From Rosistilla oblonga (GTDB lineage Bacteria > Planctomycetota > Planctomycetia > Pirellulales > Pirellulaceae), in assembly GCF_007751715.1 (NCBI RefSeq), contig NZ_CP036292.1, forward strand, positions 1,798,001 through 1,862,000: a DNA stretch of 64,000 bases. Reading direction: 5' to 3'. Positions 1-64,000 of the stretch are shown piece after piece. The translations under genes were made by a program, and so were the position numbers. Below the pieces are notes generated by a model. The model was not told the origin of the DNA, did no database searches, and saw only the letters and a list, made by a program, of their open reading frames with translations. Within the stretch, counting starts at the first letter, position 1; every line of letters starts with the position of its first letter.

Positions 1-3000
1 CGTTTATCAACACGGGAGTGCCATCAGCTAGTGTGACTACGTCGATTGGGGCGATATTGACCAACGAAGTCTTGCCCGCCTCAATTTCGGGAACTTGGTT
101 GAGCGGGAAATCTTGGGTTGGGATCGATAGGAGTTCGACGGTGTCAATTCCCTGGCCTTCCAGACTCAACCATTGAAGTTTGTCCATACTTGCGAGCGGA
201 CCAAGCAAATTCGCCGTTCGCAATGAATCGCCTTCTGGCTGCGCGTCTTTTCCCGACAAGTCAAAGCTGAAATGCCTAAGATTCGGGAACGACTGTAGGA
301 CAGACAAATCGTCGATATCGCTAGCGTTGTCAATGACAAGCGACTCAAGGAATCGCGCGCCTTTACGTGTGCCTACAAGATCGCTGGTATCTTCGGAGTT
401 GAATCGCCCCGACCGCAGAGAGTCAATATCGACTTGCGTAAATAAATCACTCGGCACATTGAGAGACCTAAGGTTGATTAGATATTCCAGACCATTGAAT
501 AGCAGAAACTCTTCAGAGTTCGAGAAGTCAAGGGAGGTTATTTCCGCCAAGTCACGGGCTGTGATATTTTCAGAGAAGCTGCCGTCATCACGATAGGAGA
601 TTTTCAGCGCGTCGGCGACCACTTGCCCTACTCCGCGAGAAACAGGCGCTCTTACGTGAGCCGTCCAAATAACGGGATTGCTATTTGCAAAATCTTTAGG
701 AGAACGGGTTCCATAACCAAAATCTACGTTTGAAGCACCTCCTTGTCCGTCTACGAAATCAAGATCTCCGCTGTTGTCGTCTGCAACGACAAACGTGTCG
801 CTACCGTCACCTCCGTACAGCCGATCGCGATCTGGATTGCCATAGTACGCCGCAGTCTCACCCGCAAATGGTGGGCTAACTTCAATAGTGAACTCGTTGC
901 CGTTGTGCGTTGCCGCACCTTCGGGTCGCGACACTTTCAAGTAGTAGTCGTCTCCAGGCAAACCTCGCAGATCAAAGATCGACTGGTTCTCGCGAAGCAA
1001 TCCGCCGTCAGAGTTGTAAAGACTGGCAGTGAAGCCTTCACTGGCAGCGGGAACGGAGATTGTCAAGCCAACGGCAACAACAGCATAGGGAGCGCCGTCA
1101 ACCATCAAGCGAAGACCAAATTCGGTGAAACCATGGTCCCGAAGGTTCAGCAGAAATCCAGAGAGGTTGTCGGCCGCATCTAGGGTTAGCTCCAATGGGT
1201 TACCTTGTCGAAGCGTGGTTGTGTCAACTATTGCTTGCCCGACTTCAAGCCAGCCTAGGTCGCCGGAAGCCCCCATCTGGCCAGGCTGAGCATGAGTGAC
1301 TTCGACGGATAGCCTGGCCGAAGAACTCGACACATCGAGTTGGTCCGACAATATTTCCATACTGATGGTCGCTCGACCGGGTGCGACCCCAGACTGCATG
1401 TTGCCAACGAGCCGCTTCGCGTCAATCAGATAGTATGCGAGCGGATTTCGAACGACACTTACTCTACCTTCAACATTAACGGCTATTGTGCTTCCATCAG
1501 CGGAAATCGATACGGAGTCAATTTGCTCATGCTCATTGCCGACAAGTATCGTCTTGGAAATTCGGTTTACTCGATCATAGATCTGCGCAAAATCGCCTTG
1601 CCTGTAAACCAGGAACTGCCCGTTTTGACTCAATGAAGAGCCAGAAATAGAGATGGCTGCAGCACTTGCCACGATAATGTCGTCTACCATTCCTGAAGCC
1701 GTATCATAAAGCACGATGTCTCCAGGCGAATCGAATCCTAACCACTGTTCTCTCTGTACAAACGCGATATACCGTCCATCACCGCTCATCGTTGGTGAAT
1801 CGGAGAACCGCTTAGGGTCACTTATTACGGTAGTTTCACCTCCTCGATCGACAGCAATTACAGCCTGCTGAACGACATTACTATCGATGCGTTGAGCCTC
1901 AAAAGCGACTATATCTCCGTCATAATTCAAGCGTGAGGTTCGCACAAGGAAACGGCCGGGCCGTTGCCCCGCAATACCTGGCACCGACGACGCACCAATT
2001 TCTCTGAATACCTGGGACTCGCGATCGAACACTACGACAGTACCATTGTCATCATCTGTGTAAGAAACAATTTTCCCGCTGCCACTAATTGCTGGGAACT
2101 GAAGAATGTTGCTTCGGAAATCCGGAACAAGATACGGTGGAAGATTGGTGTTAAGATCGACTATGTACGTACGGCGGAGTTGGGTACGTTCGTCATGCGT
2201 TGTGAATACAACGACACTTCCATCGGTAGACATAGAAGGTGTGAAACTTGGTCCGGGTTGGCTAACCGCTATTGCTTTGATGTCCCCGGTCTGAAGGTCA
2301 GCAACAAAGATTTCTCCTTGTTGCTGTGCTGGCAATTGAGTTCCGTACAACAAAAAGCGGCCGTCACTACTTAGCATCGTACGCCCAATGTTCACTGCAT
2401 TCGCTGCACCAAACTCCTTTGCCGCGAGTGGCAGCACTTGCGTTTCAGTGTTAGCGGATACGATGATTTCGCGACGTTCAGGTGTCACATAGATATAATC
2501 CCCTGGCAATCCATTGCCGAGCGTGTTGATGCGGAACCATTGTTCGCCTCGTGTGTCGGCGAACTCGCGGTGTTCTAGGCCCAGCACGGTCTTGGCGAAT
2601 GAGTCTTGATTGAACAGGCCGTTGGGGAGCAAGATTTGCATCAAGCTGTCGGAGTTGGCCGGGCCCGGGACTCCAGTAAAAGATTCTGAATCAAACTTAC
2701 CTATCAATACTTGATTCAGGTCGTTTGTCGTTGCCGCTAGTTCGGTAGACAGTCGGTGATTGGAAAGTTGATCGTTGATCTTTTGAGCGATCGTCGCCGC
2801 GTCGGCTTGCCGGACGATCGCGATCCGCGTTTCCGTACGAATCTTGAGTGCTGTGCCGAGCTTGGCTTCGATGAGAGTTCGCAAACGACCGGGTTCGATC
2901 GGCGTGTCTGAGGCTTGAACAGCGATGACGGTGATGGTTGGAGTGCCGATCAGCTCACCAGCGGCGTTGACGCTTTGACTCTGCACTTCAAACTTCAATC

Positions 3001-6000
3001 CGTTGGGGATCGCAATGTTCTCGTTAGATAGCCACTGCGTGGAATAGCCACCAACAATGCCACCTACGCCCGCTGTATGCTGCGCGAGCGAAAGCAGATT
3101 CCGCGCCGCAGTTCCCTCAAGCGTGTTGGACTCCATTTTGACTTGGATGATCTTTTGGGTTGCAAGGGATGTTTCAATCACCCAGCGGCTCTCCGTTACC
3201 GCGACGACATCACGCGACTTCGCAGCAAACTTAGCGGTGATCGTTTCGGCAATCTGCTTGGGGCGCTGGTCGTTGATCGATACTGGATCGATGAAGCTGA
3301 TGCCTTTGTCCGTCACCGTGGCAATTTGCAGCGGAGTGGCCGATGCGACTTTGCCGTCCGGCAACGCAGAACTCTCGGCGTGTGCGTCGATGCCGGTCGC
3401 GGAGAACTCCAGCCGACGCGATGCGGAAGCGCTGCGCGTGTTGACCAAGATGCCAAACTTCAAGCCCGTGCCGCCGCCGGGAATTACATCGGGCAGCGGT
3501 GTCGAAGCGCCCCACTTCGCACCATGTCGCATCAATTGCGTCGGAGCAAACCCGAGAGTCTTTGCCAGCCCCGCATCGACAAGATCGTTGGCGCCGTCAG
3601 CCGAGATCAACGCGAAACTGGTTGGTGAGTCACCATTGGCGAGTACTTTATTGGGTCGATCACCAAGGTAGTCAGGATCAATCGAGAATTGCAAGAAGCT
3701 TTGCCCTTGGCTTTCCGTGAGTTCAACTCGCATGAATTCACTGTAAGGCACCGCGGCGTGAGTCCCCATCGCTGGAATCGCTAGCGAGTTGAGTTGCGAT
3801 CGAATCGAATCTACGAACTCAGCGCGAAGCTGAGGAAGCGGCTCTGGCACGATCTCGACAGTGCCTCCATAGTCGCCTGTGGAAACACTAAGACCCTGGC
3901 GAATCGGCAATTGATAGTTCGTCTGCAAGGCAAGGTCGAGCGTCAACCCTGCCGGTAAATTGATCGTCGTCGGGAGTGGCGTCTCACTTGCCGAGACGAT
4001 GCGAGAACCCGCCAACGATCCATCGGACGCTAGGGTGAAACCGAGCGTTTCAACCAAAGCGTTTTCAGCCGCATCATTGCGGTCAGGCACGATCAACAGT
4101 TGAGGCCCCGACTCGCCAAACAATTTTGGCGAGGTGGATGTCTCCTTCACGCCGATGGCCAGTGTCGCGGGAGTGAAGTGCAACTGCACCGAATTGTTGC
4201 TCGTTTTGGCGATCTTACCGTTCACCGCATCGGAGGCACCTGCAAAGAACACGACGTCGATCGTATCGCCTGGCTTGATCCGAATCGAGTCCGATCGAGT
4301 CAACATTAAGCCATTGACGAAAACCGCAAAATCGCCGCCGATGGTATGCGTGTAGCTCAGGAAACCATCCTGCGTGTTTTCCAAGCGTTGGATCAGCGTA
4401 TATCGCTCGCCTACGTCAGGCACTCGATCCGAAGTAATCGACATCGATTGCGATGAAATAGCGGCTGTGAATCCAGTACCTCCCGAATAGGCATTGTCAG
4501 CGACGACCATCTCTGGTGCCGCCCCGACAATATCAAAGTTGACACTTGTCGCCGTGAAGTACTTCCACTTGGGTGACGTGGTAGCGAACTCCGCTTGCGT
4601 ATCGCCCAGCAAGGTAGCTGCCGCCGTCGGATGAGGGACGATATCGACCGTCACCTTGCCCTTGAGCGGAAAACTCTCGTCCTGAGTCGTTGGATCGGTC
4701 ACTGCATAGGCGTTGATCGCATCTGTCAAAGCGGTTTGCAGACCGTCACGCGTGTACGATCCGCCGGTGACAGACACCGTCCCGTTGACACCTTCGCGTT
4801 GCACCGACAACTGGAAATCCAACGGCGTATCGAGTGTCGTTCCGGCGGGAATCGGGTCCGTGATGATTTGGGTTTTGAGTTCTCGTTCAAACGTAACGGG
4901 ACGTCCCGTTCCCGGATTCGCCAGATACTCACCCCCACCCGCAGGCGTCACATTCGCCAGCGTATCGACTGGAGAGCGAAGCGTCGTACTACCCACCTTC
5001 GCAAACGGCCCAATCTCCTGGATGCGAGGCGCACCGTAGACGATGTAGACCGTGCCTGCATTGTTCTTCAACTCACCTGTTTTCGGGTCGATCACATCCG
5101 CATTTGCCGCGCTGACAGCAAGGTCGTCGTAGCCATCCTGATTGATGTCAATGCGAGCGTTGCTGGCAATGCCTGTAACTTCAGGTCCACGCCCACCGCC
5201 GTCAATAACGATGTCAGCATCCGCCAGCGTCAACTCCAGTCCTCGCGATTGAATATCAAAGAAAACGTAGACAACGCTTTCTTTGTTGATGTCGTCCGCT
5301 GCCCATGAGTTTCTCATCAAGGAAAAATCCATTTTCCCGTCCCCTGAATAATCGCCAAAAGCGGCATCAAGGCGAATAGGTCTTTGGTCCGAAGAGAAGC
5401 CGGTTAATGTTTGCTCGATACCATCCCCTTCATTGAGAAAGTAGGTGATCGTTACACTCTCCGGTGAGCCTGGGATTGCAGGTGAACTCGGGATCGAGCG
5501 AAGGTGCCTTACTTCGGCTGCCAAACCAGCAGCGTCCAAATCATAGCTTTGTTCGCCATCCGTGATTGTTGCTGGGCTGGATAATCGCTCTTTCCAAGCA
5601 ACAGAATCAAAATCGTAATGCGCGACGAGTCCACGAAGATCGACTGGGCTAGTCAAAACGCTCAGTGATTGCGTTCCGGTTTGACTTGTTCCCACCCAGA
5701 ATGTTGCAACAGACGGCGTATCGGTCCCAGGCAGCATTGACACAATCGTGTCGATGCCTGCGACACCGTTACCGTCAGTTCTAAAAATGCCTGCTGCATC
5801 GGTAATAGCGTATTGACCGTTTTTCGCCAAACTCAATGATGCTTCCGTGACTCGGTTGCTAGCCGGTTTGGCAATCTCCCAATCACGTCCGCGCATCAAT
5901 TGAATCTGCTCTTGATCGCGATGGTATCCGTTTCCAGTCAGTGCTCCGCCTACAAATACTTGGTTCGCTGAGTTCGTTCCGCTCAACACCGCGAGCAACT

Positions 6001-9000
6001 CATTGTTTTCTGTTCCTGCGACATTGCCCGTGAACGATACACCCGCAATGTCAGAAGTGGTTTGGAACTGAACCTGAGAGCCGCTCAACGTCAGCAGGCC
6101 CGAAGGTGTTCGATCCAAAGGCCCCTCAATGACTTTTACGAGATTCTTTGCAACATTCCCGGCAGGTACTTTTAGTGCAAAATCTGAATAACCATTTCCT
6201 GTAAAGTCACCCAAGGCAACAAAGCCGTCCGGAGCATACTTAGGTTCAACTGGTGTAACAATAAGCTGTTCACTGCCAATAGTCTCATTCGCGTCACTGA
6301 ATGAAATAACGAAACTTTCGGTGTTCTGGACGACAAGTAACTGTTGCTTTGCATCGCTATCGCCAGATTCGTCGGCAAGAAGTTTTAATCCTGAGAACAG
6401 ACCGGGTGTCGCTGGGTCCTGAACGTCCTGTACTCCCTTGCCTGCGAGCACAACCTGATAATCACTTTCACTCAGATCAATAACCGCAGGGTCACCAGCG
6501 ACGGCACTTTTGATACGCGAGCCTTTGAAAATGTCGAAGACAAGGTCACCAGCAAACGAGTAATTGATCGAAACTTCAGTTAGTCCATCTCCGTCAAGAT
6601 CACCTGCGGAGGAGAAAGTGTACCGCAACACTTGCAGTCGTTTGTCGGAAGGGGTTGTCCAAGTCACTGCCGCTACCGCAGGTGGGGCAAAAGCCTCAAT
6701 GGAATGAATGATCACGGAACTGTCGAAAACGCTTGGACCTGCATCAAACTGGTAGGTCATGTCGAAATCCAGTGTGTCTCCGACGGAAACCGCAATCCCA
6801 GAAGCTAACATGGAAGGTTCAATCATAGTGCCATTTAACAAGACATCACTGATTCGTCCCTCTTGCGAAATGCTGACTAGGCCGCTGTAGTCGCTCGTCC
6901 ATCGCCGACGAACCACTACGTTGAAGTCGCGCGGAACAGACTCTACCTCAGAGGTTTCAAGTCTAAATTCGTCGCCGATATCTCCGCTGGTCAGCGAAAC
7001 TTCAACGCCATCAATGCTGAACTGTTGCCCACTGTCAACGACTGGCAAGAACCTACCGGAATCGACGGAGTACGTTTTAGACCACTGGCTATCGGTCGAG
7101 GTAGTCGCGGAATCCGCAAGGTGACGCAACTCGCGAAAATCGGAACTCAGGAAGAGTTCGCCAATCGTGTCCGTCTCAGCTTCCGGCGTATTTCGATGCA
7201 GCCGATCGACAATGAGTTCGTCGTAGAGATCACCATCAAGCGAAGGGATCGTTACCAAACTATCGGCGTATCCCCAATCTATATTCACCATCGCGTCTGG
7301 TATTTCCAGCGTTGGTTTGCCTGATTCAGTACCTGTGTAAATTGGACGTACAATGCCTCCATCAACCTCAACAAATCCTGCAAGTCCGACTCCAAAGTGC
7401 CCAAAGATTGGGTTGAACGACTGTGTGGTTATAGGGGGAACCAAAGTTTTCGTAATGGAGTTTGGTACAGGACCGAAAACGATGTCGACCGTCGATTCGC
7501 TAACCTCTTTGCGAAATTCCGAATATCCATCTTGATTTAAGTTTCCGGTGGCAAACAGGGCGCGATCTACACCGATGAATTCTGCACTACCGGTTGCCAC
7601 GAAAACGGATTTACCAACCTCTGATCCTAGAAATCGAATGGAATAATTTAGTGTCTGATAGACTTTTGGAGTTGAGGTTTCCTTTGCGGTCAACTTGAGA
7701 ATGTAGTAGTCCGGAAGTCCTTTGATAGAAGGGTCTTCAACCGTGCTAGTGGGGTCACCAGGGCGCGTGGCGCGAGCAGGAACGAGTGTATGAGAGATCA
7801 CGGTTCCTAGCAGATCGTCCGCTACCGCTTGAATCATGCTTGTTTCAAGGAGTGACTTTGCCGAATCGCCAAACTTCTTCAATGAAGGGGGCACTGAAAT
7901 AACGAATTGATCAACGTCCGCAGCGAGCTTGTCGTCTTTATCAACGAATGCGTGGAAGCTCAGACCATCGATCACAATGTCTTCTTGGGAGAAGAGCGGT
8001 GACCAATCGATATCGAGATACGTCGCTCGCCCAATGTTATTGTTGTCGCCAAAACCTCTTGCAAACTCATATCGATCTGGGGCAACACCAGTGTTGTTGC
8101 CGTCAATCCAGTCATCGCCGTCGTCGCCTTCAAGCAAATCGTTGCCACCACCGCCTTGAATGACATCGCGTCCGGGGCCGCCGTTGATTGTGTCGCTGCC
8201 TGCTCCTCCGAAGAGTCGGTCGTTGTCTGCGCCGCCGTTAATATACAGGTCGCCTAGGCGGCCTCGACGCGGGGCGTCTTGCAATGCGATGCCGAACTCG
8301 GCTTCAGAACCAGGGAACTTGTAGCCTGGTTCGGCGTGGACTTCATCGTCTCCTCCACGTGTCTCGATACGCATCCCTTCCACATCGACGCTCTGGAAGA
8401 AGGCGTAGTGTTGTAGGAAATCGCCTTCGCCGATTGTGTTGGCCGCGAACCGCTGGTTGTTGAGATCCCAGACCAAGCCCGTGAACTCGTAGCGAGCAAA
8501 GGTGGCGTTGTACCGCACCGCGACATGATCGGGGATCGGTCGGCCCTTGTCGTCAATGTCACCGCCAAGGTAGATGACTTGGTCGTACCCCTCTTGACCA
8601 TCGAAACGGTCGGATTGCGAGGGAACGGTGTAGCGTTCTTCGGAAGTGCTGACGATCCGCTGTTGCCGTTTGTCTCGGGGCAACGAATCAGGGATGACTT
8701 GGAACAAGTCGTCGCCGGGACCACCCCACAATAAATCGCTTGCTTGGCGATCGCTTCCGCCGGAAAGCACGTCGTTGCCCTCGCCACCCAGAATCCAGTC
8801 TTCTCCACTGCCACCGCGCAGCCGGTCGTTGCCGGGACCGCCCAATATAATATCGCGGCGGCGACCTGCATCGCCCAGAGATTTATTGCCGTAGTCGAAA
8901 ACTCGTTCGACGAGGTTCGCGGGTGTTTCATCAAGAACAATTTGCGCAGCGGCTCGCGCGGGATCGACGATCAATTGATAGATCGCGTAACGATCGGGAT

Positions 9001-12000
9001 CGTTGTCCGCAGCCACAGTGTTCCACGACACATGCACGGCGTAATCGCCCGCAGGCAAATTCTGTAAGTCGACGACGGCATCAGATTGACCGCCTTGGCT
9101 GACCGAAGTGCTGATGATCGCGGCTGTCAAATTGTCTCCACCGCTAAGCCGGGCCAGTTCCAATCGCACGGGATCGCTGTTGTTGAACAGACTCAACACG
9201 ATTTGAGTCACGCTGCGTTTTGCCGGATCGTCGAGCGTGAAGGCGTACCAGTCTTCATCGCTCTTGGACGACAACGACAGTCCGTTGACGACACGGACTT
9301 GCTCCAGGGTGGATGCGGTGGTCCGCTCGCTACGAATTTGCGTCAACCAAGTGGCATCGTTGACGTTGTTGTTGTCGGTCTTGACTGGTGTCACACCATT
9401 AACGCGACGTGCTCCGTTGGTTTCGGCCCAATCAACGCCTGAGAATTCGATCTCGTATTGCGTCGGCCCCAGTTCACTCTTCAATCGCAACCAAAATACG
9501 ATTTCCTCGTCGCGTACTTTATCAGTGAGAGTCACCGACGGAGTCAGCGTTCCGAGTCTTTGTTCCAGTTGCAGTTTGACATTTTGTAAGCTCAAACGGC
9601 TCGACGAGCCAACTTGGAACCAGCCACCCAGTTCATGTGATTCGAGAACCGCCGTTTCCATTTTCTTGAAGTCGGGTTGAGCGTTGCCCAGCCAAACGCT
9701 TTGATCGGACGATGTGATTTGTGGCTCTGTTCCGGCCACTGGGGTTTCAATGTAAGAAAAATACAGTTCGGGAACGATTCCAGGGATCACCGACAATTCA
9801 CTGATCGTGATATACCCGTCCAAGTCCGACATCGTAAAGGTGTAGATGTCTTCGTCTGCAACGCCGTCAATCGTCAGTCCTGTGTAAGCGGCTCCGGCAA
9901 TCGTCGAGATCGGTGTGGTCGTCTCGGCCAGTCGATCACCACTGAATTGGAACGCGATGTCTTCGTTGCGGTTTTCGTCAAGATTTTCCGTTTGGTCGAT
10001 CAAGATTGCGCGACCGGGCAGGATATCGACGTAGTCGTCACCGGCTCCGGCATCGATCCAAACACTCTTCACGACCGTGGGGCCGACAATGACCGTATCG
10101 TCACCACCGAGAGCGTCGATGATGATCGCTTGAAAATTGTCTTCGGGCGGTAGCAGATCAGCGATGTTTTCCAGTCCAGTCTCGATCCGCTGGGACGTTT
10201 GGCCCTCGCGGAAGCCTAACTCGTTTTTAGCAATGTTGTTGACGCCTTGGATCGTTAGCGGCACTGCTATGTCGGCCATCTCTGATCTTTTTTCGGCTTG
10301 CCCGTCGGCCAGTACCAATCGCAGCCGATACAGATTGTCACCACTGAGCGACGTGTCGTAGACGAAACTCTCGGCTTCGACGATTTCTCCTAGTCCAGCC
10401 AGTTCCAATGCGTTATTGACATCGAGGACCAAATCTTTCAGTGATTTGTTGTCACTGGTTTGACTGCGTTGGAGCGCGGAAACACCGGTTCGCGTATCGA
10501 GCCGTGGGACGACGACTTCGATCGGATCGGCATCAAATATCTTGAGGCTAAAGACTGCGTCGCCGGTCAGGCGACCGTTGAACGTATTCTGCGCCGCCGC
10601 TGCATCGGTAGTCGTCGTGGTTGCGATGGTATTCGCTGCTTGCGTTTGCCCCAACGCGAACCGCGAGTCATCTTCGAGTCCGGCACCGACGATCGCTTCG
10701 GCGTAGAACAAGTCACGTGGATTCCAGATTGGTTTTCCGTCCGCTCCCACCGCATCGTAAGACAGGCGAATTTGAGCATCAAAGGTGCTGTTGTCTTGGT
10801 TGGACGTGCGGCGAGTGATGAGGTGTCGTCCGCTGAGTAGTCCCGGTTCGGTGACGAAGTCGACATGAATTTCGTCTTCGAGATTGGTGCCTGAGTAATA
10901 CCACACGAAACCCGTATCCTTGGCGTACTCTTTCCAGGCGTCGCCAGACAAACCTTCGTCCAGTTGCGAGAACGGTGTTCCGTCGCGACGGTACAAGCGA
11001 TCGGGGCTGCCCAGCGGGGCACCGTTGCCGAACAGGAAGTCCAGTCCCGTGCCACCATACAATTCGTCTTGCTGGTTAAAGCCGCCCATGAACCGGTTCA
11101 AACCGGTTTCTTCAAGTGAAGCGACATTAGGGTCCAGCGACTCGCTAATTTGGCCCGTGATGTTGTCTCGACGAACCCCAAAGTTCTTGACGACAAAATC
11201 CGCGTCGTCGTCGGTACGCAGCCCGCCGATATCGATATGCCCCAGTTCGCCGGGGAAGTACGCTGGGTTTTCGGACCAAGCGAACATTTGGTTCGTGCCG
11301 GTGCCACCAATTAGATCATCGTTGCCTCGGCCCGCAAACAAGACATCGTGGTCGAGCGTTGATCCAACATTCGCACCCGAGTCGCCCCACAACCGATCAT
11401 CGCCGCCGTAACCGAAGATCACGTCACTACCCGCACCACCATCGAGACGATCACGACCGTCGCTTCCGCGCAAGATGTCGTTGCCCGGACCACCTTGCAG
11501 GACTGCGACCCAATCATCGCTAGCCGCCGTCAACTGACTCGCATCGACCGGGTGAACTTGGTCAAACTCGATAATGTCGTTACCACCCAAGCCATCGATC
11601 TGAATTTGCTCGACCAGCGGTCGCCCTTGCGTATCCCGCCATTGTGCCAACACTTCACAGCGCCCATCGCCCATCACCATTGCTTCGCCACAACCGTTGA
11701 CGCCAGGCGGAATCATCACGGACATGATGTTAAACGACTTCGCGTTGGCAGCGAACAGCGGTGTCTTGCCATCAACGCCAAACAGATTTCCTGTGACACT
11801 CGAAATTGAAAATTGTTGGCCCGCGTCGTCCGTCTCAGCGATCGGTCCAACAATGCCGATCAGATTGCCGAACCGTCGGAATAGATAGTCGTCTTTGGGT
11901 TTACCTTGATTGAGTGCTTCCAGCAGTCTGTCAATTTCAAAGGTGCCAGGAGTAGTTACAGCAAATACTTTTGGACTAGTGCCTGTCGCCGTTTTGATTG

Positions 12001-15000
12001 TAATTGTGATTGTGATACCGCCGACTGGCACGACGACTTGATTGGGCAGTTCGACCGCTCCGATAATCGACTGGCGTTGCTCCGCGACAGTGATGTAGTC
12101 AGCATTGTCCGACCCACGCACCAGCAACACATCCGTCGGATTCACACCGATCGGAACGCCCAAGTCACCATCAAACGAGTCACCGAAGAACTTGTAGTGG
12201 CTCGCGGTATCCAGCACCAATTGGTCGAGCCACTGTTCTCCGTATAGTGCATCGTACCCATCCTGGCCTTCGAGGATGTCGGAATCCGCTCCGCCATACA
12301 AACGGTCATTGCCGCCGCCGCCGAACAGATCATCCTCCCCCGAACCACCACTCAACAAGTCGTCACCACCGACCGTGTCCGCTTTATTGTTGTCTGCATA
12401 GTCCGGCCCATTGAGCCAATCGCCAAGAATGCGATCTTTACCACCGTCTCCGTAGAGCAATTCGCGGCGCACATTGCCGTAAAGAACGTCGCCATCCGGT
12501 CCACCGTGCAGTTCGTCGCCTAGCAATTGCACTTCGTCGCTAGTAATGTCAGCGGCTGTGTTGGCTGCCCAAGCATACAGATAATCGATCCCCGCTCCGC
12601 CCCACAGCGTCTGCCCCACCGTGATCGCGTCATTGGTGCCGATACCTTCATCACCGTAAACGTAATCCGTTCCGCCATCGCCGAAGACCAAGTCGATCCC
12701 GAATCCACCACGAACGATGTCATCGCCTTCGCCACCGCGAATGATATCGTTGCCTACACCACCGGTAACGAACGAATCATTCCCAGCACCCGCATCGACG
12801 TAGTCACTACCGTCCCCGCCATCAAGCAGTCGGTCATCGCCGCTTCCGCCGAACAACCAGTCGATGTCGTCACCACCTTCCAGTGAGTCGCGCCCATCAT
12901 CGCTGCCACCGGGAACACTGCCATCCAGCGACCGTTGCTTGACCAACCTTGGCATCAGCGCAAATCCATCATTTGTAACGCCTTCGCGTTTCCGCTCTGC
13001 CAATTCAATCGGAAATTCAAAGCCTCCCGATTCTCGCAGCATCGCGGACGTCAACATCATGTTCTTATCGAACAATGTTGTGCCAAGCATTTCAACAAAC
13101 GTAAACGCCGCATGGCCCCCGAACAGCAGATCGTTCCCTTTGCCTCCCTGAACTACATCGTCGCCCAAACCACCAACCAAAAAGTCGCGTCCGATACCAC
13201 CGATCAGCGAATCGTTACCATCTTCCCCGAATAGATCATTGTCTCCATTCCCCCCCTCAATGCGATCGTCCCCGCTACCGCCGTAAACAATGTCACGTCC
13301 CTTGCCGGACGTGATAAAGTCGTTTCCTGCGTCCCCGTAGACCGTGTTATTACCATTGCCTGCGAAAACGTAGTCATCTCCACTGCCAGCTCGAATCAAA
13401 TCATTCGATTCGCCCGCTTCAATGCGATCGTTCCCGTCGCCACCGTCGATGGTGAGGCTCTTTCCTGCGGCGGCATTTGACATCAAGACATCGTTGCCAC
13501 TTCCCAAATAAACAACCCCTTCACCCGCAAATACATTGACCACGTCATCGCCCGGTCCTGCAACGACAAAGTCATCTCCATCACTTCCATAAATGCGATC
13601 CGAGGAGTCCGATGGTGCAAGCGACTGGTTAGTTGGAACTTTTTTATCGGTATTGATTAGGACGTAAAGCCGCTCCCACTCAGCAAAACTATTAAAGGTT
13701 ACATCGGGTGTCGAATCAGAAGGCCAATCACCGATCAATACTTGTTTGGTCCCCTCGTTAGAAACCGCTTGGCCTACAATCGTTGCTGTATAGGCATAGA
13801 GCGTGTCTCGACCAGCACCTCCGATCAGCACATCGCTGCCCGCTTCCCCAAACAATTCGTCGCTATCGTTGCCGCCATCGATGAGATCGTCTCCTGTACC
13901 TCCGCGAATTTCATCGTCGCCGTCGCCGCCGAAGAGCATGTCGTTACCCTTCTGACCATCGATCGCATCCGCCCCACCGCCGCCGTGAACCCAGTCGGTG
14001 CCGAAACCGGCATTAATCACATCGCGGCCAGCAACTACCTTGAGAGTCTCGTAGGCTTTTCCGTCTGCATCTATTTGCGCTTTCGTGAATGGAGATTGAC
14101 CTGGAATGTAACCCTGTGTTCCACCACCACCCTCGGGGGAGAGTCCATCACCAAGGATAGCGTCATTGCCTTCGCCACCGTCAATACGATCATTGCCAGC
14201 GCCGCCGACGATGACGTCGTTCCCCGCTTTGCCTAAAATCAAATCGTCGTCTGGGCCGCCGATAAGAGTGTCATTTCCTGGTCCGCCAGTGATCTTGTCA
14301 TTTCCTGCACCGCCATCGAGATAGTTGACGCCGAGGCCACCGACCAGTGTGTCACGATCGCCCGTTGGACTAGATTTTTGCTCCACATTTTTGGCATATC
14401 CATAGAACGTAGAACTCCCTCCGCCGCCGTAGAACTCATCGTCGCCTGATCCCCCCCAAGCTGTCACGGGAGCCGTAACGTTTCGGGCAACGGTCAGAAC
14501 ATTCACTCCGTCCCCAAAGTGTGCCACGATACTGTTCACGTTGCTGATCGTTTGACTCGTTTCGAAGGCCGAAATCACATACTGACCAGCTTCCTTTCCG
14601 GCCTCGATACGAAACTTTTCTTCTTGATCACTGGCACCAACATTCAGTTGGAAAACACCGTTTCCAATATCACGTGCTAATTCGATCTCCTTCGCGCTGC
14701 ACGAATGCGAATACTCAAGAAGCACGAGATTGACGAGGTCAGCATTGGTCTCAATGAATGTTTTGGAAATTTTTTTGAAACCAAGGTTAACGCTGCCCGT
14801 GACCTTTAATCCGGCAACAGCTTTCGCGGAAAGTTCGCCATGCAAGTCAAATATGCACTGCGGCCCCAGTTCAAATCGCTCAGTAAGCTCGTCTATCCGA
14901 ACCTTGCCATCGTCATTTGGGTCGTGCAGGTTCAGATCGACAGTCGCAAAAATACCGCCACCGCCGTAGGGGGCAATCGTCAATTTGGCAACGCCGTAAT

Positions 15001-18000
15001 TGATATTGAAATTCAAGGCTTGAGGCGTTTCGAGGGTGATGCTGCCAACGAGACGAACCTCAGGAAAGTCTTCGTTGGTGAGGCTATCCCTGTCTTGAAT
15101 ATAGAAACCGTTTAAAAGATCATCCGTTTCCTTCGATCTAGCGAAGTCAAAAAGACCTTGAGTGTCATAGCCAAATCGCAAGTCAATGAATGCGTCCAGT
15201 CGGCCGACTAGATCGGCCCAAACGAATGGTGGAAGCAAAGTCACAAGTTGCCGGTATTCAAATCCGACACTAAGGATCGGCATGTCATATTCCATTAGCG
15301 TCACGTCCTCGTGACCGAGGAAGATACGCATTATTTCCTTGATCGCCGAATCCTTCTCTAATAGCGGAAAACGGAAGCCTCGTTCACCACTCGGAAGCTT
15401 GTGCAGATCGGACACTCTTTTTTGCACGGGGGTTGGCAGACCGGCCATCGGGTCAGGTTGATTGTTATTGTCAGGCTGCCCCATCAGAACTGCAAACGCT
15501 GTATCAAATGGTGATTCACCGTTTGAGTCGAGCTTGTTGCTCAGTTTGTCTTTTGTGCTCGCGTCGCTGAAGTCCATATCCGAAAACGTGAATGATCCCA
15601 ACGAAACTTTTCCACTCGCTGCAATGTCCGTTAACCGTGAAACGGTCTTGACTACCGAAATAAATGCCTTAGCAGTGTTGTAGGTTGACTCATCTATTCC
15701 ATATCCCAACCCCTGTTGGCCCACCATGTAAGCCAAGTCAATGAGGTTGACAGGTTCGCCAGACAATTCAGAAATCACTGGAAGCGGAGCATCGAGCATG
15801 TCCACAAAATCTTTGATCGGATCAACGGCTTCCTTAATTCGATTGACTGACGGTCCAATAAGGTTTTTGATGAGTGTTCCAACATCGAGTTGAATGTTGT
15901 TAAACGCAATGTTTTGTTGGGCCAGGTCTCCGTCCTTCCATCGGATGTCCAATTCCGTCTCAATGCTCGGGAAGTTGCTACTGCTACCGACGGATGTGAC
16001 AAGCGACAGCGTCAAATGACTGGCGTCGCCAATAGCAAACCCCGATGCACTCGCAGAAAGATCACCTAACGAGTTTCCCCCTACGTCGATCTGAAATCCA
16101 CCCGAGAGCAATGAATCCTTGTCGGTCGCCGTCAATTGCAAGACACCAGCCAGATTGGCCGCTGCGTTTAATCCAGGCAACGTCGCAGTGAAGCCCACAT
16201 GAATCGGACTCGACGCGATCGTAATTCCTTTCTCGACATCAGCGGTGACCGTGACAACCCAGTTCCAATCGAGATCGACCTTCACCTTGCCATCAACATT
16301 TAAGCCCAACGCATCGAGTCCAATGTCGATCGGTAATTCGGCGATGTTCTGTATTCCACCAAGCGGAAGCGTCAGGCTGACGGACTTTGTGCGAGTTGGG
16401 TCTTGCGTGTACTTCACATCGCTAGCACTGACAACACCACCTAAAGTTGGTGACTTCAGTATGTTTAACCCTGTTGGACCTAGTCGATCAAAGACTTTTT
16501 GTGGGATTTGATCCGCCAAACCGTCGATTGTGGCCAGCACGTCGGTGATGCCGTTACGAATCTGCTCGACAAACTTAATGCCATCGCTCAAATGGCCGCC
16601 GATGACAGGAATCCGCTCAAACAATTCCCTGTTATCGATTGCTAAGTCGACAACTTCCAAAACACCCATCCAGCCTTCGGAAAGGGTGGGTAGCATATCC
16701 ACGGGGGTGGGAAGCGTTCCTGTTAACTCAAGCTCAATGTCGTTCAGGTTTTTGAAATCCGTCGGATTGATAATCAGGCTCGCAGGAGAGTCTGATGCGG
16801 GTAGGATTGGTAGTCGTGCTCCAATTTTTCCAGTCGACACGCCAGTAAAGTTTGCACCGCCCGAGGACGAAATTGCGACGTTCGCAAGATTTGTCGAGAG
16901 CGAAGTTCCCGGTACGCCCGTGCTACTGACCGCAATAAACGAGCCGACATTGGCATTGCTCGTCCCGAGCGTTCCATCACCAATGCTCGCAGACAGTGGG
17001 CCAACGACCGCTTTGAACTGCAACGCGTTACCGACGACTTTGAAGTTGGTGTCCAGTACCTTGCCTGGCTTTAATACGGCGGTAACTTTGTTCGACGCAT
17101 CAAAACTGAGCGACATGTTGAGAGTCAAATCGGTTGATGCGAACGCATCAACGCGGCCACTACCGCGCGCGTCGAGGATTCTGTTCAATCCATCTGGCAA
17201 TTGATCGTCGGTTAGCGTGAAATCAAAGTTAATTCCCGTCGCCGAATTTTTTGAGGTATCAAGCACCATGTCTTGTAGATTTAGCGACACGTCAAACTGT
17301 GATGTCGCGTCTTTGCCAATGTCGATTTGAAATAACTCATCATCCGCTGTAGTATTGGGAACCTTGAAGAACCTTGCGATGACAGTTTCAATCGCTTCTT
17401 CAGCCGCTTCGATCGACTCCCAAGTTGTATCCTTCACAGCGTCGATTACTTGCTGGAATTGATTGTCGAAGTTGAGCAGGTCACCAAGCCCGCTATTCAA
17501 TCCCGGAATTTTCGCTGCCAACAGATCGTTGTTGCTTAGGTCGGCAATGAACGTCTTAATCTGATCGAGTAGCTTGTGGATTTGCACTGAATCGAAACCA
17601 CCCAGGCCGAGTGTTGGCAACTCTCCAGGCTGGTAGCCGAACACCGGCACTGAGTCGAGTGTCGGCCAAGTGATCAAGATTCTTGGATCGGCGATCGCAG
17701 CAAGGGGATTGACTCCGGATACCGTTCCGCTTAGAGGCAGGTTAAGACTACCGCTCCCCGAAAGAGAAGGATTGAACCGAAAAATTGGGTTGGCAATCGC
17801 AGCTCCTTTGGCAGCAAGGTGTCGCCCTGCGCCTTCAAATAACTCTCGAAGCGTCACGCGTCCATCGAGATTCGGATCAAGCAACTCGATGTCAGCACCA
17901 ACGTGTGCGGCCCCAGTGCCGTCCGTGATCTTGAATTGGACGATCCCGAGATTCGCTTTTGCCTCGATGTTTGTTGCGTTGAGGTCAATGCTCGACGTAA

Positions 18001-21000
18001 TTTTTGGTGGAACTGATCCCGATGCGTCGATGAACGTTTGATCGGCCAGCGTCTTTCCGTGCAGCGGTAAGGTTTCTAACCTCAGTGCGTTTCCGTCTTC
18101 GTTCGAGTTCGATGTCAGCGACACTTCCTTGGCAAGCCCAAGCGTGAACGCGGCCGGTGACACACGCTTTCCATAAGTAAAAACCTGGAAATTCGGTATC
18201 CCTTCTGCCTCGACCGTGAACGGCGAATCACCCGACGAAAGATCGACGATGGTAAACCGGGTTGCTTTCGCTGTCGGGCGGTCAGCATCAGATGGTTCTA
18301 CGTCGAACACAGGACGAAACGCGAGTCCATTGATCGCTCGATCGTATTCACTCGTGTTGAATCCAAGGGGAGAAGTTGGCTTGTTGAGAAGGATACTCCT
18401 AGTCGAGCCGTCCGATCGGTTCACAATCAGGGAAAGCGTACTGGAGGTAAACTCTGACTCCGCAATGGTCGCAGTGGCCAACGAAATCGGCTTGATCTTA
18501 AATGGCGACGCATCGCCGCCTGTCATATCGAACAAGCGTAGTGAGTACGTTGCTGGGTTGTACTTTGCTAGAAACGACGTCTCATCACCCAGGCCGGCTT
18601 TGGCAGCGGTCATTAGGCGAGTTTCAATACTTGCCGCAGAGATGTTCTTGCCCAAGTCCGTCAAGCTGACGTCAAAGGATCGCCCGTCACTCAATGTCAC
18701 CATGAAGTCGGGAGCAGTAACGTATCCATTTGTACGAAGCCGCAGCAGGTTTTCTACTAAATTGGTGCTGCTGGTGAAATCCTCGGCGGGCGTGGCTCCT
18801 TTGCCAGGGTCGGATAAGTCAACACCGATGGTGAAATCGAATTGCGATTTCGCAGAGATCGTTGCGGTGGACTCTGTTGAAAATCCAGTCAACCCATGTG
18901 ACGCATTGTTCTTGGCATCGACCTTCTTCTGGTCGTCCGGTATACCAAGAGTGAACTCTTTTTCGTTTGCCGCGTGATTGGTGCTACCTTGTAATTTGAT
19001 CTTTAATGCTGAATCGACGTATGTGACTCCAGCAATCGGATTCGTAAGCGGATCGCTGCCCATGCCAACCCAAAGGTCTTGGATCGTCGGATAAATCGGG
19101 AGGCCATCTTCGTCGACAACACGTTTGGTGTACGCATTGCTCCAAGATTCCCCGAAGCCTAGTCCCTGACCAACTGTATTGGAGTCGGCGATCGGCAACT
19201 TCTTCGCTAACTCGCCTAGACCAGGCAGAGAGTCGAGCCATGAACCGAACTGAGTGAAACTGCTGCCCAGCGTTTCGGGTGTCAGATGGCGAAACGGGGT
19301 GTACTGGAACGCCGAATCAAGAACAACATCAATGCTTTCAAACGGACCATCAATGCGGGTATTGGAGAGGTTAATTTCTTGACGCTCGATCGCAGGGATT
19401 AAATCCGTGGTTCCAGCGTGCGTATCGCTAACCAGCAGTGTTCCGGAAATCGGTCTCTTGTTGTTCTTGGAAGTATCACCGAGAGACAAACGCGACTCAG
19501 GTGAACTTGTGAAGCCAGTTGCCTGTGAGAAGTCCTCCGGCTTATTTAAATTGATGGGAATCGTTTGGGTAAACTTAATGTCGTTGACGTCGTCGTCAAG
19601 CGAAAGTTTCAAAGCGCCAATCCGTCCTACTTCAGCGTCGGCGACTCCTGCCGCTGTGGCAATGATGCTTGGCAAGAGATTTAACTTTGTGAACTCTATT
19701 GAAAGGTCAGAACCGTTCAGTTTGACTCTGAACTCGGCGTCTATGTTTAGCTCAATGGACAAATCGGAGAGCGGTAAACGGAGCGAGATGGCGTCGTAAT
19801 CGGCACGATTCGCTGCGCTGCTCTCCGACAGGTCAAGATGCAATCCTTGGATATCAATTAAAGACTCCGCTGGAATCAATGCCTTCGCAGTGTATGCAGT
19901 GCCAATCTTCGCGAAAGTGATTTCGTTGGTGGTGCCGATTAGTTCATCAGCATCTCTGACGACAGTACTAAGGGACGAATCAAATTCCGCAGCGAAGTCA
20001 AGCAGCAAGTCTTGCAATAAATTCAGTGAATCTACTTCCTTGTCGTTTGACCGTTTCAGTAACTCTCCCAAGGTCACCGAATCAAATGAACCGTCTTCCA
20101 ACTTGATGGAAATTCCAGAAATTCCTCGTCGCAAATCAGGGACACTATTGAGTGAATCACCGCTGAAGTTTGGCACCAAAGAGAGAATCTGTTTTCCAAC
20201 AACCCCTGAACCTTCGCTTCCGGCTACTGAAATCGGGTCATTTTCGCTCAAGAGATTGAAAGCATTGACGGCATTTAGCCAAAGCAGTGTCAGTCGATCC
20301 AATTCAGTGCCGCGCAGATTCGCAATAGTCAGATCATTAACTTCACTACGCTTTGTCAACTCGCTCGCTGTCGTTGCCTTGAATCGTCGTAGCGCATATT
20401 CCGTCTCCGCGCCGACTATTCCATCAACGGCCAACACCTTGTTGTTCTGCCCGGTAAAGCCGAAGTAGTTGAGTCGTTGCTGAAGACGCGCCGCCCCGAT
20501 CCGATCAAGCTGACGCGCTAGGTTACCTTCTTGGTTCACAGCGACTCTGTAATCGCCCGATCCACTTTGTCCCGCTGCGATCACGACCTCCTGCGTCTTG
20601 TCACTCCCTTTCTGTCCAACGATAAGTGACCCTTGGAATCCTCGGAACCGAGCTCCAGCCACAGAAGGTATCTCGTCCACGGATAAGCCATCGAGGGTGG
20701 ACGGTGCGAGCCAGAAGCCTTCAACGATTGAATCTGCGGTTCCATTCGCTTCATCGAACAGAATTCGTCCCAGCATCTGACTAGGATTGCCAAGTCCGGT
20801 GCTATAGACAATATCCGCCCTATCCCATCGCCCGTTCACAGGGACAACTCGCAACTCGCGAATCGTCGTATCGGCGGGCAAGTTCAATCCAAAAGAGCCT
20901 TCGACACCAAGGTTTAGTGTGCCACGGGTGATAGCGTTTCCACCGGTCTCGGAAATCTGTTTTTGCAATGCCGACAGATCGACGTAGAAAACGTCGCCTG

Positions 21001-23365
21001 TCAAACCACCGGCATTTAGTCGCAGCCCATCGACCCCCAGGGAGACATTCCCAGGCTCTCCGATTAGTTCAAACTGAATCGAGCCGACTTGATTGCGGAG
21101 ATTGGACGGCAAAGCGATGCTACGTTTGCCGATCAGTTCACCATCTTCGAGTTGCGAAGCAAGCAGCCGAAGAGGAATCGAATCAACAACTTGATCGCCG
21201 AAGGAAACCTGAAGCCTCGCAGCATTACCGAAAACAGGTTGTTTGGCTGTAGTCAACTCCGTCAACGAATCAAAGCGATAGGTGAAATCGATAAGGCCAG
21301 TGTCGGCTGGCACGTAAACGCGGTTATATGACGCTGATTTTGCGGTGCTACCTAAATTAAGGAAGTAATCAAGACCGTCGGTCGTTACTGGCTTTGCAGA
21401 AGTATCCTTTCCAAAACCAGTCCAGCCAGCAACTGCTCGAGAAACAGAAGCTGGCGCAACTGAACCGTGTGTAACCACCGCAGCGGATATAGGCGAAAGT
21501 CGACTGCCCCACTGAAGTTCTGATTGCATCCCGATATCAGATAGCATCGCCGAATCCAACGCCGTCGGATATAGAAGGTCTTCGGTAGCACTAGTTGCGG
21601 AGTACGGTTCCAAGAAGGATGCCATCAAGACTTTTGACGATTTTCCGAATTCAGATTGCACGACATGAACAAAGTCACTGCCTCGGCCTTTACCGATGGT
21701 CAGACCCACCGTGAAGTTTCCATTCGCAAGGTATGCATTAGATCCCGAGAACTCCGGAGAATTGAAAGCCGGGAAGTCGATCAGGGTATCCAGCGATGTA
21801 CTAAAAACAGACGAGGGCGTTGACGGTATGAATGTGACCGTTCCGAATTCCATCTGCGTACTCAATCGAGGTGCCGTGGTACTGGACTGAACGTAGCTGC
21901 TAATGAAACCTAGTCCGTGGAAAAGCTCATGTTGAATTAGAGTGATAAGATCCAACTGTCCTGCTACTAGGCCGCCACGACGTTCGAGTCCAGAGGCATC
22001 GACGAAGAATCTGTCACCAAGCTTTTCACCATTCAAACCCTCTGTGTCAAAAATTGTTAAAGTAATGTCAGCCGTCGAGCCATTCGGATCATTGCCCGTA
22101 CGCGATTCAAAGAGTGTACCCGCTTCATAATTTCCAGTCGCACCAGCGGACTGTTTTAGGACGTAACTGTTCGCACCAGCGTTCGCATAAAACGTCGGGT
22201 CAAGAGTTGGTGCCAGAACGATTTCGACGTCTAACATTCCCAATCCTGGGATCAATGGACTGAGAATAAGATTTGCCGCATCAAAAGCGGCCTCAATACC
22301 GGGCAATTTGGCAAGGATCTCCGGGGAATAGTCTGGAGCGAATCGCAGTGGGCTACTAACGTTCGAGTAGACTTGTTTGGCTAATCCACTGCCGAAGTTG
22401 TCGTCAGGACGTAAGGCAAAATTGCCTCGAGCTATTCGAGAGAACTGATAGCCAGAACTTGTCGTTGCAACGACAGATGGCAAATAAGAGTTTCGCCACA
22501 CGCTTTCGTGGAGTGAAACTTCTGTTCCAGATATTTCAACCAGCGTGTTGAATGCGCCGGGAATTGGTCGGCCTTGGGCTTCGTTACCAGACGTGCTCTG
22601 GTAGATTGTATCTGCGAATGCAACGTTGTTCCAAAGTGACGCTTTGACGGAATTTCCTGCGAGGAACTCATCTCCAATGAATGTCGGCTGATCGAAGTCA
22701 TGAGGATCAAGGTATGTGAGGTGGTCGACGGGGATTTTATATTGAGCGAGTCGCTCAACCGCTTCGCTCGTGACGATTGCACCTGTGCCGTGGCCGATGA
22801 AGTGCATTGGTAGATTCTGGCCACCTGCCAGTTCAGTTACTCCGAGTTGTACCAGCATCGTGAATAGCGATTCGCCAGCCGCCTCAACCCAGTCGGTCGA
22901 CAATTTGTTTGGCTCAACAAACCAATCGAAAAGAAGGACTAGCTCTCCGCTCTTGCCTTTGAGCGTTTGAGGCAAATCGTAGGAGCGATTCGCGTCGCTT
23001 GGCGTCGGATCGACAAACGCCTGGACAAGCGACTTGTCCATATCAACATCGACGATCCACGCATCGTTCCCCGTTTCCAATTCAGCTCGATCATTGATCG
23101 CGAGTGCCAAATCGAGAAGCGTGTCTCCGCCCAGTTTTCGGTCGTCTTCAAACCCATGCGTGATGATGGTAACGCCCGTGATCTGTTCGGCGCTACGGAC
23201 TCGCGTGACAGCGTCTTCGATGCTGATCAAGCCCGCCGGTGCAACGGCCAGCAGTCGTCGGTCTTCGAGCATCTCGAAGAGCATTCGTCGCTTGGACGGC
23301 TTGCCCGATTTGCGGTGGCGGGCTCTGGATCGCGCAGAGGATTTGTTTGACTTGGAGTGATTCAT
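1..23365 (-). CDS. Giant LEPR-XLL / RTX-repeat multidomain surface or secreted protein (3' end outside window)
   Basis: One minus-strand frame stays open from ATG 23365 to the window edge (at least 7,788 residues). Residues 28-40 carry an LEPR-XLL-like motif (FEMLEDRRLLA), typical of giant planctomycete surface proteins. Next come a lipase-like segment (THGFEDD near 65, GHGTG near 187, where the usual serine is Gly), a metzincin-like zinc site (H479-E-L-F-H-G-L-G-F) and a PG_binding_1-like repeat near 955-997. EF-hand-like Asp loops occur near 1830 and 2815. GGxGxD RTX calcium repeats fill about 2970-4025 and recur near 4830-4890, 5040-5090 and 7505. A PPC-like domain lies near 4640-4800, FG-GAP-like repeats (DLDGDGLTE, DINQDGYDD) near 5270-6090, a TolB-like propeller near 6965-7295 and LRR-like repeats at the end. 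Export and calcium-dependent folding are inferred; enzymatic activity is unproven. Confidence 0.93.
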   Translation of the reverse strand, partial: MNHSKSNKSSARSRARHRKSGKPSKRRMLFEMLEDRRLLAVAPAGLISIEDAVTRVRSAEQITGVTIITHGFEDDRKLGGDTLLDLALAINDRAELETGNDAWIVDVDMDKSLVQAFVDPTPSDANRSYDLPQTLKGKSGELVLLFDWFVEPNKLSTDWVEAAGESLFTMLVQLGVTELAGGQNLPMHFIGHGTGAIVTSEAVERLAQYKIPVDHLTYLDPHDFDQPTFIGDEFLAGNSVKASLWNNVAFADTIYQSTSGNEAQGRPIPGAFNTLVEISGTEVSLHESVWRNSYLPSVVATTSSGYQFSRIARGNFALRPDDNFGSGLAKQVYSNVSSPLRFAPDYSPEILAKLPGIEAAFDAANLILSPLIPGLGMLDVEIVLAPTLDPTFYANAGANSYVLKQSAGATGNYEAGTLFESRTGNDPNGSTADITLTIFDTEGLNGEKLGDRFFVDASGLERRGGLVAGQLDLITLIQHELFHGLGFISSYVQSSTTAPRLSTQMEFGTVTFIPSTPSSVFSTSLDTLIDFPAFNSPEFSGSNAYLANGNFTVGLTIGKGRGSDFVHVVQSEFGKSSKVLMASFLEPYSATSATEDLLYPTALDSAMLSDIGMQSELQWGSRLSPISAAVVTHGSVAPASVSRAVAGWTGFGKDTSAKPVTTDGLDYFLNLGSTAKSASYNRVYVPADTGLIDFTYRFDSLTELTTAKQPVFGNAARLQVSFGDQVVDSIPLRLLASQLEDGELIGKRSIALPSNLRNQVGSIQFELIGEPGNVSLGVDGLRLNAGGLTGDVFYVDLSALQKQISETGGNAITRGTLNLGVEGSFGLNLPADTTIRELRVVPVNGRWDRADIVYSTGLGNPSQMLGRILFDEANGTADSIVEGFWLAPSTLDGLSVDEIPSVAGARFRGFQGSLIVGQKGSDKTQEVVIAAGQSGSGDYRVAVNQEGNLARQLDRIGAARLQQRLNYFGFTGQNNKVLAVDGIVGAETEYALRRFKATTASELTKRSEVNDLTIANLRGTELDRLTLLWLNAVNAFNLLSENDPISVAGSEGSGVVGKQILSLVPNFSGDSLNSVPDLRRGISGISIKLEDGSFDSVTLGELLKRSNDKEVDSLNLLQDLLLDFAAEFDSSLSTVVRDADELIGTTNEITFAKIGTAYTAKALIPAESLIDIQGLHLDLSESSAANRADYDAISLRLPLSDLSIELNIDAEFRVKLNGSDLSIEFTKLNLLPSIIATAAGVADAEVGRIGALKLSLDDDVNDIKFTQTIPINLNKPEDFSQATGFTSSPESRLSLGDTSKNNKRPISGTLLVSDTHAGTTDLIPAIERQEINLSNTRIDGPFESIDVVLDSAFQYTPFRHLTPETLGSSFTQFGSWLDSLPGLGELAKKLPIADSNTVGQGLGFGESWSNAYTKRVVDEDGLPIYPTIQDLWVGMGSDPLTNPIAGVTYVDSALKIKLQGSTNHAANEKEFTLGIPDDQKKVDAKNNASHGLTGFSTESTATISAKSQFDFTIGVDLSDPGKGATPAEDFTSSTNLVENLLRLRTNGYVTAPDFMVTLSDGRSFDVSLTDLGKNISAASIETRLMTAAKAGLGDETSFLAKYNPATYSLRLFDMTGGDASPFKIKPISLATATIAESEFTSSTLSLIVNRSDGSTRSILLNKPTSPLGFNTSEYDRAINGLAFRPVFDVEPSDADRPTAKATRFTIVDLSSGDSPFTVEAEGIPNFQVFTYGKRVSPAAFTLGLAKEVSLTSNSNEDGNALRLETLPLHGKTLADQTFIDASGSVPPKITSSIDLNATNIEAKANLGIVQFKITDGTGAAHVGADIELLDPNLDGRVTLRELFEGAGRHLAAKGAAIANPIFRFNPSLSGSGSLNLPLSGTVSGVNPLAAIADPRILITWPTLDSVPVFGYQPGELPTLGLGGFDSVQIHKLLDQIKTFIADLSNNDLLAAKIPGLNSGLGDLLNFDNQFQQVIDAVKDTTWESIEAAEEAIETVIARFFKVPNTTADDELFQIDIGKDATSQFDVSLNLQDMVLDTSKNSATGINFDFTLTDDQLPDGLNRILDARGSGRVDAFASTDLTLNMSLSFDASNKVTAVLKPGKVLDTNFKVVGNALQFKAVVGPLSASIGDGTLGTSNANVGSFIAVSSTGVPGTSLSTNLANVAISSSGGANFTGVSTGKIGARLPILPASDSPASLIINPTDFKNLNDIELELTGTLPTPVDMLPTLSEGWMGVLEVVDLAIDNRELFERIPVIGGHLSDGIKFVEQIRNGITDVLATIDGLADQIPQKVFDRLGPTGLNILKSPTLGGVVSASDVKYTQDPTRTKSVSLTLPLGGIQNIAELPIDIGLDALGLNVDGKVKVDLDWNWVVTVTADVEKGITIASSPIHVGFTATLPGLNAAANLAGVLQLTATDKDSLLSGGFQIDVGGNSLGDLSASASGFAIGDASHLTLSLVTSVGSSSNFPSIETELDIRWKDGDLAQQNIAFNNIQLDVGTLIKNLIGPSVNRIKEAVDPIKDFVDMLDAPLPVISELSGEPVNLIDLAYMVGQQGLGYGIDESTYNTAKAFISVVKTVSRLTDIAASGKVSLGSFTFSDMDFSDASTKDKLSNKLDSNGESPFDTAFAVLMGQPDNNNQPDPMAGLPTPVQKRVSDLHKLPSGERGFRFPLLEKDSAIKEIMRIFLGHEDVTLMEYDMPILSVGFEYRQLVTLLPPFVWADLVGRLDAFIDLRFGYDTQGLFDFARSKETDDLLNGFYIQDRDSLTNEDFPEVRLVGSITLETPQALNFNINYGVAKLTIAPYGGGGIFATVDLNLHDPNDDGKVRIDELTERFELGPQCIFDLHGELSAKAVAGLKVTGSVNLGFKKISKTFIETNADLVNLVLLEYSHSCSAKEIELARDIGNGVFQLNVGASDQEEKFRIEAGKEAGQYVISAFETSQTISNVNSIVAHFGDGVNVLTVARNVTAPVTAWGGSGDDEFYGGGGSSTFYGYAKNVEQKSSPTGDRDTLVGGLGVNYLDGGAGNDKITGGPGNDTLIGGPDDDLILGKAGNDVIVGGAGNDRIDGGEGNDAILGDGLSPEGGGGTQGYIPGQSPFTKAQIDADGKAYETLKVVAGRDVINAGFGTDWVHGGGGADAIDGQKGNDMLFGGDGDDEIRGGTGDDLIDGGNDSDELFGEAGSDVLIGGAGRDTLYAYTATIVGQAVSNEGTKQVLIGDWPSDSTPDVTFNSFAEWERLYVLINTDKKVPTNQSLAPSDSSDRIYGSDGDDFVVAGPGDDVVNVFAGEGVVYLGSGNDVLMSNAAAGKSLTIDGGDGNDRIEAGESNDLIRAGSGDDYVFAGNGNNTVYGDAGNDFITSGKGRDIVYGGSGDDRIEGGNGDNDLFGEDGNDSLIGGIGRDFLVGGLGDDVVQGGKGNDLLFGGHAAFTFVEMLGTTLFDKNMMLTSAMLRESGGFEFPIELAERKREGVTNDGFALMPRLVKQRSLDGSVPGGSDDGRDSLEGGDDIDWLFGGSGDDRLLDGGDGSDYVDAGAGNDSFVTGGVGNDIIRGGEGDDIVRGGFGIDLVFGDGGTDYVYGDEGIGTNDAITVGQTLWGGAGIDYLYAWAANTAADITSDEVQLLGDELHGGPDGDVLYGNVRRELLYGDGGKDRILGDWLNGPDYADNNKADTVGGDDLLSGGSGEDDLFGGGGNDRLYGGADSDILEGQDGYDALYGEQWLDQLVLDTASHYKFFGDSFDGDLGVPIGVNPTDVLLVRGSDNADYITVAEQRQSIIGAVELPNQVVVPVGGITITITIKTATGTSPKVFAVTTPGTFEIDRLLEALNQGKPKDDYLFRRFGNLIGIVGPIAETDDAGQQFSISSVTGNLFGVDGKTPLFAANAKSFNIMSVMIPPGVNGCGEAMVMGDGRCEVLAQWRDTQGRPLVEQIQIDGLGGNDIIEFDQVHPVDASQLTAASDDWVAVLQGGPGNDILRGSDGRDRLDGGAGSDVIFGYGGDDRLWGDSGANVGSTLDHDVLFAGRGNDDLIGGTGTNQMFAWSENPAYFPGELGHIDIGGLRTDDDADFVVKNFGVRRDNITGQISESLDPNVASLEETGLNRFMGGFNQQDELYGGTGLDFLFGNGAPLGSPDRLYRRDGTPFSQLDEGLSGDAWKEYAKDTGFVWYYSGTNLEDEIHVDFVTEPGLLSGRHLITRRTSNQDNSTFDAQIRLSYDAVGADGKPIWNPRDLFYAEAIVGAGLEDDSRFALGQTQAANTIATTTTTDAAAAQNTFNGRLTGDAVFSLKIFDADPIEVVVPRLDTRTGVSALQRSQTSDNKSLKDLVLDVNNALELAGLGEIVEAESFVYDTSLSGDNLYRLRLVLADGQAEKRSEMADIAVPLTIQGVNNIAKNELGFREGQTSQRIETGLENIADLLPPEDNFQAIIIDALGGDDTVIVGPTVVKSVWIDAGAGDDYVDILPGRAILIDQTENLDENRNEDIAFQFSGDRLAETTTPISTIAGAAYTGLTIDGVADEDIYTFTMSDLDGYITISELSVIPGIVPELYFSYIETPVAGTEPQITSSDQSVWLGNAQPDFKKMETAVLESHELGGWFQVGSSSRLSLQNVKLQLEQRLGTLTPSVTLTDKVRDEEIVFWLRLKSELGPTQYEIEFSGVDWAETNGARRVNGVTPVKTDNNNVNDATWLTQIRSERTTASTLEQVRVVNGLSLSSKSDEDWYAFTLDDPAKRSVTQIVLSLFNNSDPVRLELARLSGGDNLTAAIISTSVSQGGQSDAVVDLQNLPAGDYAVHVSWNTVAADNDPDRYAIYQLIVDPARAAAQIVLDETPANLVERVFDYGNKSLGDAGRRRDIILGGPGNDRLRGGSGEDWILGGEGNDVLSGGSDRQASDLLWGGPGDDLFQVIPDSLPRDKRQQRIVSTSEERYTVPSQSDRFDGQEGYDQVIYLGGDIDDKGRPIPDHVAVRYNATFARYEFTGLVWDLNNQRFAANTIGEGDFLQHYAFFQSVDVEGMRIETRGGDDEVHAEPGYKFPGSEAEFGIALQDAPRRGRLGDLYINGGADNDRLFGGAGSDTINGGPGRDVIQGGGGNDLLEGDDGDDWIDGNNTGVAPDRYEFARGFGDNNNIGRATYLDIDWSPLFSQEDIVIDGLSFHAFVDKDDKLAADVDQFVISVPPSLKKFGDSAKSLLETSMIQAVADDLLGTVISHTLVPARATRPGDPTSTVEDPSIKGLPDYYILKLTAKETSTPKVYQTLNYSIRFLGSEVGKSVFVATGSAEFIGVDRALFATGNLNQDGYSEFRKEVSESTVDIVFGPVPNSITKTLVPPITTQSFNPIFGHFGVGLAGFVEVDGGIVRPIYTGTESGKPTLEIPDAMVNIDWGYADSLVTIPSLDGDLYDELIVDRLHRNTPEAETDTIGELFLSSDFRELRHLADSATTSTDSQWSKTYSVDSGRFLPVVDSGQQFSIDGVEVSLTSGDIGDEFRLETSEVESVPRDFNVVVRRRWTSDYSGLVSISQEGRISDVLLNGTMIEPSMLASGIAVSVGDTLDFDMTYQFDAGPSVFDSSVIIHSIEAFAPPAVAAVTWTTPSDKRLQVLRYTFSSAGDLDGDGLTEVSINYSFAGDLVFDIFKGSRIKSAVAGDPAVIDLSESDYQVVLAGKGVQDVQDPATPGLFSGLKLLADESGDSDAKQQLLVVQNTESFVISFSDANETIGSEQLIVTPVEPKYAPDGFVALGDFTGNGYSDFALKVPAGNVAKNLVKVIEGPLDRTPSGLLTLSGSQVQFQTTSDIAGVSFTGNVAGTENNELLAVLSGTNSANQVFVGGALTGNGYHRDQEQIQLMRGRDWEIAKPASNRVTEASLSLAKNGQYAITDAAGIFRTDGNGVAGIDTIVSMLPGTDTPSVATFWVGTSQTGTQSLSVLTSPVDLRGLVAHYDFDSVAWKERLSSPATITDGEQSYDLDAAGLAAEVRHLRSIPSSPAIPGSPESVTITYFLNEGDGIEQTLTGFSSDQRPIRLDAAFGDYSGDGKMDFSLMRNSWAADDINKESVVYVFFDIQSRGLELTLADADIVIDGGGRGPEVTGIASNARIDINQDGYDDLAVSAANADVIDPKTGELKNNAGTVYIVYGAPRIQEIGPFAKVGSTTLRSPVDTLANVTPAGGGEYLANPGTGRPVTFERELKTQIITDPIPAGTTLDTPLDFQLSVQREGVNGTVSVTGGSYTRDGLQTALTDAINAYAVTDPTTQDESFPLKGKVTVDIVPHPTAAATLLGDTQAEFATTSPKWKYFTATSVNFDIVGAAPEMVVADNAYSGGTGFTAAISSQSMSITSDRVPDVGERYTLIQRLENTQDGFLSYTHTIGGDFAVFVNGLMLTRSDSIRIKPGDTIDVVFFAGASDAVNGKIAKTSNNSVQLHFTPATLAIGVKETSTSPKLFGESGPQLLIVPDRNDAAENALVETLGFTLASDGSLAGSRIVSASETPLPTTINLPAGLTLDLALQTNYQLPIRQGLSVSTGDYGGTVEIVPEPLPQLRAEFVDSIRSQLNSLAIPAMGTHAAVPYSEFMRVELTESQGQSFLQFSIDPDYLGDRPNKVLANGDSPTSFALISADGANDLVDAGLAKTLGFAPTQLMRHGAKWGASTPLPDVIPGGGTGLKFGILVNTRSASASRRLEFSATGIDAHAESSALPDGKVASATPLQIATVTDKGISFIDPVSINDQRPKQIAETITAKFAAKSRDVVAVTESRWVIETSLATQKIIQVKMESNTLEGTAARNLLSLAQHTAGVGGIVGGYSTQWLSNENIAIPNGLKFEVQSQSVNAAGELIGTPTITVIAVQASDTPIEPGRLRTLIEAKLGTALKIRTETRIAIVRQADAATIAQKINDQLSNHRLSTELAATTNDLNQVLIGKFDSESFTGVPGPANSDSLMQILLPNGLFNQDSFAKTVLGLEHREFADTRGEQWFRINTLGNGLPGDYIYVTPERREIIVSANTETQVLPLAAKEFGAANAVNIGRTMLSSDGRFLLYGTQLPAQQQGEIFVADLQTGDIKAIAVSQPGPSFTPSMSTDGSVVVFTTHDERTQLRRTYIVDLNTNLPPYLVPDFRSNILQFPAISGSGKIVSYTDDDNGTVVVFDRESQVFREIGASSVPGIAGQRPGRFLVRTSRLNYDGDIVAFEAQRIDSNVVQQAVIAVDRGGETTVISDPKRFSDSPTMSGDGRYIAFVQREQWLGFDSPGDIVLYDTASGMVDDIIVASAAAISISGSSLSQNGQFLVYRQGDFAQIYDRVNRISKTILVGNEHEQIDSVSISADGSTIAVNVEGRVSVVRNPLAYYLIDAKRLVGNMQSGVAPGRATISMEILSDQLDVSSSSARLSVEVTHAQPGQMGASGDLGWLEVGQAIVDTTTLRQGNPLELTLDAADNLSGFLLNLRDHGFTEFGLRLMVDGAPYAVVAVGLTISVPAASEGFTASLYNSDGGLLRENQSIFDLRGLPGDDYYLKVSRPEGAATHNGNEFTIEVSPPFAGETAAYYGNPDRDRLYGGDGSDTFVVADDNSGDLDFVDGQGGASNVDFGYGTRSPKDFANSNPVIWTAHVRAPVSRGVGQVVADALKISYRDDGSFSENITARDLAEITSLDFSNSEEFLLFNGLEYLINLRSLNVPSDLFTQVDIDSLRSGRFNSEDTSDLVGTRKGARFLESLVIDNASDIDDLSVLQSFPNLRHFSFDLSGKDAQPEGDSLRTANLLGPLASMDKLQWLSLEGQGIDTVELLSIPTQDFPLNQVPEIEAGKTSLVNIAPIDVVTLADGTPVLIN

Positions 23366-23416
23366 GAACGTTGCCCTAAACGCTGTTGATGCGGCGTTTG
23401 CTTACTGCGAAAGGTT

Positions 23417-23430
23417 GGTCAGGACTGACC
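23417..23430. repeat. Short inverted repeat upstream of the giant gene
   Basis: GGTCAG and CTGACC face each other across 2 bp, 52 bp upstream of the giant gene's ATG. It could be an operator or a small hairpin in the 5' leader. No partner regulator is visible. Confidence 0.3.
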
Positions 23431-23634
23431 GGCAACGTGATGACGTGAAGGTGGATTCCGCCCAGAGGACGCCCTTGACTCTTCCATAAGCACTGGCTAC
23501 CGCAGACGAATCAACGACACGCTCCATGCCGCAAGTGATCCTGCTTTATCCGGCCGGGCCCCCCAGCGGAACCGGAAGTTTACATACCTCCAAGTTGCAG
23601 CACAACTGTTTGGAGTGCATTCCCAACGCATCTA

Positions 23635-23659
23635 GGGGGGGGGGGCTGCGTCTCCCCCC
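23635..23659. repeat. G11/C6 hairpin
   Basis: A run of 11 G is followed, after 8 bases, by a run of 6 C, which can pair into a very stable stem. It may be a transcription barrier, a terminator-like structure or a slippage-prone tract. It lies about 270 bp upstream of the giant gene's start. Confidence 0.4.
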
Positions 23660-24416
23660 AGCGACCGCAATCCCCCTGCTTCACGAACAATTCTGCGTTC
23701 GAATGGCTGCAAAATCAGCTACCACCGACGCAAACGCGATGACTAAACTAACACAGTCATCGCTACCAGTTGCTCGGCTTAAGGCGCCAACCGGGGCGGT
23801 CCAGATCTGGGGCCATGGTTGCTCTGGCGTCGAGCACGCTGGCAATGAATGTCGGCGGGAATGGTTTGGCAAAAATTACATCGAGGAGTTAAAGCCGCCT
23901 GAGCCACACGACCGGCGAAGGTGGTAACCCAGCGAAGAACAGTTGGCCGCCGATGCGGAAGGCCGACAGGGTAATGCCCAAGAGATAGACGTGCCACAAA
24001 CAGGCCAACAACGAGAGCCGACGCCATCATGGCAGCTCTAGCGTCACCACTGTAAAAGCGTGATGGCGGTGGTCCTACCCATTGTTAGCTGGGTGTGTGA
24101 GCCGATTCTTCCTCGCGGTCCGCCCAGAAAACGTTTCTTCACAAACGCAGCACCAGCAACACCTTAGAGTCCGTCCTGGGCACGGTGTTGGCATGTTTCG
24201 AGGGGACTGGCATAGTCCGTTTTTGTGACCGACTGGCGCTAATGCGGCATGTAGACAAAGACATCTCGGGAGTGTCTGGAGATTCAGGAAGGGGGGGCCG
24301 GGTGACAAGCAGCCCGTGGACGGTCTGTCGGAGTTTGGGAGAAGGTCCAGACCAAGATGAACGACCGGGAACTTCGTCCGAAAACGAATCGGGGCGAGGC
24401 TCACTGGTTGGCATGT

Positions 24417-24650
24417 CTACTTTATTGTCACAAGTGCGGCGAAAAAATTTGGGGCGACAAAGCCTGTTAAAGGGATATCTGCAAAACCTGCAAGGTGAAC
24501 GGCAAGGAGAACGAAACCGGCTGTCAATGCTTTCGGTTTCTCAACGCTGAAATCGAGGCGCATGCGGAATGATACTTCCTGCTCCATCGAGGCAACTGCC
24601 AGGCATGCAAATAGAAGAACGATGTATCCGGTGATGTTAAGAAGCGTCAA
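24417..24650 (-). CDS. Possible small two-helix membrane protein
   Basis: A 77-residue frame with TTG as the only reasonable start. Residues 4-21 (LNITGYIVLLFACLAVAS) and about 42-70 form two hydrophobic segments separated by a charged loop (EQEVSFRMRLDFSVEKPK), a normal layout for a small inner-membrane protein. No family is recognised. It lies downstream of the DUF2130 gene, beyond a cluster of hairpins, so it may be a separate unit or an unexpressed frame. No ribosome-binding site stands out. Confidence 0.4.
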   Translation of the reverse strand: MTLLNITGYIVLLFACLAVASMEQEVSFRMRLDFSVEKPKALTAGFVLLAVHLAGFADIPLTGFVAPNFFAALVTIK

Positions 24651-24691
24651 GGTCGTACCAATCGACTTGGAGATAGTTTGGTTGTAAAGAG

Positions 24692-24747
24692 CCCGACTCG
24701 AAGTCGGGTAAAAATGAACCGACTGGTCGGCCAGTGCCTAGGCACTG
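24692..24747 (-). terminator. Hairpin cluster at the 3' end of the DUF2130 gene
   Basis: Two strong inverted repeats sit here. One is the perfect 16-bp palindrome CAGTGCCTAGGCACTG (24732-24747), which contains the gene's stop codon. The other is a 7-bp stem with a 3-nt loop, CCCGACT/AGTCGGG (24692-24708). On the minus strand the second stem is followed by CTCTTTAC, only a weak U tract, so the terminator function is tentative. Confidence 0.4.
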
Positions 24748-26000
24748 ACCTGCGGGACCGAAACATCCGAGTACTCGATTGCAGGGGTCGCAAGTCCTTC
24801 GATCGCCGGCATCGACGAACCGATGATGCCTTGCAGATCACCATATAATCCCGCGGTGTTCAGTAACGCCCTTTGCAATTGCTTTTCACGCTTCGACCAA
24901 ATCCGTTGCATGGATCGTCGTTCCGATTCCAAGTCGGTCTGCATTGTTACGAACGCCTCAACCACCCCCTCAACCCGTTGCTGAAACTCTCGTCCTGCCA
25001 GATAGTTGTAGACAAGCTCCATCTTTTCGTTTTGCCCTTGCACGGCCAACTTGCTCTTTCCGAGCTCAACAAGGCCAACACGGAGAGCAGTCGCGAGCCC
25101 GGCAACGGAGGGCCAATTACAAACCCAAACTCCGTCGATCAAACCGAAGTTGCGGATGCCCGGCGGCAGAACCTCAGTGACAATCACAACGCAGCCTGCG
25201 CGTGCTGCCCGCTGATCGTCACGTGCTTTGGCAAGCCAAGCGTTGCTCCATTTCTTGGTGCGTTTTGACTCCCATAGCATTTCGCCGCAACCCAAGCCGC
25301 TTGTATCGTAGACCCTTTGAATTGCGTCGCCACCATGAACGCCCTTCGCAACCGGTTCAATGGAATCCGCCGAAAACAACGTGCTTAACAGATCCTCGAG
25401 TGCAAGCTCCTGAACTTCGCCTTGAAGTTGCTGCGATCCCTGCTCGACTTTGCGCTGCAGTTCCTTAAGTCTTGCTGCCATCTCAGCAATTGTTTTGTCT
25501 TTTTCGGCTTGCCTCAGCTGATGGGCTTCGTCCAATTGCAACTTCGTCTCTTCAACAATTTTGTTCCGCTCGTCATCCAATTGACGAGCGACTTCCAGCT
25601 TCAACGATTCCTTCTCCGACTGAAGCTGGCGCTGCTGTTTACGCAGTTCCAACTCGTTTGTGCGGGCGGTGTCGAGGGTTTCGGCCAGTTCCTTCAGTTG
25701 TGCGTCACGATCAGCAATCTCAACCGCGACCGCAGCAGCAGCCTTTTGATTTGCCTCGGCCAGCAACGAGACTCGCTGCTCGTCAACACGCAATTGGATC
25801 TGTTCAGCCAGCGTCTCTCGCTGTTTGTCTAGCGCCTCCCGCTGTAGAGCAACTTCGTTCTGTTGGTTTTCGAGTTGACGCCGAAGTTTCGTAGCTTCGG
25901 CACCAAGTTCACCACGGATCTGAGAGGCGACCTGCGTACGCATCAATTCGGTAAGTTCGATTTCGTGATTGCAATTGGGGCAGGAAAGTGTGTTCTTCAA
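24738..26000 (-). CDS. DUF2130 protein: zinc-ribbon start, long coiled coil, PD-(D/E)xK-like C-terminal domain
   Basis: The protein opens with CPNCNHEIEL (half zinc ribbon), continues as a long Gln/Glu/Arg-rich coiled coil (about 25-200) and ends in a DUF2130 domain with a nuclease-like E-x-K (WESKRTKKWSNAWL). DUF2130 proteins resemble RmuC-type nuclease-fold proteins and are often found near defence genes; the substrate is unknown. The frame is open up to GTG 26042. I prefer TTG 26000 because an SD-like GAGAAG precedes it and because the sigma-type promoter at 26049-26076 would put 26042 at or before the transcription start, while 26000 lies 49 nt from the -10, as in neighbouring units. It is the leftmost member of the shared-promoter regulon. 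Confidence 0.85.
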   Translation of the reverse strand: MKNTLSCPNCNHEIELTELMRTQVASQIRGELGAEATKLRRQLENQQNEVALQREALDKQRETLAEQIQLRVDEQRVSLLAEANQKAAAAVAVEIADRDAQLKELAETLDTARTNELELRKQQRQLQSEKESLKLEVARQLDDERNKIVEETKLQLDEAHQLRQAEKDKTIAEMAARLKELQRKVEQGSQQLQGEVQELALEDLLSTLFSADSIEPVAKGVHGGDAIQRVYDTSGLGCGEMLWESKRTKKWSNAWLAKARDDQRAARAGCVVIVTEVLPPGIRNFGLIDGVWVCNWPSVAGLATALRVGLVELGKSKLAVQGQNEKMELVYNYLAGREFQQRVEGVVEAFVTMQTDLESERRSMQRIWSKREKQLQRALLNTAGLYGDLQGIIGSSMPAIEGLATPAIEYSDVSVPQVSA

Positions 26001-26048
26001 GGGCTTTCTTCTCGCTAGGGTTGAGTTAGTCAGTGTTGACACTCTTGC

Positions 26049-26076
26049 CTAACGAACCAAATCAAATCCTGTCCGG
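26049..26076 (-). promoter_or_regulatory. ECF-sigma-type promoter A (CCGGAC-N16-CGTTAG)
   Basis: On the minus strand CCGGAC (26076-26071) is followed 16 bp later by CGTTAG (26054-26049), upstream of the DUF2130 gene. It is one of nine matching sites in the island. Confidence 0.75.
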
Positions 26077-26085
26077 ACAATATTT

Positions 26086-28266
26086 CTAATATCCAACAAT
26101 TCGTCCCATTGCGAGTAGCTTACCGGCATCGAGCCCCGACTTCGCTTGCTCGTTCAGATGACTCTGCCAACCTGTCAAGATTTCATGGAGTTTTGGCTGC
26201 CCGCCAGAAATGTTATTAGCAACGGCGGCAATCATAGCGGTTACCGCAAGACTCTTCTTTTCGCCGAAGATTAACTTTTCAGCCGTCTTCCTGTCTGACT
26301 TCGCAAGCAAGCCAGCGCATTGGAGGTGAGCCGCAATTTGAATCAACTGGAAAATGGGCCGGGGCTTCACTTCGACAAGTCGTCGCAAGCGTCCAACACA
26401 TTCAACAGTTCTCGTGGAATCGCCCGCTCCCGCAATCGCCACCGAAACATGACGCAATATTCCGTGAGCTGGGTAAAAGGGATGGTCGCCAATACACCAT
26501 GGGGTGTACTGAGTCTTCGTGCGGTGAAACGCTGAAACGAAAGCGTTTGATTCGTCGCGTTGCATGGCGGCAGCAGACATCGCACCGATTCGACTCCAGT
26601 GAAGCAGCGCGAACCCTTTCCCGACATCATCCGGCGTGGACTGGATATACTCTGCGATTGAGTCATGTGAAAAATCACTCAGCCCGAGGCTCTTCGCAAG
26701 AAACTCTCTCGCCAAATCCCACTGCCCGGCGACGGTTTCAAGCTCCGAGCGGTATTGCCATTGACGTGCCCGATCGCCGTCGTGCTGGAATTCGCTGATC
26801 GCCTGGTCGCTGATCGCTCGACAACGATCGAGGTCGCCTTGGGATCCCAGCATCAACCCGATCTCGCTCTGCAGTTGAGTGCCCAACGCTCGCGCACGTA
26901 GATCCGACAGCACCTTTTCCGGGAAAACCCCTTCGAACGCCTCTGAAAAAAAGCCATCAAGTTGCTGGTAATACCCGACAACTGCTGCCATGCGGTCCGC
27001 TGCAGATTGATGATCGAAGCAATCATTTTGATGGACGGCTTTCACAATGAACGCGAACATCAAATCTCCAGCGAACTCCCACCGTGAAGACAACTTAGGT
27101 ACAAGCGCTTCGACTTGCTCTGCATAAACACGCCCCGCTATCGTGTTGGCATCGTGATTACATGCCGTCAACGCCCAGGTGTCCGTCAGCAACCGCAACC
27201 AATCCGCGGGCCAGTCCAACGACGCCTCCCGATTGCACAATGCGTTCTGCATCCATCGGCAGCAGCGAAGAGAGCTATCAAGATCATGACGTTGTTCAGC
27301 GACTTGGTTCAGCCAACCAGCGATGATCTGAAATTGAGGCTTTTGCGTGACCGGCGGAAGCATCTCCAATGCCGAAACAACTTCACTGGCCAACGACTCG
27401 TATCGCTCAAGCGTCTTCTTTTCGATGCCATCCGTTGTTGCCCGCTCGGCAAGAGCGATCAAAGCAGAGCCATGAGATTCACGACGGACTAGGTCGCGAA
27501 CACGGGTGATTGTTTCGTCACATGAAAATGACCAGTTGAAGCTGGCAAGTGTTGATCGCATCGCCTGGCTTGCCTCCGGGTGTTTAGCCAGGGGACGAAA
27601 GTCATCGTGACTGGTGTAACTGATTACATCGGCAAGCTGCAATCTTCGATCTTCCCGCGCCGACCGAATCTGAAAACCGCTCACTTGCCACCGGAATCGC
27701 GAAGCCTTGAAACCGTTCGCCAGGGCAGCCCTCGCGAATACATCGTGGATTTTTTCGAGATAGGCCTTCGCGTCCAGAGTTGCGATTCCCGTCTTCTCAT
27801 CGTCTTCCGTCACGAGGGTCGCGGCAAAGACGTTCAAGGAAACCTGAGCGACTCCTTCCGCTTCGAGTTGCTGGCATACACGCACCAGCAATTCGGCAAG
27901 AATGTTGCAGTAGGTCGCAACGCGATCACCGAAGGAAACCTCTTCCGCGTTGACCAACCGCACGGGCTGGATCTTCTTCGACAAGAGCGACTGGCACAAC
28001 GAATGAACGAGCCGCGGGAAGCCAGGGCTGCCGCTGTGCTGATTCGCATGAAATCTCGGCGTGTACTCGATCGCACCTGCCGCGCATGCAGATTTTAGAA
28101 TGGAGCCCGCATTCCCACTGGTGATCGTCCCTGCCGGGCAGACTACCCCAGCGATCTGGCTCGGGAATTTGCGATCGCCGCTGTTCTCGTGCCGCCCCCG
28201 CTCTTTGACATTCGTCGAGGTCTCCAAAAACAGCCCACTCTCGTCGAGGAAAATGTCGTAGTTCAT
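26086..28266 (-). CDS. DUF3800-like RNase H-fold protein with long helical C-terminal part
   Basis: A 726-residue protein. The N-terminus has the DUF3800 hallmarks: an Asp-Glu-Ser-Gly motif (IFLDESG, residues 5-11) and a later RRLQLADVISY motif near residue 215, which fit the two ends of the acidic RNase H-like active site. DUF3800 proteins are widespread in phage-defence loci; the catalytic role is inferred. From about residue 270 on, the protein is helical and TPR-like with no motif I can name, and may sense or scaffold. Its ATG overlaps the stop of the SEC-C/HEPN gene by 4 nt (ATGA), so the two are translationally coupled and probably work together. It is the last gene of the unit driven by promoter H. 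Confidence 0.75.
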   Translation of the reverse strand: MNYDIFLDESGLFLETSTNVKERGRHENSGDRKFPSQIAGVVCPAGTITSGNAGSILKSACAAGAIEYTPRFHANQHSGSPGFPRLVHSLCQSLLSKKIQPVRLVNAEEVSFGDRVATYCNILAELLVRVCQQLEAEGVAQVSLNVFAATLVTEDDEKTGIATLDAKAYLEKIHDVFARAALANGFKASRFRWQVSGFQIRSAREDRRLQLADVISYTSHDDFRPLAKHPEASQAMRSTLASFNWSFSCDETITRVRDLVRRESHGSALIALAERATTDGIEKKTLERYESLASEVVSALEMLPPVTQKPQFQIIAGWLNQVAEQRHDLDSSLRCCRWMQNALCNREASLDWPADWLRLLTDTWALTACNHDANTIAGRVYAEQVEALVPKLSSRWEFAGDLMFAFIVKAVHQNDCFDHQSAADRMAAVVGYYQQLDGFFSEAFEGVFPEKVLSDLRARALGTQLQSEIGLMLGSQGDLDRCRAISDQAISEFQHDGDRARQWQYRSELETVAGQWDLAREFLAKSLGLSDFSHDSIAEYIQSTPDDVGKGFALLHWSRIGAMSAAAMQRDESNAFVSAFHRTKTQYTPWCIGDHPFYPAHGILRHVSVAIAGAGDSTRTVECVGRLRRLVEVKPRPIFQLIQIAAHLQCAGLLAKSDRKTAEKLIFGEKKSLAVTAMIAAVANNISGGQPKLHEILTGWQSHLNEQAKSGLDAGKLLAMGRIVGY

Positions 28267-30032
28267 GGCTTTGGTTTCTCCTCCGACTCGCGGAGTTCCG
28301 ATTTCAGTTCTTCGAGCTTTTCATGGACGCAGTAGCGAGGGTAATGCATAAAGTCGAGGATGCGGATGGCCAGCAATCGGCCAGCAACGGCATGTTCGTA
28401 ATCCATCGGCTTATCGTGCGAGGCTGCGTTGCGAAACAATTGGATCGAACGTTCAGAAAGGACGTTCTGCGAAAAGGCGCTCCGCATGTCTGCGTAATTG
28501 TCGGGCTCACTTTTGATCCAACGAAATTCCGACAGGCGTTCACTAACATGCTGAACCGCGTGCCGACGAATAGACGAAGCAGAAACGATTTTTCTGCGAA
28601 TGTCTGCCATGCACTTTTCGATTAACAGTAGCATGTCGTTTAATGTCATCCGGCGGCGACTATCAGGATCAGCCAACTTCAGAACAAACAACTTCAGCCT
28701 TTCTTTTTTACGTGGAGAAAGCGTTTGTACGTACTTACGATCAGCGTCAACCCAATCTGGATTTTCATCGATCAACGCGCCGAGTGGATCAACTAGCTTA
28801 CGCCGAAGTATGCTCTCGATCGCTCTCCACCATTGCGAACATGCCATCGAGTAGTCATCCGTGATGCAAGTGACGAAACCTGTGTCGCCGTTACGGATGA
28901 AGTCTCGTTCGCGCGCTGCAAGGAGGCAAAACCAAGGGTGTCGCATCTGGAAGTGTTCTAGCGAAAGCCAAGGTTCAGTCGCTCCCGCGACATATCCTGA
29001 TCGCCCAGGAAATATGTTCGCCTCATCATTTCTATAGTCTTTTAACCCAAACGAATCAATCAATAACTCGGTCACGACATCCCGCTCTGGAAATCCATTG
29101 TCGGCGCAGAAGCGATGCAAAACTCCTTCCTTGTTATCCACAAGTTGGCAGTATGAAGTGAGAAGCTGTTCGTCGAATATTGATTTGTTCTGGCGTTTCC
29201 AAGCTGATTGGCAACAGTTGTCCAATTCCATGAAGTCGTGGTAGATGTTCGCAATTCGCGTCCAGAACAACTTGGGTGCGGCTAGTCGTCTAAGCAGCTT
29301 TGCAAGTGAAATTAGATCATCGACCCGCCGGTAAACGTACTTCCATCCAAGACAACAACACACGAGCTTTCGGGCCAGATCTTCACGATCGGTATGATCC
29401 AGCAGCCACTTGGCAACCAGAAGTGCGGCGGTTGGATGCGCAGCGGGAACCATCCATAGATTCTCAGCGATTCGTTGGAAGACTTCTTCAATACGCTCAA
29501 TTTTATCAACAGCCGTTAGATGGCTATTGTTGAGCTGAAACCAGAGCGCCTCCACTGGATATAGCGACTCGATTCGTTCAACCTGATCTCGCCCTTTACT
29601 CCAGCACGCTTCCGAAATCAACAACGACACTGGTTTAGCCAGCCCAGCACTTGCAAGATGAACACTCTCGTAAAGCCAGAGGGGCATGGCCCCGCGTCGA
29701 TTCAGTTCGTGACACAGCTCAATCGACTCTTCATATTGACCTAGCTGATATGCATTCCAAGCTATACGCGATAGAAGAGGAGTTGCTGCCTCAAGCGGGT
29801 AAGGGAAGCCATTCGTGCGGCGATGACCGTCCGCGGAAACATCTAGGAACGCGATCTTTCGAGCTCCATTATCGCCAATGATTTGAGCACTGCCGCCGTT
29901 GCCTGTATCGTCAACCAGTTTAGGATGGTCGCGTTCCGTTGCTTCCCTGATCTTTGCTGACCGCAAGCAACACCGTTTGTACTTCTTGCCTGATCCACAG
30001 GGGCATATGTCGTTTCGTCTGGGGTGAGTCAT
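28263..30032 (-). CDS. SEC-C zinc motif protein with C-terminal HEPN-like ribonuclease signature
   Basis: It opens with a SEC-C metal-binding motif (RNDICPCGSGKKYKRCC, residues 6-22). The middle is helical and unknown. Near the C-terminus RNAASH (about residues 534-539) fits the R-x4-H signature of HEPN ribonucleases, in a helical context like that of DUF4209-type proteins. A toxin-like RNA-cleaving role is therefore plausible but unproven. The frame extends 6 nt further to a TTG at 30038 that abuts the preceding stop; I chose the ATG at 30032. It follows the zinc-ribbon gene and is coupled by ATGA to the DUF3800 gene. The likely unit is zinc ribbon, SEC-C-HEPN, DUF3800. Confidence 0.75.
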   Translation of the reverse strand: MTHPRRNDICPCGSGKKYKRCCLRSAKIREATERDHPKLVDDTGNGGSAQIIGDNGARKIAFLDVSADGHRRTNGFPYPLEAATPLLSRIAWNAYQLGQYEESIELCHELNRRGAMPLWLYESVHLASAGLAKPVSLLISEACWSKGRDQVERIESLYPVEALWFQLNNSHLTAVDKIERIEEVFQRIAENLWMVPAAHPTAALLVAKWLLDHTDREDLARKLVCCCLGWKYVYRRVDDLISLAKLLRRLAAPKLFWTRIANIYHDFMELDNCCQSAWKRQNKSIFDEQLLTSYCQLVDNKEGVLHRFCADNGFPERDVVTELLIDSFGLKDYRNDEANIFPGRSGYVAGATEPWLSLEHFQMRHPWFCLLAARERDFIRNGDTGFVTCITDDYSMACSQWWRAIESILRRKLVDPLGALIDENPDWVDADRKYVQTLSPRKKERLKLFVLKLADPDSRRRMTLNDMLLLIEKCMADIRRKIVSASSIRRHAVQHVSERLSEFRWIKSEPDNYADMRSAFSQNVLSERSIQLFRNAASHDKPMDYEHAVAGRLLAIRILDFMHYPRYCVHEKLEELKSELRESEEKPKP

Positions 30033-30038
30033 CGTCAA

Positions 30039-30350
30039 CTACCCCAAGAATAACCGAAGAACACTGCCCAGCGGCGAAGCAGCCGGCCGACGACGGTTTG
30101 TCTGGCGGCCTTTGTGCGATCGTGCCGAACTCGTCCGCTGGCCCTTTTTGTTGCGTGTGCCGGCGATCTCGCCGCCGCACAGTACCGTCACGGCCGCTTC
30201 CAGTCCCGACAATTCGCGCCCCGACCACCAGCGACCGCAACCGCGGCACTGAACATTGGATTTGCCGTGTCCGATATGGAAACGGCGTCCGCAAACGCAA
30301 TTTACTTGTCTAGCGATGATAGTGTCTCCTGAAAGGGTTAATTTTGCCAC
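30039..30350 (-). CDS. Small zinc-ribbon protein, first gene of the SEC-C-HEPN/DUF3800 unit
   Basis: A 103-residue basic protein starting at GTG. Cys18-x-Cys20 and Cys34-x2-Cys37 (VNCVCGRR and QCRGCGRW) can form a zinc ribbon; the C-terminal half is Arg/Lys-rich and could bind nucleic acid. No family is recognised. The sigma-type promoter H lies 63 nt upstream and the next gene starts 6 nt after its stop, which supports it as a real first gene. The exact start is uncertain: an AGGAG lies inside the present frame with no standard start codon after it. Confidence 0.55.
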   Translation of the reverse strand: MAKLTLSGDTIIARQVNCVCGRRFHIGHGKSNVQCRGCGRWWSGRELSGLEAAVTVLCGGEIAGTRNKKGQRTSSARSHKGRQTNRRRPAASPLGSVLRLFLG

Positions 30351-30412
30351 GCGAACGGATCAGCAAGGGGGTACTCGTTTCGCCGGTCTCTCGATCACGC
30401 TTCAGGTTGTAA

Positions 30413-30440
30413 TTAACGATCGTCGCGGCAAAGTGTCCGA
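30413..30440 (-). promoter_or_regulatory. ECF-sigma-type promoter H (TCGGAC-N16-CGTTAA)
   Basis: GGAC and CGTTA are separated by exactly 16 bp, 63 nt upstream of the zinc-ribbon gene. The outer bases differ slightly from the consensus. Confidence 0.7.
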
Positions 30441-30442
30441 GG

Positions 30443-30649
30443 TTATCCTTCGGTTTCGTCGCTAAACGCTTTCTCCAGTCGCGGCAACTTCGTCTGGCCG
30501 TTGCGAGTGGCGCGGTAAAGCCCGCCTCCGATCAGCAGAGGAGCACCGCCGGTCGCCAGGATGACGGCAGAGGTTCCTGCCGCAGCAGTCGACATTCCGA
30601 CGACAGCGAACGTCGCCCCGCCGGCTGTGATGGTGAGTTGTGGTGTCAC
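30443..30649 (-). CDS. Small Gly/Ala-rich hydrophobic protein
   Basis: A 68-residue frame starting at GTG. Residues 5-44 are hydrophobic and rich in Gly, Ala and Thr, with no charged residue, and can form one or two membrane helices; a charged cytoplasmic-type tail follows (RATRNGQTKLPRLEKAF). No family is recognised. What raises it above a random frame is promoter I, whose -10 lies 42 nt upstream, and its position between two other promoter-bearing units of the island. It could be a membrane-acting toxin or an immunity peptide, but nothing shows which. Confidence 0.5.
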   Translation of the reverse strand: MTPQLTITAGGATFAVVGMSTAAAGTSAVILATGGAPLLIGGGLYRATRNGQTKLPRLEKAFSDETEG

Positions 30650-30690
30650 GATGAGTCGTTTCTCCGAGGGAAAAAGTCATTTGCAGTCGC

Positions 30691-30718
30691 GTAACGCTGC
30701 CGCTCGTAATGTGTCCTG
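30691..30718 (-). promoter_or_regulatory. ECF-sigma-type promoter I (CAGGAC-N16-CGTTAC)
   Basis: GGAC-N16-CGTTA on the minus strand, 42 nt upstream of the small hydrophobic protein and just past the stop of the CBS-HEPN gene. Confidence 0.65.
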
Positions 30719-30736
30719 GATTCTGCTCAACAAATG

Positions 30737-31594
30737 TCAACACGCACCATCCACGCCATTCTCCTGAATGAGTGTCACTGACTTTCGGACCATCTCTCGC
30801 AAATCGTGCATACGTCGTTGAAAGACTGCCACTTCCGCATGCCCGTTCAGGAGCGATCGCACTGGATGCATGGCAGCGTTGCGAAGCTCGACCAGGTGGT
30901 TGGTCTTTTTCTTGAATTCGGACTTCGACATCGCGAACAGATTTAGAAGCCTCTCCTGCTTGGGCCAGATGTTCAGCAGATCCGAAAGTTCTAGCCCTTC
31001 TACGGGCGATAGCTCGATATTCTGGCGTCTGCCATATTCGTGACGTCCGAGCACTTGAACCTGACGGTGTTGTGCAAGCGACTCAATCCAACTCATGTCA
31101 TCCGGCTGGTTCATCGTTAGCAACTCAGCGAGCGACATCTCAAGTGCCGAAGTCCATAGATAACAGAACAAACGAACCGCTTGGCGGTTTAGATCGGCGT
31201 AGTGCAATAAACCAGCAAATCCACCGGACTCGGCGTCGAAGACGATACAACAAGGCGATCGAACAAGGCACTCGATAGCTTCCAGCATGCTCTCGCTACT
31301 GAGAATCGAATCGAGTGTCGACAGTGGCGAGAAAATGTCAGCAATCTGACCATCACCACTATTCGGAATTCGATCCCGAAAAAGCATTCCAGCTAGCGTT
31401 CCCTGATGGATAACCGGCAGCTGATCGAACGTCGCGCCCATTTTCTCGAGCGCATGTGCAAGGCTGTCTGCAGGGCTTGCAACAACCAACTGGTCCACAG
31501 GCGTCATGATCATCCCGGCAATGATATGTTCAGCAAATTTGGGAAGCTGTCCGTTGAGCATCACCGATGACAAGCGAGGAGTTGACATGGCCAT
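30737..31594 (-). CDS. CBS-pair protein with HEPN-like C-terminus
   Basis: A 285-residue protein. Residues about 26-135 read as two CBS repeats (MTPVDQLVVASPADSLAHALEKM...LPVIHQGTLAGML, then a second copy), a module that usually binds adenine nucleotides. The helical C-terminal half has R238-N-A-A-M-H243, the R-x4-H signature of HEPN ribonucleases. The inference is a nucleotide-gated RNase. It starts 3 nt after the stop of the DUF262-HNH gene and is probably co-transcribed with it from promoter G. A second protein of the same layout lies at 38041-39216. ATG 31588 is an equally possible start. Confidence 0.65.
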   Translation of the reverse strand: MAMSTPRLSSVMLNGQLPKFAEHIIAGMIMTPVDQLVVASPADSLAHALEKMGATFDQLPVIHQGTLAGMLFRDRIPNSGDGQIADIFSPLSTLDSILSSESMLEAIECLVRSPCCIVFDAESGGFAGLLHYADLNRQAVRLFCYLWTSALEMSLAELLTMNQPDDMSWIESLAQHRQVQVLGRHEYGRRQNIELSPVEGLELSDLLNIWPKQERLLNLFAMSKSEFKKKTNHLVELRNAAMHPVRSLLNGHAEVAVFQRRMHDLREMVRKSVTLIQENGVDGAC

Positions 31595-31597
31595 CGC

Positions 31598-32806
31598 TTA
31601 CAAAACCTGCCCAACGGGACTGGCTCCCTTCTTCGTATTGCATTTGCTACACGCAAGCCACCCATTGTCGACTGTTGTCGGCCCCCCTTGGCTGTGCGCG
31701 ACCACATGGTCAGCATGAAAATCATCCCATGGCACGTCAGAACCGCAGTACTTGCAAGCGCCGCCATCACGACGAAAGATCACAAGCCGTTGAGTCGCAT
31801 CGAATCCTCGCTGCGAGTCTAGTGGAATCAAATCTGGCACGAATGCGTGAAAATCACGCAGCAACATCTCATGGCGGTATGCGATCGCCTCTTCACCGTC
31901 GGAAGACTTCGATGTGTGCCTTTCGTAATTCAGAAAGTCGCTGTCGTTTTTTGCCGATCGGCGTCGATGCTCAAAGTCCAACAAGAAACTCTTGAACGCA
32001 TCCTCCTTGCCTGACAGATTGTATTCCTCCATCAGTTGTGAGAGCAGCAAATAGATGGACACCGAAAGCCCTCGCTTGAGTTCATGCGTTTTTTCGGGGA
32101 AACACGCATGCATGTAGTCGAATACCTTTTTCGACTTCTTCGCAACTTTTCCGTTGTCGCTAAACGATTGATGCTCCGTGTACATCCCGTTTAGGCGACT
32201 GTCGCGAATGTTCGTCGCCTTGCCTTCGATTTCCAACAAAACACATTGAGCAGCCAACTGTTGATGCTGCATCCGTCCATCCGTGAATGCGACCGAACCA
32301 AAGAAGGGGTGCTTTGCGAGTGTCGCACAAAAGTCGCGCATGTCACTTGCCATTGCATTGCGTTTCTCCGCGGCGTTCAATGGCTTGCCGTTCTGCAATC
32401 GACAGAACATTTCACGAATTTCAGCATCGCTCGCGTCTCGAATGATTACGACGCTGAAGTTGAACATGTCGAAGATCTGGCGTGTCTCCATCTCCAGCTG
32501 ATCGTACCGCTGTCCACCAAGATCCGGTGTAAAGTCCTTGTTCAACGCGTATTCGTTCGCATAAAAGTCCCAAATCGCTCTCATGCGCTGCTGCCCATCG
32601 ACGGCTTCGTACTTAAAGTCGCTACCGTCAGCCGTTTTTCGCAAATACAACTTTGGAATATCCATTCCCTGATAGATGCTATCCATCAGTAGCTGCTGCT
32701 GCTTGCGATTCCAAACGGAATAACGCTGATACTCGGGCGTCGGATTGATGTTGTTCTTGTTGTGAATGAGACCGATAAGTGGCCAGATTTCGTTGTTAAG
32801 TTCCAT
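31598..32806 (-). CDS. DUF262-HNH endonuclease (GmrSD-like type IV restriction family)
   Basis: A 402-residue protein. The N-terminal DUF262 (ParB/Srx-like NTPase fold) shows EYQRYSVWNRKQQQLLMDSI and the diagnostic DGQQR (YEAVDGQQRMRAIWDF). The C-terminal 55 residues form an HNH nuclease with CKYC, the catalytic-type DHVVAHSQGG and CSKCN. GmrSD-type enzymes cut modified phage DNA in a nucleotide-dependent way; this is a single-chain version with HNH at the end. The ATG lies 55 nt downstream of promoter G. The following CBS-HEPN gene is nearly contiguous, which suggests a two-gene unit. Confidence 0.88.
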   Translation of the reverse strand: MELNNEIWPLIGLIHNKNNINPTPEYQRYSVWNRKQQQLLMDSIYQGMDIPKLYLRKTADGSDFKYEAVDGQQRMRAIWDFYANEYALNKDFTPDLGGQRYDQLEMETRQIFDMFNFSVVIIRDASDAEIREMFCRLQNGKPLNAAEKRNAMASDMRDFCATLAKHPFFGSVAFTDGRMQHQQLAAQCVLLEIEGKATNIRDSRLNGMYTEHQSFSDNGKVAKKSKKVFDYMHACFPEKTHELKRGLSVSIYLLLSQLMEEYNLSGKEDAFKSFLLDFEHRRRSAKNDSDFLNYERHTSKSSDGEEAIAYRHEMLLRDFHAFVPDLIPLDSQRGFDATQRLVIFRRDGGACKYCGSDVPWDDFHADHVVAHSQGGPTTVDNGWLACSKCNTKKGASPVGQVL

Positions 32807-32860
32807 AGTTGCTTGTTATCTCGCCTAAGTTGAAGTGTTGTTCGTTAGTCTGACTATTGG

Positions 32861-32888
32861 CTAACGGGAGGCTCGTGAAACTGTCCTT
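32861..32888 (-). promoter_or_regulatory. ECF-sigma-type promoter G (AAGGAC-N16-CGTTAG)
   Basis: GGAC and CGTTAG are separated by 16 bp, 55 nt upstream of the DUF262-HNH start, in the gap after hsdR. Confidence 0.7.
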
Positions 32889-32943
32889 GTTTGCAATCCA
32901 ATTTGTAAGCCGAGCGGTGAAAGTAGCCGTGCCGAACGCGATA

Positions 32944-32965
32944 CCCAGTGCCTCACGGCACTAGG
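32944..32965 (-). terminator. Hairpin overlapping the hsdR stop codon
   Basis: AGTGCC and GGCACT pair across a 4-nt loop, and the stem can be extended past one mismatch. It includes the hsdR TGA stop, as the palindrome at the DUF2130 3' end includes that gene's stop. There is no clear U tract. Confidence 0.35.
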
Positions 32966-35900
32966 TTCACAATGGTTTCCAACCCATCCGACAGTGAGTC
33001 GAGTAGTTTGACACGGATTTCGTTGGCCTCGGTTGCCGTCAGTTGTAGGTCGTCGGGACGGTAGAGCAGCTCGCTGTCAGAATTGAACTTGGGTTTCTCG
33101 CGTCCAAGTTGCTTGGCGATCGCGTGCTGGATCTGCTCCCACTCGCCTCGCTTCGCCACGTCGTCGGCGTGGTCGCCACGACACCGGAGTTGGAATAATA
33201 GATCCAGCGCTGCCGAGCTTGACTTACCGAGTTGACGCTTGAACTCGACGAGCGCGTCGTGAGCCGTCCCGCCATCCTGAATCGTCAAGCTTTCACTCGT
33301 CAGCTTGATAACGCGTTCGGCGAAGGCGAACAGCTCTTGCCAAATGGCATCCGAATCAGTTTGTGTCGACTCCGTCGGTGTTTGGATTGCTCCAATCGAC
33401 TTGGCCATTTCCGTTCGCGATGATTCACGGAAGACCGATGGGCCATCGCCTCCGCCAACCAGACGATCGTGAGACTCGCGAAAACGTTGGACAGCATCAG
33501 CCAATTGCACTCCAAGATCGTGTTGCCAATCGTTTGTGGTCAGCGAACACTTCCATTGATCGAGCGAAAGCCGCCCGCGGGTGGCAGCCGATTCACGCAA
33601 TGCATGATGAATCTCTTTTACCATCCACGTCTGGACGCGATTGCTCGATTCGTCGTCGATCTTTTCCAGCGATTGAACTCCCGCGCCTTTGCAGAGTATT
33701 CGCTCAATCCTGTATCGCGAACCACGGCGGCCGGCCAGGCGATCGTCAATCACTCGCACTGCCATCGCCACGTCGATGTTGCCGAACGATGAAGGCACCA
33801 GCGATTGTTCATCGACACACAGAATCCTTGCCGACTTGATCCAACTCACCAGTGACTTCAAATTGTGAACGCTGCGCTGGAAGTCGCCCGCGTGTTGATT
33901 CCAGCGGCTGCTAACGTTCACGCCGGTCGTCTTTTGAAAGTGCGACAACAGCAAGTCGTAAACCGGGCCTAGCCGATCTCGTTTGCCTTCGTAGCTTTGG
34001 TCAAAGCTGGTGTCGTGAGCAAACTGCCGAAAGCCCTCTTCGTCGTTGTAGTGCTTGTAGAGTTTGGTTTGGTCCTGAATCATCGAATTCATGACGCGGC
34101 GATAGGCGCGGTCGTGTTCGATGCGGGCGGTCTTCTTATCGCTGTTCTGGCAAGCGTTGTTGTATGCCGGATCCTCGGCGACACGGCGAGGAATTTCCTC
34201 CGTGATCAATTCCTCGATGCGATCCTTGTCATCCCAGTCGATGTTGCCAAACTGATCATTGAACGTTCGGATGATCGACGAAAGCCGATCCAGTTCGACA
34301 GGCGGTTTTGCTCCACCGCCCGTATCGTTGGCGGGATCAACCTCGGCATCTTCATCGGGGAGCAGAATTTGCATCTGCGCGCCGACTTCGACACGGTAAC
34401 TGTCCATGTCGATCGTTTGCAAAATGCCTTTTGACAGATCCTCCTCTTGAGGTGCCGGCAATTTTGGCGTCAGGAAATTCAGAAAGGTCGAAAGACGTTC
34501 CCAATTGGGTGGCACCGACGGCAAGATGGTTGCCAGGAAGCCGTAGGTCCGCACAAAGGCCTTGGCACGCGATTTGAAATCGACTTGCTTGTCTTCATCG
34601 AGGTCTGAGAGATAGCGATCGACGCAAACATCGAGCAACGGATCCAACTCGCTGCGATCGGCACCGGCCAGATAGTCATCGACGAACGCTTGCACCTCCG
34701 ACCATGCATAGACCTGGTGCGCGTCCAGTACGGACTTCAAATCATGCAACTTATTTGGATCGGTCGAATCGCTGAGCACTGTTGTGCGATAGTACTTGGC
34801 GAAGGACTCACGGATCGTTTCCAAATCATTGAGGAAGTCCAGCACGAAGGTATCGTACTTATGCGGGTGGGCGCGGTTCAAGCGTGACAGCGTTTGCACC
34901 GCTCGAATGCCCGAAAGCGGCTTGTCAACGTACATCGTGTGCAACAGCGGTTCGTCGAAACCGGTTTGAAACTTATCGGCGACGATCAGGAAGCGATAGG
35001 GATCCGTTCGCAACATCTTCTCGATCTTGCTGCTCGCGAAGCCGTTCATCTTCGACTCCGTGACACCCTTCTCGCCCTGGAACTCACGATCGCCCGAGAA
35101 CGCAACGATAGCTCGATACGGACTCTTGCGTTCTTTGAGGTACGCATCGAACGCTACCTTGTACTGCATGGCACGATCAACGCTGCTGGCCACGACCATT
35201 GCACGTGCCTGGCCGCCGACCTTCTTCTTCGCCAGCACTTGCGAATGGAAGTGGTCGATCATTTCATGGGCTTTGCGCCGGATCGCGTGCTCGTGCGATT
35301 CGACGTATTTCCGCAATTTCTTCTTCGCCTTGCTGACGTCGAACTCCGGATCGTCCTCGACCGACTTCACCAGTCGGTAGTAGCTGTTGGCTGTGGTGTA
35401 GTTCTTCAGTACATCAAGGATAAAGCCCTCTTCGATCGCCTGCTTCATCGTGTACTTATCGAAGGGGCGAAACTTCTGCTTGTCTCCTTCAGGGACCGGC
35501 ACGCCGAAGAGTTCGAGTGTCTTCGGTTTCGGGGTGGCCGTGAATGCGAAGTAGCTGGCGTTGGAGAGCATCTTGCGTTTAGCGATAATTTCATTGATTT
35601 TGTCCTCGGTGGTTGGCTCCTCCGCATCCTCATCTTCACTGCCAGCGACCGCGTATTCCGTATCGGCATCTCGGCGACCAATCACATTGCCCACGCCGAA
35701 TGACTTCTCTGCGACCAAATCCGATGCCCCAACGTCTGCGGACTTCGATTTCCCGCTTAAGGCAACGTTCGCCGATGCAGCCGCCTTTCCGCCTTGGCTA
35801 CTATGGGCCTCGTCAATGATCAACGCGAAGGTGCTCGCACGATGCCCGTCTCCGATCGCGTCCAGAATGAACGGGAACTTTTGGACGGTTGTCGTGATGA

Positions 35901-37038
35901 TCTTCTTGCCTTCTTCGATGAATCGTCGCAAATCGGCTGAATTTTGGGCCGCACCAACGACGGCCGATTCCTGGGCGAACTGACGAATGTTCGCTCGGAT
36001 CTGTTTGTCCAGGTTGACTCGATCGGTTACGACCAAAATTGAATCGAAGACCGATTCACCATCCTTCTTCAGGCCGATCAATTGATGAGCCAACCAAGTG
36101 ATCGAATTACTCTTTCCGCTGCCGGCGGAATGTTGAATTAAGTATCGCTTGCCCGGACCGATTTGCTGCGCATCGTCAAGCAGACCACGAACACACTTCA
36201 GTTGATGGTATCGCGGGAAAATCTGTTTCCGCTTGGTCTTTCCAGCTTCGTCTTTTTCCTCGATCACTTGCGCGTAATTCTCGATGATCTCCGCGAGAAT
36301 AGGCTTCGACAGGATTTCTTTCCATAGATAATCCGTCCGCAATCCATTGGGGTTTGCCGGATTGCCCGCACCATCCTTGAATCCTTGATTGAACGGCAAG
36401 AACCAACTATCGACACCCTTCAGATGCGTGCACATCCATGCCTGAGAATCGTCAACCGCAAAATGAACCATACAACGGGGGAATTGAAATAGCAGTTCGC
36501 GCGGATCGCGATCCGTCTTGAACTGATTGATTGCATCGTCGTAGGTCTGTTTGGTGATTTGGTTTTTCAGCTCAAACGTCGCTAAGGGTAAGCCATTGAT
36601 AAAGATAACGAAATCGAGCGATCGAGCCGTGGCGTTGCGGCTATATTTTAGCTGTCGTGTGACGCTAAATATGTTTTTCGCATGCAGAGTAGCAGCACGC
36701 TCGTTGCCAGGTGTCGGAGTGCCGTAAAATAAATCAAGCGCTCCGGTGCTCACGCCGTGCTCGATTCCATTTCGCAACACGTCGACAACACCGCGGCGGC
36801 CAACCTCCCCTTGCAAGCGGTGCAGAAACTTCCGACGTGCAGCCCCCTCGGCATCGATGTTCAGCGTTGCATACGCTTGGGGCTGCGACGATTTTAAAAA
36901 CGCCAACAGCTTCGGCACATCAATCGCGTGCTCTCGATCGTAGTCCTGCGGCGTCCCGGCGAGGTATTCGGAATCGTTGACCAATGAATCGCAAATCAGC
37001 TGTTCCAAACTTGCTTCGTTAAAACGGGAGTGGGCCAT
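32953..37038 (-). CDS. hsdR: Type I restriction enzyme R subunit
   Basis: The restriction and translocation subunit of the type I system, which cleaves DNA after ATP-driven translocation. The N-terminal PD-(D/E)xK nuclease is visible as D142...E156-L-K158 (LATFELKNQ). Walker A is SAGSGKS near 304-310 and the DEAH box IIDEAH near 407-412, followed by helicase motifs such as VVTDRVNLDKQI, FTATPKPKT and QTLSRLNRAHP. At 1,361 residues it is longer than the usual 1,000-1,100, with the extra length at the C-terminus. The frame runs up to 37131, but MAHSRFNEASLEQ at 37038 is the typical start. It lies about 7.7 kb from hsdS, behind the orphan gene at 37202-37945, probably sharing promoter B. Confidence 0.95.
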   Translation of the reverse strand: MAHSRFNEASLEQLICDSLVNDSEYLAGTPQDYDREHAIDVPKLLAFLKSSQPQAYATLNIDAEGAARRKFLHRLQGEVGRRGVVDVLRNGIEHGVSTGALDLFYGTPTPGNERAATLHAKNIFSVTRQLKYSRNATARSLDFVIFINGLPLATFELKNQITKQTYDDAINQFKTDRDPRELLFQFPRCMVHFAVDDSQAWMCTHLKGVDSWFLPFNQGFKDGAGNPANPNGLRTDYLWKEILSKPILAEIIENYAQVIEEKDEAGKTKRKQIFPRYHQLKCVRGLLDDAQQIGPGKRYLIQHSAGSGKSNSITWLAHQLIGLKKDGESVFDSILVVTDRVNLDKQIRANIRQFAQESAVVGAAQNSADLRRFIEEGKKIITTTVQKFPFILDAIGDGHRASTFALIIDEAHSSQGGKAAASANVALSGKSKSADVGASDLVAEKSFGVGNVIGRRDADTEYAVAGSEDEDAEEPTTEDKINEIIAKRKMLSNASYFAFTATPKPKTLELFGVPVPEGDKQKFRPFDKYTMKQAIEEGFILDVLKNYTTANSYYRLVKSVEDDPEFDVSKAKKKLRKYVESHEHAIRRKAHEMIDHFHSQVLAKKKVGGQARAMVVASSVDRAMQYKVAFDAYLKERKSPYRAIVAFSGDREFQGEKGVTESKMNGFASSKIEKMLRTDPYRFLIVADKFQTGFDEPLLHTMYVDKPLSGIRAVQTLSRLNRAHPHKYDTFVLDFLNDLETIRESFAKYYRTTVLSDSTDPNKLHDLKSVLDAHQVYAWSEVQAFVDDYLAGADRSELDPLLDVCVDRYLSDLDEDKQVDFKSRAKAFVRTYGFLATILPSVPPNWERLSTFLNFLTPKLPAPQEEDLSKGILQTIDMDSYRVEVGAQMQILLPDEDAEVDPANDTGGGAKPPVELDRLSSIIRTFNDQFGNIDWDDKDRIEELITEEIPRRVAEDPAYNNACQNSDKKTARIEHDRAYRRVMNSMIQDQTKLYKHYNDEEGFRQFAHDTSFDQSYEGKRDRLGPVYDLLLSHFQKTTGVNVSSRWNQHAGDFQRSVHNLKSLVSWIKSARILCVDEQSLVPSSFGNIDVAMAVRVIDDRLAGRRGSRYRIERILCKGAGVQSLEKIDDESSNRVQTWMVKEIHHALRESAATRGRLSLDQWKCSLTTNDWQHDLGVQLADAVQRFRESHDRLVGGGDGPSVFRESSRTEMAKSIGAIQTPTESTQTDSDAIWQELFAFAERVIKLTSESLTIQDGGTAHDALVEFKRQLGKSSSAALDLLFQLRCRGDHADDVAKRGEWEQIQHAIAKQLGREKPKFNSDSELLYRPDDLQLTATEANEIRVKLLDSLSDGLETIVNLVP

Positions 37039-37201
37039 TTGCGCTGTTTGACTCCGAACGTTGACAGGGAGTTTTATGTGGGGTTCTTTTGAGAATGCAA
37101 CGATTCTAGCTAATTCGGATATCTGTCGCACCCACCTTGAGGCTTGCGATTCCCGAGAGTGTTTGGCGGCAGATCAGTTGCTCAATTCCTGCAGGGCCCC
37201 G

Positions 37202-37945
37202 CTAGCTCAAACCGCAGGCTTTCGAACACAGCACGTCCTCTCGAATCACGAGAAAACCGTTCGCCTCCAGAGATTGTGTCAGGTCGTTTTCGCTCTTGGC
37301 GTCAAATTCGAGCAACCGATTGCCGGTGCTTGTCACATGCTCGACTCCCAATGCGATCACCGGTTCCGGCAGCCAACTAAAGCAATTGCTTTGTGGGCAC
37401 ACAGGCCAGTCACCGTCGGCGTAGCCAGGGATCAACAGTGGATCGAAGGGCTCTTCGTCAGCGGGCGCACCAAGCTCAATACTCAAGAACCGGTCTCGAA
37501 TGAAATGCCAGTTGCGGTTTCCGCATGCGTATCGAAAATCTTGCCACGTGTTTGCTGCTTCGATGGCGTGATACAGAGTCTGCAAGGCCAGCGCTTCGCC
37601 AAATCGAATGGCAACCAGACAGCGGCCGTTGTCGCAGCTATCGACTTTTCCGATAAGAACTGTATCTTCCTCGGAACCCTCGCCACGATCCGCGTACAGG
37701 TTAATGGAGGGATCCTGGATGATGCATCTGCCATCCAAGCGAACCGGCTCACGAAACGAAATACCAGCTGCAGTGATGAATGAACTGCAATCCAAATCAC
37801 GCCGCAGTAGTTCAGCTCGCAAAGCAATGTCGTGGTGCGCACGTGCCGTCACCCACCCCTGATTCCCCACTTGGCTGTTCACTGCAAAAACCAGCTCTTC
37901 GATTGTGGCAGTTGCAAATCGTTCGACAAATTTTTTGAAAGTCAT
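37202..37945 (-). CDS. Unknown protein upstream of hsdR
   Basis: A 247-residue protein with no family I recognise. It has no signal peptide or membrane segment and is acidic, with several Cys (CNGNR-type and CPQSNC stretches) and a Trp-rich middle. The frame is open to ATG 37981, but ATG 37945 (MTFKKFVERF) is preceded by GAGG/GGGAAG and lies 50 nt from the -10 of promoter B, the same distance as in other units, so I use it. It sits between the SIR2/AAA/CBS-HEPN cassette and hsdR and shares orientation with both. It may be an accessory or control protein of the restriction system; that is only inference from position. Confidence 0.6.
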   Translation of the reverse strand: MTFKKFVERFATATIEELVFAVNSQVGNQGWVTARAHHDIALRAELLRRDLDCSSFITAAGISFREPVRLDGRCIIQDPSINLYADRGEGSEEDTVLIGKVDSCDNGRCLVAIRFGEALALQTLYHAIEAANTWQDFRYACGNRNWHFIRDRFLSIELGAPADEEPFDPLLIPGYADGDWPVCPQSNCFSWLPEPVIALGVEHVTSTGNRLLEFDAKSENDLTQSLEANGFLVIREDVLCSKACGLS

Positions 37946-37994
37946 CGCTTCCCGGACCTCAGTTGAATGGCAAAGTGTCATTGTTCAAGATCGT

Positions 37995-38022
37995 GTAACG
38001 GAAACCCTAAAAAACTGTCCGG
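37995..38022 (-). promoter_or_regulatory. ECF-sigma-type promoter B (CCGGAC-N16-CGTTAC)
   Basis: CCGGAC and CGTTAC with a 16-bp spacer, upstream of the unknown gene that precedes hsdR. Confidence 0.75.
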
Positions 38023-38040
38023 GATATTGTCAGTAAAAGT

Positions 38041-39216
38041 TTACTTGCATCGAGGCGAACAAGTACGGATCGCATTCTGGATATCGATGACTAGCTTCTG
38101 CTCCCGATCAAGCCGAAAGATTGCTCTTTGTCCGAAGGTTGATGCCAGGTCGACAACCGATTGCTGATCCATACCGGCAACCAAAAAACTTTCTTCTTTC
38201 CATGATTCGCAACGTGATTGTCCGACGACCTTGCGAATTTGCTCGGTCCGCATCTTCAGACTTTCCAAAAGCATGGCATTACGCAGCCGATTCGTTGCGT
38301 CGTCTAAACTTTGCTCAAACGGATTCCAAGCAGTAATTACAAAGCATGGTTCGGGAAACGGCAAACCGGTCGCATCAGGGCCAGCCACCATCGTTTTCGA
38401 TGTTTGATCCAATATCACTGAATCACTGAACGCCAGCCAAACTTGGTTTCGGTTCTCAACCAACTCGATAGCGCGCATCATCAAATCCTGCACCGCAATG
38501 AATCTGGTCAACGAGATCGGCTGTTGCGGATCATCGTGATTCAGTCGCCGCGAATGGGCGATATGGTTACGAAACCGGACGGCCCACGAGCCAACCTTGC
38601 GAAATTCACGTTTGGAATAGCCGAGTTCCTCGAGCAGTTTGGGGATCCTGAAGACCCGATTCACGACCTGGGAAAGCTGGTGAAGAGTGACATGCGAGTC
38701 ACCTGATACTTCGCTAGCTACGTTCGCACCGTCAGCTGCTTGTGGCTCATCACTGATCGGATGATTGGTATAGGTTCCGACCAATCGCCGCAGCACTCGC
38801 TCCAGCGCGATTAGATGCGCAAACGCAAACGCACTGGCTGCTGGTTTCGCCAAATCTTCTCGGGTCACGACCCCGATACACTGGTTGCTTCGGGTTAGCA
38901 CTAGCCAGGTTGTGGTGGCAAGCCTTAAAAAAGCATCATTGAGCGAGAGGGTATCCGGGAAGCAATGCTCGTCAGGCAGTGGCTCCATGAAGTCCGCAAG
39001 GATCGATTTCTCGGAAGCGGTCGCCAGATGTTCGCGAAAAACTATGGACGGAGCCATGATTCCTTTTACAAACGCCACATCGAAGTCGTTCGCTTTCATC
39101 CAGTAGAATTGTTCGAGAGCCGAATCAGCCGGGTCAGCATAGTGGACACCGCGACTCGCAATGTCGATCGCGAGTAACCAGTGCTCAGGAGATCGACCGT
39201 AGTCGTATACTGTCAT
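38041..39216 (-). CDS. CBS-HEPN-DUF3293 fusion protein
   Basis: A 391-residue protein in three parts. Residues about 50-125 form a CBS-like pair (IMAPSIVFREHLATAS, then WLVLTRSNQCIGVVTREDL). Residues about 130-255 are helical with R216-N-H-I-A-H221, the HEPN R-x4-H signature. Residues about 290-385 match DUF3293 (VITAWNPFEQ, N-x-L, WKEESFLVAGMDQQSVVDLASTFGQRAIFRL). DUF3293 has no known function. A strong GGAGAAG lies upstream of the ATG. It is the last gene behind the SIR2/AAA set and the decayed PLD gene. Together with the protein at 30737-31594 it suggests a local family of nucleotide-sensing RNases. Confidence 0.7.
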   Translation of the reverse strand: MTVYDYGRSPEHWLLAIDIASRGVHYADPADSALEQFYWMKANDFDVAFVKGIMAPSIVFREHLATASEKSILADFMEPLPDEHCFPDTLSLNDAFLRLATTTWLVLTRSNQCIGVVTREDLAKPAASAFAFAHLIALERVLRRLVGTYTNHPISDEPQAADGANVASEVSGDSHVTLHQLSQVVNRVFRIPKLLEELGYSKREFRKVGSWAVRFRNHIAHSRRLNHDDPQQPISLTRFIAVQDLMMRAIELVENRNQVWLAFSDSVILDQTSKTMVAGPDATGLPFPEPCFVITAWNPFEQSLDDATNRLRNAMLLESLKMRTEQIRKVVGQSRCESWKEESFLVAGMDQQSVVDLASTFGQRAIFRLDREQKLVIDIQNAIRTCSPRCK

Positions 39217-39300
39217 GGATCACTCTTCTCCTTGTGCTGGCACAGCGAATTCAGTTTGATCGTGCGCTCTCGATCGTAGTCTGTCGCAATCTCAATCGCG

Positions 39301-39676
39301 TCAAGTCCAGGGCAGTTGGATTAGTTCCAAATTATTGCTGAACCCGGACTGAGTCAGGTTCCCGCTGCCCACCAACAACACCAGGTTTTGCTCGCCGACC
39401 ATCAATCATACCTTCAGCTGAAAGCTACCCCGGCACGGCACCGTGACCGCCATGTACTCCCGAGTCGCCCCCGCGCAATGCAAACGCTTCCGCCGTCGCC
39501 CGCTTAAAGCCGTGTTTATCGCAAAGCAGCACGCACCGTTGCAACTTTCGCCGATCAATCAGTGGAAAGACCACCGATTCAAAGAATGTAAAGCTGACCG
39601 TGTAGGTGGTCCCCAAGACGTAAAGCGGAGCAAACGATTCGAAAAAATTGGAAAGCTTGGCTTTGGAAATAGACAC
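39301..39676 (-). pseudogene. Decayed phospholipase-D-like gene
   Basis: The first 70 residues (MSISKAKLSNFFESFAPLY, then a VLGTTYTVSFTFFE stretch) read like the start of a PLD-like defence protein. The frame then breaks at a 5-base homopolymer (C run 39468-39472, G run on the coding strand). In the shifted frame the family text continues (REYMAV...LLVGSGNLTQSGF) but with an internal TGA at 39406-39408, where a Trp codon is expected, and the H-P-K motif is reduced to Q-L-K. It ends at TGA 39301, far short of a full protein. The start lies 12 nt after the AAA gene's stop, so it was probably the third gene of that operon. Confidence 0.75.
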
Positions 39677-39688
39677 CTATGCCACGCC

Positions 39689-41212
39689 TCACACGTCCTT
39701 AGGAAATTGAGCACGGACCAGACTTTTCGCATGGTTTAGCATTAGTTCTCGCGGGTTTTCGTCGCGAGCGACAACCTTCAACCGTTCCTGCATTTTCCCT
39801 AATAGCTTCATGGATGTGGCGATTGGGTCCAAATCGCTACGCCCCAGTTCGCCGAGCGCTTCGCCGACAATAGAATCGAGTTCATGCTTCGGCCAGGCTT
39901 TTTCAACCCGATCTTTCCATTGGCGAATTATCGCAGTCTTGTATTCGTCTTCGTTCAGAAGTCTCAGGAAATTTCGAATGTCATGAAAGGCATCGGTCAG
40001 CTGACCGATCAACGTCGCAACACAAACCTCGTAATCGTGGCTTTGCGGCGTCAAACGCCCGACTGTTTTGTCAAACCATTGGCCTGCGATGTCAATTGTT
40101 GCTTGATCGGACTTCGAGGCGTACTGTAGCGAATGTTGCAGATAGGTTCTTAAGCGGCCGCTCACAGTTTTGATCTCCGATACTTGATCAGCCTGAACTT
40201 GCAGCCCTCCAGCGAGCTTTTCAAAGCTGAGAACATTCGGCCCGCCGCACTCAACCAGCATCATGTACGACCATGAAACTAAGCGGAAGAAGTCAAATTC
40301 AGAGCAACCTGAGCCGAGCGGACGTTGAGTAAATGTCTCAGCCCGTTGAGCAAAAAAGGGCGCTCCTATAAAGCTGGTTGTCAATTGATCAATCTGTTCG
40401 CGGATGCGAACGAGATCATTCCATCTTTGAATCAGTTCGTCGTGGGGGAGCGCCTTTATCCGGCTGACATTTCGCGGAGCGATGCAACTACGAACAAATT
40501 CAACTTCGAGTTCCCGGCCAGAATTCATCTCGCGAAAAATCCGACGCATTACGCTGTCAATTTCACCAATATCTCCTGGCCATGCGTGGTCGAGCAGAAG
40601 TTTGACTGACTCGATATTGAGCGAGTCCAATCCTCCGCGGCAAGAACGGGCAGCTAAGTGCAATTCGTAAACCAAGTCACCTATTCGTTGCGTCAATGTC
40701 GGATAGCGGAAACCGGTCGTGAAATCGGAGAAAATGCTACGAGTCTCCTCGAATGCAGCACAATCCTGTCCAATCAAGAGAATCTGCTTCTGAGCGAAGG
40801 GCAGCCAAGCTCTCAGGTAACGAGTAAGCCGCCGCTGTCCAGCATCGTCGAGATGATGAATGTTCTTGACGACGATCTTCATCTCATCGTGTTCGCAAAC
40901 GCTCCGATCAATTCCTTTTCCGAACAAGGAGTTGTGGTTGTGCTCGCCGCAACCGTCTTGAAGCACGATTGGGTTAATTGAAGGGAATTCCAATGCATTG
41001 ATCACAGCCTCGTCGATTCGCCGAGAGTTGCCATAGCGAACAAATAACAGGATCTTGGCTGGATTCGCTGACTGTTCCGCAACCTGCGCCGCCTTCAATT
41101 CGTCAACGAATTGCCGGATCTCATCAGACTGTCCGGCAAACGCTCGAAGATGAAGCCACTGAGACTCATCAGCAAGACGTTCCAGCAGCTCGTCAAAATC
41201 TGATTGATTCAT
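39689..41212 (-). CDS. Degenerate AAA (bEBP-like) protein paired with the SIR2/STAND gene
   Basis: A 507-residue protein. Its first half follows the layout of a sigma-54-activator AAA domain: ILLFVRYGNSRR where the P-loop should be, VVKNIHHLDDAGQRRLTRYL in the Walker B region, LTQRIGDLVYELHLA, and HAWPGDIGEIDSVMRRIF, which matches the WPGN(V/I)REL lid motif. The Gly-rich P-loop and Lys are missing, so ATP hydrolysis is doubtful. The second half is helical and unknown. It begins 4 nt after the SIR2/STAND gene, so the two are tightly coupled. A regulatory or adaptor role for the neighbour is the best guess. Confidence 0.6.
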   Translation of the reverse strand: MNQSDFDELLERLADESQWLHLRAFAGQSDEIRQFVDELKAAQVAEQSANPAKILLFVRYGNSRRIDEAVINALEFPSINPIVLQDGCGEHNHNSLFGKGIDRSVCEHDEMKIVVKNIHHLDDAGQRRLTRYLRAWLPFAQKQILLIGQDCAAFEETRSIFSDFTTGFRYPTLTQRIGDLVYELHLAARSCRGGLDSLNIESVKLLLDHAWPGDIGEIDSVMRRIFREMNSGRELEVEFVRSCIAPRNVSRIKALPHDELIQRWNDLVRIREQIDQLTTSFIGAPFFAQRAETFTQRPLGSGCSEFDFFRLVSWSYMMLVECGGPNVLSFEKLAGGLQVQADQVSEIKTVSGRLRTYLQHSLQYASKSDQATIDIAGQWFDKTVGRLTPQSHDYEVCVATLIGQLTDAFHDIRNFLRLLNEDEYKTAIIRQWKDRVEKAWPKHELDSIVGEALGELGRSDLDPIATSMKLLGKMQERLKVVARDENPRELMLNHAKSLVRAQFPKDV

Positions 41213-41216
41213 GGGC

Positions 41217-44200
41217 TCACGCCTTTCGAGCCGCCGTCACTAACCGAATTGGATCAGCAATCGTTCCCCGGAAATTGAATGCAATGCAAAAATCTTCTAG
41301 CGGTCGATTGCTTAGCATGGTTTGAGATTGAAACTCCGTCGGTCGGAAAATAATTTCTCGACGCAACGCAGGAACGTAAACCCATCCCTTATCCGTGTCT
41401 TCCGAGACGCGACGAATGGTTCCTTGGCATGGAATCGGCTCACCTCGCTCGTTACCCCAAACGCAGAGACGCACGACTCGGTAACGACCGGCCATCGTTG
41501 ACCGATCCAAAATCCGAAACTGGTCTTCACTTTCCCGATACTGGCCCGTTTGAAAAAGGGCCCAAGCGTAAAAGAACCTAGCTTTCAAACTCTCCTCGTC
41601 AGCAAACGTGATGCGACGATTTAGCCAATAGGCAAAGTGCTCCCATTGAGACTTGCTAAGTGGAACAGAACGTCGCTCGGACTCGTAGAGGTCAAGTTTT
41701 CCGAAACGTTGCCACCAGGCATTTGTATAAAGCCTGGCCAGTCGCAAATCGAGTTTTTCCTCAGCGGCTTCAATTCGCTCAAGCCCGCGCTCGATGTCAC
41801 CATCGGAACGCCAATTCCGTTGACTATCAAAAATTAAATTGCGTGCCAGCATATACTCACCAGCGGTTGACCCAAGTTTCGCAAGCTCTTCCAGTGCCTC
41901 TTCCTTGATTGATGGATCACCAAGGATATGCGAAAGTTCGATCCTGCGTTTGTTGTACTGCTCTTTGGATGATCGCCAAGATTCGTGGTCAAGGACATCA
42001 CACAAATCTGAAATCAGTTCAACTCGTTTGCCGCTACTCTGCCTGCCAACCAATCTTCCTCCATCCAATTCGTTCTTCGTCGCTTTGAATCGCACGTCCA
42101 GAGAGTAGTAGTTCTCGCTATCGAAGATTGCAGCTTGTGTGCAGTGACGAACCGCCTCATCGAATCCGGACCCGATCGCACCGCGGACTCTCGCTTCAAT
42201 CGGACTATCGGATGCCCGAGTCGCGATCTCTGACAAAATCTGTTGTGCGAGCACGCAGAGGCTTGCATACTCGTTGTGAACTCTCGAAAGGGGACGACGA
42301 TATCGCTTGTCGGATGCCTCGCTATAAGAATCTTCGGCTTGATTCAAAGCCGCCGCTGCCTTCTCGTAGTCTTGAATCAGACCTTTCGCGGCAGAATCAA
42401 GTTTTTCGAGGTCGTCCCACTCGACGTTATTCAGCTTTCGTAGCAACGCCTCGCGACGAAAGTAGCCTTCTTGAAAAGCGAGTCTTGGATTGGCACGTGT
42501 TCCGCTGCTCGCCAATATTTCGGCGATGACATCGGCAAGATCGAGTAAGTCGTTGTCTGTTGAAGTGCGAAGCGTGCTACTTGGGCCAATTGCGTTAAGC
42601 AAGCGAAGCGCAAAGTCCACCTCGAAGTTGTACGTCTGCCAATCTCCGGTGGCGCGGACCGATTTCAAAAGCGTTTTAAGAACATCGAATTGCTCCGCCG
42701 GTCGAAATTGGGTTCGGACTACGGTCTGAGCCTCCAATTGCTGCCGGGCGCCCAACGCGTGATTTCCATACTCGTCTTCCGTCCAACGGTAGACCGGAGT
42801 CTCGTTCAACGCCTGCCTAAGCACATCAAATCCCTCTTTGCCAAGGCATCGAAGGACGAGATCGACCGGAACATCCTGCCCGAAAAAGCTTGGAATTAGA
42901 ATCAAACCGTTGAGCTTCTGTACTTGCTCAGCGGCCACACCGGTAGCCGTGCGGAATTCGAGTTCTTCGGTTGCGTCGGTTTGTTCATTTTGGACACCTG
43001 CTTCGGCGAGGATAGATCCCAGCGTGCCCGTGGCAACCGGAACAGCAATCGACTGAGCTTGTAGTGATGCTTCCAGGCTGGAGTTATAAGTTTCCACCTC
43101 CGCCAGTAGGCCCAGCCGCAACCGACCACGAGATTCGGGGAGCAGTCTCCAAAGCCAAGCCCAGAAATTTGGATTCTCCAGATCGCCCGCAGAGATGTCT
43201 TCCACGATGCTACTGTCGAAACTCTTCAAATGCTCACGAAAGCGTTTCGCATCTGAGCCGGACATCATGATCGGAAACGGAATGCAGGTCGCGCCGGAAA
43301 ACTCTTCATACGATGACCCGACCACCAGGACCTTCCGCCCACGCGACGCCAGATAGGCTGCCAGCGAAGAATACTGCTCGCCCATTTGGGACGCATCCCA
43401 GACCAGCAATACTGAGGTGCTCTCCAGACGATCAAGCTCGGCAGAAATTCTTTCGACCAATCCCGCGTCGATGTCTGTTTGGTTACGACCGAAATAGAGC
43501 ACAGGCCATCCCCGTGAACGTGCGGAAATTGCCAAATCTGCAAGAGCGACCGACTTTCCAGAACCACTCTGCCCGGTGACGAGCACGGGCTCTTCGTTAA
43601 GCCTTTGTGCCTCCAGAGCCTCAAAAACGGTTTCCTTCAAGTCATCAAACTCTTGACGGCGAAAAGCCAATCCGGTCACGTGCGCCTGCCAGTCGGGGAC
43701 ACCGTGAGAACCGTAGAGGAAATCGCGAAATCGCCGGTACTTTTCATCCGTAGATGCAAAGTTATATTTCGTTTTCGCGTCGGCGTCGGTTAGCAGCGTG
43801 ACACCATTGGTCAATCGCCGCCATTCGGATGCCTTGAACACATGTCTCTTCTGATTGGGGAAAGTGAACTCAACACCCTCGACCCAACTGCGGCTAGTCT
43901 TAATTAACCCATGAATTTGGTCTTTGGGCAGAGAGTCCGCGGCCTGCCCCAACGTCATTGAATGCAAGGTGATCTTGTTCATCCTTTGCAGCAAATTGAT
44001 CTCTCTAACCTTGCCGGTGCGTTCGGTTGCGCCAAACAAGTGTGTCTGTCCCGAGCCCAATTTCGCGATTGCTTCTGCCAATACCTTCGTGTCTAACCAG
44101 TCGGCTTCATCCAATCCGTCGATGAAAAGCGTCCCGCGGGGTGTCACCAGCGTCGGCAGTTGCCGCAGCATCGTCGCAGCCACGCCGTCTCGCTCCAATT

Positions 44201-44669
44201 GCTCCATCTCATCTGTGGGTGGTTGCTCCCGCGACTCGTCACGCGTAACGCATCCAAACAACTTATACAGACTTAGCTTCACCCGGTTGCGCGGATCTGA
44301 AGGAAACGTGGTGTCGTCAAGCACCGGCGTGACCGATCGCCAATCGGCCGCCAAAGCCCGGTCAAGGACATCGTGAATGGACGATGTGAGAACACAATTC
44401 CAAGGCAGCGAAGTCAGCTTCTCCAAGTCATCTGGAACTGCAATGCGGCTACTGATGTCGTGCCAAATCGGCATGAGTGATTTTGCTTCACCGCAGTTCG
44501 CGATTAGATCGTCGTAGCTGTTAGCGGATTCTAAACCAAAGCGAGCTTGGCAGGTGCTCAAAAAGTAGTCCTCGCTGCCGTACTGTCGCAGCAAGTCCTG
44601 CCCCATCAGAAGCACTGCAGGCCCTTCTGACATACCAGCGAAGAGCTTTTCGTAGTCAAAGTCAGTCAT
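41217..44669 (-). CDS. SIR2-like / STAND NTPase with helical repeats
   Basis: A 1,150-residue protein. Residues about 15-145 have the order of a SIR2-like domain (VLLMGQDLL, LTSSIHDVLDRAL, LSLYKLFGC), but the usual catalytic Asn (TTNxD) is Ser and the His of KLHG is Phe138, so NAD hydrolysis may be lost. A STAND-type NTPase follows, with P-loop TGQSGSGKS (365-373) and VLLVWDAS as Walker B. From about 650 to 1,050 it is helical and TPR-like, as expected of a phage-sensing region. SIR2-STAND proteins (Avs5-type) are known anti-phage sensors; this one lies between hsdS and hsdR with a bEBP-like partner. It starts about 120 nt after hsdS; no shared promoter motif is seen there. Confidence 0.65.
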   Translation of the reverse strand: MTDFDYEKLFAGMSEGPAVLLMGQDLLRQYGSEDYFLSTCQARFGLESANSYDDLIANCGEAKSLMPIWHDISSRIAVPDDLEKLTSLPWNCVLTSSIHDVLDRALAADWRSVTPVLDDTTFPSDPRNRVKLSLYKLFGCVTRDESREQPPTDEMEQLERDGVAATMLRQLPTLVTPRGTLFIDGLDEADWLDTKVLAEAIAKLGSGQTHLFGATERTGKVREINLLQRMNKITLHSMTLGQAADSLPKDQIHGLIKTSRSWVEGVEFTFPNQKRHVFKASEWRRLTNGVTLLTDADAKTKYNFASTDEKYRRFRDFLYGSHGVPDWQAHVTGLAFRRQEFDDLKETVFEALEAQRLNEEPVLVTGQSGSGKSVALADLAISARSRGWPVLYFGRNQTDIDAGLVERISAELDRLESTSVLLVWDASQMGEQYSSLAAYLASRGRKVLVVGSSYEEFSGATCIPFPIMMSGSDAKRFREHLKSFDSSIVEDISAGDLENPNFWAWLWRLLPESRGRLRLGLLAEVETYNSSLEASLQAQSIAVPVATGTLGSILAEAGVQNEQTDATEELEFRTATGVAAEQVQKLNGLILIPSFFGQDVPVDLVLRCLGKEGFDVLRQALNETPVYRWTEDEYGNHALGARQQLEAQTVVRTQFRPAEQFDVLKTLLKSVRATGDWQTYNFEVDFALRLLNAIGPSSTLRTSTDNDLLDLADVIAEILASSGTRANPRLAFQEGYFRREALLRKLNNVEWDDLEKLDSAAKGLIQDYEKAAAALNQAEDSYSEASDKRYRRPLSRVHNEYASLCVLAQQILSEIATRASDSPIEARVRGAIGSGFDEAVRHCTQAAIFDSENYYSLDVRFKATKNELDGGRLVGRQSSGKRVELISDLCDVLDHESWRSSKEQYNKRRIELSHILGDPSIKEEALEELAKLGSTAGEYMLARNLIFDSQRNWRSDGDIERGLERIEAAEEKLDLRLARLYTNAWWQRFGKLDLYESERRSVPLSKSQWEHFAYWLNRRITFADEESLKARFFYAWALFQTGQYRESEDQFRILDRSTMAGRYRVVRLCVWGNERGEPIPCQGTIRRVSEDTDKGWVYVPALRREIIFRPTEFQSQTMLSNRPLEDFCIAFNFRGTIADPIRLVTAARKA

Positions 44670-44787
44670 TTGATAAACCTGTAAGGCTACCTATCGAGTA
44701 AGCCGCAGCACGTAGCGTCTAATTTCTACGCTGGCGGTATTTCTATTTTGTACGTGTTGGAGAAGCAAATCGCGTGGTTCCGGTCAC

Positions 44788-46038
44788 TCAGCCTGTCAGT
44801 TGAAGCTGGCCCGTCACCGCTTCGGCGATCAACGACGTGCGGAACTCGTTCATGAGTGTGATTTCTTTCGACACTGCGTTCACCACCTTGTCGATCCGTA
44901 CATATTCCGTTCGCAGGAATTCCGCGATCTTTTTTTGCTCATCGCTTGGAGGGACTGGAATTTCGATAGCCATCAAGCGATCTTTGGTCAACTTCGGTTG
45001 AGCCGCACCGCTAATCCACGGGTTGTAGTCGATGGCTTCGAGAAGTTCGGCTAGGAAGTAGAAGTCACCTCGCTTGGGACGCAAGATGTGCGCGTGATTA
45101 TTGACCCAGTATCTGCCCGTTGCGATGATCGAAAGACGCAGATTGCGCAGGACGAGGTTTGCGCCATCTTCGGCGACAAGAATCAAATCCTCGTCGAAAA
45201 TGAAATCATCAACTTTGTCGATTACACCGGATGCCCCGTAATAGTCAAATTCGCGTTTTTTCATCGCCCCACGCTCGCTTGAATTGAGCGGGATGCGGCG
45301 TGTATTGAAGTTGTCAAATTCGGATTTGAGCCTTCCAGGAAACCAACCCACAGGAATCTCGGGAATCCAGAAAATGCCAGATGGTTTCAGCTTCGGCGAT
45401 GCCGATAATCCGCGTGTTACTGCCTTCATGCGAATCGCCGATCTTTCTTTCTCCAGCAGTTCGATGAGGCGGCGTTTGTTGGCGATGAAGCGGTCGATCT
45501 CGGCGAGCTTGCCGTCCAGGAACGACACGATCGCATCCTGCTCTCGCCGCGGGGGAACCGGGAAGAGCTGTTTGCCAAAATCACCAAAACGGAAGTCCGT
45601 GGACCGTTCGCGGATCCCAGTTGCAAGTGCAAGTATGTAATTCGTTCGTGCCATCTCGCGGAGTAAATAGGCATAGTAATACGGGTTTGCTTCAGAGGAT
45701 CTGGGCAAGCAGACTTGATAGACAGGAGATGATTTTCCGTCCGAATCTGAAACACCAATGGCTCCTGCGAAGCCGTCCATCGCATGAATCACCAAATCGC
45801 CCACGCGGATTCCTTGATATCCGATTTCCTGCATCGCTTCGGTGAAGCCATCAGAGCGACGGTTCTTGCGCAATGTGACCTCGCCGTCACGGAACGCGGT
45901 AATGACTTTGTCTTGTTCTCGAACGGGGCGTTGAACTTTGTAGAAAAGTGATTTTCCCCTCGAGATTCCCCAATGTTCGGGAAATCCCATGAGCCAAGGG
46001 ACAGCTTTCTTGCTTTGATCGGTCGTCACAACGCTCAC
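44788..46038 (-). CDS. hsdS: Type I restriction enzyme specificity subunit
   Basis: The DNA-recognition subunit of the type I system. At 416 residues it has the expected two target-recognition domains, each followed by a coiled-coil helix. The first half has the typical PVPPRREQDAIVSFLDGKLAEIDRFIANKRRLIELLEKERSA segment pattern and the second the matching PVPPSDEQKKIAEFLRTEYVRIDKVV. The start is a GTG that overlaps the hsdM stop by 4 nt (GTGA), so it is translationally coupled to hsdM. The recognition sequence cannot be read from the protein. hsdR is not adjacent but lies about 7.7 kb further on. Confidence 0.93.
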   Translation of the reverse strand: MSVVTTDQSKKAVPWLMGFPEHWGISRGKSLFYKVQRPVREQDKVITAFRDGEVTLRKNRRSDGFTEAMQEIGYQGIRVGDLVIHAMDGFAGAIGVSDSDGKSSPVYQVCLPRSSEANPYYYAYLLREMARTNYILALATGIRERSTDFRFGDFGKQLFPVPPRREQDAIVSFLDGKLAEIDRFIANKRRLIELLEKERSAIRMKAVTRGLSASPKLKPSGIFWIPEIPVGWFPGRLKSEFDNFNTRRIPLNSSERGAMKKREFDYYGASGVIDKVDDFIFDEDLILVAEDGANLVLRNLRLSIIATGRYWVNNHAHILRPKRGDFYFLAELLEAIDYNPWISGAAQPKLTKDRLMAIEIPVPPSDEQKKIAEFLRTEYVRIDKVVNAVSKEITLMNEFRTSLIAEAVTGQLQLTG

Positions 46039-48353
46039 GAGACCACCTCCGTGATCTTCTCCAGCAAACCTTCGGTCTCCTTTTCCAAAGCCTGAATATC
46101 AGTCGTGATCTCGGACAGACTCCGCAGCGGCGTGTACCGATAGAAGTGTCGCGTGAACGGGATCTCATAGCCGACTTTGGTTTGCTCGGCGTCGATCCAG
46201 GCGTCCGCGACGTGCGGACGCACTTCGCGCTCGAAAAAAGCCTCGATGCCGCCCTCCTCTAATAAAGGAATCTGCTCCGTGTCCCGAAGGGAACTATCCG
46301 GTTCATGCTCAACGATGAAAGTGGACTTGCCTTCGGTCAGCACGTGGAAACCGTAGCGTCGGCCGCGAGCTTCAGTCGATTTATCGATGCCGGCCTCATC
46401 CGAAGGAAGCAACTCTTGCAGTACTTCGTCGACCGTCTCGCCCTTCTTCAGCTTGGTGCGTTTGGCAACAACCGGCTCGGCCAGTTCATCGGTTTCGGCT
46501 AACGAGTCGCGGATGAATTTCTGCTCCGTCTTATTGGCTTTGATTTCCATCTCGCTGGCCAGTTTCCTCAGCTCGACCAACACAGCTTCCCAGTCCATGT
46601 GCGGCCCCGCACCAATCTGCTCCGCCAACTTCTCCACCAGCGGCGGCAATGCCTTGATCGACTTGCGTTTATCCGACTCGCAGGCCGCCGCGAATTGCTG
46701 CAAACGCTCGGGCGTCAAATCGGTTCGCAACCGCAGCGGACGCTCGACGGTGATCTTCCAGTACCCGAAAGCTTCGTTGTCAAAGATCTTCGACGTCTCG
46801 GACTCCTCGAAGTCCAGCAACTGCCGCGTCACCGTTTGAATATGATCCGCATTCAGCTTGCAAGTCTTGGAACCCAGGTTCTTTCGCAGCTTTTCAAATT
46901 GCTTCGTTGCATCAATCAATTGCACTTTGCCGCGACGGTTTTCGGGCTTGCGGTTGGTCAGCACCCAGATGTAGGTCGCGATGCCGGTGTTGTAGAAGAT
47001 GTTCAGCGGTAACGCGACGATCGCTTCGAGCCAATCGTTCTCGATGATCCAGCGCCGAATGTTGGATTCACCCTGGCCCGCATCGCCGGTGAAGAGGCTG
47101 GAGCCGTTGTGGACCTCGGCAATGCGGCTGCCCAGCGGCGTGTTGTGCTTCATCTTGGACAGCATGTTGACCAAGAACATCAATTGTCCGTCGCTGGATC
47201 GCGTGATCATTCGATAGTCATCGTCGTCGCCGTACTCGCTCTTCAGTTCGGTCACGAACCGCGGGTCGGTCATGTCGGCTTTCTTGCCATCACACAACCG
47301 ATCGAGGTCCATCTTCCAGCTCTTTCCGTACGGAGGATTGGAGAGCATGAAGTCGAACTCTTCGGCCGGGTATCCGTCCGCGCCCAGCGTCGATCCGTAA
47401 ATGATGTTGGCGGCTTCTTCACCTTCGCCCTTGAGCAGCAGATCGGCTTTGCAGATCGCGTAGGTCTCTGGCTGCAATTCTTGACCGTACAAATGGATCG
47501 AAACCGCTTTGCCGTGATCCTCGGCCAGCCCGGTCAATGTTTCATCGGCAACGGTCAACATACCGCCAGTCCCGCAGGCTCCGTCGTAGACCAGGTAGGT
47601 GTTGTCTTCGATCTGGTCGGCGATCGGTTTGAAGATCAAGTTGGCCATCAACTGCACCACGTCGCGCGGCGTCCAGTGTTCCCCGGCCTCTTCGTTGTTC
47701 TCTTCGTTGAACATCCGGATCAGGTGTTCAAAGATCGTGCCCATCGTGTGGTTGTCGACGCCGGGATGCGTTTCGATGCCATCGGCGTCGGTGGCCGGTT
47801 CGGGGCCGAGGTGCATCGAGGGCGAGACAAACTTTTCGATCAGCGAGTAGAGCGCGCCGGCGTCCTGCAGTTTTTGCAACAAGTTGCGGAAGTCGAACTT
47901 GTCCAGAATCTCTTGGACGTTGGGCGAGAAGCCGTCAAGGTAGTCGATCAGGTTCAGACGCAGTTCTTGTTTCTTGCCGGTCGCCAGCAACGATTTCAGC
48001 GTGAACTGAGACGTGTTGTAAAACGGCTGGCCCGAAACGCTGCAAAGGGCACCGTATTGCTCGTTGATACCGTTATCGTCGAGCAGTTTCTTGGTCTTGC
48101 GAACTTCTTCGTCGGTCGATTCCAGGATCACATCCAGCCGACGAATGACGACCATTGGCAGGATGGCGTCGCGATACTTGCCGCGGACCAGGACATCGCG
48201 AAGCACATCGTCAGCGATGCCCCAGACGAAACTGACGAGTTTATTATGTAATGTTGGGTCCACGCGTAACGGATCCTCCTTGGTGGGTTGAAATACTGGC
48301 CCGCCGTGAATGCGAGAATGGATTGTTGTTTCGGGATTCACAGCGGTGGTCAT
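46035..48353 (-). CDS. hsdM: Type I restriction-modification N6-adenine methyltransferase subunit
   Basis: The modification subunit. AdoMet motif I is YDGACGTGGML (residues about 256-266) and the catalytic motif IV is SNPPYGKSW (338-346), both intact. The N-terminal HsdM helical domain is normal. The 772-residue length is above the usual 500-550; the excess is a C-terminal Lys/Glu-rich helical extension. The frame runs up to 48440, but ATG 48353 (MTTAVNPETT) leads directly into the conserved N-terminus, so I use it. It is preceded by the lipoprotein gene (83 nt gap) and probably depends on promoter C. A 380-codon antisense frame over this gene is a codon-usage shadow. Confidence 0.94.
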   Translation of the reverse strand: MTTAVNPETTIHSRIHGGPVFQPTKEDPLRVDPTLHNKLVSFVWGIADDVLRDVLVRGKYRDAILPMVVIRRLDVILESTDEEVRKTKKLLDDNGINEQYGALCSVSGQPFYNTSQFTLKSLLATGKKQELRLNLIDYLDGFSPNVQEILDKFDFRNLLQKLQDAGALYSLIEKFVSPSMHLGPEPATDADGIETHPGVDNHTMGTIFEHLIRMFNEENNEEAGEHWTPRDVVQLMANLIFKPIADQIEDNTYLVYDGACGTGGMLTVADETLTGLAEDHGKAVSIHLYGQELQPETYAICKADLLLKGEGEEAANIIYGSTLGADGYPAEEFDFMLSNPPYGKSWKMDLDRLCDGKKADMTDPRFVTELKSEYGDDDDYRMITRSSDGQLMFLVNMLSKMKHNTPLGSRIAEVHNGSSLFTGDAGQGESNIRRWIIENDWLEAIVALPLNIFYNTGIATYIWVLTNRKPENRRGKVQLIDATKQFEKLRKNLGSKTCKLNADHIQTVTRQLLDFEESETSKIFDNEAFGYWKITVERPLRLRTDLTPERLQQFAAACESDKRKSIKALPPLVEKLAEQIGAGPHMDWEAVLVELRKLASEMEIKANKTEQKFIRDSLAETDELAEPVVAKRTKLKKGETVDEVLQELLPSDEAGIDKSTEARGRRYGFHVLTEGKSTFIVEHEPDSSLRDTEQIPLLEEGGIEAFFEREVRPHVADAWIDAEQTKVGYEIPFTRHFYRYTPLRSLSEITTDIQALEKETEGLLEKITEVVS

Positions 48354-48436
48354 CTTACCGGATCGTGTTTGAAGATGTGAGCAGTGGGCCATAAGAAACA
48401 GGGTGACATCTATGCCGTATGTTCTGCGAAGCCTCA

Positions 48437-49138
48437 TCAACCGCTTTGGCTGATACGCTGCAGTGCATCGACCACGGTTGCGGCATCATCGGCCGGAAGC
48501 CGGGCCGCGACGGACGTGCTAAGCAGGTCAACGACTTGCTGGCGATGCTGGATTTCGCGTCGCTGGATCGCATGCATCGACACGGACCGATACAGCAAAA
48601 GGACGATGGCCAATAACGCGACCGCAAATGCGATCGAAACGCCCCAAACGAACATCAGCCAAAACTCAGCCGTCGCCACGGCATCGTCTTTCTCCTGACG
48701 CATATTTTCGTACTCAGTCTTCACATGCCGGGCTTCGCCAATGTCGGTCATTGAGTCATTGGTCTTGCGATAGAAGTCGTTTTCCAATTTAACGATCGAC
48801 TCTTCGCGGTCGATGATCGCGGTCTCTCGCTCGAGCAATTGGGTCTCGAGGGTGTCCAGAGCAGCCTTGCGGCCGTCCAAGATTCGTTGCTTCTCTTCCA
48901 TCTCAAATCCCTTGCCGCCTTCGGCTGCCGCCAGCTCTGCTTGCAAGCGATGATTCGCTTCCCGCGACTTGGTCAGCTCACTTTCGAGGCTCGCGATTCG
49001 CTGGTTCTGCTCCGTACGAGTTCGCTCCACTTCCGACAACCGACCACGGGCCTCGTCGCCGGTCGGCAACGAAGACCCACCGCAACCGGCGATGAAAACA
49101 AACAAGAACAAGACGGCAGTGATTGAGATGTTTTTCAT
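48437..49138 (-). CDS. Coiled-coil lipoprotein with C-terminal membrane helix, upstream of hsdM
   Basis: 233 residues from ATG 49138. A signal peptide with a lipobox (VLFLFVFIAGC, Cys near residue 19) predicts a lipoprotein. Residues about 35-130 are Glu/Arg/Leu heptad-like coiled coil. A strong membrane helix follows (FWLMFVWGVSIAFAVALLA, about 158-182), then a short cytoplasmic-type tail. A lipid anchor at one end and a transmembrane helix at the other is an unusual topology. It is not a known type I restriction component, yet it lies directly upstream of hsdM in the same orientation and its start is close behind promoter C. It may link envelope state to the restriction unit; this is inference. 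ATG 49144 is an alternative start. Confidence 0.7.
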   Translation of the reverse strand: MKNISITAVLFLFVFIAGCGGSSLPTGDEARGRLSEVERTRTEQNQRIASLESELTKSREANHRLQAELAAAEGGKGFEMEEKQRILDGRKAALDTLETQLLERETAIIDREESIVKLENDFYRKTNDSMTDIGEARHVKTEYENMRQEKDDAVATAEFWLMFVWGVSIAFAVALLAIVLLLYRSVSMHAIQRREIQHRQQVVDLLSTSVAARLPADDAATVVDALQRISQSG

Positions 49139-49147
49139 TAACATTTC

Positions 49148-49176
49148 GTAACGGGTGTGAATCCGAAATCGTCCGG
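49148..49176 (-). promoter_or_regulatory. ECF-sigma-type promoter C (CCGGAC-N17-CGTTAC)
   Basis: Same elements as the other eight sites but with a 17-bp spacer. The -10 lies only 10 nt before ATG 49138, so the lipoprotein transcript would have almost no leader. Confidence 0.6.
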
Positions 49177-49178
49177 TT

Positions 49179-51659
49179 TTACTGAGCGTGTAACCGAAGT
49201 TTTATTGCCTCGGCGGCTTTTCGCTCCGCCTTCTGCGTCGCGGTGGCTTCGACCAAACGGAATTGAAGGCACCCACACATGCAACTAATCTCGGTGCATT
49301 TGACTGGGCTGTTGCGGCGGACTGTGGTTTTACAGCCTTGGCAGGTCAGGCAATCGAGCAGCTCGCGATAGGCCTTTACGACGTGCGTGAACTCTTGCCG
49401 GGTGAAGTCTTGCCATTGGTTGTGATGGACGGCAGGATTCACCATCCAGCTTTCCTGTTCCTCAATTCGTGTGACCAGATCCTTGAATTTGCTTTCGAGC
49501 TGGCTCGTTTCTTCATCCTTGTCGACATGCCCCCAGCTCTTGGACGCTTTGGCGGACTGTTTCAACAGTTTCCGAAACCGCTGACAAACCCTCGGGAACA
49601 GTTCTCCAACGGAATGAGAGCCGTCGGCGCGGTAGACAACATCCGCACCCAAATCGTCGGCAAGCTCTGACGATAGGCACTCGAGATGGTTGCGAAGCCG
49701 CCACGCTGCGAGGCCAATGTCATTCTTTTGCAAGGCCGCTTCGATCTCGTCCCATGTACCGACAGCCGTGAAAACCTGGGGACCGTGGTCGACGGTCCAG
49801 CCGCTGAACTGGATTGCCGATTTCGGCTCGATCAATTTGGCGGTCTGCATCTGCTTGAACCAGGTTCGCTCGTGTGTCGTGATGATGAATTGTGTATCGG
49901 GGAATTTGGTGCGGAGCAGTTCGCAGAGCTTCTTGCGATGCCCGTTGTCGATCGACATGACAACGTCATCCAAAATGACCAGTTTCAAGTCACCGTCGAA
50001 TACGTGTTTCATGAGTGCCAGGTACAGGCAAATCCCCATCCCGTCTTGGTGTCCTTCGCTGTGAAAAGCGGCTGGCGGGTGGATGCCGTGCGTGTAAAAC
50101 TTGGCCTTGATTTCGAGGCTGTTCTCCGACGTGTTGAACTCCGACTCAAAATCGCTTTCGTCGTCTTCGTTGATGAAGCGGTATGAGTGCTCAAAGTCAG
50201 CTTTTACATGGCCGTAGAGTTCGTTCAAAACCGCCTCGGACGTTTGTTGGTACGCCGCGTGAGTACGCTTTGCGAGCATTGCGACTTTCTCCGAAACCGC
50301 TGCCTTCTCCTTGGCCTGCTTGTATTCGGCTAGCTGGCGTTTGGCTTCGACCAGAAACGTTCGCGAATGGTCGGTTGCGGATTGCTCCGGGAGCTGGTTC
50401 ACCTTTTCAGCGAGTGCCTCGACAGCGGCCGAGACACTGTTCAATTTCAGCGGATTACTGATCCAAGTTCGACCGGACATGATGCCGGCCTGCGTAGTCA
50501 GATCATTTGCCCAGGAAGAGACCCTTTCGTACGCCGTCTCCAATTCGAAAATTTGATCCGGCGAGGAAAGTCGTTTGGCGATCACGCCGAGACTTTGCAA
50601 GTCGCGGCCGATCGAAGTCAAGGCGAGCGACAACGTATCTGCGGCGTTCTCGATCGCATCGTTGATAGCTTTTGCTGCTTCGCACTGCGTTTGCTTCGCC
50701 ATCAAGTGCTGCTTCAATTTCTCGAACTCCCATTCTTTGTCACACAGCGGGCACTGGTCGGCATCGAGAGCATCTAGCCCGAATCCGATCAACTGGTGCC
50801 GGGCCAATGCGATCGCTAGCGTCGGGGCTGCATCTAAGGTGTCGAGCTGACTGATGATCTGGCCGCAAGCCTGACCGATGCCATCGTCAGCAATGGAGTC
50901 TCGAATCGTCTGGATTTCGGCGATCGCGTTCTGCTTATTGACTTCTTGTTTTGTGACAACACTCTTGTCGGACGCAGGCGACAAGAAGCTATCCAGATCA
51001 GGCGATGGACTAAAACCCGCAGTGGACTGGTGGTGGTTGATCACCGCGAGCACTTTTCCGTCTTCAATCTGAGGAACGCCAAGGTGCGTGCAGAGCTTTG
51101 CCGTGAGGTCCGAGAGCGATTGCTGGTCAGCCGTCGATAATCGGGCACATTGTGCGTTGGCTTTTCGGAGTTCATCACATGTCGACTGAACTTTGTCCAA
51201 CCGCAACAACGCTTGCAGTTCCTTCGATCGGTCTTTGGATTCCGCCAAGATGAATCGTATGATTTGCCGGCGGGTCAATGCAATCTCTGGATGACCGGCG
51301 ATCTCGCTGACAATGGCGTTCGCGAGTTCATCATTTGGTTCGATTTTCGGCTTGGACGGATTCTTCGTCGTCCGTGTCACGACGATCTCGCGATTTTGGC
51401 TGGGCACATGCAGGGTCAGCGTCACCTTGCCGATGTCTGCGTCAACATGCTTCCCATGCTCTTTGACGGTCAGCGCCTTCGTGCCGAGGCCTTTCAGCCT
51501 GCTGCACTTGCCTGTCAGCCCGAACTCGACAGCGTCCACGACGCCGCTCTTCCCTGATCCGTTCGGGCCTTGGATTGCAAGCGAAAGGAGATTCAGCTCG
51601 CGGTTGAAGTGTTTGATCCCGCGGACGTGGTCAATCGTGATTTCTTTGATTTGAATCAT
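49179..51659 (-). CDS. Rad50/SMC-like AAA ATPase with zinc hook
   Basis: An 826-residue protein. The start RGIKHFNRELNLLSLAIQGPNGSGKS places Walker A at 31-38. Two coiled-coil arms flank a CPLC zinc hook (303-306). The ABC signature region is FHSEGHQDGMGICLYLAL (532-549) and Walker B LKLVILDDVVMSID (558-571), followed by a TTHERTW switch. About 200 further residues hold a Cys cluster (CQGCKTT...CMCGC) that may form a zinc ribbon. Such DNA-end-sensing ATPases act in several defence systems (Lamassu- and Gabija-type proteins share this core), but no nuclease partner of those systems is adjacent. Its ATG overlaps the stop of the 62-aa gene by 4 nt. Confidence 0.8.
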   Translation of the reverse strand: MIQIKEITIDHVRGIKHFNRELNLLSLAIQGPNGSGKSGVVDAVEFGLTGKCSRLKGLGTKALTVKEHGKHVDADIGKVTLTLHVPSQNREIVVTRTTKNPSKPKIEPNDELANAIVSEIAGHPEIALTRRQIIRFILAESKDRSKELQALLRLDKVQSTCDELRKANAQCARLSTADQQSLSDLTAKLCTHLGVPQIEDGKVLAVINHHQSTAGFSPSPDLDSFLSPASDKSVVTKQEVNKQNAIAEIQTIRDSIADDGIGQACGQIISQLDTLDAAPTLAIALARHQLIGFGLDALDADQCPLCDKEWEFEKLKQHLMAKQTQCEAAKAINDAIENAADTLSLALTSIGRDLQSLGVIAKRLSSPDQIFELETAYERVSSWANDLTTQAGIMSGRTWISNPLKLNSVSAAVEALAEKVNQLPEQSATDHSRTFLVEAKRQLAEYKQAKEKAAVSEKVAMLAKRTHAAYQQTSEAVLNELYGHVKADFEHSYRFINEDDESDFESEFNTSENSLEIKAKFYTHGIHPPAAFHSEGHQDGMGICLYLALMKHVFDGDLKLVILDDVVMSIDNGHRKKLCELLRTKFPDTQFIITTHERTWFKQMQTAKLIEPKSAIQFSGWTVDHGPQVFTAVGTWDEIEAALQKNDIGLAAWRLRNHLECLSSELADDLGADVVYRADGSHSVGELFPRVCQRFRKLLKQSAKASKSWGHVDKDEETSQLESKFKDLVTRIEEQESWMVNPAVHHNQWQDFTRQEFTHVVKAYRELLDCLTCQGCKTTVRRNSPVKCTEISCMCGCLQFRLVEATATQKAERKAAEAIKLRLHAQ

Positions 51660-51844
51660 GCGTTGGTTGCATCCTCGTTAGTCTTGGATTGAAAGATTAC
51701 AATGAAGTCGCCTGCTTTGGGCTTCTCGTTCTCGGCAATCAGTTTGCCAACATCGCCTGCGATGTCGCTCGTACCATCGGACTCGTGCATCTTTTCAAGA
51801 AACGCGGATGTGACACGGTCAACAATGGATCTGTTCTGTTCCAT
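51656..51844 (-). CDS. Small acidic protein coupled to the Rad50-like ATPase
   Basis: 62 residues, acidic and probably soluble: a helical N-terminal half (IVDRVTSAFLEKMHESDG) and a short beta-like end (AGDFIVIFQSKT). No family is recognised. Its stop overlaps the ATPase start (ATGA), so it is very likely expressed and made in step with the ATPase, perhaps as a small regulatory or antitoxin-like subunit. The sigma-type promoter D lies upstream, ahead of the 45-aa gene. Confidence 0.6.
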   Translation of the reverse strand: MEQNRSIVDRVTSAFLEKMHESDGTSDIAGDVGKLIAENEKPKAGDFIVIFQSKTNEDATNA

Positions 51845-51958
51845 TAATGTGCTCCATTCTGCTTGGTTTGCTGGTTTGGTGGTTCAACACTCGGCGATCT
51901 GCGACGCGTGAGCGGCCGGGTGCTAGCGAGGATGCCTTATGACTCATGGCTCAGCATC

Positions 51959-52096
51959 CTAGAACATCACGTTGAACGCGATTGTCAGGATGACGAGCAA
52001 TCCAATGTCGCCTTTGAAGGCTTCAGGGGTCGTGCCGCGAAACGCGAATGAACGCATCCCGCCAACAACGATCAATGCGATGATGAATTCTGTCAT
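51959..52096 (-). CDS. 45-residue two-helix membrane peptide
   Basis: A short frame read by eye. Residues 2-13 (TEFIIALIVVGG) and about 31-45 (DIGLLVILTIAFNVMF) are hydrophobic and flank a basic/polar loop (MRSFAFRGTTPEAFKG). AAGGAA lies upstream of the ATG and promoter D has its -10 53 nt away, the same distance as other units, which argues for a real gene. It is the first gene of the unit with the 62-aa protein and the Rad50-like ATPase. Small two-helix peptides can be membrane-depolarising effectors; nothing here proves that. Confidence 0.5.
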   Translation of the reverse strand: MTEFIIALIVVGGMRSFAFRGTTPEAFKGDIGLLVILTIAFNVMF

Positions 52097-52141
52097 GATG
52101 CTCGTTGGGTTCCTTGATGGTTGGTTGAAATGTTTGATCTG

Positions 52142-52873
52142 CTAGTGACTAACGAGAGGGCTCGTAATCTGTCCGGCTTTGGCAGGATTTTGCTTCGTTG
52201 GTTTCTTGATGCCACCGCAACTGAGCGTCGCGCCGTCGATGAAGTGCATCGCGTCGAGTCCATAAACTCGTGATATGTCTTGCGTCGAGACAGCCGCCGC
52301 CTTGTGTAGCGACATGACCATCAACGGCGGGCACCAGTTGCCGACGGCCAGCTTGGAGCGAAAGTTAACAATCAATTGTGGACGGTCGTGAGCGATACGA
52401 GATTTGCGTTTCCCGAAGCCTCGCCCGCGATGGACGATACAATTCGGGTCGAGCAAGATGACACCTGCGATCGGCGCGTGTTGAGCGTCGACGCCCTTGC
52501 CAAGTTCGGCGAGGCGTTCTGGAACACAGAACGTGACGGCATCGTCTTGCCAAAGGGTCGAGCGAGTTCCAGAACAAGCCTCATCAAACCACTGTTCGTA
52601 AGCGACGCTGGCCCATGCCCGCGTCGCAGGGACGACGATCCATCGACCACCGACAGCGGATTCATTGATGCGACGCATGTTGTCGATCATGCGAGCGAAG
52701 GAAGGTACCCCACCGACGTACCAGCCCAGATCGTCTTCACCCATCGCCCGACACGTATTAGCATCCGTACAAACTGGGCCGAGGTATTTCTCGCCAAGGC
52801 GCGCGATTCGCGCGGCACGCATCAAAGGCGTCGGATAGAGTGATTCAAAATCGAGCTGAGTTGTTGTTTGCAT
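52142..52873 (-). CDS. Unknown protein next to the DUF1998 helicase
   Basis: 243 residues, no family recognised. The middle contains beta-strand-like stretches (GGRWIVVPATRAW, IAGVILLDPNCIVHRGRG, RPQLIVNFRSKL) separated by helices, as in an alpha/beta enzyme fold, and a late MVMSLHKAAAVSTQDISRVYG. It has its own sigma-type promoter (E), 114 nt upstream, and its last codons contain promoter D of the next unit, so the units are packed end to end. It follows the helicase gene in the same orientation and may act with it. Confidence 0.65.
   Translation of the reverse strand: MQTTTQLDFESLYPTPLMRAARIARLGEKYLGPVCTDANTCRAMGEDDLGWYVGGVPSFARMIDNMRRINESAVGGRWIVVPATRAWASVAYEQWFDEACSGTRSTLWQDDAVTFCVPERLAELGKGVDAQHAPIAGVILLDPNCIVHRGRGFGKRKSRIAHDRPQLIVNFRSKLAVGNWCPPLMVMSLHKAAAVSTQDISRVYGLDAMHFIDGATLSCGGIKKPTKQNPAKAGQITSPLVSH
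52149..52176 (-). promoter_or_regulatory. ECF-sigma-type promoter D (CCGGAC-N16-CGTTAG)
   Basis: A perfect consensus copy inside the last codons of the 52142-52873 gene, with its -10 53 nt before the 45-aa gene. Confidence 0.75.
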
Positions 52874-52986
52874 GTTTGGAGATGAATCCTTAGGTAAGTG
52901 CTAAGTTGGGTGGCCTGCCAGTACTTGGCGGACGCTCGGGCCGTGAAGTTCACAACCCGATTGCGTCAGTGAGCGACTGCTATTGT

Positions 52987-53014
52987 CTAACGAGGCGAAT
53001 CGCAGATCGTCCGG
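52987..53014 (-). promoter_or_regulatory. ECF-sigma-type promoter E (CCGGAC-N16-CGTTAG)
   Basis: A perfect consensus copy that starts 1 bp after the helicase stop codon, 114 nt before the 52142-52873 gene. Confidence 0.75.
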
Positions 53015-53015
53015 A

Positions 53016-55445
53016 TCAGCTTTCCTGTTTTTCACCACAGTTACTGCAGAAGCGGTCACCGATCTTCACCGGCGTTTCGCATGCGGCACACGGCTTCGTC
53101 GCTGGACCATCGTCCAGTGGCGATTCCGTTTCGTTCTCCGTCATCGTGCAGGTGCCAGCAAGCTCGTCACACAGCCGATTCAGAACGACTCGCGCGGCCT
53201 GTTTGCTGGTCGATTCGTTTGACAGCGGATTAGCGATGCATCGGAAGCAACCGCCGTCAGTGTCACAAGCACACTGATCAAGCCGTTCGATGGCCTTGTC
53301 GATCAGTTCGTGCATTCGATCGCAGGCAACAGTGGTCAAGCCGACTCCGTCGTAGACCATGTCGTACAGATAGATCGATGCGGAGCCGTCAGCGTCGACT
53401 TCCGAAGCCGACGAGAAGTCTTGCTTGTCGCAGGGACCGGAGACAGCGGGGAACAGTCCCCACAGCAACCGTTCACAAGACTGCAATGCGGTACGAGCGA
53501 CTTGGGTTCCGAGCTTGGCGGTGATCTCGTCCCAAAGTGGTTTACGCATGCGCAGCAGCGTCGCTTCGGTAGGCAAAGTGTGCGTCGGCATTCCCATGTT
53601 ACCGCTCCAGGAATTGACGATCTTGCCACTGCGGTCCTTCTCGGTCACGCTGACCAGAAACTCCGTCACGTTGATGTCAACGGTTGCCAGCATCACGTTA
53701 TCGTAATCTGCAATCTTGTGACGCCGTTTCAGTTTGATCTTCTTGTTGATGAAGGCTCGGGTCTCGTTCCACAAGTATTCCCGTTCGAGCAACACTTTTT
53801 TCTTTCCCCGGATCACGTCTTTGACCCGATACGCTTTGCCACCGTGGCGATAAATTGCATTTCGGTAAGCCTCGCGTAGTAGGTGGAATTCGTCGATCTC
53901 GCCGATCGAATCATCGTCCTTCCCGAAAACGAGTTTGTAGTTGCCTTCACCGATGCTGCGAATGTTGACGTGCTGATGCGGCTCGCTGCGGTAAAACACA
54001 TCCGAGTCGAGTTTGCCTTCAGAACGAACAATCTGCACGGCGGCGACATCCTCGCCGAGCACGGCTGCATCCAAGTTGTCCTCGTCGCCACCGACTTCTG
54101 CTGTGGCGCAGGCGTAGTGCTGGCAAACGACACGACGGTTGGAAGTGTTCAGCACCAACGGCTCGTTGTCTTTGGCGAACAATTCTTCAGGGTGATTTGA
54201 GTAGTACGTGTCGATTGGGGTGTCACCGGGGATCAATACGATGCCACCGTCCTTGCCCGCACGAGCAGCCCGGCCGGCACGTTGCCACAGGCTCATCATG
54301 CTGTTCGGTAATCCAATGCAGACAACGGCGTCGACTTCACCAATGTCGATTCCCAATTCGAGGGCACTGGTGGAAAAGACCAAGCGGACAGACTTGTCTC
54401 GCAAGCCATGTTCGATCTCTTCCCGCTCCATGGCCGAAAGTCCCGCTCGATAAACTCGTACGAATGGAAGATCGTTGTCATGGTGAGATAGCAAGCGAGC
54501 CATCATTCGCTCGGCGGCCATTCGCCCGGGACAGAAAGCCAGGACGGTAAGTCCTTCGTCAGCGAGTTTGAAGGCGAGTTTGCGACCGTAGTCGTAGAAG
54601 TGATCGTCACTGCTGGTCATCCAGAACTTGCGACGCCCTTGGCGGCTTCCGTCGATATCGGAACCGACACAACTGAAATCGACTCCCGTCAGTCGTTCCA
54701 TGTGCGACTGTGGTTCGTGGATCGTCGCACTGGTGGCGATAAAGGTTGGCTCGGAGCCGTGGACTTTGCAGACCTGGCGCAGCCGGCGCAGGATGTGTGC
54801 GACATTGGTGCCGAAGATCCCTCGGTACTCGTGGCATTCATCAATGACGACGTGCTTCAGATTTGCAAAGAAACGTGCCCAATGTGAGTCGTGGTACTGC
54901 AACATGGCGTAGTGCAGCATATCGGGATTTGTGAGGATCGCTTGCGCCTCGTCACGAATCTGTGGGCGATCGGCTTGGGGCGTCGCTCCGTCATATCGAC
55001 TGATGAAATGCGGACGATCGCCGACGAGTTTGGCGACCGAAGTTGTCAACTCAGCAAACTCTCGCAGTTTTAGCAACTGATCGTTGGCGAGTGCCTTTTG
55101 TGGATACAGGAACAGTGACGTTGAGTCAGAGTTGCTACAGAGCTCGTTCAAAATTGGCAGTGAAAAGATCAACGATTTGCCACTGGAGGTGCGTGTCGCC
55201 ACGACAGTGTTGTCACCGGCAAGGATGCGAGCCACGGCTTCGTGCTGATGGCGATACAAGCCGTCGGGGAAACGAGAACGAATCAGTTGCATTGCATCTG
55301 GGTGAAGTTTCAACGACTCAGATGGGCAGAAAACGCCTTTCGTCGGTTCTTGCACCGCCGGATCGTGATGCAGTTGCGATCCTTCCATGGCGGTGATGGC
55401 GTCAGCGATTCGGTCGATGATGGTTTGGTTGGCGACGGTATTCAT
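53016..55445 (-). CDS. DEAD/DEAH-type helicase with DUF1998 (MrfA/YprA-like)
   Basis: 809 residues from ATG 55445. Superfamily 2 helicase motifs: RTSSGKS (85-91), VVIDECHEYRG with the unusual DECH box (202-205), ATSATIHEP, and in the second RecA domain FSTSALELGIDIG and WQRAGRAARAGKDGG. The C-terminal DUF1998 part has the four-Cys cluster CACDTDGGCFRC, as in MrfA/YprA, a DNA-repair helicase. A separate zinc ribbon ends the protein (CAACETPVKIGDRFCSNCG). DUF1998 helicases also form part of DISARM (DrmA/DrmB), but no other DISARM gene is present. The frame extends to 55535; promoter F, whose -10 is 50 nt from ATG 55445, supports the shorter form. Confidence 0.85.
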   Translation of the reverse strand: MNTVANQTIIDRIADAITAMEGSQLHHDPAVQEPTKGVFCPSESLKLHPDAMQLIRSRFPDGLYRHQHEAVARILAGDNTVVATRTSSGKSLIFSLPILNELCSNSDSTSLFLYPQKALANDQLLKLREFAELTTSVAKLVGDRPHFISRYDGATPQADRPQIRDEAQAILTNPDMLHYAMLQYHDSHWARFFANLKHVVIDECHEYRGIFGTNVAHILRRLRQVCKVHGSEPTFIATSATIHEPQSHMERLTGVDFSCVGSDIDGSRQGRRKFWMTSSDDHFYDYGRKLAFKLADEGLTVLAFCPGRMAAERMMARLLSHHDNDLPFVRVYRAGLSAMEREEIEHGLRDKSVRLVFSTSALELGIDIGEVDAVVCIGLPNSMMSLWQRAGRAARAGKDGGIVLIPGDTPIDTYYSNHPEELFAKDNEPLVLNTSNRRVVCQHYACATAEVGGDEDNLDAAVLGEDVAAVQIVRSEGKLDSDVFYRSEPHQHVNIRSIGEGNYKLVFGKDDDSIGEIDEFHLLREAYRNAIYRHGGKAYRVKDVIRGKKKVLLEREYLWNETRAFINKKIKLKRRHKIADYDNVMLATVDINVTEFLVSVTEKDRSGKIVNSWSGNMGMPTHTLPTEATLLRMRKPLWDEITAKLGTQVARTALQSCERLLWGLFPAVSGPCDKQDFSSASEVDADGSASIYLYDMVYDGVGLTTVACDRMHELIDKAIERLDQCACDTDGGCFRCIANPLSNESTSKQAARVVLNRLCDELAGTCTMTENETESPLDDGPATKPCAACETPVKIGDRFCSNCGEKQES

Positions 55446-55494
55446 CGGGTTTCGGGGGGCCTCAGATGGAGCGATCGGGTTTGTCTGAGGCTTG

Positions 55495-55522
55495 CTAACG
55501 AATTGGTTTGATTTTTGTCCGG
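55495..55522 (-). promoter_or_regulatory. ECF-sigma-type promoter F (CCGGAC-N16-CGTTAG)
   Basis: A perfect consensus copy in the divergent gap between the helicase and the plus-strand sigma/Lon operon, reading toward the helicase. Confidence 0.75.
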
Positions 55523-55622
55523 GACGGCAAATCATTTTTGTTCCAGGGGGCTCCGTGCCCCTAAAAGTGATGCATTACAATCTTGCGAATGAATGACTAG
55601 CGCAAAACGCATAGGGCCTGCA

Positions 55623-56066
55623 ATGAAGCAATCGCATAAGGATGACCAATACGAACAGACTGGTGTTCAAGACCAGCCCGACAAAGCAAGGATGCTGTTG
55701 CACAGCATTTACGAAGCTCCCGACAAAAGCTTCTGGAAGATTCCTGAGAAGGAACCGAACAGCTCGCACCCTGGAATTTGTTGGCACGTCGATCAGGACA
55801 CCGGTAAAGCGGTGATGTTTAAGGGAACCAGCCAGCAACCCAAGAAGGCTCGGTATCTGATTAGTTACGCGGTTTTGGCTCCGAATGAATCCAACGGTTT
55901 GGATGCAACAACCTACTTCCGCGTTGACGAACCACGCTTGCCTCGGGTTCGACAGCTCGAATTGATGCATCACGATCGCCTCCGTGGTTCGCTTGCTGCT
56001 CACGACGTTGCGGAAATTGAGTTGGCTCTCAACGAGCTGAAGGGAGCGAGCCATGTCGACGGGTGA
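55623..56066 (+). CDS. MazF/PemK-like small protein, first gene of the sigma-Lon operon
   Basis: 147 residues from ATG 55623 (the frame also allows ATG 55593). The order of elements fits a MazF/PemK beta-barrel: HPGICWHVDQDTGKAVMFKGTS near the start, then TYFRVDEP, and a last helix after LRGSLAAHDVAEIELALNEL, as in the family's C-terminus. Catalytic activity is uncertain. It overlaps the next gene by 14 nt. In the CRISPR-linked Calp system a MazF-like protein (CalpT) is the anti-sigma that Lon cleaves; by position and fold this protein is one candidate for that role. A TACAAT near 55576 might be a -10 of a housekeeping promoter. The fold call is by eye. Confidence 0.5.
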   Translation: MKQSHKDDQYEQTGVQDQPDKARMLLHSIYEAPDKSFWKIPEKEPNSSHPGICWHVDQDTGKAVMFKGTSQQPKKARYLISYAVLAPNESNGLDATTYFRVDEPRLPRVRQLELMHHDRLRGSLAAHDVAEIELALNELKGASHVDG

Positions 56067-57108
56067 TGACACCGTGTTTACAGAACACGTCAAGCAACTC
56101 GGCACTGGGACGACAGAAATCCCGGACGTGGTCCGCAAGAAATTGGCGGCGCGGTTGAAGTCGATGATTCGCAAGCGAGGTTTGGCGAATCTCTCCGCAA
56201 CAACGTTTGGCTATTCAGGGAAATTTCTGGGTGACGCTGTGACTCTGGACGAAGTTATGGATGATGCGTACTGCCATCTGTTCTTCGGTACCGGAGCGCG
56301 TGCTGGTAAGCAGTTTGCATTTCTGCAGAAACAAGTCGAAACGGGCAACGCAATTGATCCGCTGATACAAAAAGAGTTATTTCGTTTTGTGCACGACCTG
56401 CACCGCAATGCTTTTCCAAACGATTCAGCGATCTACAAAAACGTGCTGGCTGCTGCGAAAATGCTTGTTGACGATCCTGAGAATGACGTTTCATTGCGTG
56501 ACGGTAATGATCGCAAGCCGAATCTAGCTTCGGTGTTAAAGATGTCTGGTGACGCTCAGAATTTCGCAGAGACTGCATTGATAGAACGCGCCATTCGCGG
56601 AAACGACGGATGGCACAAAACTCTTGGGCTAGTTCGCCGATTTAGTAAGAAAGCGACCTGTGGCGTCTCAGAAGGCACGCTGGCAATGATGCATCAGGGC
56701 ACTCGCCCGTTGCTCTTGCAACTTCTGAAAGAATCGATTTCGGATCTCGCGTATGATCCTATCGAAACAGCCGCGATGACGTCTGCGGCGGACTTTACTG
56801 GTGAAGACACAAAAGGTCCGGAATTTGTCCGGACGATTCTGGACGAAGACCGTTACGAAGTGAGGCAATCCAAGGTTGACGAGTTTGTCCACGAGGGACG
56901 GCGAGCAATCAAATCACTGGGCTGCAATAACACCACCACAGAAACGCTGCTCGAAATCCTTCACTGCTATGCCGAGAAATGCCGGCGATGTGCTTGTGAT
57001 GAATACATCTCGCAAGAGCAAGTGCGCAAGGACATCGGCCTAAAAAAGCAGACCATGAGTGACTACATGGGCAAATTGAGGGCAGCTCTGGAGACAATAA
57101 AATCATGA
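56053..57108 (+). CDS. Sigma-factor-like DNA-binding protein
   Basis: 351 residues. The first part resembles ECF sigma region 2: VTLDEVMDDAYCHLFF in place of the (D/E)DxxQExF helix, then FVHDLHRNAFPNDSAIYKN in place of the WLxxIxxN segment. The last 50 residues resemble sigma region 4 with a helix-turn-helix (ISQEQVRKDIGLKKQTMSDY). It is longer than typical ECF factors, with an extra middle domain of about 120 residues. The gene is flanked by a MazF-like gene, a 288-aa unknown (ATGA overlap) and a Lon-like protease, the setting expected of a CalpS-type sigma factor. If correct, it is the obvious candidate to recognise the nine GGAC-N16-CGTTA promoters. A different HTH regulator remains possible. 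Confidence 0.5.
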   Translation: MSTGDDTVFTEHVKQLGTGTTEIPDVVRKKLAARLKSMIRKRGLANLSATTFGYSGKFLGDAVTLDEVMDDAYCHLFFGTGARAGKQFAFLQKQVETGNAIDPLIQKELFRFVHDLHRNAFPNDSAIYKNVLAAAKMLVDDPENDVSLRDGNDRKPNLASVLKMSGDAQNFAETALIERAIRGNDGWHKTLGLVRRFSKKATCGVSEGTLAMMHQGTRPLLLQLLKESISDLAYDPIETAAMTSAADFTGEDTKGPEFVRTILDEDRYEVRQSKVDEFVHEGRRAIKSLGCNNTTTETLLEILHCYAEKCRRCACDEYISQEQVRKDIGLKKQTMSDYMGKLRAALETIKS

Positions 57109-57971
57109 AGCCAAACCACGACACTTTCGCGGAGTTGCTCAATCAAGGCCTTGAAATCCAGAATGCGATTGCATCAACTCAGGCTTCCCGTTCGGAACGT
57201 ATTGAATCGGGCGACTTATTCCTCTTGAAGATGCCAATCCCAGCTTCGGTGACTTGGTGTGCTGCCTTCAGCCATTCCAAGGACAGCGATCTTTGGTACT
57301 GCGTCCCTGGTGATTCCTTTTCACTCTTGGCAAATTGCGATGTTGCTTCGGATGAAACAGAACACACGATGCCGCTCAATTTCCGCTGTCGTTGTGGACT
57401 TTGGATCCATTCGGAAGACATCGATGTCTCCAATCGAATTAGCCAACTGACCGAGGACATTGTTGTCGCTCTTCGTGACAAAGTGGCCGCGTTGGCGGAC
57501 GACCCAATCGCTCTGTTGTCTGGGGATGAAATCGGAAGCGATCCCGATTACGAGAATTGGATTGATGAACTTCGAATCGCTGTTGATTCGCTTCGAGAAT
57601 CACTGCACGATGAACCCACAATTTCGGTTCGGCTGGTTGATCGTAAGTCAGAACTCGCATTGACTCAGCTTGAGCTGGCTCTTGCAGCGGCGGACAATGA
57701 TCCGGAGATTGAGCTTCCGACGCTGATCAGAACGCTGCAGGTTTTCAAGTCGATCGACGGGCTCTTAAAAGCGTGTCTCTACGATGATGGCCTTGTTCTG
57801 GAATGGCACCCGTCTGACGAGGAATCGTCGAAGCCGACGATCGCATCGCACGGGACCGAGCTGGCATGGACACCCCAGGATGGTTCTTTTTGTACGGGAC
57901 TTATCGTGTGGGTGAACGGGGCAGTCGTTGTAACGGTCAATCACGAACTTGTCCAAATCGCAAAGGACTGA
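57105..57971 (+). CDS. Unknown 288-residue protein between sigma-like and Lon-like genes
   Basis: No family is recognised with confidence. Residues about 35-110 (ESGDLFLLKMPIPASVTWCAAF, then DLWYCVPGDSFSLLANCDV) look like a beta-barrel opening such as MazF or an SH3-like fold; the middle is acidic and helical, and the end is beta-like (LAWTPQDGSFCTGLIVWVNG). Its ATG overlaps the sigma-like gene's stop by 4 nt, the tight coupling expected of a sigma/anti-sigma pair, and its size (about 32 kDa) is close to that of CalpT. It is therefore the second candidate for the protease-cleaved anti-sigma. The Lon-like gene follows after 9 nt. Confidence 0.55.
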   Translation: MKPNHDTFAELLNQGLEIQNAIASTQASRSERIESGDLFLLKMPIPASVTWCAAFSHSKDSDLWYCVPGDSFSLLANCDVASDETEHTMPLNFRCRCGLWIHSEDIDVSNRISQLTEDIVVALRDKVAALADDPIALLSGDEIGSDPDYENWIDELRIAVDSLRESLHDEPTISVRLVDRKSELALTQLELALAAADNDPEIELPTLIRTLQVFKSIDGLLKACLYDDGLVLEWHPSDEESSKPTIASHGTELAWTPQDGSFCTGLIVWVNGAVVVTVNHELVQIAKD

Positions 57972-57980
57972 GGTAGAAAC

Positions 57981-59840
57981 GTGCTGGGCGTACAGTCGAT
58001 TGAACCGGATTCCGTTTGGGCGAAAACGAATCCGGTATGGTGTTACAATGAATTCATCCAAAAAGAGAAGGCAAAGAACCGGGGGGCTCGCGGGCTTCAG
58101 GTTCGACTCGCGAACTGGATCAGCAAGGCGCAAGCGGAGGGAGTAAGATTTCCACATGAACTGTGGAGAGAATTCTTCTGCTTGACTCCACCACCTGTCT
58201 GGCAGCCTCCCATGGAGCGACCAGGCGTTATCGGTCTGTTGAAAGGTGACCACGGCGGTTTGGATCAACCGACTGGATTTGCAACTCAGATTTCCGCTGC
58301 TGACTCAAGTGAAGGCTGGCAAGCGTATCGGCTGCCATTTCAATCGCATCATATCGAAGATGCGCTTTCCAGGTTGCTTCATGCAGCCCACGTGGATTTG
58401 GATGCGGTGGTTCCAGAAGCACGGGCGTTCACTATCACGGACTCGTTGAAGCAGTCACCGCAGGGATCGTCGATCAACATCGCCGCTTTGCTTGCCGTGA
58501 TTGACACCTGGAACGACAACGGGCGTGGCAAAGAGCCGGACTTGCTACGGTGTTGCTGCTCGTTCGTGAAGCCGAAAGACAACCTTCTGAAATCCGTAGG
58601 TTCCATACGGATAAAGCTCGATGCCTTTATTCGTGAGTACGGGCATGGAAGTTTGGTTGTTTGCACCACTGAAGCGGCTAGCGAGTTCCAATTGCGCAAG
58701 CACTTCGAGCATGTTTGGAAGGTTGATTCTTTTGCTGACCTAGCACACAAGATGCTCAATACTGACTTGCTGAAACCATTGCTCTCCAAGCACGCGATGT
58801 CGTTAAATGCGGTCACGGAAGCTGCTAAGGTGATTGAGCGGATACGGCGATCTGTTGGTGGAAGCGAAGCAGCACTCGAATTTGCCGACCGCATGCAAAA
58901 TGCTGTTTCGCAAGGAGGTGCTGCCAGTCTTCGTGTCTCCCAACGTTCGAGTGAAGTACTCGAAAACGTCCATCGACACATTGGGAACTTCGCGGAAGCG
59001 TATCGACATTCTCGACTTGCAGTAGACTCACTTAGTCAGCTCGGTGAGCATGCGAGCTTCCAAGAGTTGGCTGAGGCGAACGCTCGCTTGGGGTCCGCGA
59101 TGTTTGACGCGCACCGGATTCACGAAGGAGCGGAGGTGCTGAGCGAACTGGTTGACGAAGCTGAAATGCACCCTCGCCTCTTGAGTGCGGAATCGAGAGT
59201 CATGCTCTTCAATACGCACGCGAGACTGTTGGCGGCTGCCGGGCTCGAAGGTTGGGAACGCTTGTTCCGAAAATCGATTTATCTACAGGAATTGGTAGAG
59301 CCATCCAGTATCGCTCGAACTCGGTGTTACCTGGTCCATGCATGTCTTCACAATAGATTGCCGGAAGACGCTGAACGGGAGTTGCGATGGTTCGACACCA
59401 ACGCAGTTTCCGATGAATCGAAGCCATTCGTCAGCTTTTACCGTGCCGATCTCTATCGCCGCGATCCAAACTTTGGGCCAGCGTTTAAACAGGACGATCT
59501 ATTCGAGCGTATTGGCCGCAACCACGCATTTGCGTTTTATCTCCAGGCAACGGCAAGACAGCCTGACCGAAGCCCTGAAGATCGCGAACACAGACTTGCG
59601 TGGGCCAGCGACATTTTGACAAATGAACGCGGGAAGCAGAAAGGACAGAACCTACTTCACCTGTATTCGCTGTTTATCAATCTTGCCAAACAAGACGCAG
59701 ATGAAACATCAATCAAAGCAAAGATTGATAAGGTTTTCATTGATAGCGGAGACAACGCATTGAATGAATGGTACAGCGAATCACTGGCGAAATCGTCTGA
59801 AGAGACGGAACCGCTTTTCAATCGAGTACCTCATTTCTGA
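57981..59840 (+). CDS. Lon-like serine protease domain fused to TPR-like repeats
   Basis: 619 residues from GTG 57981, with GAGG 7 nt upstream. Residues about 80-260 follow the order of a Lon (S16) protease domain: GVIGLLKGDHGG for the opening strand, GSSINIAALLAVID where Lon has GPSAGIAMATAL (candidate nucleophile Ser164), VGSIRIKLDAF where Lon has GGLKEKLLAA (candidate Lys212), then LVVCTTEAASEF for VLIPEEN. The Ser-Lys distance is 48 residues, against 43 in E. coli Lon. No AAA or SAVED domain is present; residues about 290-600 are TPR-like helices, a plausible sensor. It lacks the Gly after the active Ser (SIN for SAG), so activity must be shown. It lies 43 nt upstream of mcrB. Confidence 0.6.
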   Translation: MLGVQSIEPDSVWAKTNPVWCYNEFIQKEKAKNRGARGLQVRLANWISKAQAEGVRFPHELWREFFCLTPPPVWQPPMERPGVIGLLKGDHGGLDQPTGFATQISAADSSEGWQAYRLPFQSHHIEDALSRLLHAAHVDLDAVVPEARAFTITDSLKQSPQGSSINIAALLAVIDTWNDNGRGKEPDLLRCCCSFVKPKDNLLKSVGSIRIKLDAFIREYGHGSLVVCTTEAASEFQLRKHFEHVWKVDSFADLAHKMLNTDLLKPLLSKHAMSLNAVTEAAKVIERIRRSVGGSEAALEFADRMQNAVSQGGAASLRVSQRSSEVLENVHRHIGNFAEAYRHSRLAVDSLSQLGEHASFQELAEANARLGSAMFDAHRIHEGAEVLSELVDEAEMHPRLLSAESRVMLFNTHARLLAAAGLEGWERLFRKSIYLQELVEPSSIARTRCYLVHACLHNRLPEDAERELRWFDTNAVSDESKPFVSFYRADLYRRDPNFGPAFKQDDLFERIGRNHAFAFYLQATARQPDRSPEDREHRLAWASDILTNERGKQKGQNLLHLYSLFINLAKQDADETSIKAKIDKVFIDSGDNALNEWYSESLAKSSEETEPLFNRVPHF

Positions 59841-59883
59841 ATCTCTTCCCGCCTACTGGCCTCACGGACTGAATAACGAATAC

Positions 59884-62025
59884 ATGTTTACCTGGAAACC
59901 GATCTATTCCGAAATCACAGCCAAGCTGTCTGAGTTTTCATCCGAGAACGAGAAGCTGGTACAAATGATGATCCGCTTACACGAGCAGGGATTGAAGGTC
60001 TCTCCCGTCGCGGACGAATACCCGGCGGGAACGAAGGTTCCGCTTGACGAGACCGACCCGTTTTCGTTCATGGCGATATTCAATCGTGGCGTCACGGACG
60101 AAAATCGCATCGCCATTTTGCGAGCAATTAGGGATGAGTGGGGAATTGCCGCCGAACTGCCGAGCGACTTCGACGGGCTGCCCGTGGTGAATTCACAGAA
60201 CAGTTGGTTCATGCCGTACAAGTACAAGCGAACGGTGGACCATGTCGCGACTCTTTGGCGATTCTTTCTTCATGTACTTTCAATCGAAAACGAAAGTCAG
60301 CTCGACACATCCTTGTTCGATAAATGCCGGGCACTCAATGGTGTCGGATCGGCATCGCTGACGATGGGCATGTTTTGGTGCCGGCCTGATATCTGGATCT
60401 CGGTGGACAAAAAGAATCGAGCCAGCGCTGCGACCGAGGGAATCAACCTCAAGATTAAGACAGGCGCAGACTACCTTCGATGGCTTGGATTGGTCAAAGA
60501 AGCCTTCCAGATGCCCACGGTAGAGTTTTCACATCAAGCTCACCTCGATTTCGTTTCCGTTGATCCGCTCGAGGACGACGACAAAAATGGTGAAGGTGAC
60601 GAGCGTGGTGGTGCCCTCCCGCACGGCGTTCGCAACTATTGGCTCCTCGCCCCTGGTCCAGGTGCGGGCCTGTGGGACGTTTGGTACGAGCGGTCGATCG
60701 GCGCGATTGGCTGGAATGAGATGGGCGACCTGCAGGAGTACGACTCAAAGCAAGCCATCGCGCAGTACATTCCGGAACTCTCGCCCGATTCCGGTCCGGC
60801 GAGCGTTGCACCCATGCTGTGGGAGTTTGCTCACGTGCTGAAGCCTGGTGATGTCGTGTTTGCCAAGCTTGGACTGCACAAGGTTTGCGGTTGGGGAATC
60901 GTTGTCGGAGACTACACCTACGACGAGAACGAAGAACCGTTCCACAACCTCCGCAAGATCGAATGGCAGGATGCCACCGAAGTCAGCATGCCAACCGGCA
61001 ATCAGTTGCCGTTGAAGACATTGACTCGGATGACAGGCAAACGCAAATTCTTGGATCCGATGGCGGATGCCTATGATGGTGTGTCGGGATTGGAACGAGT
61101 TGGAGGAACCTGCAGTGGCGGTGGCCCTGGTGCAGGCCGAGTTGCCGGCACAGAATACAAACTGACCGATGCGATGGACGACCTGTTCATGCCGGTCGAT
61201 GAAGTCCAGCAGTGCGTTGAGCTTCTTCGGCACAAGAAAAACCTCGTCCTTCAGGGCGCTCCGGGGACTGGCAAGACGTTCGTTGCGAAACGACTCGCGT
61301 ATCTGTTGATGCAACGCAAAGACAATTCACGCGTTCAAATGATCCAGTTTCATCAGTCCATGACGTACGAAGATTTCGTCCAAGGCTACAAACCGTCGGC
61401 CGATGGTGGATTTAAACTGGAAGATGGAACATTCCACAGGTTCGTCTCGTCGGCAATGACGAAGCCTGACGTGCCGTTCGTATTTATCATTGACGAAATC
61501 AACCGCGGCAACTTATCGAAGGTTTTTGGCGAGCTGATGATGTTGATCGAGCCGGATAAGCGAACCTCGGATTTCGCGATCCCACTGAGCTATTCGTCGG
61601 ATCCTGAAGCGACGTTCTACGTTCCGCCGAACGTGCATTTGATCGGCACAATGAATACGGCGGACCGGTCGCTGTCGATGGTGGACTACGCCCTACGCCG
61701 ACGATTCTCATTCGTTGAACTTGAACCTGGTTTCCAATCGAAAGTGTTCGCTCAACACCTAATGAATGCAGGCGCCTCCGAAGATTTGGTCGCCAGAATT
61801 CGCCAACGTATGAAGTTGCTCAACGAAGCGATCAAGAGTGACGAATCGAATCTCGGGAAGGGCTATCAGATCGGGCACAGCTTCTTCGTCCCGCCGGAGG
61901 GACAAACGGCCAATGAACAGTGGATGAAACGCGTGCTTGCCTTCGAGATCAAGCCGTTGATTGAAGAATATTACTGCGATGACCCTGCCGGTCGGCAAAC
62001 CGCAATCGAAACGATTCTCGAATGA
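59884..62025 (+). CDS. mcrB: McrB-type GTPase/AAA subunit with EVE/PUA-like domain
   Basis: 713 residues. The AAA motor has Walker A LQGAPGTGKT (about 456-465), Walker B FIIDEINRGN (about 534-543) and GTMNTADRSLSMVDYALRRRF, all McrB-type; NTADRS is the family signature. Residues about 250-385 (NYWLLAPGPGAGLWDVWYE, GAIGWNEMGDL, PGDVVFAK) read as an EVE/PUA-like domain, which in modified-DNA restriction enzymes reads altered bases. The N-terminal part is unknown. The frame is open from 59764 but would overlap the previous gene; I chose ATG 59884 (MFTWKPIYSEI). The 4-nt overlap with mcrC (ATGA) confirms the pair. Confidence 0.88.
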   Translation: MFTWKPIYSEITAKLSEFSSENEKLVQMMIRLHEQGLKVSPVADEYPAGTKVPLDETDPFSFMAIFNRGVTDENRIAILRAIRDEWGIAAELPSDFDGLPVVNSQNSWFMPYKYKRTVDHVATLWRFFLHVLSIENESQLDTSLFDKCRALNGVGSASLTMGMFWCRPDIWISVDKKNRASAATEGINLKIKTGADYLRWLGLVKEAFQMPTVEFSHQAHLDFVSVDPLEDDDKNGEGDERGGALPHGVRNYWLLAPGPGAGLWDVWYERSIGAIGWNEMGDLQEYDSKQAIAQYIPELSPDSGPASVAPMLWEFAHVLKPGDVVFAKLGLHKVCGWGIVVGDYTYDENEEPFHNLRKIEWQDATEVSMPTGNQLPLKTLTRMTGKRKFLDPMADAYDGVSGLERVGGTCSGGGPGAGRVAGTEYKLTDAMDDLFMPVDEVQQCVELLRHKKNLVLQGAPGTGKTFVAKRLAYLLMQRKDNSRVQMIQFHQSMTYEDFVQGYKPSADGGFKLEDGTFHRFVSSAMTKPDVPFVFIIDEINRGNLSKVFGELMMLIEPDKRTSDFAIPLSYSSDPEATFYVPPNVHLIGTMNTADRSLSMVDYALRRRFSFVELEPGFQSKVFAQHLMNAGASEDLVARIRQRMKLLNEAIKSDESNLGKGYQIGHSFFVPPEGQTANEQWMKRVLAFEIKPLIEEYYCDDPAGRQTAIETILE

Positions 62026-63068
62026 ATCCAGTGCCAGCAACCAGCATCCCCATCCAGAACGTCTACTACCTTCTCGCCTACGCGTGGGATCATTTCCGCA
62101 CGGGTGACGAAGTGGATATCGACCAATCCCAGTGTCCCGACGCCCACAATCTGCTCGCGATGCTGCTTTGTGGTGGGATTCGGCGGCTGGCAACGAAGGG
62201 GATGGATAAAGACTATCGCCAATTCACCGAAACGACGCCACGTTTACGAGGTCGCGTGGACGTACTGGCAAGTCATCGTCGGATGACGCACGTATCAGGG
62301 AAAATGATTTGCGAGTTCGACGAACTGACCGCAGACACGTTACCGAACCAGGTTCTCAAAGCCACTTGTCGCCGGCTGAATCGGTTCTCGATGCATCTGA
62401 GCAAAGACAATCGCAAACAAGTTCGACATTGTCTTGACCTATTGGCCGATATCAGCGACATCCGGCTTGCGAGTCGGGCTTTTCATCGGGTTCAGTTGCA
62501 TCGCAACAATCGCCACTATCGACTGCTGATGCACGTTTGCCAAATGCTTCACAGTCTGTTTCTTCCGGACCAGCAATCGGGAACGCACCGCTTCCGCGAC
62601 GTACTAGCTGAAGAAACCGTGATGCACCGTGTCTTTGAGTCGTTTGTCCGGCAATTTGCTGTGAAGCATTGCCCAGATGCGAAAGTATCAGCCATGAAGA
62701 TCGCCTGGCACGGCGAATGGGAGGACGACGTCAACTCAGTGCTACCGACAATGCTCACCGACGTGACGCTGAGCCGACCGACCCGGAAGACCATCCTCGA
62801 CTGCAAATTTTATAAGGAAGCGTTGGTCACACGTCACAATCGCCACCGACTCCATTCATCGCATCTCTATCAGCTGATGGCTTATCTTAACAACAAATCA
62901 ATCGACGAAGGATGGGAAACCGTCGACGGCATCTTGCTTTACCCCGCCGTGAACCATCACCTCGATCTATCGTTCTCGCTACTTTCCCACGACATCGCGA
63001 TCCGCAGCATCGACCTTGACCAAAACTGGCCGTTAATTCACCAGCGTTTGCTGGACGTCTTGAGCTGA
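62022..63068 (+). CDS. mcrC: McrC nuclease subunit
   Basis: 348 residues with the McrC layout: an N-terminal start of the type IPIQNVYYLLAYAW, then a helical middle, and a C-terminal PD-(D/E)xK nuclease with D247 (LTDVTL), D260-x-K262 (ILDCKFY) and a later QLMAYL helix. All key residues are present, so cleavage activity is likely. It forms a two-subunit type IV restriction enzyme with McrB, cutting DNA with modified bases. It is the last gene of the plus-strand operon that begins with the MazF-like, sigma-like and Lon-like genes, so this nuclease may be made together with the proposed switch. Confidence 0.88.
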   Translation: MNPVPATSIPIQNVYYLLAYAWDHFRTGDEVDIDQSQCPDAHNLLAMLLCGGIRRLATKGMDKDYRQFTETTPRLRGRVDVLASHRRMTHVSGKMICEFDELTADTLPNQVLKATCRRLNRFSMHLSKDNRKQVRHCLDLLADISDIRLASRAFHRVQLHRNNRHYRLLMHVCQMLHSLFLPDQQSGTHRFRDVLAEETVMHRVFESFVRQFAVKHCPDAKVSAMKIAWHGEWEDDVNSVLPTMLTDVTLSRPTRKTILDCKFYKEALVTRHNRHRLHSSHLYQLMAYLNNKSIDEGWETVDGILLYPAVNHHLDLSFSLLSHDIAIRSIDLDQNWPLIHQRLLDVLS

Positions 63069-63976
63069 ATAGCTCGCTACGGCGATTTGCTCGGCCACCA
63101 ACGAATCGCGTCTTCACCAAGGTCGACGAAAAAAAGACTCGTCGCATTAAGGCAATGATACTGGTCCCGTGCCATCGGATCGTCAACCGAAATGATCGAG
63201 ACGGATTGGCACTGCGGTCAATCTGTCTTCCGTGCTGCTCCTAATCGCACCGGGAATGCACATTTCACCCGTCGCGATGAGACCAAGTTCGTCCAGCTTT
63301 TTGCCTTATAGTTCAACGGACCTGATTTCGTTACCGAAGTGGGGTGCTTCGTTTTCTAGAAGCGATGGGACTGTGTTGGATCCGATGTCACGGAAGCTCC
63401 CGATGTTCAGGAAGTCGTCTTGCGGGTGCCTGGCTGCTTCTGTTGGTTGGGGGGGCGGTGCGGGCTCGCCTGAGGCGGCGTTGAGATCCTTTACATCGAA
63501 CCTGCCTCCCCTTGACGGAACTGGTGTCTGTTAGAGCTTCGGAAGCAGACTTCGGGGCGAGTGCTTGCATCAAAAGGACTTTAGTGATGATGCCAAAGCG
63601 CAGGTGTAACAAATAGTTTGTCGGGAGTGCTTCAAAACACGGCGTCCGGGCGGTTCGCTTGGCTTTTTGCCTCCATCGGGGTTCACGCTGCGGTGTACTG
63701 CTCTCCGGCCCTGTCATTCAGAGCATCTGGTACTGAATGTTGGGGCATTGCAGTGTTTTTAACGCTCACGTCAAAAAAAACTGAAAAAAAGAATCTTGCC
63801 AATGGCGTGATATTGTCTGCTAATCGGGTTTTGTGGTGCCGTGGCGTCCCGTGCCGTTGTGGGGACAGCGCTCTTGCTGGGGGGATGTTTCTTTGCTTGA
63901 CCCCTCCGGGTTCTTTGCAAGAATACGCACTTGAGGTACCGCGTGGTACTTAAGCTGCCCCCAGGAGAAATTCTAG
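63069..63976. other. Intergenic region after mcrC, no gene supported
   Basis: About 900 bp. Open frames exist, but their translations are low-complexity Gly/Ser/Pro/Arg mixtures without a domain pattern. Visible are a G7 run near 63450, an A-rich stretch near 63771-63790 and a small inverted repeat just before the next start codon. It probably marks the right border of the defence island. Confidence 0.5.
63938..63951. repeat. Small inverted repeat before the last start codon
   Basis: GTACC and GGTAC pair across GCGT, 25 bp upstream of the ATG at 63977. It could be an operator or leader hairpin. Confidence 0.3.
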
Positions 63977-64000
63977 ATGGCCGACTCGGTATTCCCGATG
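63977..64000 (+). CDS. Start of a gene that runs off the window
   Basis: ATG is followed by seven sense codons (MADSVFPM) up to the window edge. A good ribosome-binding site, AGGAGA, lies 8 nt upstream. The product cannot be named from eight residues. Confidence 0.5.

Follow-up and report, generated by a model that had tools for sequence, protein, structure and literature searches.

The window, a stretch of 64,000 nucleotides from Rosistilla oblonga (NZ_CP036292.1, positions 1,798,001 to 1,862,000), contains a cassette of four plus-strand genes encoding a MazF-like protein, a sigma-factor-like protein, a protein of no family that we call X, and a Lon-like protease with TPR-like repeats (Table 1). 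All four open reading frames are open and lie exactly at 55593-59840, where the sequence-only reading had placed them, and they are joined, in order, by a 14-nt overlap, a 4-nt overlap and a 9-nt gap. None of the four proteins gave a convincing match to Pfam, NCBIfam or PADLOC in single-protein scans, thus routine annotation would miss such cassettes. The Lon, sigma and MazF identities, invisible to hmmscan of single proteins, rest on profile-profile tests controlled by shuffled, reversed and cross-family comparisons. The PemK reference comprised 22 sequences (23 of 30 loci were taken, and one was dropped owing to stops in the extracted frame, which probably reflect a wrong offset), the Lon reference all 30 fetched loci, plus L059 in one set, and the ECF reference 20 of 20 regions. 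Shuffles without output were left out of the counts (1/120 per run in one ECF series, and 2/150 in two runs of another). For the MazF-like protein, both the N- and C-terminal parts of the sigma-like protein and the protease parts, the template that matched best, of all those tried, was from the expected family, and cross-scores were lower. As the expected family was favored each time, strongly for MazF, moderately for ECF and weakly for Lon, the parts list of the sequence-only reading holds.

Table 1. Genes of the cassette and its neighbors, with positions in the window.
Feature	Coordinates	Strand	Basis
YprA/MrfA-type helicase with MZB domain	53016..55535	-	DEAD, Helicase_C, MZB; divergent from cassette
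MazF/PemK-fold protein, 157 aa	55593..56066	+	ORF; PemK profile comparison
Sigma-factor-like protein, 351 aa	56053..57108	+	ORF; ECF region 2/4 profile comparison
X, 288 aa, no family	57105..57971	+	ORF; alignable in window, L005, L018, L020
Lon-like protease with TPR-like repeats, 619 aa, GTG start	57981..59840	+	ORF; Ser/Lys conservation; Lon hhalign
McrB-like AAA protein	59884..62025	+	AAA_5 E 6.6e-27; NCBIfam McrB E 7.1e-97 (under the model cut-off)
McrC-like protein	62022..63068	+	Pfam McrBC E 1.7e-33; NCBIfam McrC E 2.7e-93, just below the model's cut-off

The protease family was found at seven loci, the window included, and four of them share the gene order MazF-like, sigma-like, X, Lon-like, which is more than chance would give; a search for this order in other planctomycetes, proposed by the sequence-only reading, was thus successful. 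The complete loci are the window and those in the planctomycete MAG HKST-UBA26, a Gemmataceae MAG and a Kuenenia MAG (the three labeled L005, L018 and L020, L018 being the Gemmataceae copy). Relative to the first sequence in the respective alignment, identities were 16-36%, and judging from these alignments the four-gene cassette is a real conserved unit, rare but recurring in distant planctomycetes. A variant locus, L014, encodes a sigma-like protein and the protease, without a recognizable MazF-like protein or X. Searches by tblastn found no relatives of the protease or of the sigma-like protein in plasmids and phages, and none of the protease or the MazF-like protein in viral contigs. Several candidates were not counted: the TPR matches L142 and L143 were by inspection generic TPR proteins, a MazF-like match in G121 (E 0.0098) was put down to chance, being antisense to another ORF, and G480 (locus L015; E 8.3e-5, TPR part only) was left out.

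Comparison of the MazF-like family with the PemK sequences gave an hhalign score of 42.5 and an HH probability of 92%, a score that none of 120 column shuffles reached, which argues strongly for a MazF/PemK fold of the first gene product. Single members gave no Pfam match, and a PDB search returned only chance, designed or repeat proteins. The conserved Arg of the MazF/PemK RP motif has a catalytic role. It is present in 22/22 PemK references and replaced by His in all four cassette members, the window included, whereas a Thr is kept in 4/4; the replacement fits a binding role rather than an RNase role for the MazF-like protein. The ORFs measure 124-157 aa in the four complete loci, and in each of these the gene adjoins that of the sigma-like protein. 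The score of the MazF-like family against the 284-aa protein of L014 was reached by 3/100 shuffles, over 8 columns only, that against the 398-aa protein of L014 by 92/100, and that against X by 18/100.

The sigma-like proteins (343-354 aa) consist of a region 2-like N-terminal part, a long middle part and a region 4-like HTH at the C-terminus. The N-terminal part aligned with ECF region 2 with a score of 22.9 (0/148 shuffles), and the C-terminal part with ECF region 4 with a score of 27.7 (0/150 shuffles), whereas swapping the pairs gave background levels. Although these matches are short, at 28-30 columns, they give moderate grounds for regarding the 351-aa family as matching ECF regions 2 and 4 in order, so that the protein was not drawn to a non-sigma family. 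The L014 sigma-like protein alone scored 30.0 against ECF region 2 (0/119 shuffles), and the top two entries of a PDB profile search were the sigma-4-like UPF0122 (E 0.09) and SigW (E 0.61). Single-protein scans found no match to the sigma70 Pfam families, a plain ECF HMM gave at most 2.0 bits on five sigma-like proteins, partly in the wrong places, and two of four members weakly matched a generic HTH family. An alignment of the cassette N-terminal part with the L014 sigma-like protein (0/150 shuffles) was out of register and was not used.

In the 619-aa protein the protease domain covers roughly residues 75-275, with Ser164 and Lys212, and is followed by the TPR-like repeats. The catalytic Ser and Lys are invariant in 6/6 family members, the 5'-truncated protease of L013 being left out of these counts. 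In hhalign comparisons with Lon both residues fell in register, and the score was reached by 0 to 2 of 150 shuffles; two further tests gave 1 and 2 of 120. The HH probability of the Lon match was 1.3-2.4%, and for one template the top shuffle scored 23.4 versus 19.7. The domain thus aligns weakly with Lon, with a predicted Ser-Lys dyad, and this modest alignment did not point to a different fold. The Lon_C family of Pfam was matched by none of the six single proteins, and PDB searches with the protease returned only chance, designed or repeat proteins. The sequence-only reading had described the protease as carrying TPR-like repeats instead of a SAVED sensor, and this is borne out, since TPR families were matched by four of six members at E<=1 and SAVED by none. 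For the protein of the window itself Pfam gives no TPR match, and its TPR-like part is proposed from the weak matches of its relatives. The SAVED scan (6/6 members without a match at E<=1) also misses Lon, and a very divergent SAVED could escape it; the CHAT scan, likewise negative in 6/6 at E<=1, misses Lon as well.

Protein X gave no Pfam match in 4/4 members, and in a PDB search only chance, designed or repeat proteins. In L018 the N-terminal part of X and the protease form a single fusion protein (L018:3958-6390), which argues against X as a simple consumed substrate, and we propose that X is an adaptor or regulatory partner of the protease. A second MazF fold in X was considered (score 17.6 versus PemK, reached by 1/120 shuffles) and dropped, as a reversed ECF template gave 17.5. 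The score of X against the 398-aa protein of L014 was reached by 2/100 shuffles, and that against the 284-aa protein by 66/100.

The window is rich in defense genes, type I restriction genes among them, and the cassette sits in a defense island. The reading frame of McrB is open from 59764; with the ATG at 59884 as its start, the gene would begin 43 nt past the protease stop. It is possibly co-transcribed with the cassette and lies outside the conserved unit. The divergent helicase is 76% identical over 802 aa to its L005 counterpart, which has the same position; no such gene was seen in the stretches of L018 or L020. Between the window and the MAG locus L005, genes flanking the cassette are 56-76% identical, and the adjoining cassette 25-31%. 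No CRISPR-like arrays (exact 18-mers, at least three copies, CRISPR-like spacing) were found in the window or the six related loci, in agreement with the sequence-only reading, and Cas1 had no match in the 7.25-Mb genome (0/1; controls match in 9/14). The regions upstream of the cassettes showed no convincing shared promoter motif, with one dyad in 3/5 of them (60 shuffles gave a mean of 0.27 and a maximum of 2), and a promoter and terminator scan was at or near background.

Based on these data we predict that the cassette acts as a stand-alone sigma switch operated by its protease within a defense island, and we assign this a probability of roughly 0.45. The MazF-fold protein would keep the sigma factor inactive, in the manner of CalpT and CalpS, and the TPR-Lon protease would have X as a partner. 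Once a cue related to infection is sensed via the TPR repeats or X, the Lon domain would become active and cut the inhibitor (the MazF-like protein, or X), and the freed sigma factor would then transcribe its own operon and perhaps neighboring defense genes. We infer the protease activity, the identity of the inhibitor, the cue and the regulon. The switch is supported by the recurring four-gene unit, the profile assignments, the Ser/Lys conservation, the X fusion, the parallels with Calp and CASP, and the defense context; the weak Lon score, the short sigma matches, the lack of a convincing shared promoter motif, and L014 with no recognizable MazF-like protein or X count against it. More tentatively, the cassette could be a CRISPR-independent immune switch in which the TPR-Lon protease, with X as partner, detects infection itself and releases a dedicated sigma factor from its MazF-fold inhibitor. 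Next to the conserved YprA-type helicase, the cassette would diversify rapidly or be exchanged while its position stays fixed, as an arms-race sensor would.

The same genes could also encode a protease-activated toxin, in which a MazF-like RNase effector is silenced by the 351-aa protein or X until infection, when the Lon-TPR protease would cleave the inhibitor and growth would stop, the HTH protein being an antitoxin or repressor and not a sigma factor. The well-supported MazF fold with its Thr kept in 4/4 and the weak generic HTH matches in 2/4 members of the 351-aa family would suit such a toxin, and release of a MazF-like toxin by a protease was an early reading of CRISPR-Lon/CRISPR-T (PMC9704534). 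However, His in place of the RP-motif Arg in 4/4 members and the ordered ECF matches of the 351-aa family speak against it, and we consider it unlikely. An even less likely reading is that the cassette regulates neighboring restriction genes, timing McrBC or type I expression, with proteolysis serving turnover and not infection sensing. The proximity of McrBC, 43 nt away assuming that translation begins at the ATG at 59884, and the type I genes in the window and, read by eye, beside L020 point this way, but inspection by eye showed a McrBC ORF in neither the L018 nor the L020 stretch, and no restriction gene of any kind within the 12.7 kb of L018; at L005 the contig extends just 1.3 kb past the protease and is uninformative on a downstream McrBC. 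It is similarly improbable that the 619-aa protein is a Lon-derived or unrelated TPR scaffold without protease activity, the 351-aa protein an ordinary HTH protein, and the likeness to Calp superficial. This would agree with the low Lon profile score and the lack of single-protein matches to Lon_C or sigma70 families, but not with two catalytic residues that are invariant in 6/6 and in register with Lon, nor with expected families that are the best matches while cross-scores are lower.

A characterized counterpart of the predicted sigma switch is the type III CRISPR Lon protease system CalpL/CalpT/CalpS (PMC11417357), in which the ECF sigma factor CalpS (regions 2 and 4) is held inactive by CalpT, a 33-kDa MazF-related anti-sigma factor that is cut into 23- and 10-kDa parts. 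The sequence-only reading had equated the components of the cassette with these three, which stands for the MazF fold, the sigma-like and the Lon-like protein by the profile tests but omits the conserved fourth gene, X. As in Calp, a Lon-like protease domain that precedes a sensor-like region is encoded together with a MazF-fold protein and a sigma-like factor. In contrast to Calp, the protease carries TPR-like repeats with no SAVED match, the genome lacks a Cas1 match and the loci lack arrays, the MazF-like protein is 124-157 aa long instead of a two-part 33-kDa protein, and, next to a sigma-like protein of 343-354 aa, there is the additional gene X. Since SAVED, CRISPR linkage and a two-part CalpT are missing, the cassette is not a Calp member; it may have arisen independently of Calp, as the sequence-only reading suggested. 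The type III-E system CASP (Cas7-11/Csx29/Csx30/CASP-sigma), whose proposed logic is proteolytic relief of a sigma inhibitor (PMC10028731), shares with the cassette a TPR-bearing protease, a sigma factor and further conserved genes, but its Csx29 is a TPR-CHAT protease working with Cas7-11, whereas the cassette protease is Lon-like, with no CHAT match, in a genome with no Cas1 match and a window with no array. From Calp and CASP it would seem that the freeing of sigma factors by proteases is a general form of antiviral output, but both need CRISPR RNA detection; a CRISPR-free chromosomal version, if true, would mean that this output module originated with other sensors or was transferred to them. 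In such a small four-gene system sensor, protease, inhibitor and sigma factor would be separately testable. A CRISPR-free combination of protease, ECF sigma factor and TPR protein has been predicted for the EACC2-caspase conflict systems (PMC8195603), which differ in having a caspase instead of Lon and other partner domains. The cassette's mode of action most likely resembles that of Calp or CASP, with a different trigger.

The cassette's four plus-strand ORFs lie exactly where the sequence-only reading had placed them, and successive ORFs are separated by a 14-nt overlap, a 4-nt overlap and a 9-nt gap. Since hmmscan of the single cassette proteins returned no match to Lon, sigma70 or PemK, profile-profile comparison was used, with references taken from fetched genomes (22 PemK, 30-31 Lon and 20 ECF sequences). 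The MazF-like protein scored 42.5 against PemK (probability 92%), which none of 120 shuffles reached. The N-terminal part of the sigma-like protein scored 22.9 against ECF region 2 (0/148 shuffles) and its C-terminal part 27.7 against region 4 (0/150), and the scores of the swapped pairs were reached by 14/150 and 31/148 shuffles. These ECF matches are just 28-30 columns long, and a plain ECF HMM gave at most 2.0 bits with the five sigma-like proteins. The two top-ranked PDB matches of the sigma-like profile were a sigma-4-like UPF0122 protein (E 0.09) and then SigW (E 0.61). For the protease domain, three Lon templates gave scores of 19.6, 19.7 and 21.5, equalled or exceeded by 2/150, 1/150 and 0/150 shuffles, respectively, with one shuffle as high as 23.4 and an HH probability of just 1.3-2.4%; in an earlier run the score was reached by 1/120 and 2/120 shuffles. 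Both the GPS serine and the lysine of Lon are in register in this alignment. When reversed templates and other families were included in a matrix, the best partner of the MazF-like protein, both sigma-like parts and the protease was the expected family each time. X could be assigned to no family. As far as profiles go, the proposed parts list of MazF-like, sigma-like and Lon-like proteins is borne out. TPR families match four of six protease members weakly (best E 0.0004, TPR_12); the window's own protease has no TPR-family match.

Coordinates of the cassette ORFs and of other features in the window and related loci
Feature	Position	Strand
MazF-like ORF, 157 aa	55593-56066	+
Sigma-like ORF, 351 aa	56053-57108	+
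X, 288 aa	57105-57971	+
Lon-like protease ORF, 619 aa	57981-59840	+
Very large ORF	2-23365	minus
DUF2130 protein, window copy	24738-26042	
nSTAND_NTPase5 protein and 507-aa protein	39689-44669	
243-aa helicase neighbour	52142-52873	
McrB-like protein	59884-62025	
Protease ORF and remnants	L006:5072-7938	
DUF2130 protein	L013:1524-2732	
Variant operon region	L014:4177-11842	
DUF2130 protein	L020:11713-13329	

The protease family is rare. Counting the window's own genome in each case, the protease was found in 1/392 evenly drawn genomes of the phylum by single-sequence search, in 3/392 by profile search (inspection showed two of the three to be generic TPR proteins), and in 5/241 genomes of the family by profile search, one matching in the TPR part only. 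Counted likewise, the sigma-like protein was found in 3/199 family genomes (single-sequence search) and 1/392 phylum genomes (profile search), and the MazF-like protein in 2/265 phylum genomes (profile search), one match being taken as chance. A pattern scan of genome contigs, which can overlook relatives, yielded five loci among 145 candidate stretches, three of them already found by the whole-genome searches. Altogether, the family occurs in seven loci: the window, L005 (MAG HKST-UBA26), L006 (Rhodopirellula sallentina SM41), L013, L014 (a second copy in the same MAG as L005), L018 (a Gemmataceae MAG) and L020 (a Kuenenia MAG), contig binning not being guaranteed for the MAG-derived loci.

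The order MazF-like, sigma-like, X, protease is found in four of the seven (the window, L005, L018 and L020), and in L018 a single 810-aa ORF fuses the N-terminal part of X to the protease. Measured against the first sequence of the respective alignment, identity is 30-33% for the protease (n=6) and, in the four complete loci, 16-23% for the sigma-like protein, 23-29% for X and 26-36% for the MazF-like protein. L013 has only a 5'-truncated protease. In L006 the protease ORF is open beside remnants of sigma and X, with a transposase-like ORF upstream (by eye). In L014, the protease and a sigma-like ORF are accompanied by two unassigned proteins (284 and 398 aa) in the place expected for the MazF-like protein and X; this variant operon adjoins Ser/Thr kinase-, PP2C phosphatase- and vWA-like ORFs (by eye). 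A DUF2130 coiled-coil protein turns up repeatedly near the Lon-TPR gene. In L020 it lies immediately downstream and shares 46% identity with the window's copy, in L013 it lies about 2.3 kb off (by eye), and in the window, where it has a Pfam match, it belongs to the same island.

The helicase shares 76% identity over 802 aa between the window (52142-59840) and L005 (1280-8953). Its 243-aa neighbour, for which neither Pfam nor PADLOC gives a family, shares 56%, a SEC-C protein 44%, and a 726-aa island protein 72% across the 576 aa that were aligned for comparison, whereas the cassette, in the same position beside the helicase, is 25-31% identical. Either the cassette evolves fast, or distant versions have replaced it in place.

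The analogy with Calp and CASP makes a protease-operated sigma switch the best reading of the cassette, and this predicted mechanism is plausible. The MazF-like protein and the sigma would form one pair, as their genes are adjacent, and X and the protease would form the other, as they are fused once. Alternatively, the protease might activate a MazF toxin. MazF has a catalytic pair made up of the Arg of the RP motif and a Thr; the Arg, present in 22/22 PemK references, is His in 4/4 MazF-like members, and the Thr is found in 4/4 members (references: 16 Thr, 6 Ser). A further alternative is that the protease is an inactive TPR scaffold. Ser164 and Lys212 (window numbering) are invariant in all six protease members.

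The cassette could instead regulate the neighbouring restriction genes. McrB and then McrC follow directly downstream, and a divergent YprA/MrfA-type helicase lies on the other side. The window, which further contains type I restriction genes, a GmrSD-HNH protein, an nSTAND NTPase, an SMC-like ATPase and a SEC-C protein, is a defence island. Residues ~252-364, in the N-terminal part of the McrB-like protein, match PADLOC PDC-S02 models, and this part is possibly a modified-base reader. Elsewhere in the window, a 507-aa protein that matches nothing in Pfam comes after an nSTAND_NTPase5 protein (1150 aa), and a 7788-aa open ORF with GGxGxD-type repeats (by eye) runs off the window.

No array-like repeats were found in the window or the six related loci, which agrees with the claimed absence of a CRISPR locus from the window, and no Cas1 was found in the window's genome. 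The open-access literature that was searched, including passages of PMC11417357, PMC10028731, PMC9704534, PMC12458937, PMC8195603 and PMC11229360, does not describe any CRISPR-free cassette of the Lon-TPR/sigma/MazF-like kind, and a term search of PMC7159879 returned none of Lon, sigma and MazF. As to known systems, in Calp, CalpL cuts the anti-sigma CalpT, which leads to the release of CalpS (PMC11417357); in CASP, the TPR-CHAT protein Csx29 cuts a sigma inhibitor (PMC10028731); and a CRISPR-free caspase system with an ECF sigma and a TPR protein has been predicted (PMC8195603). The cassette is not a member of Calp, and its likeness to Calp is fair as an analogy.
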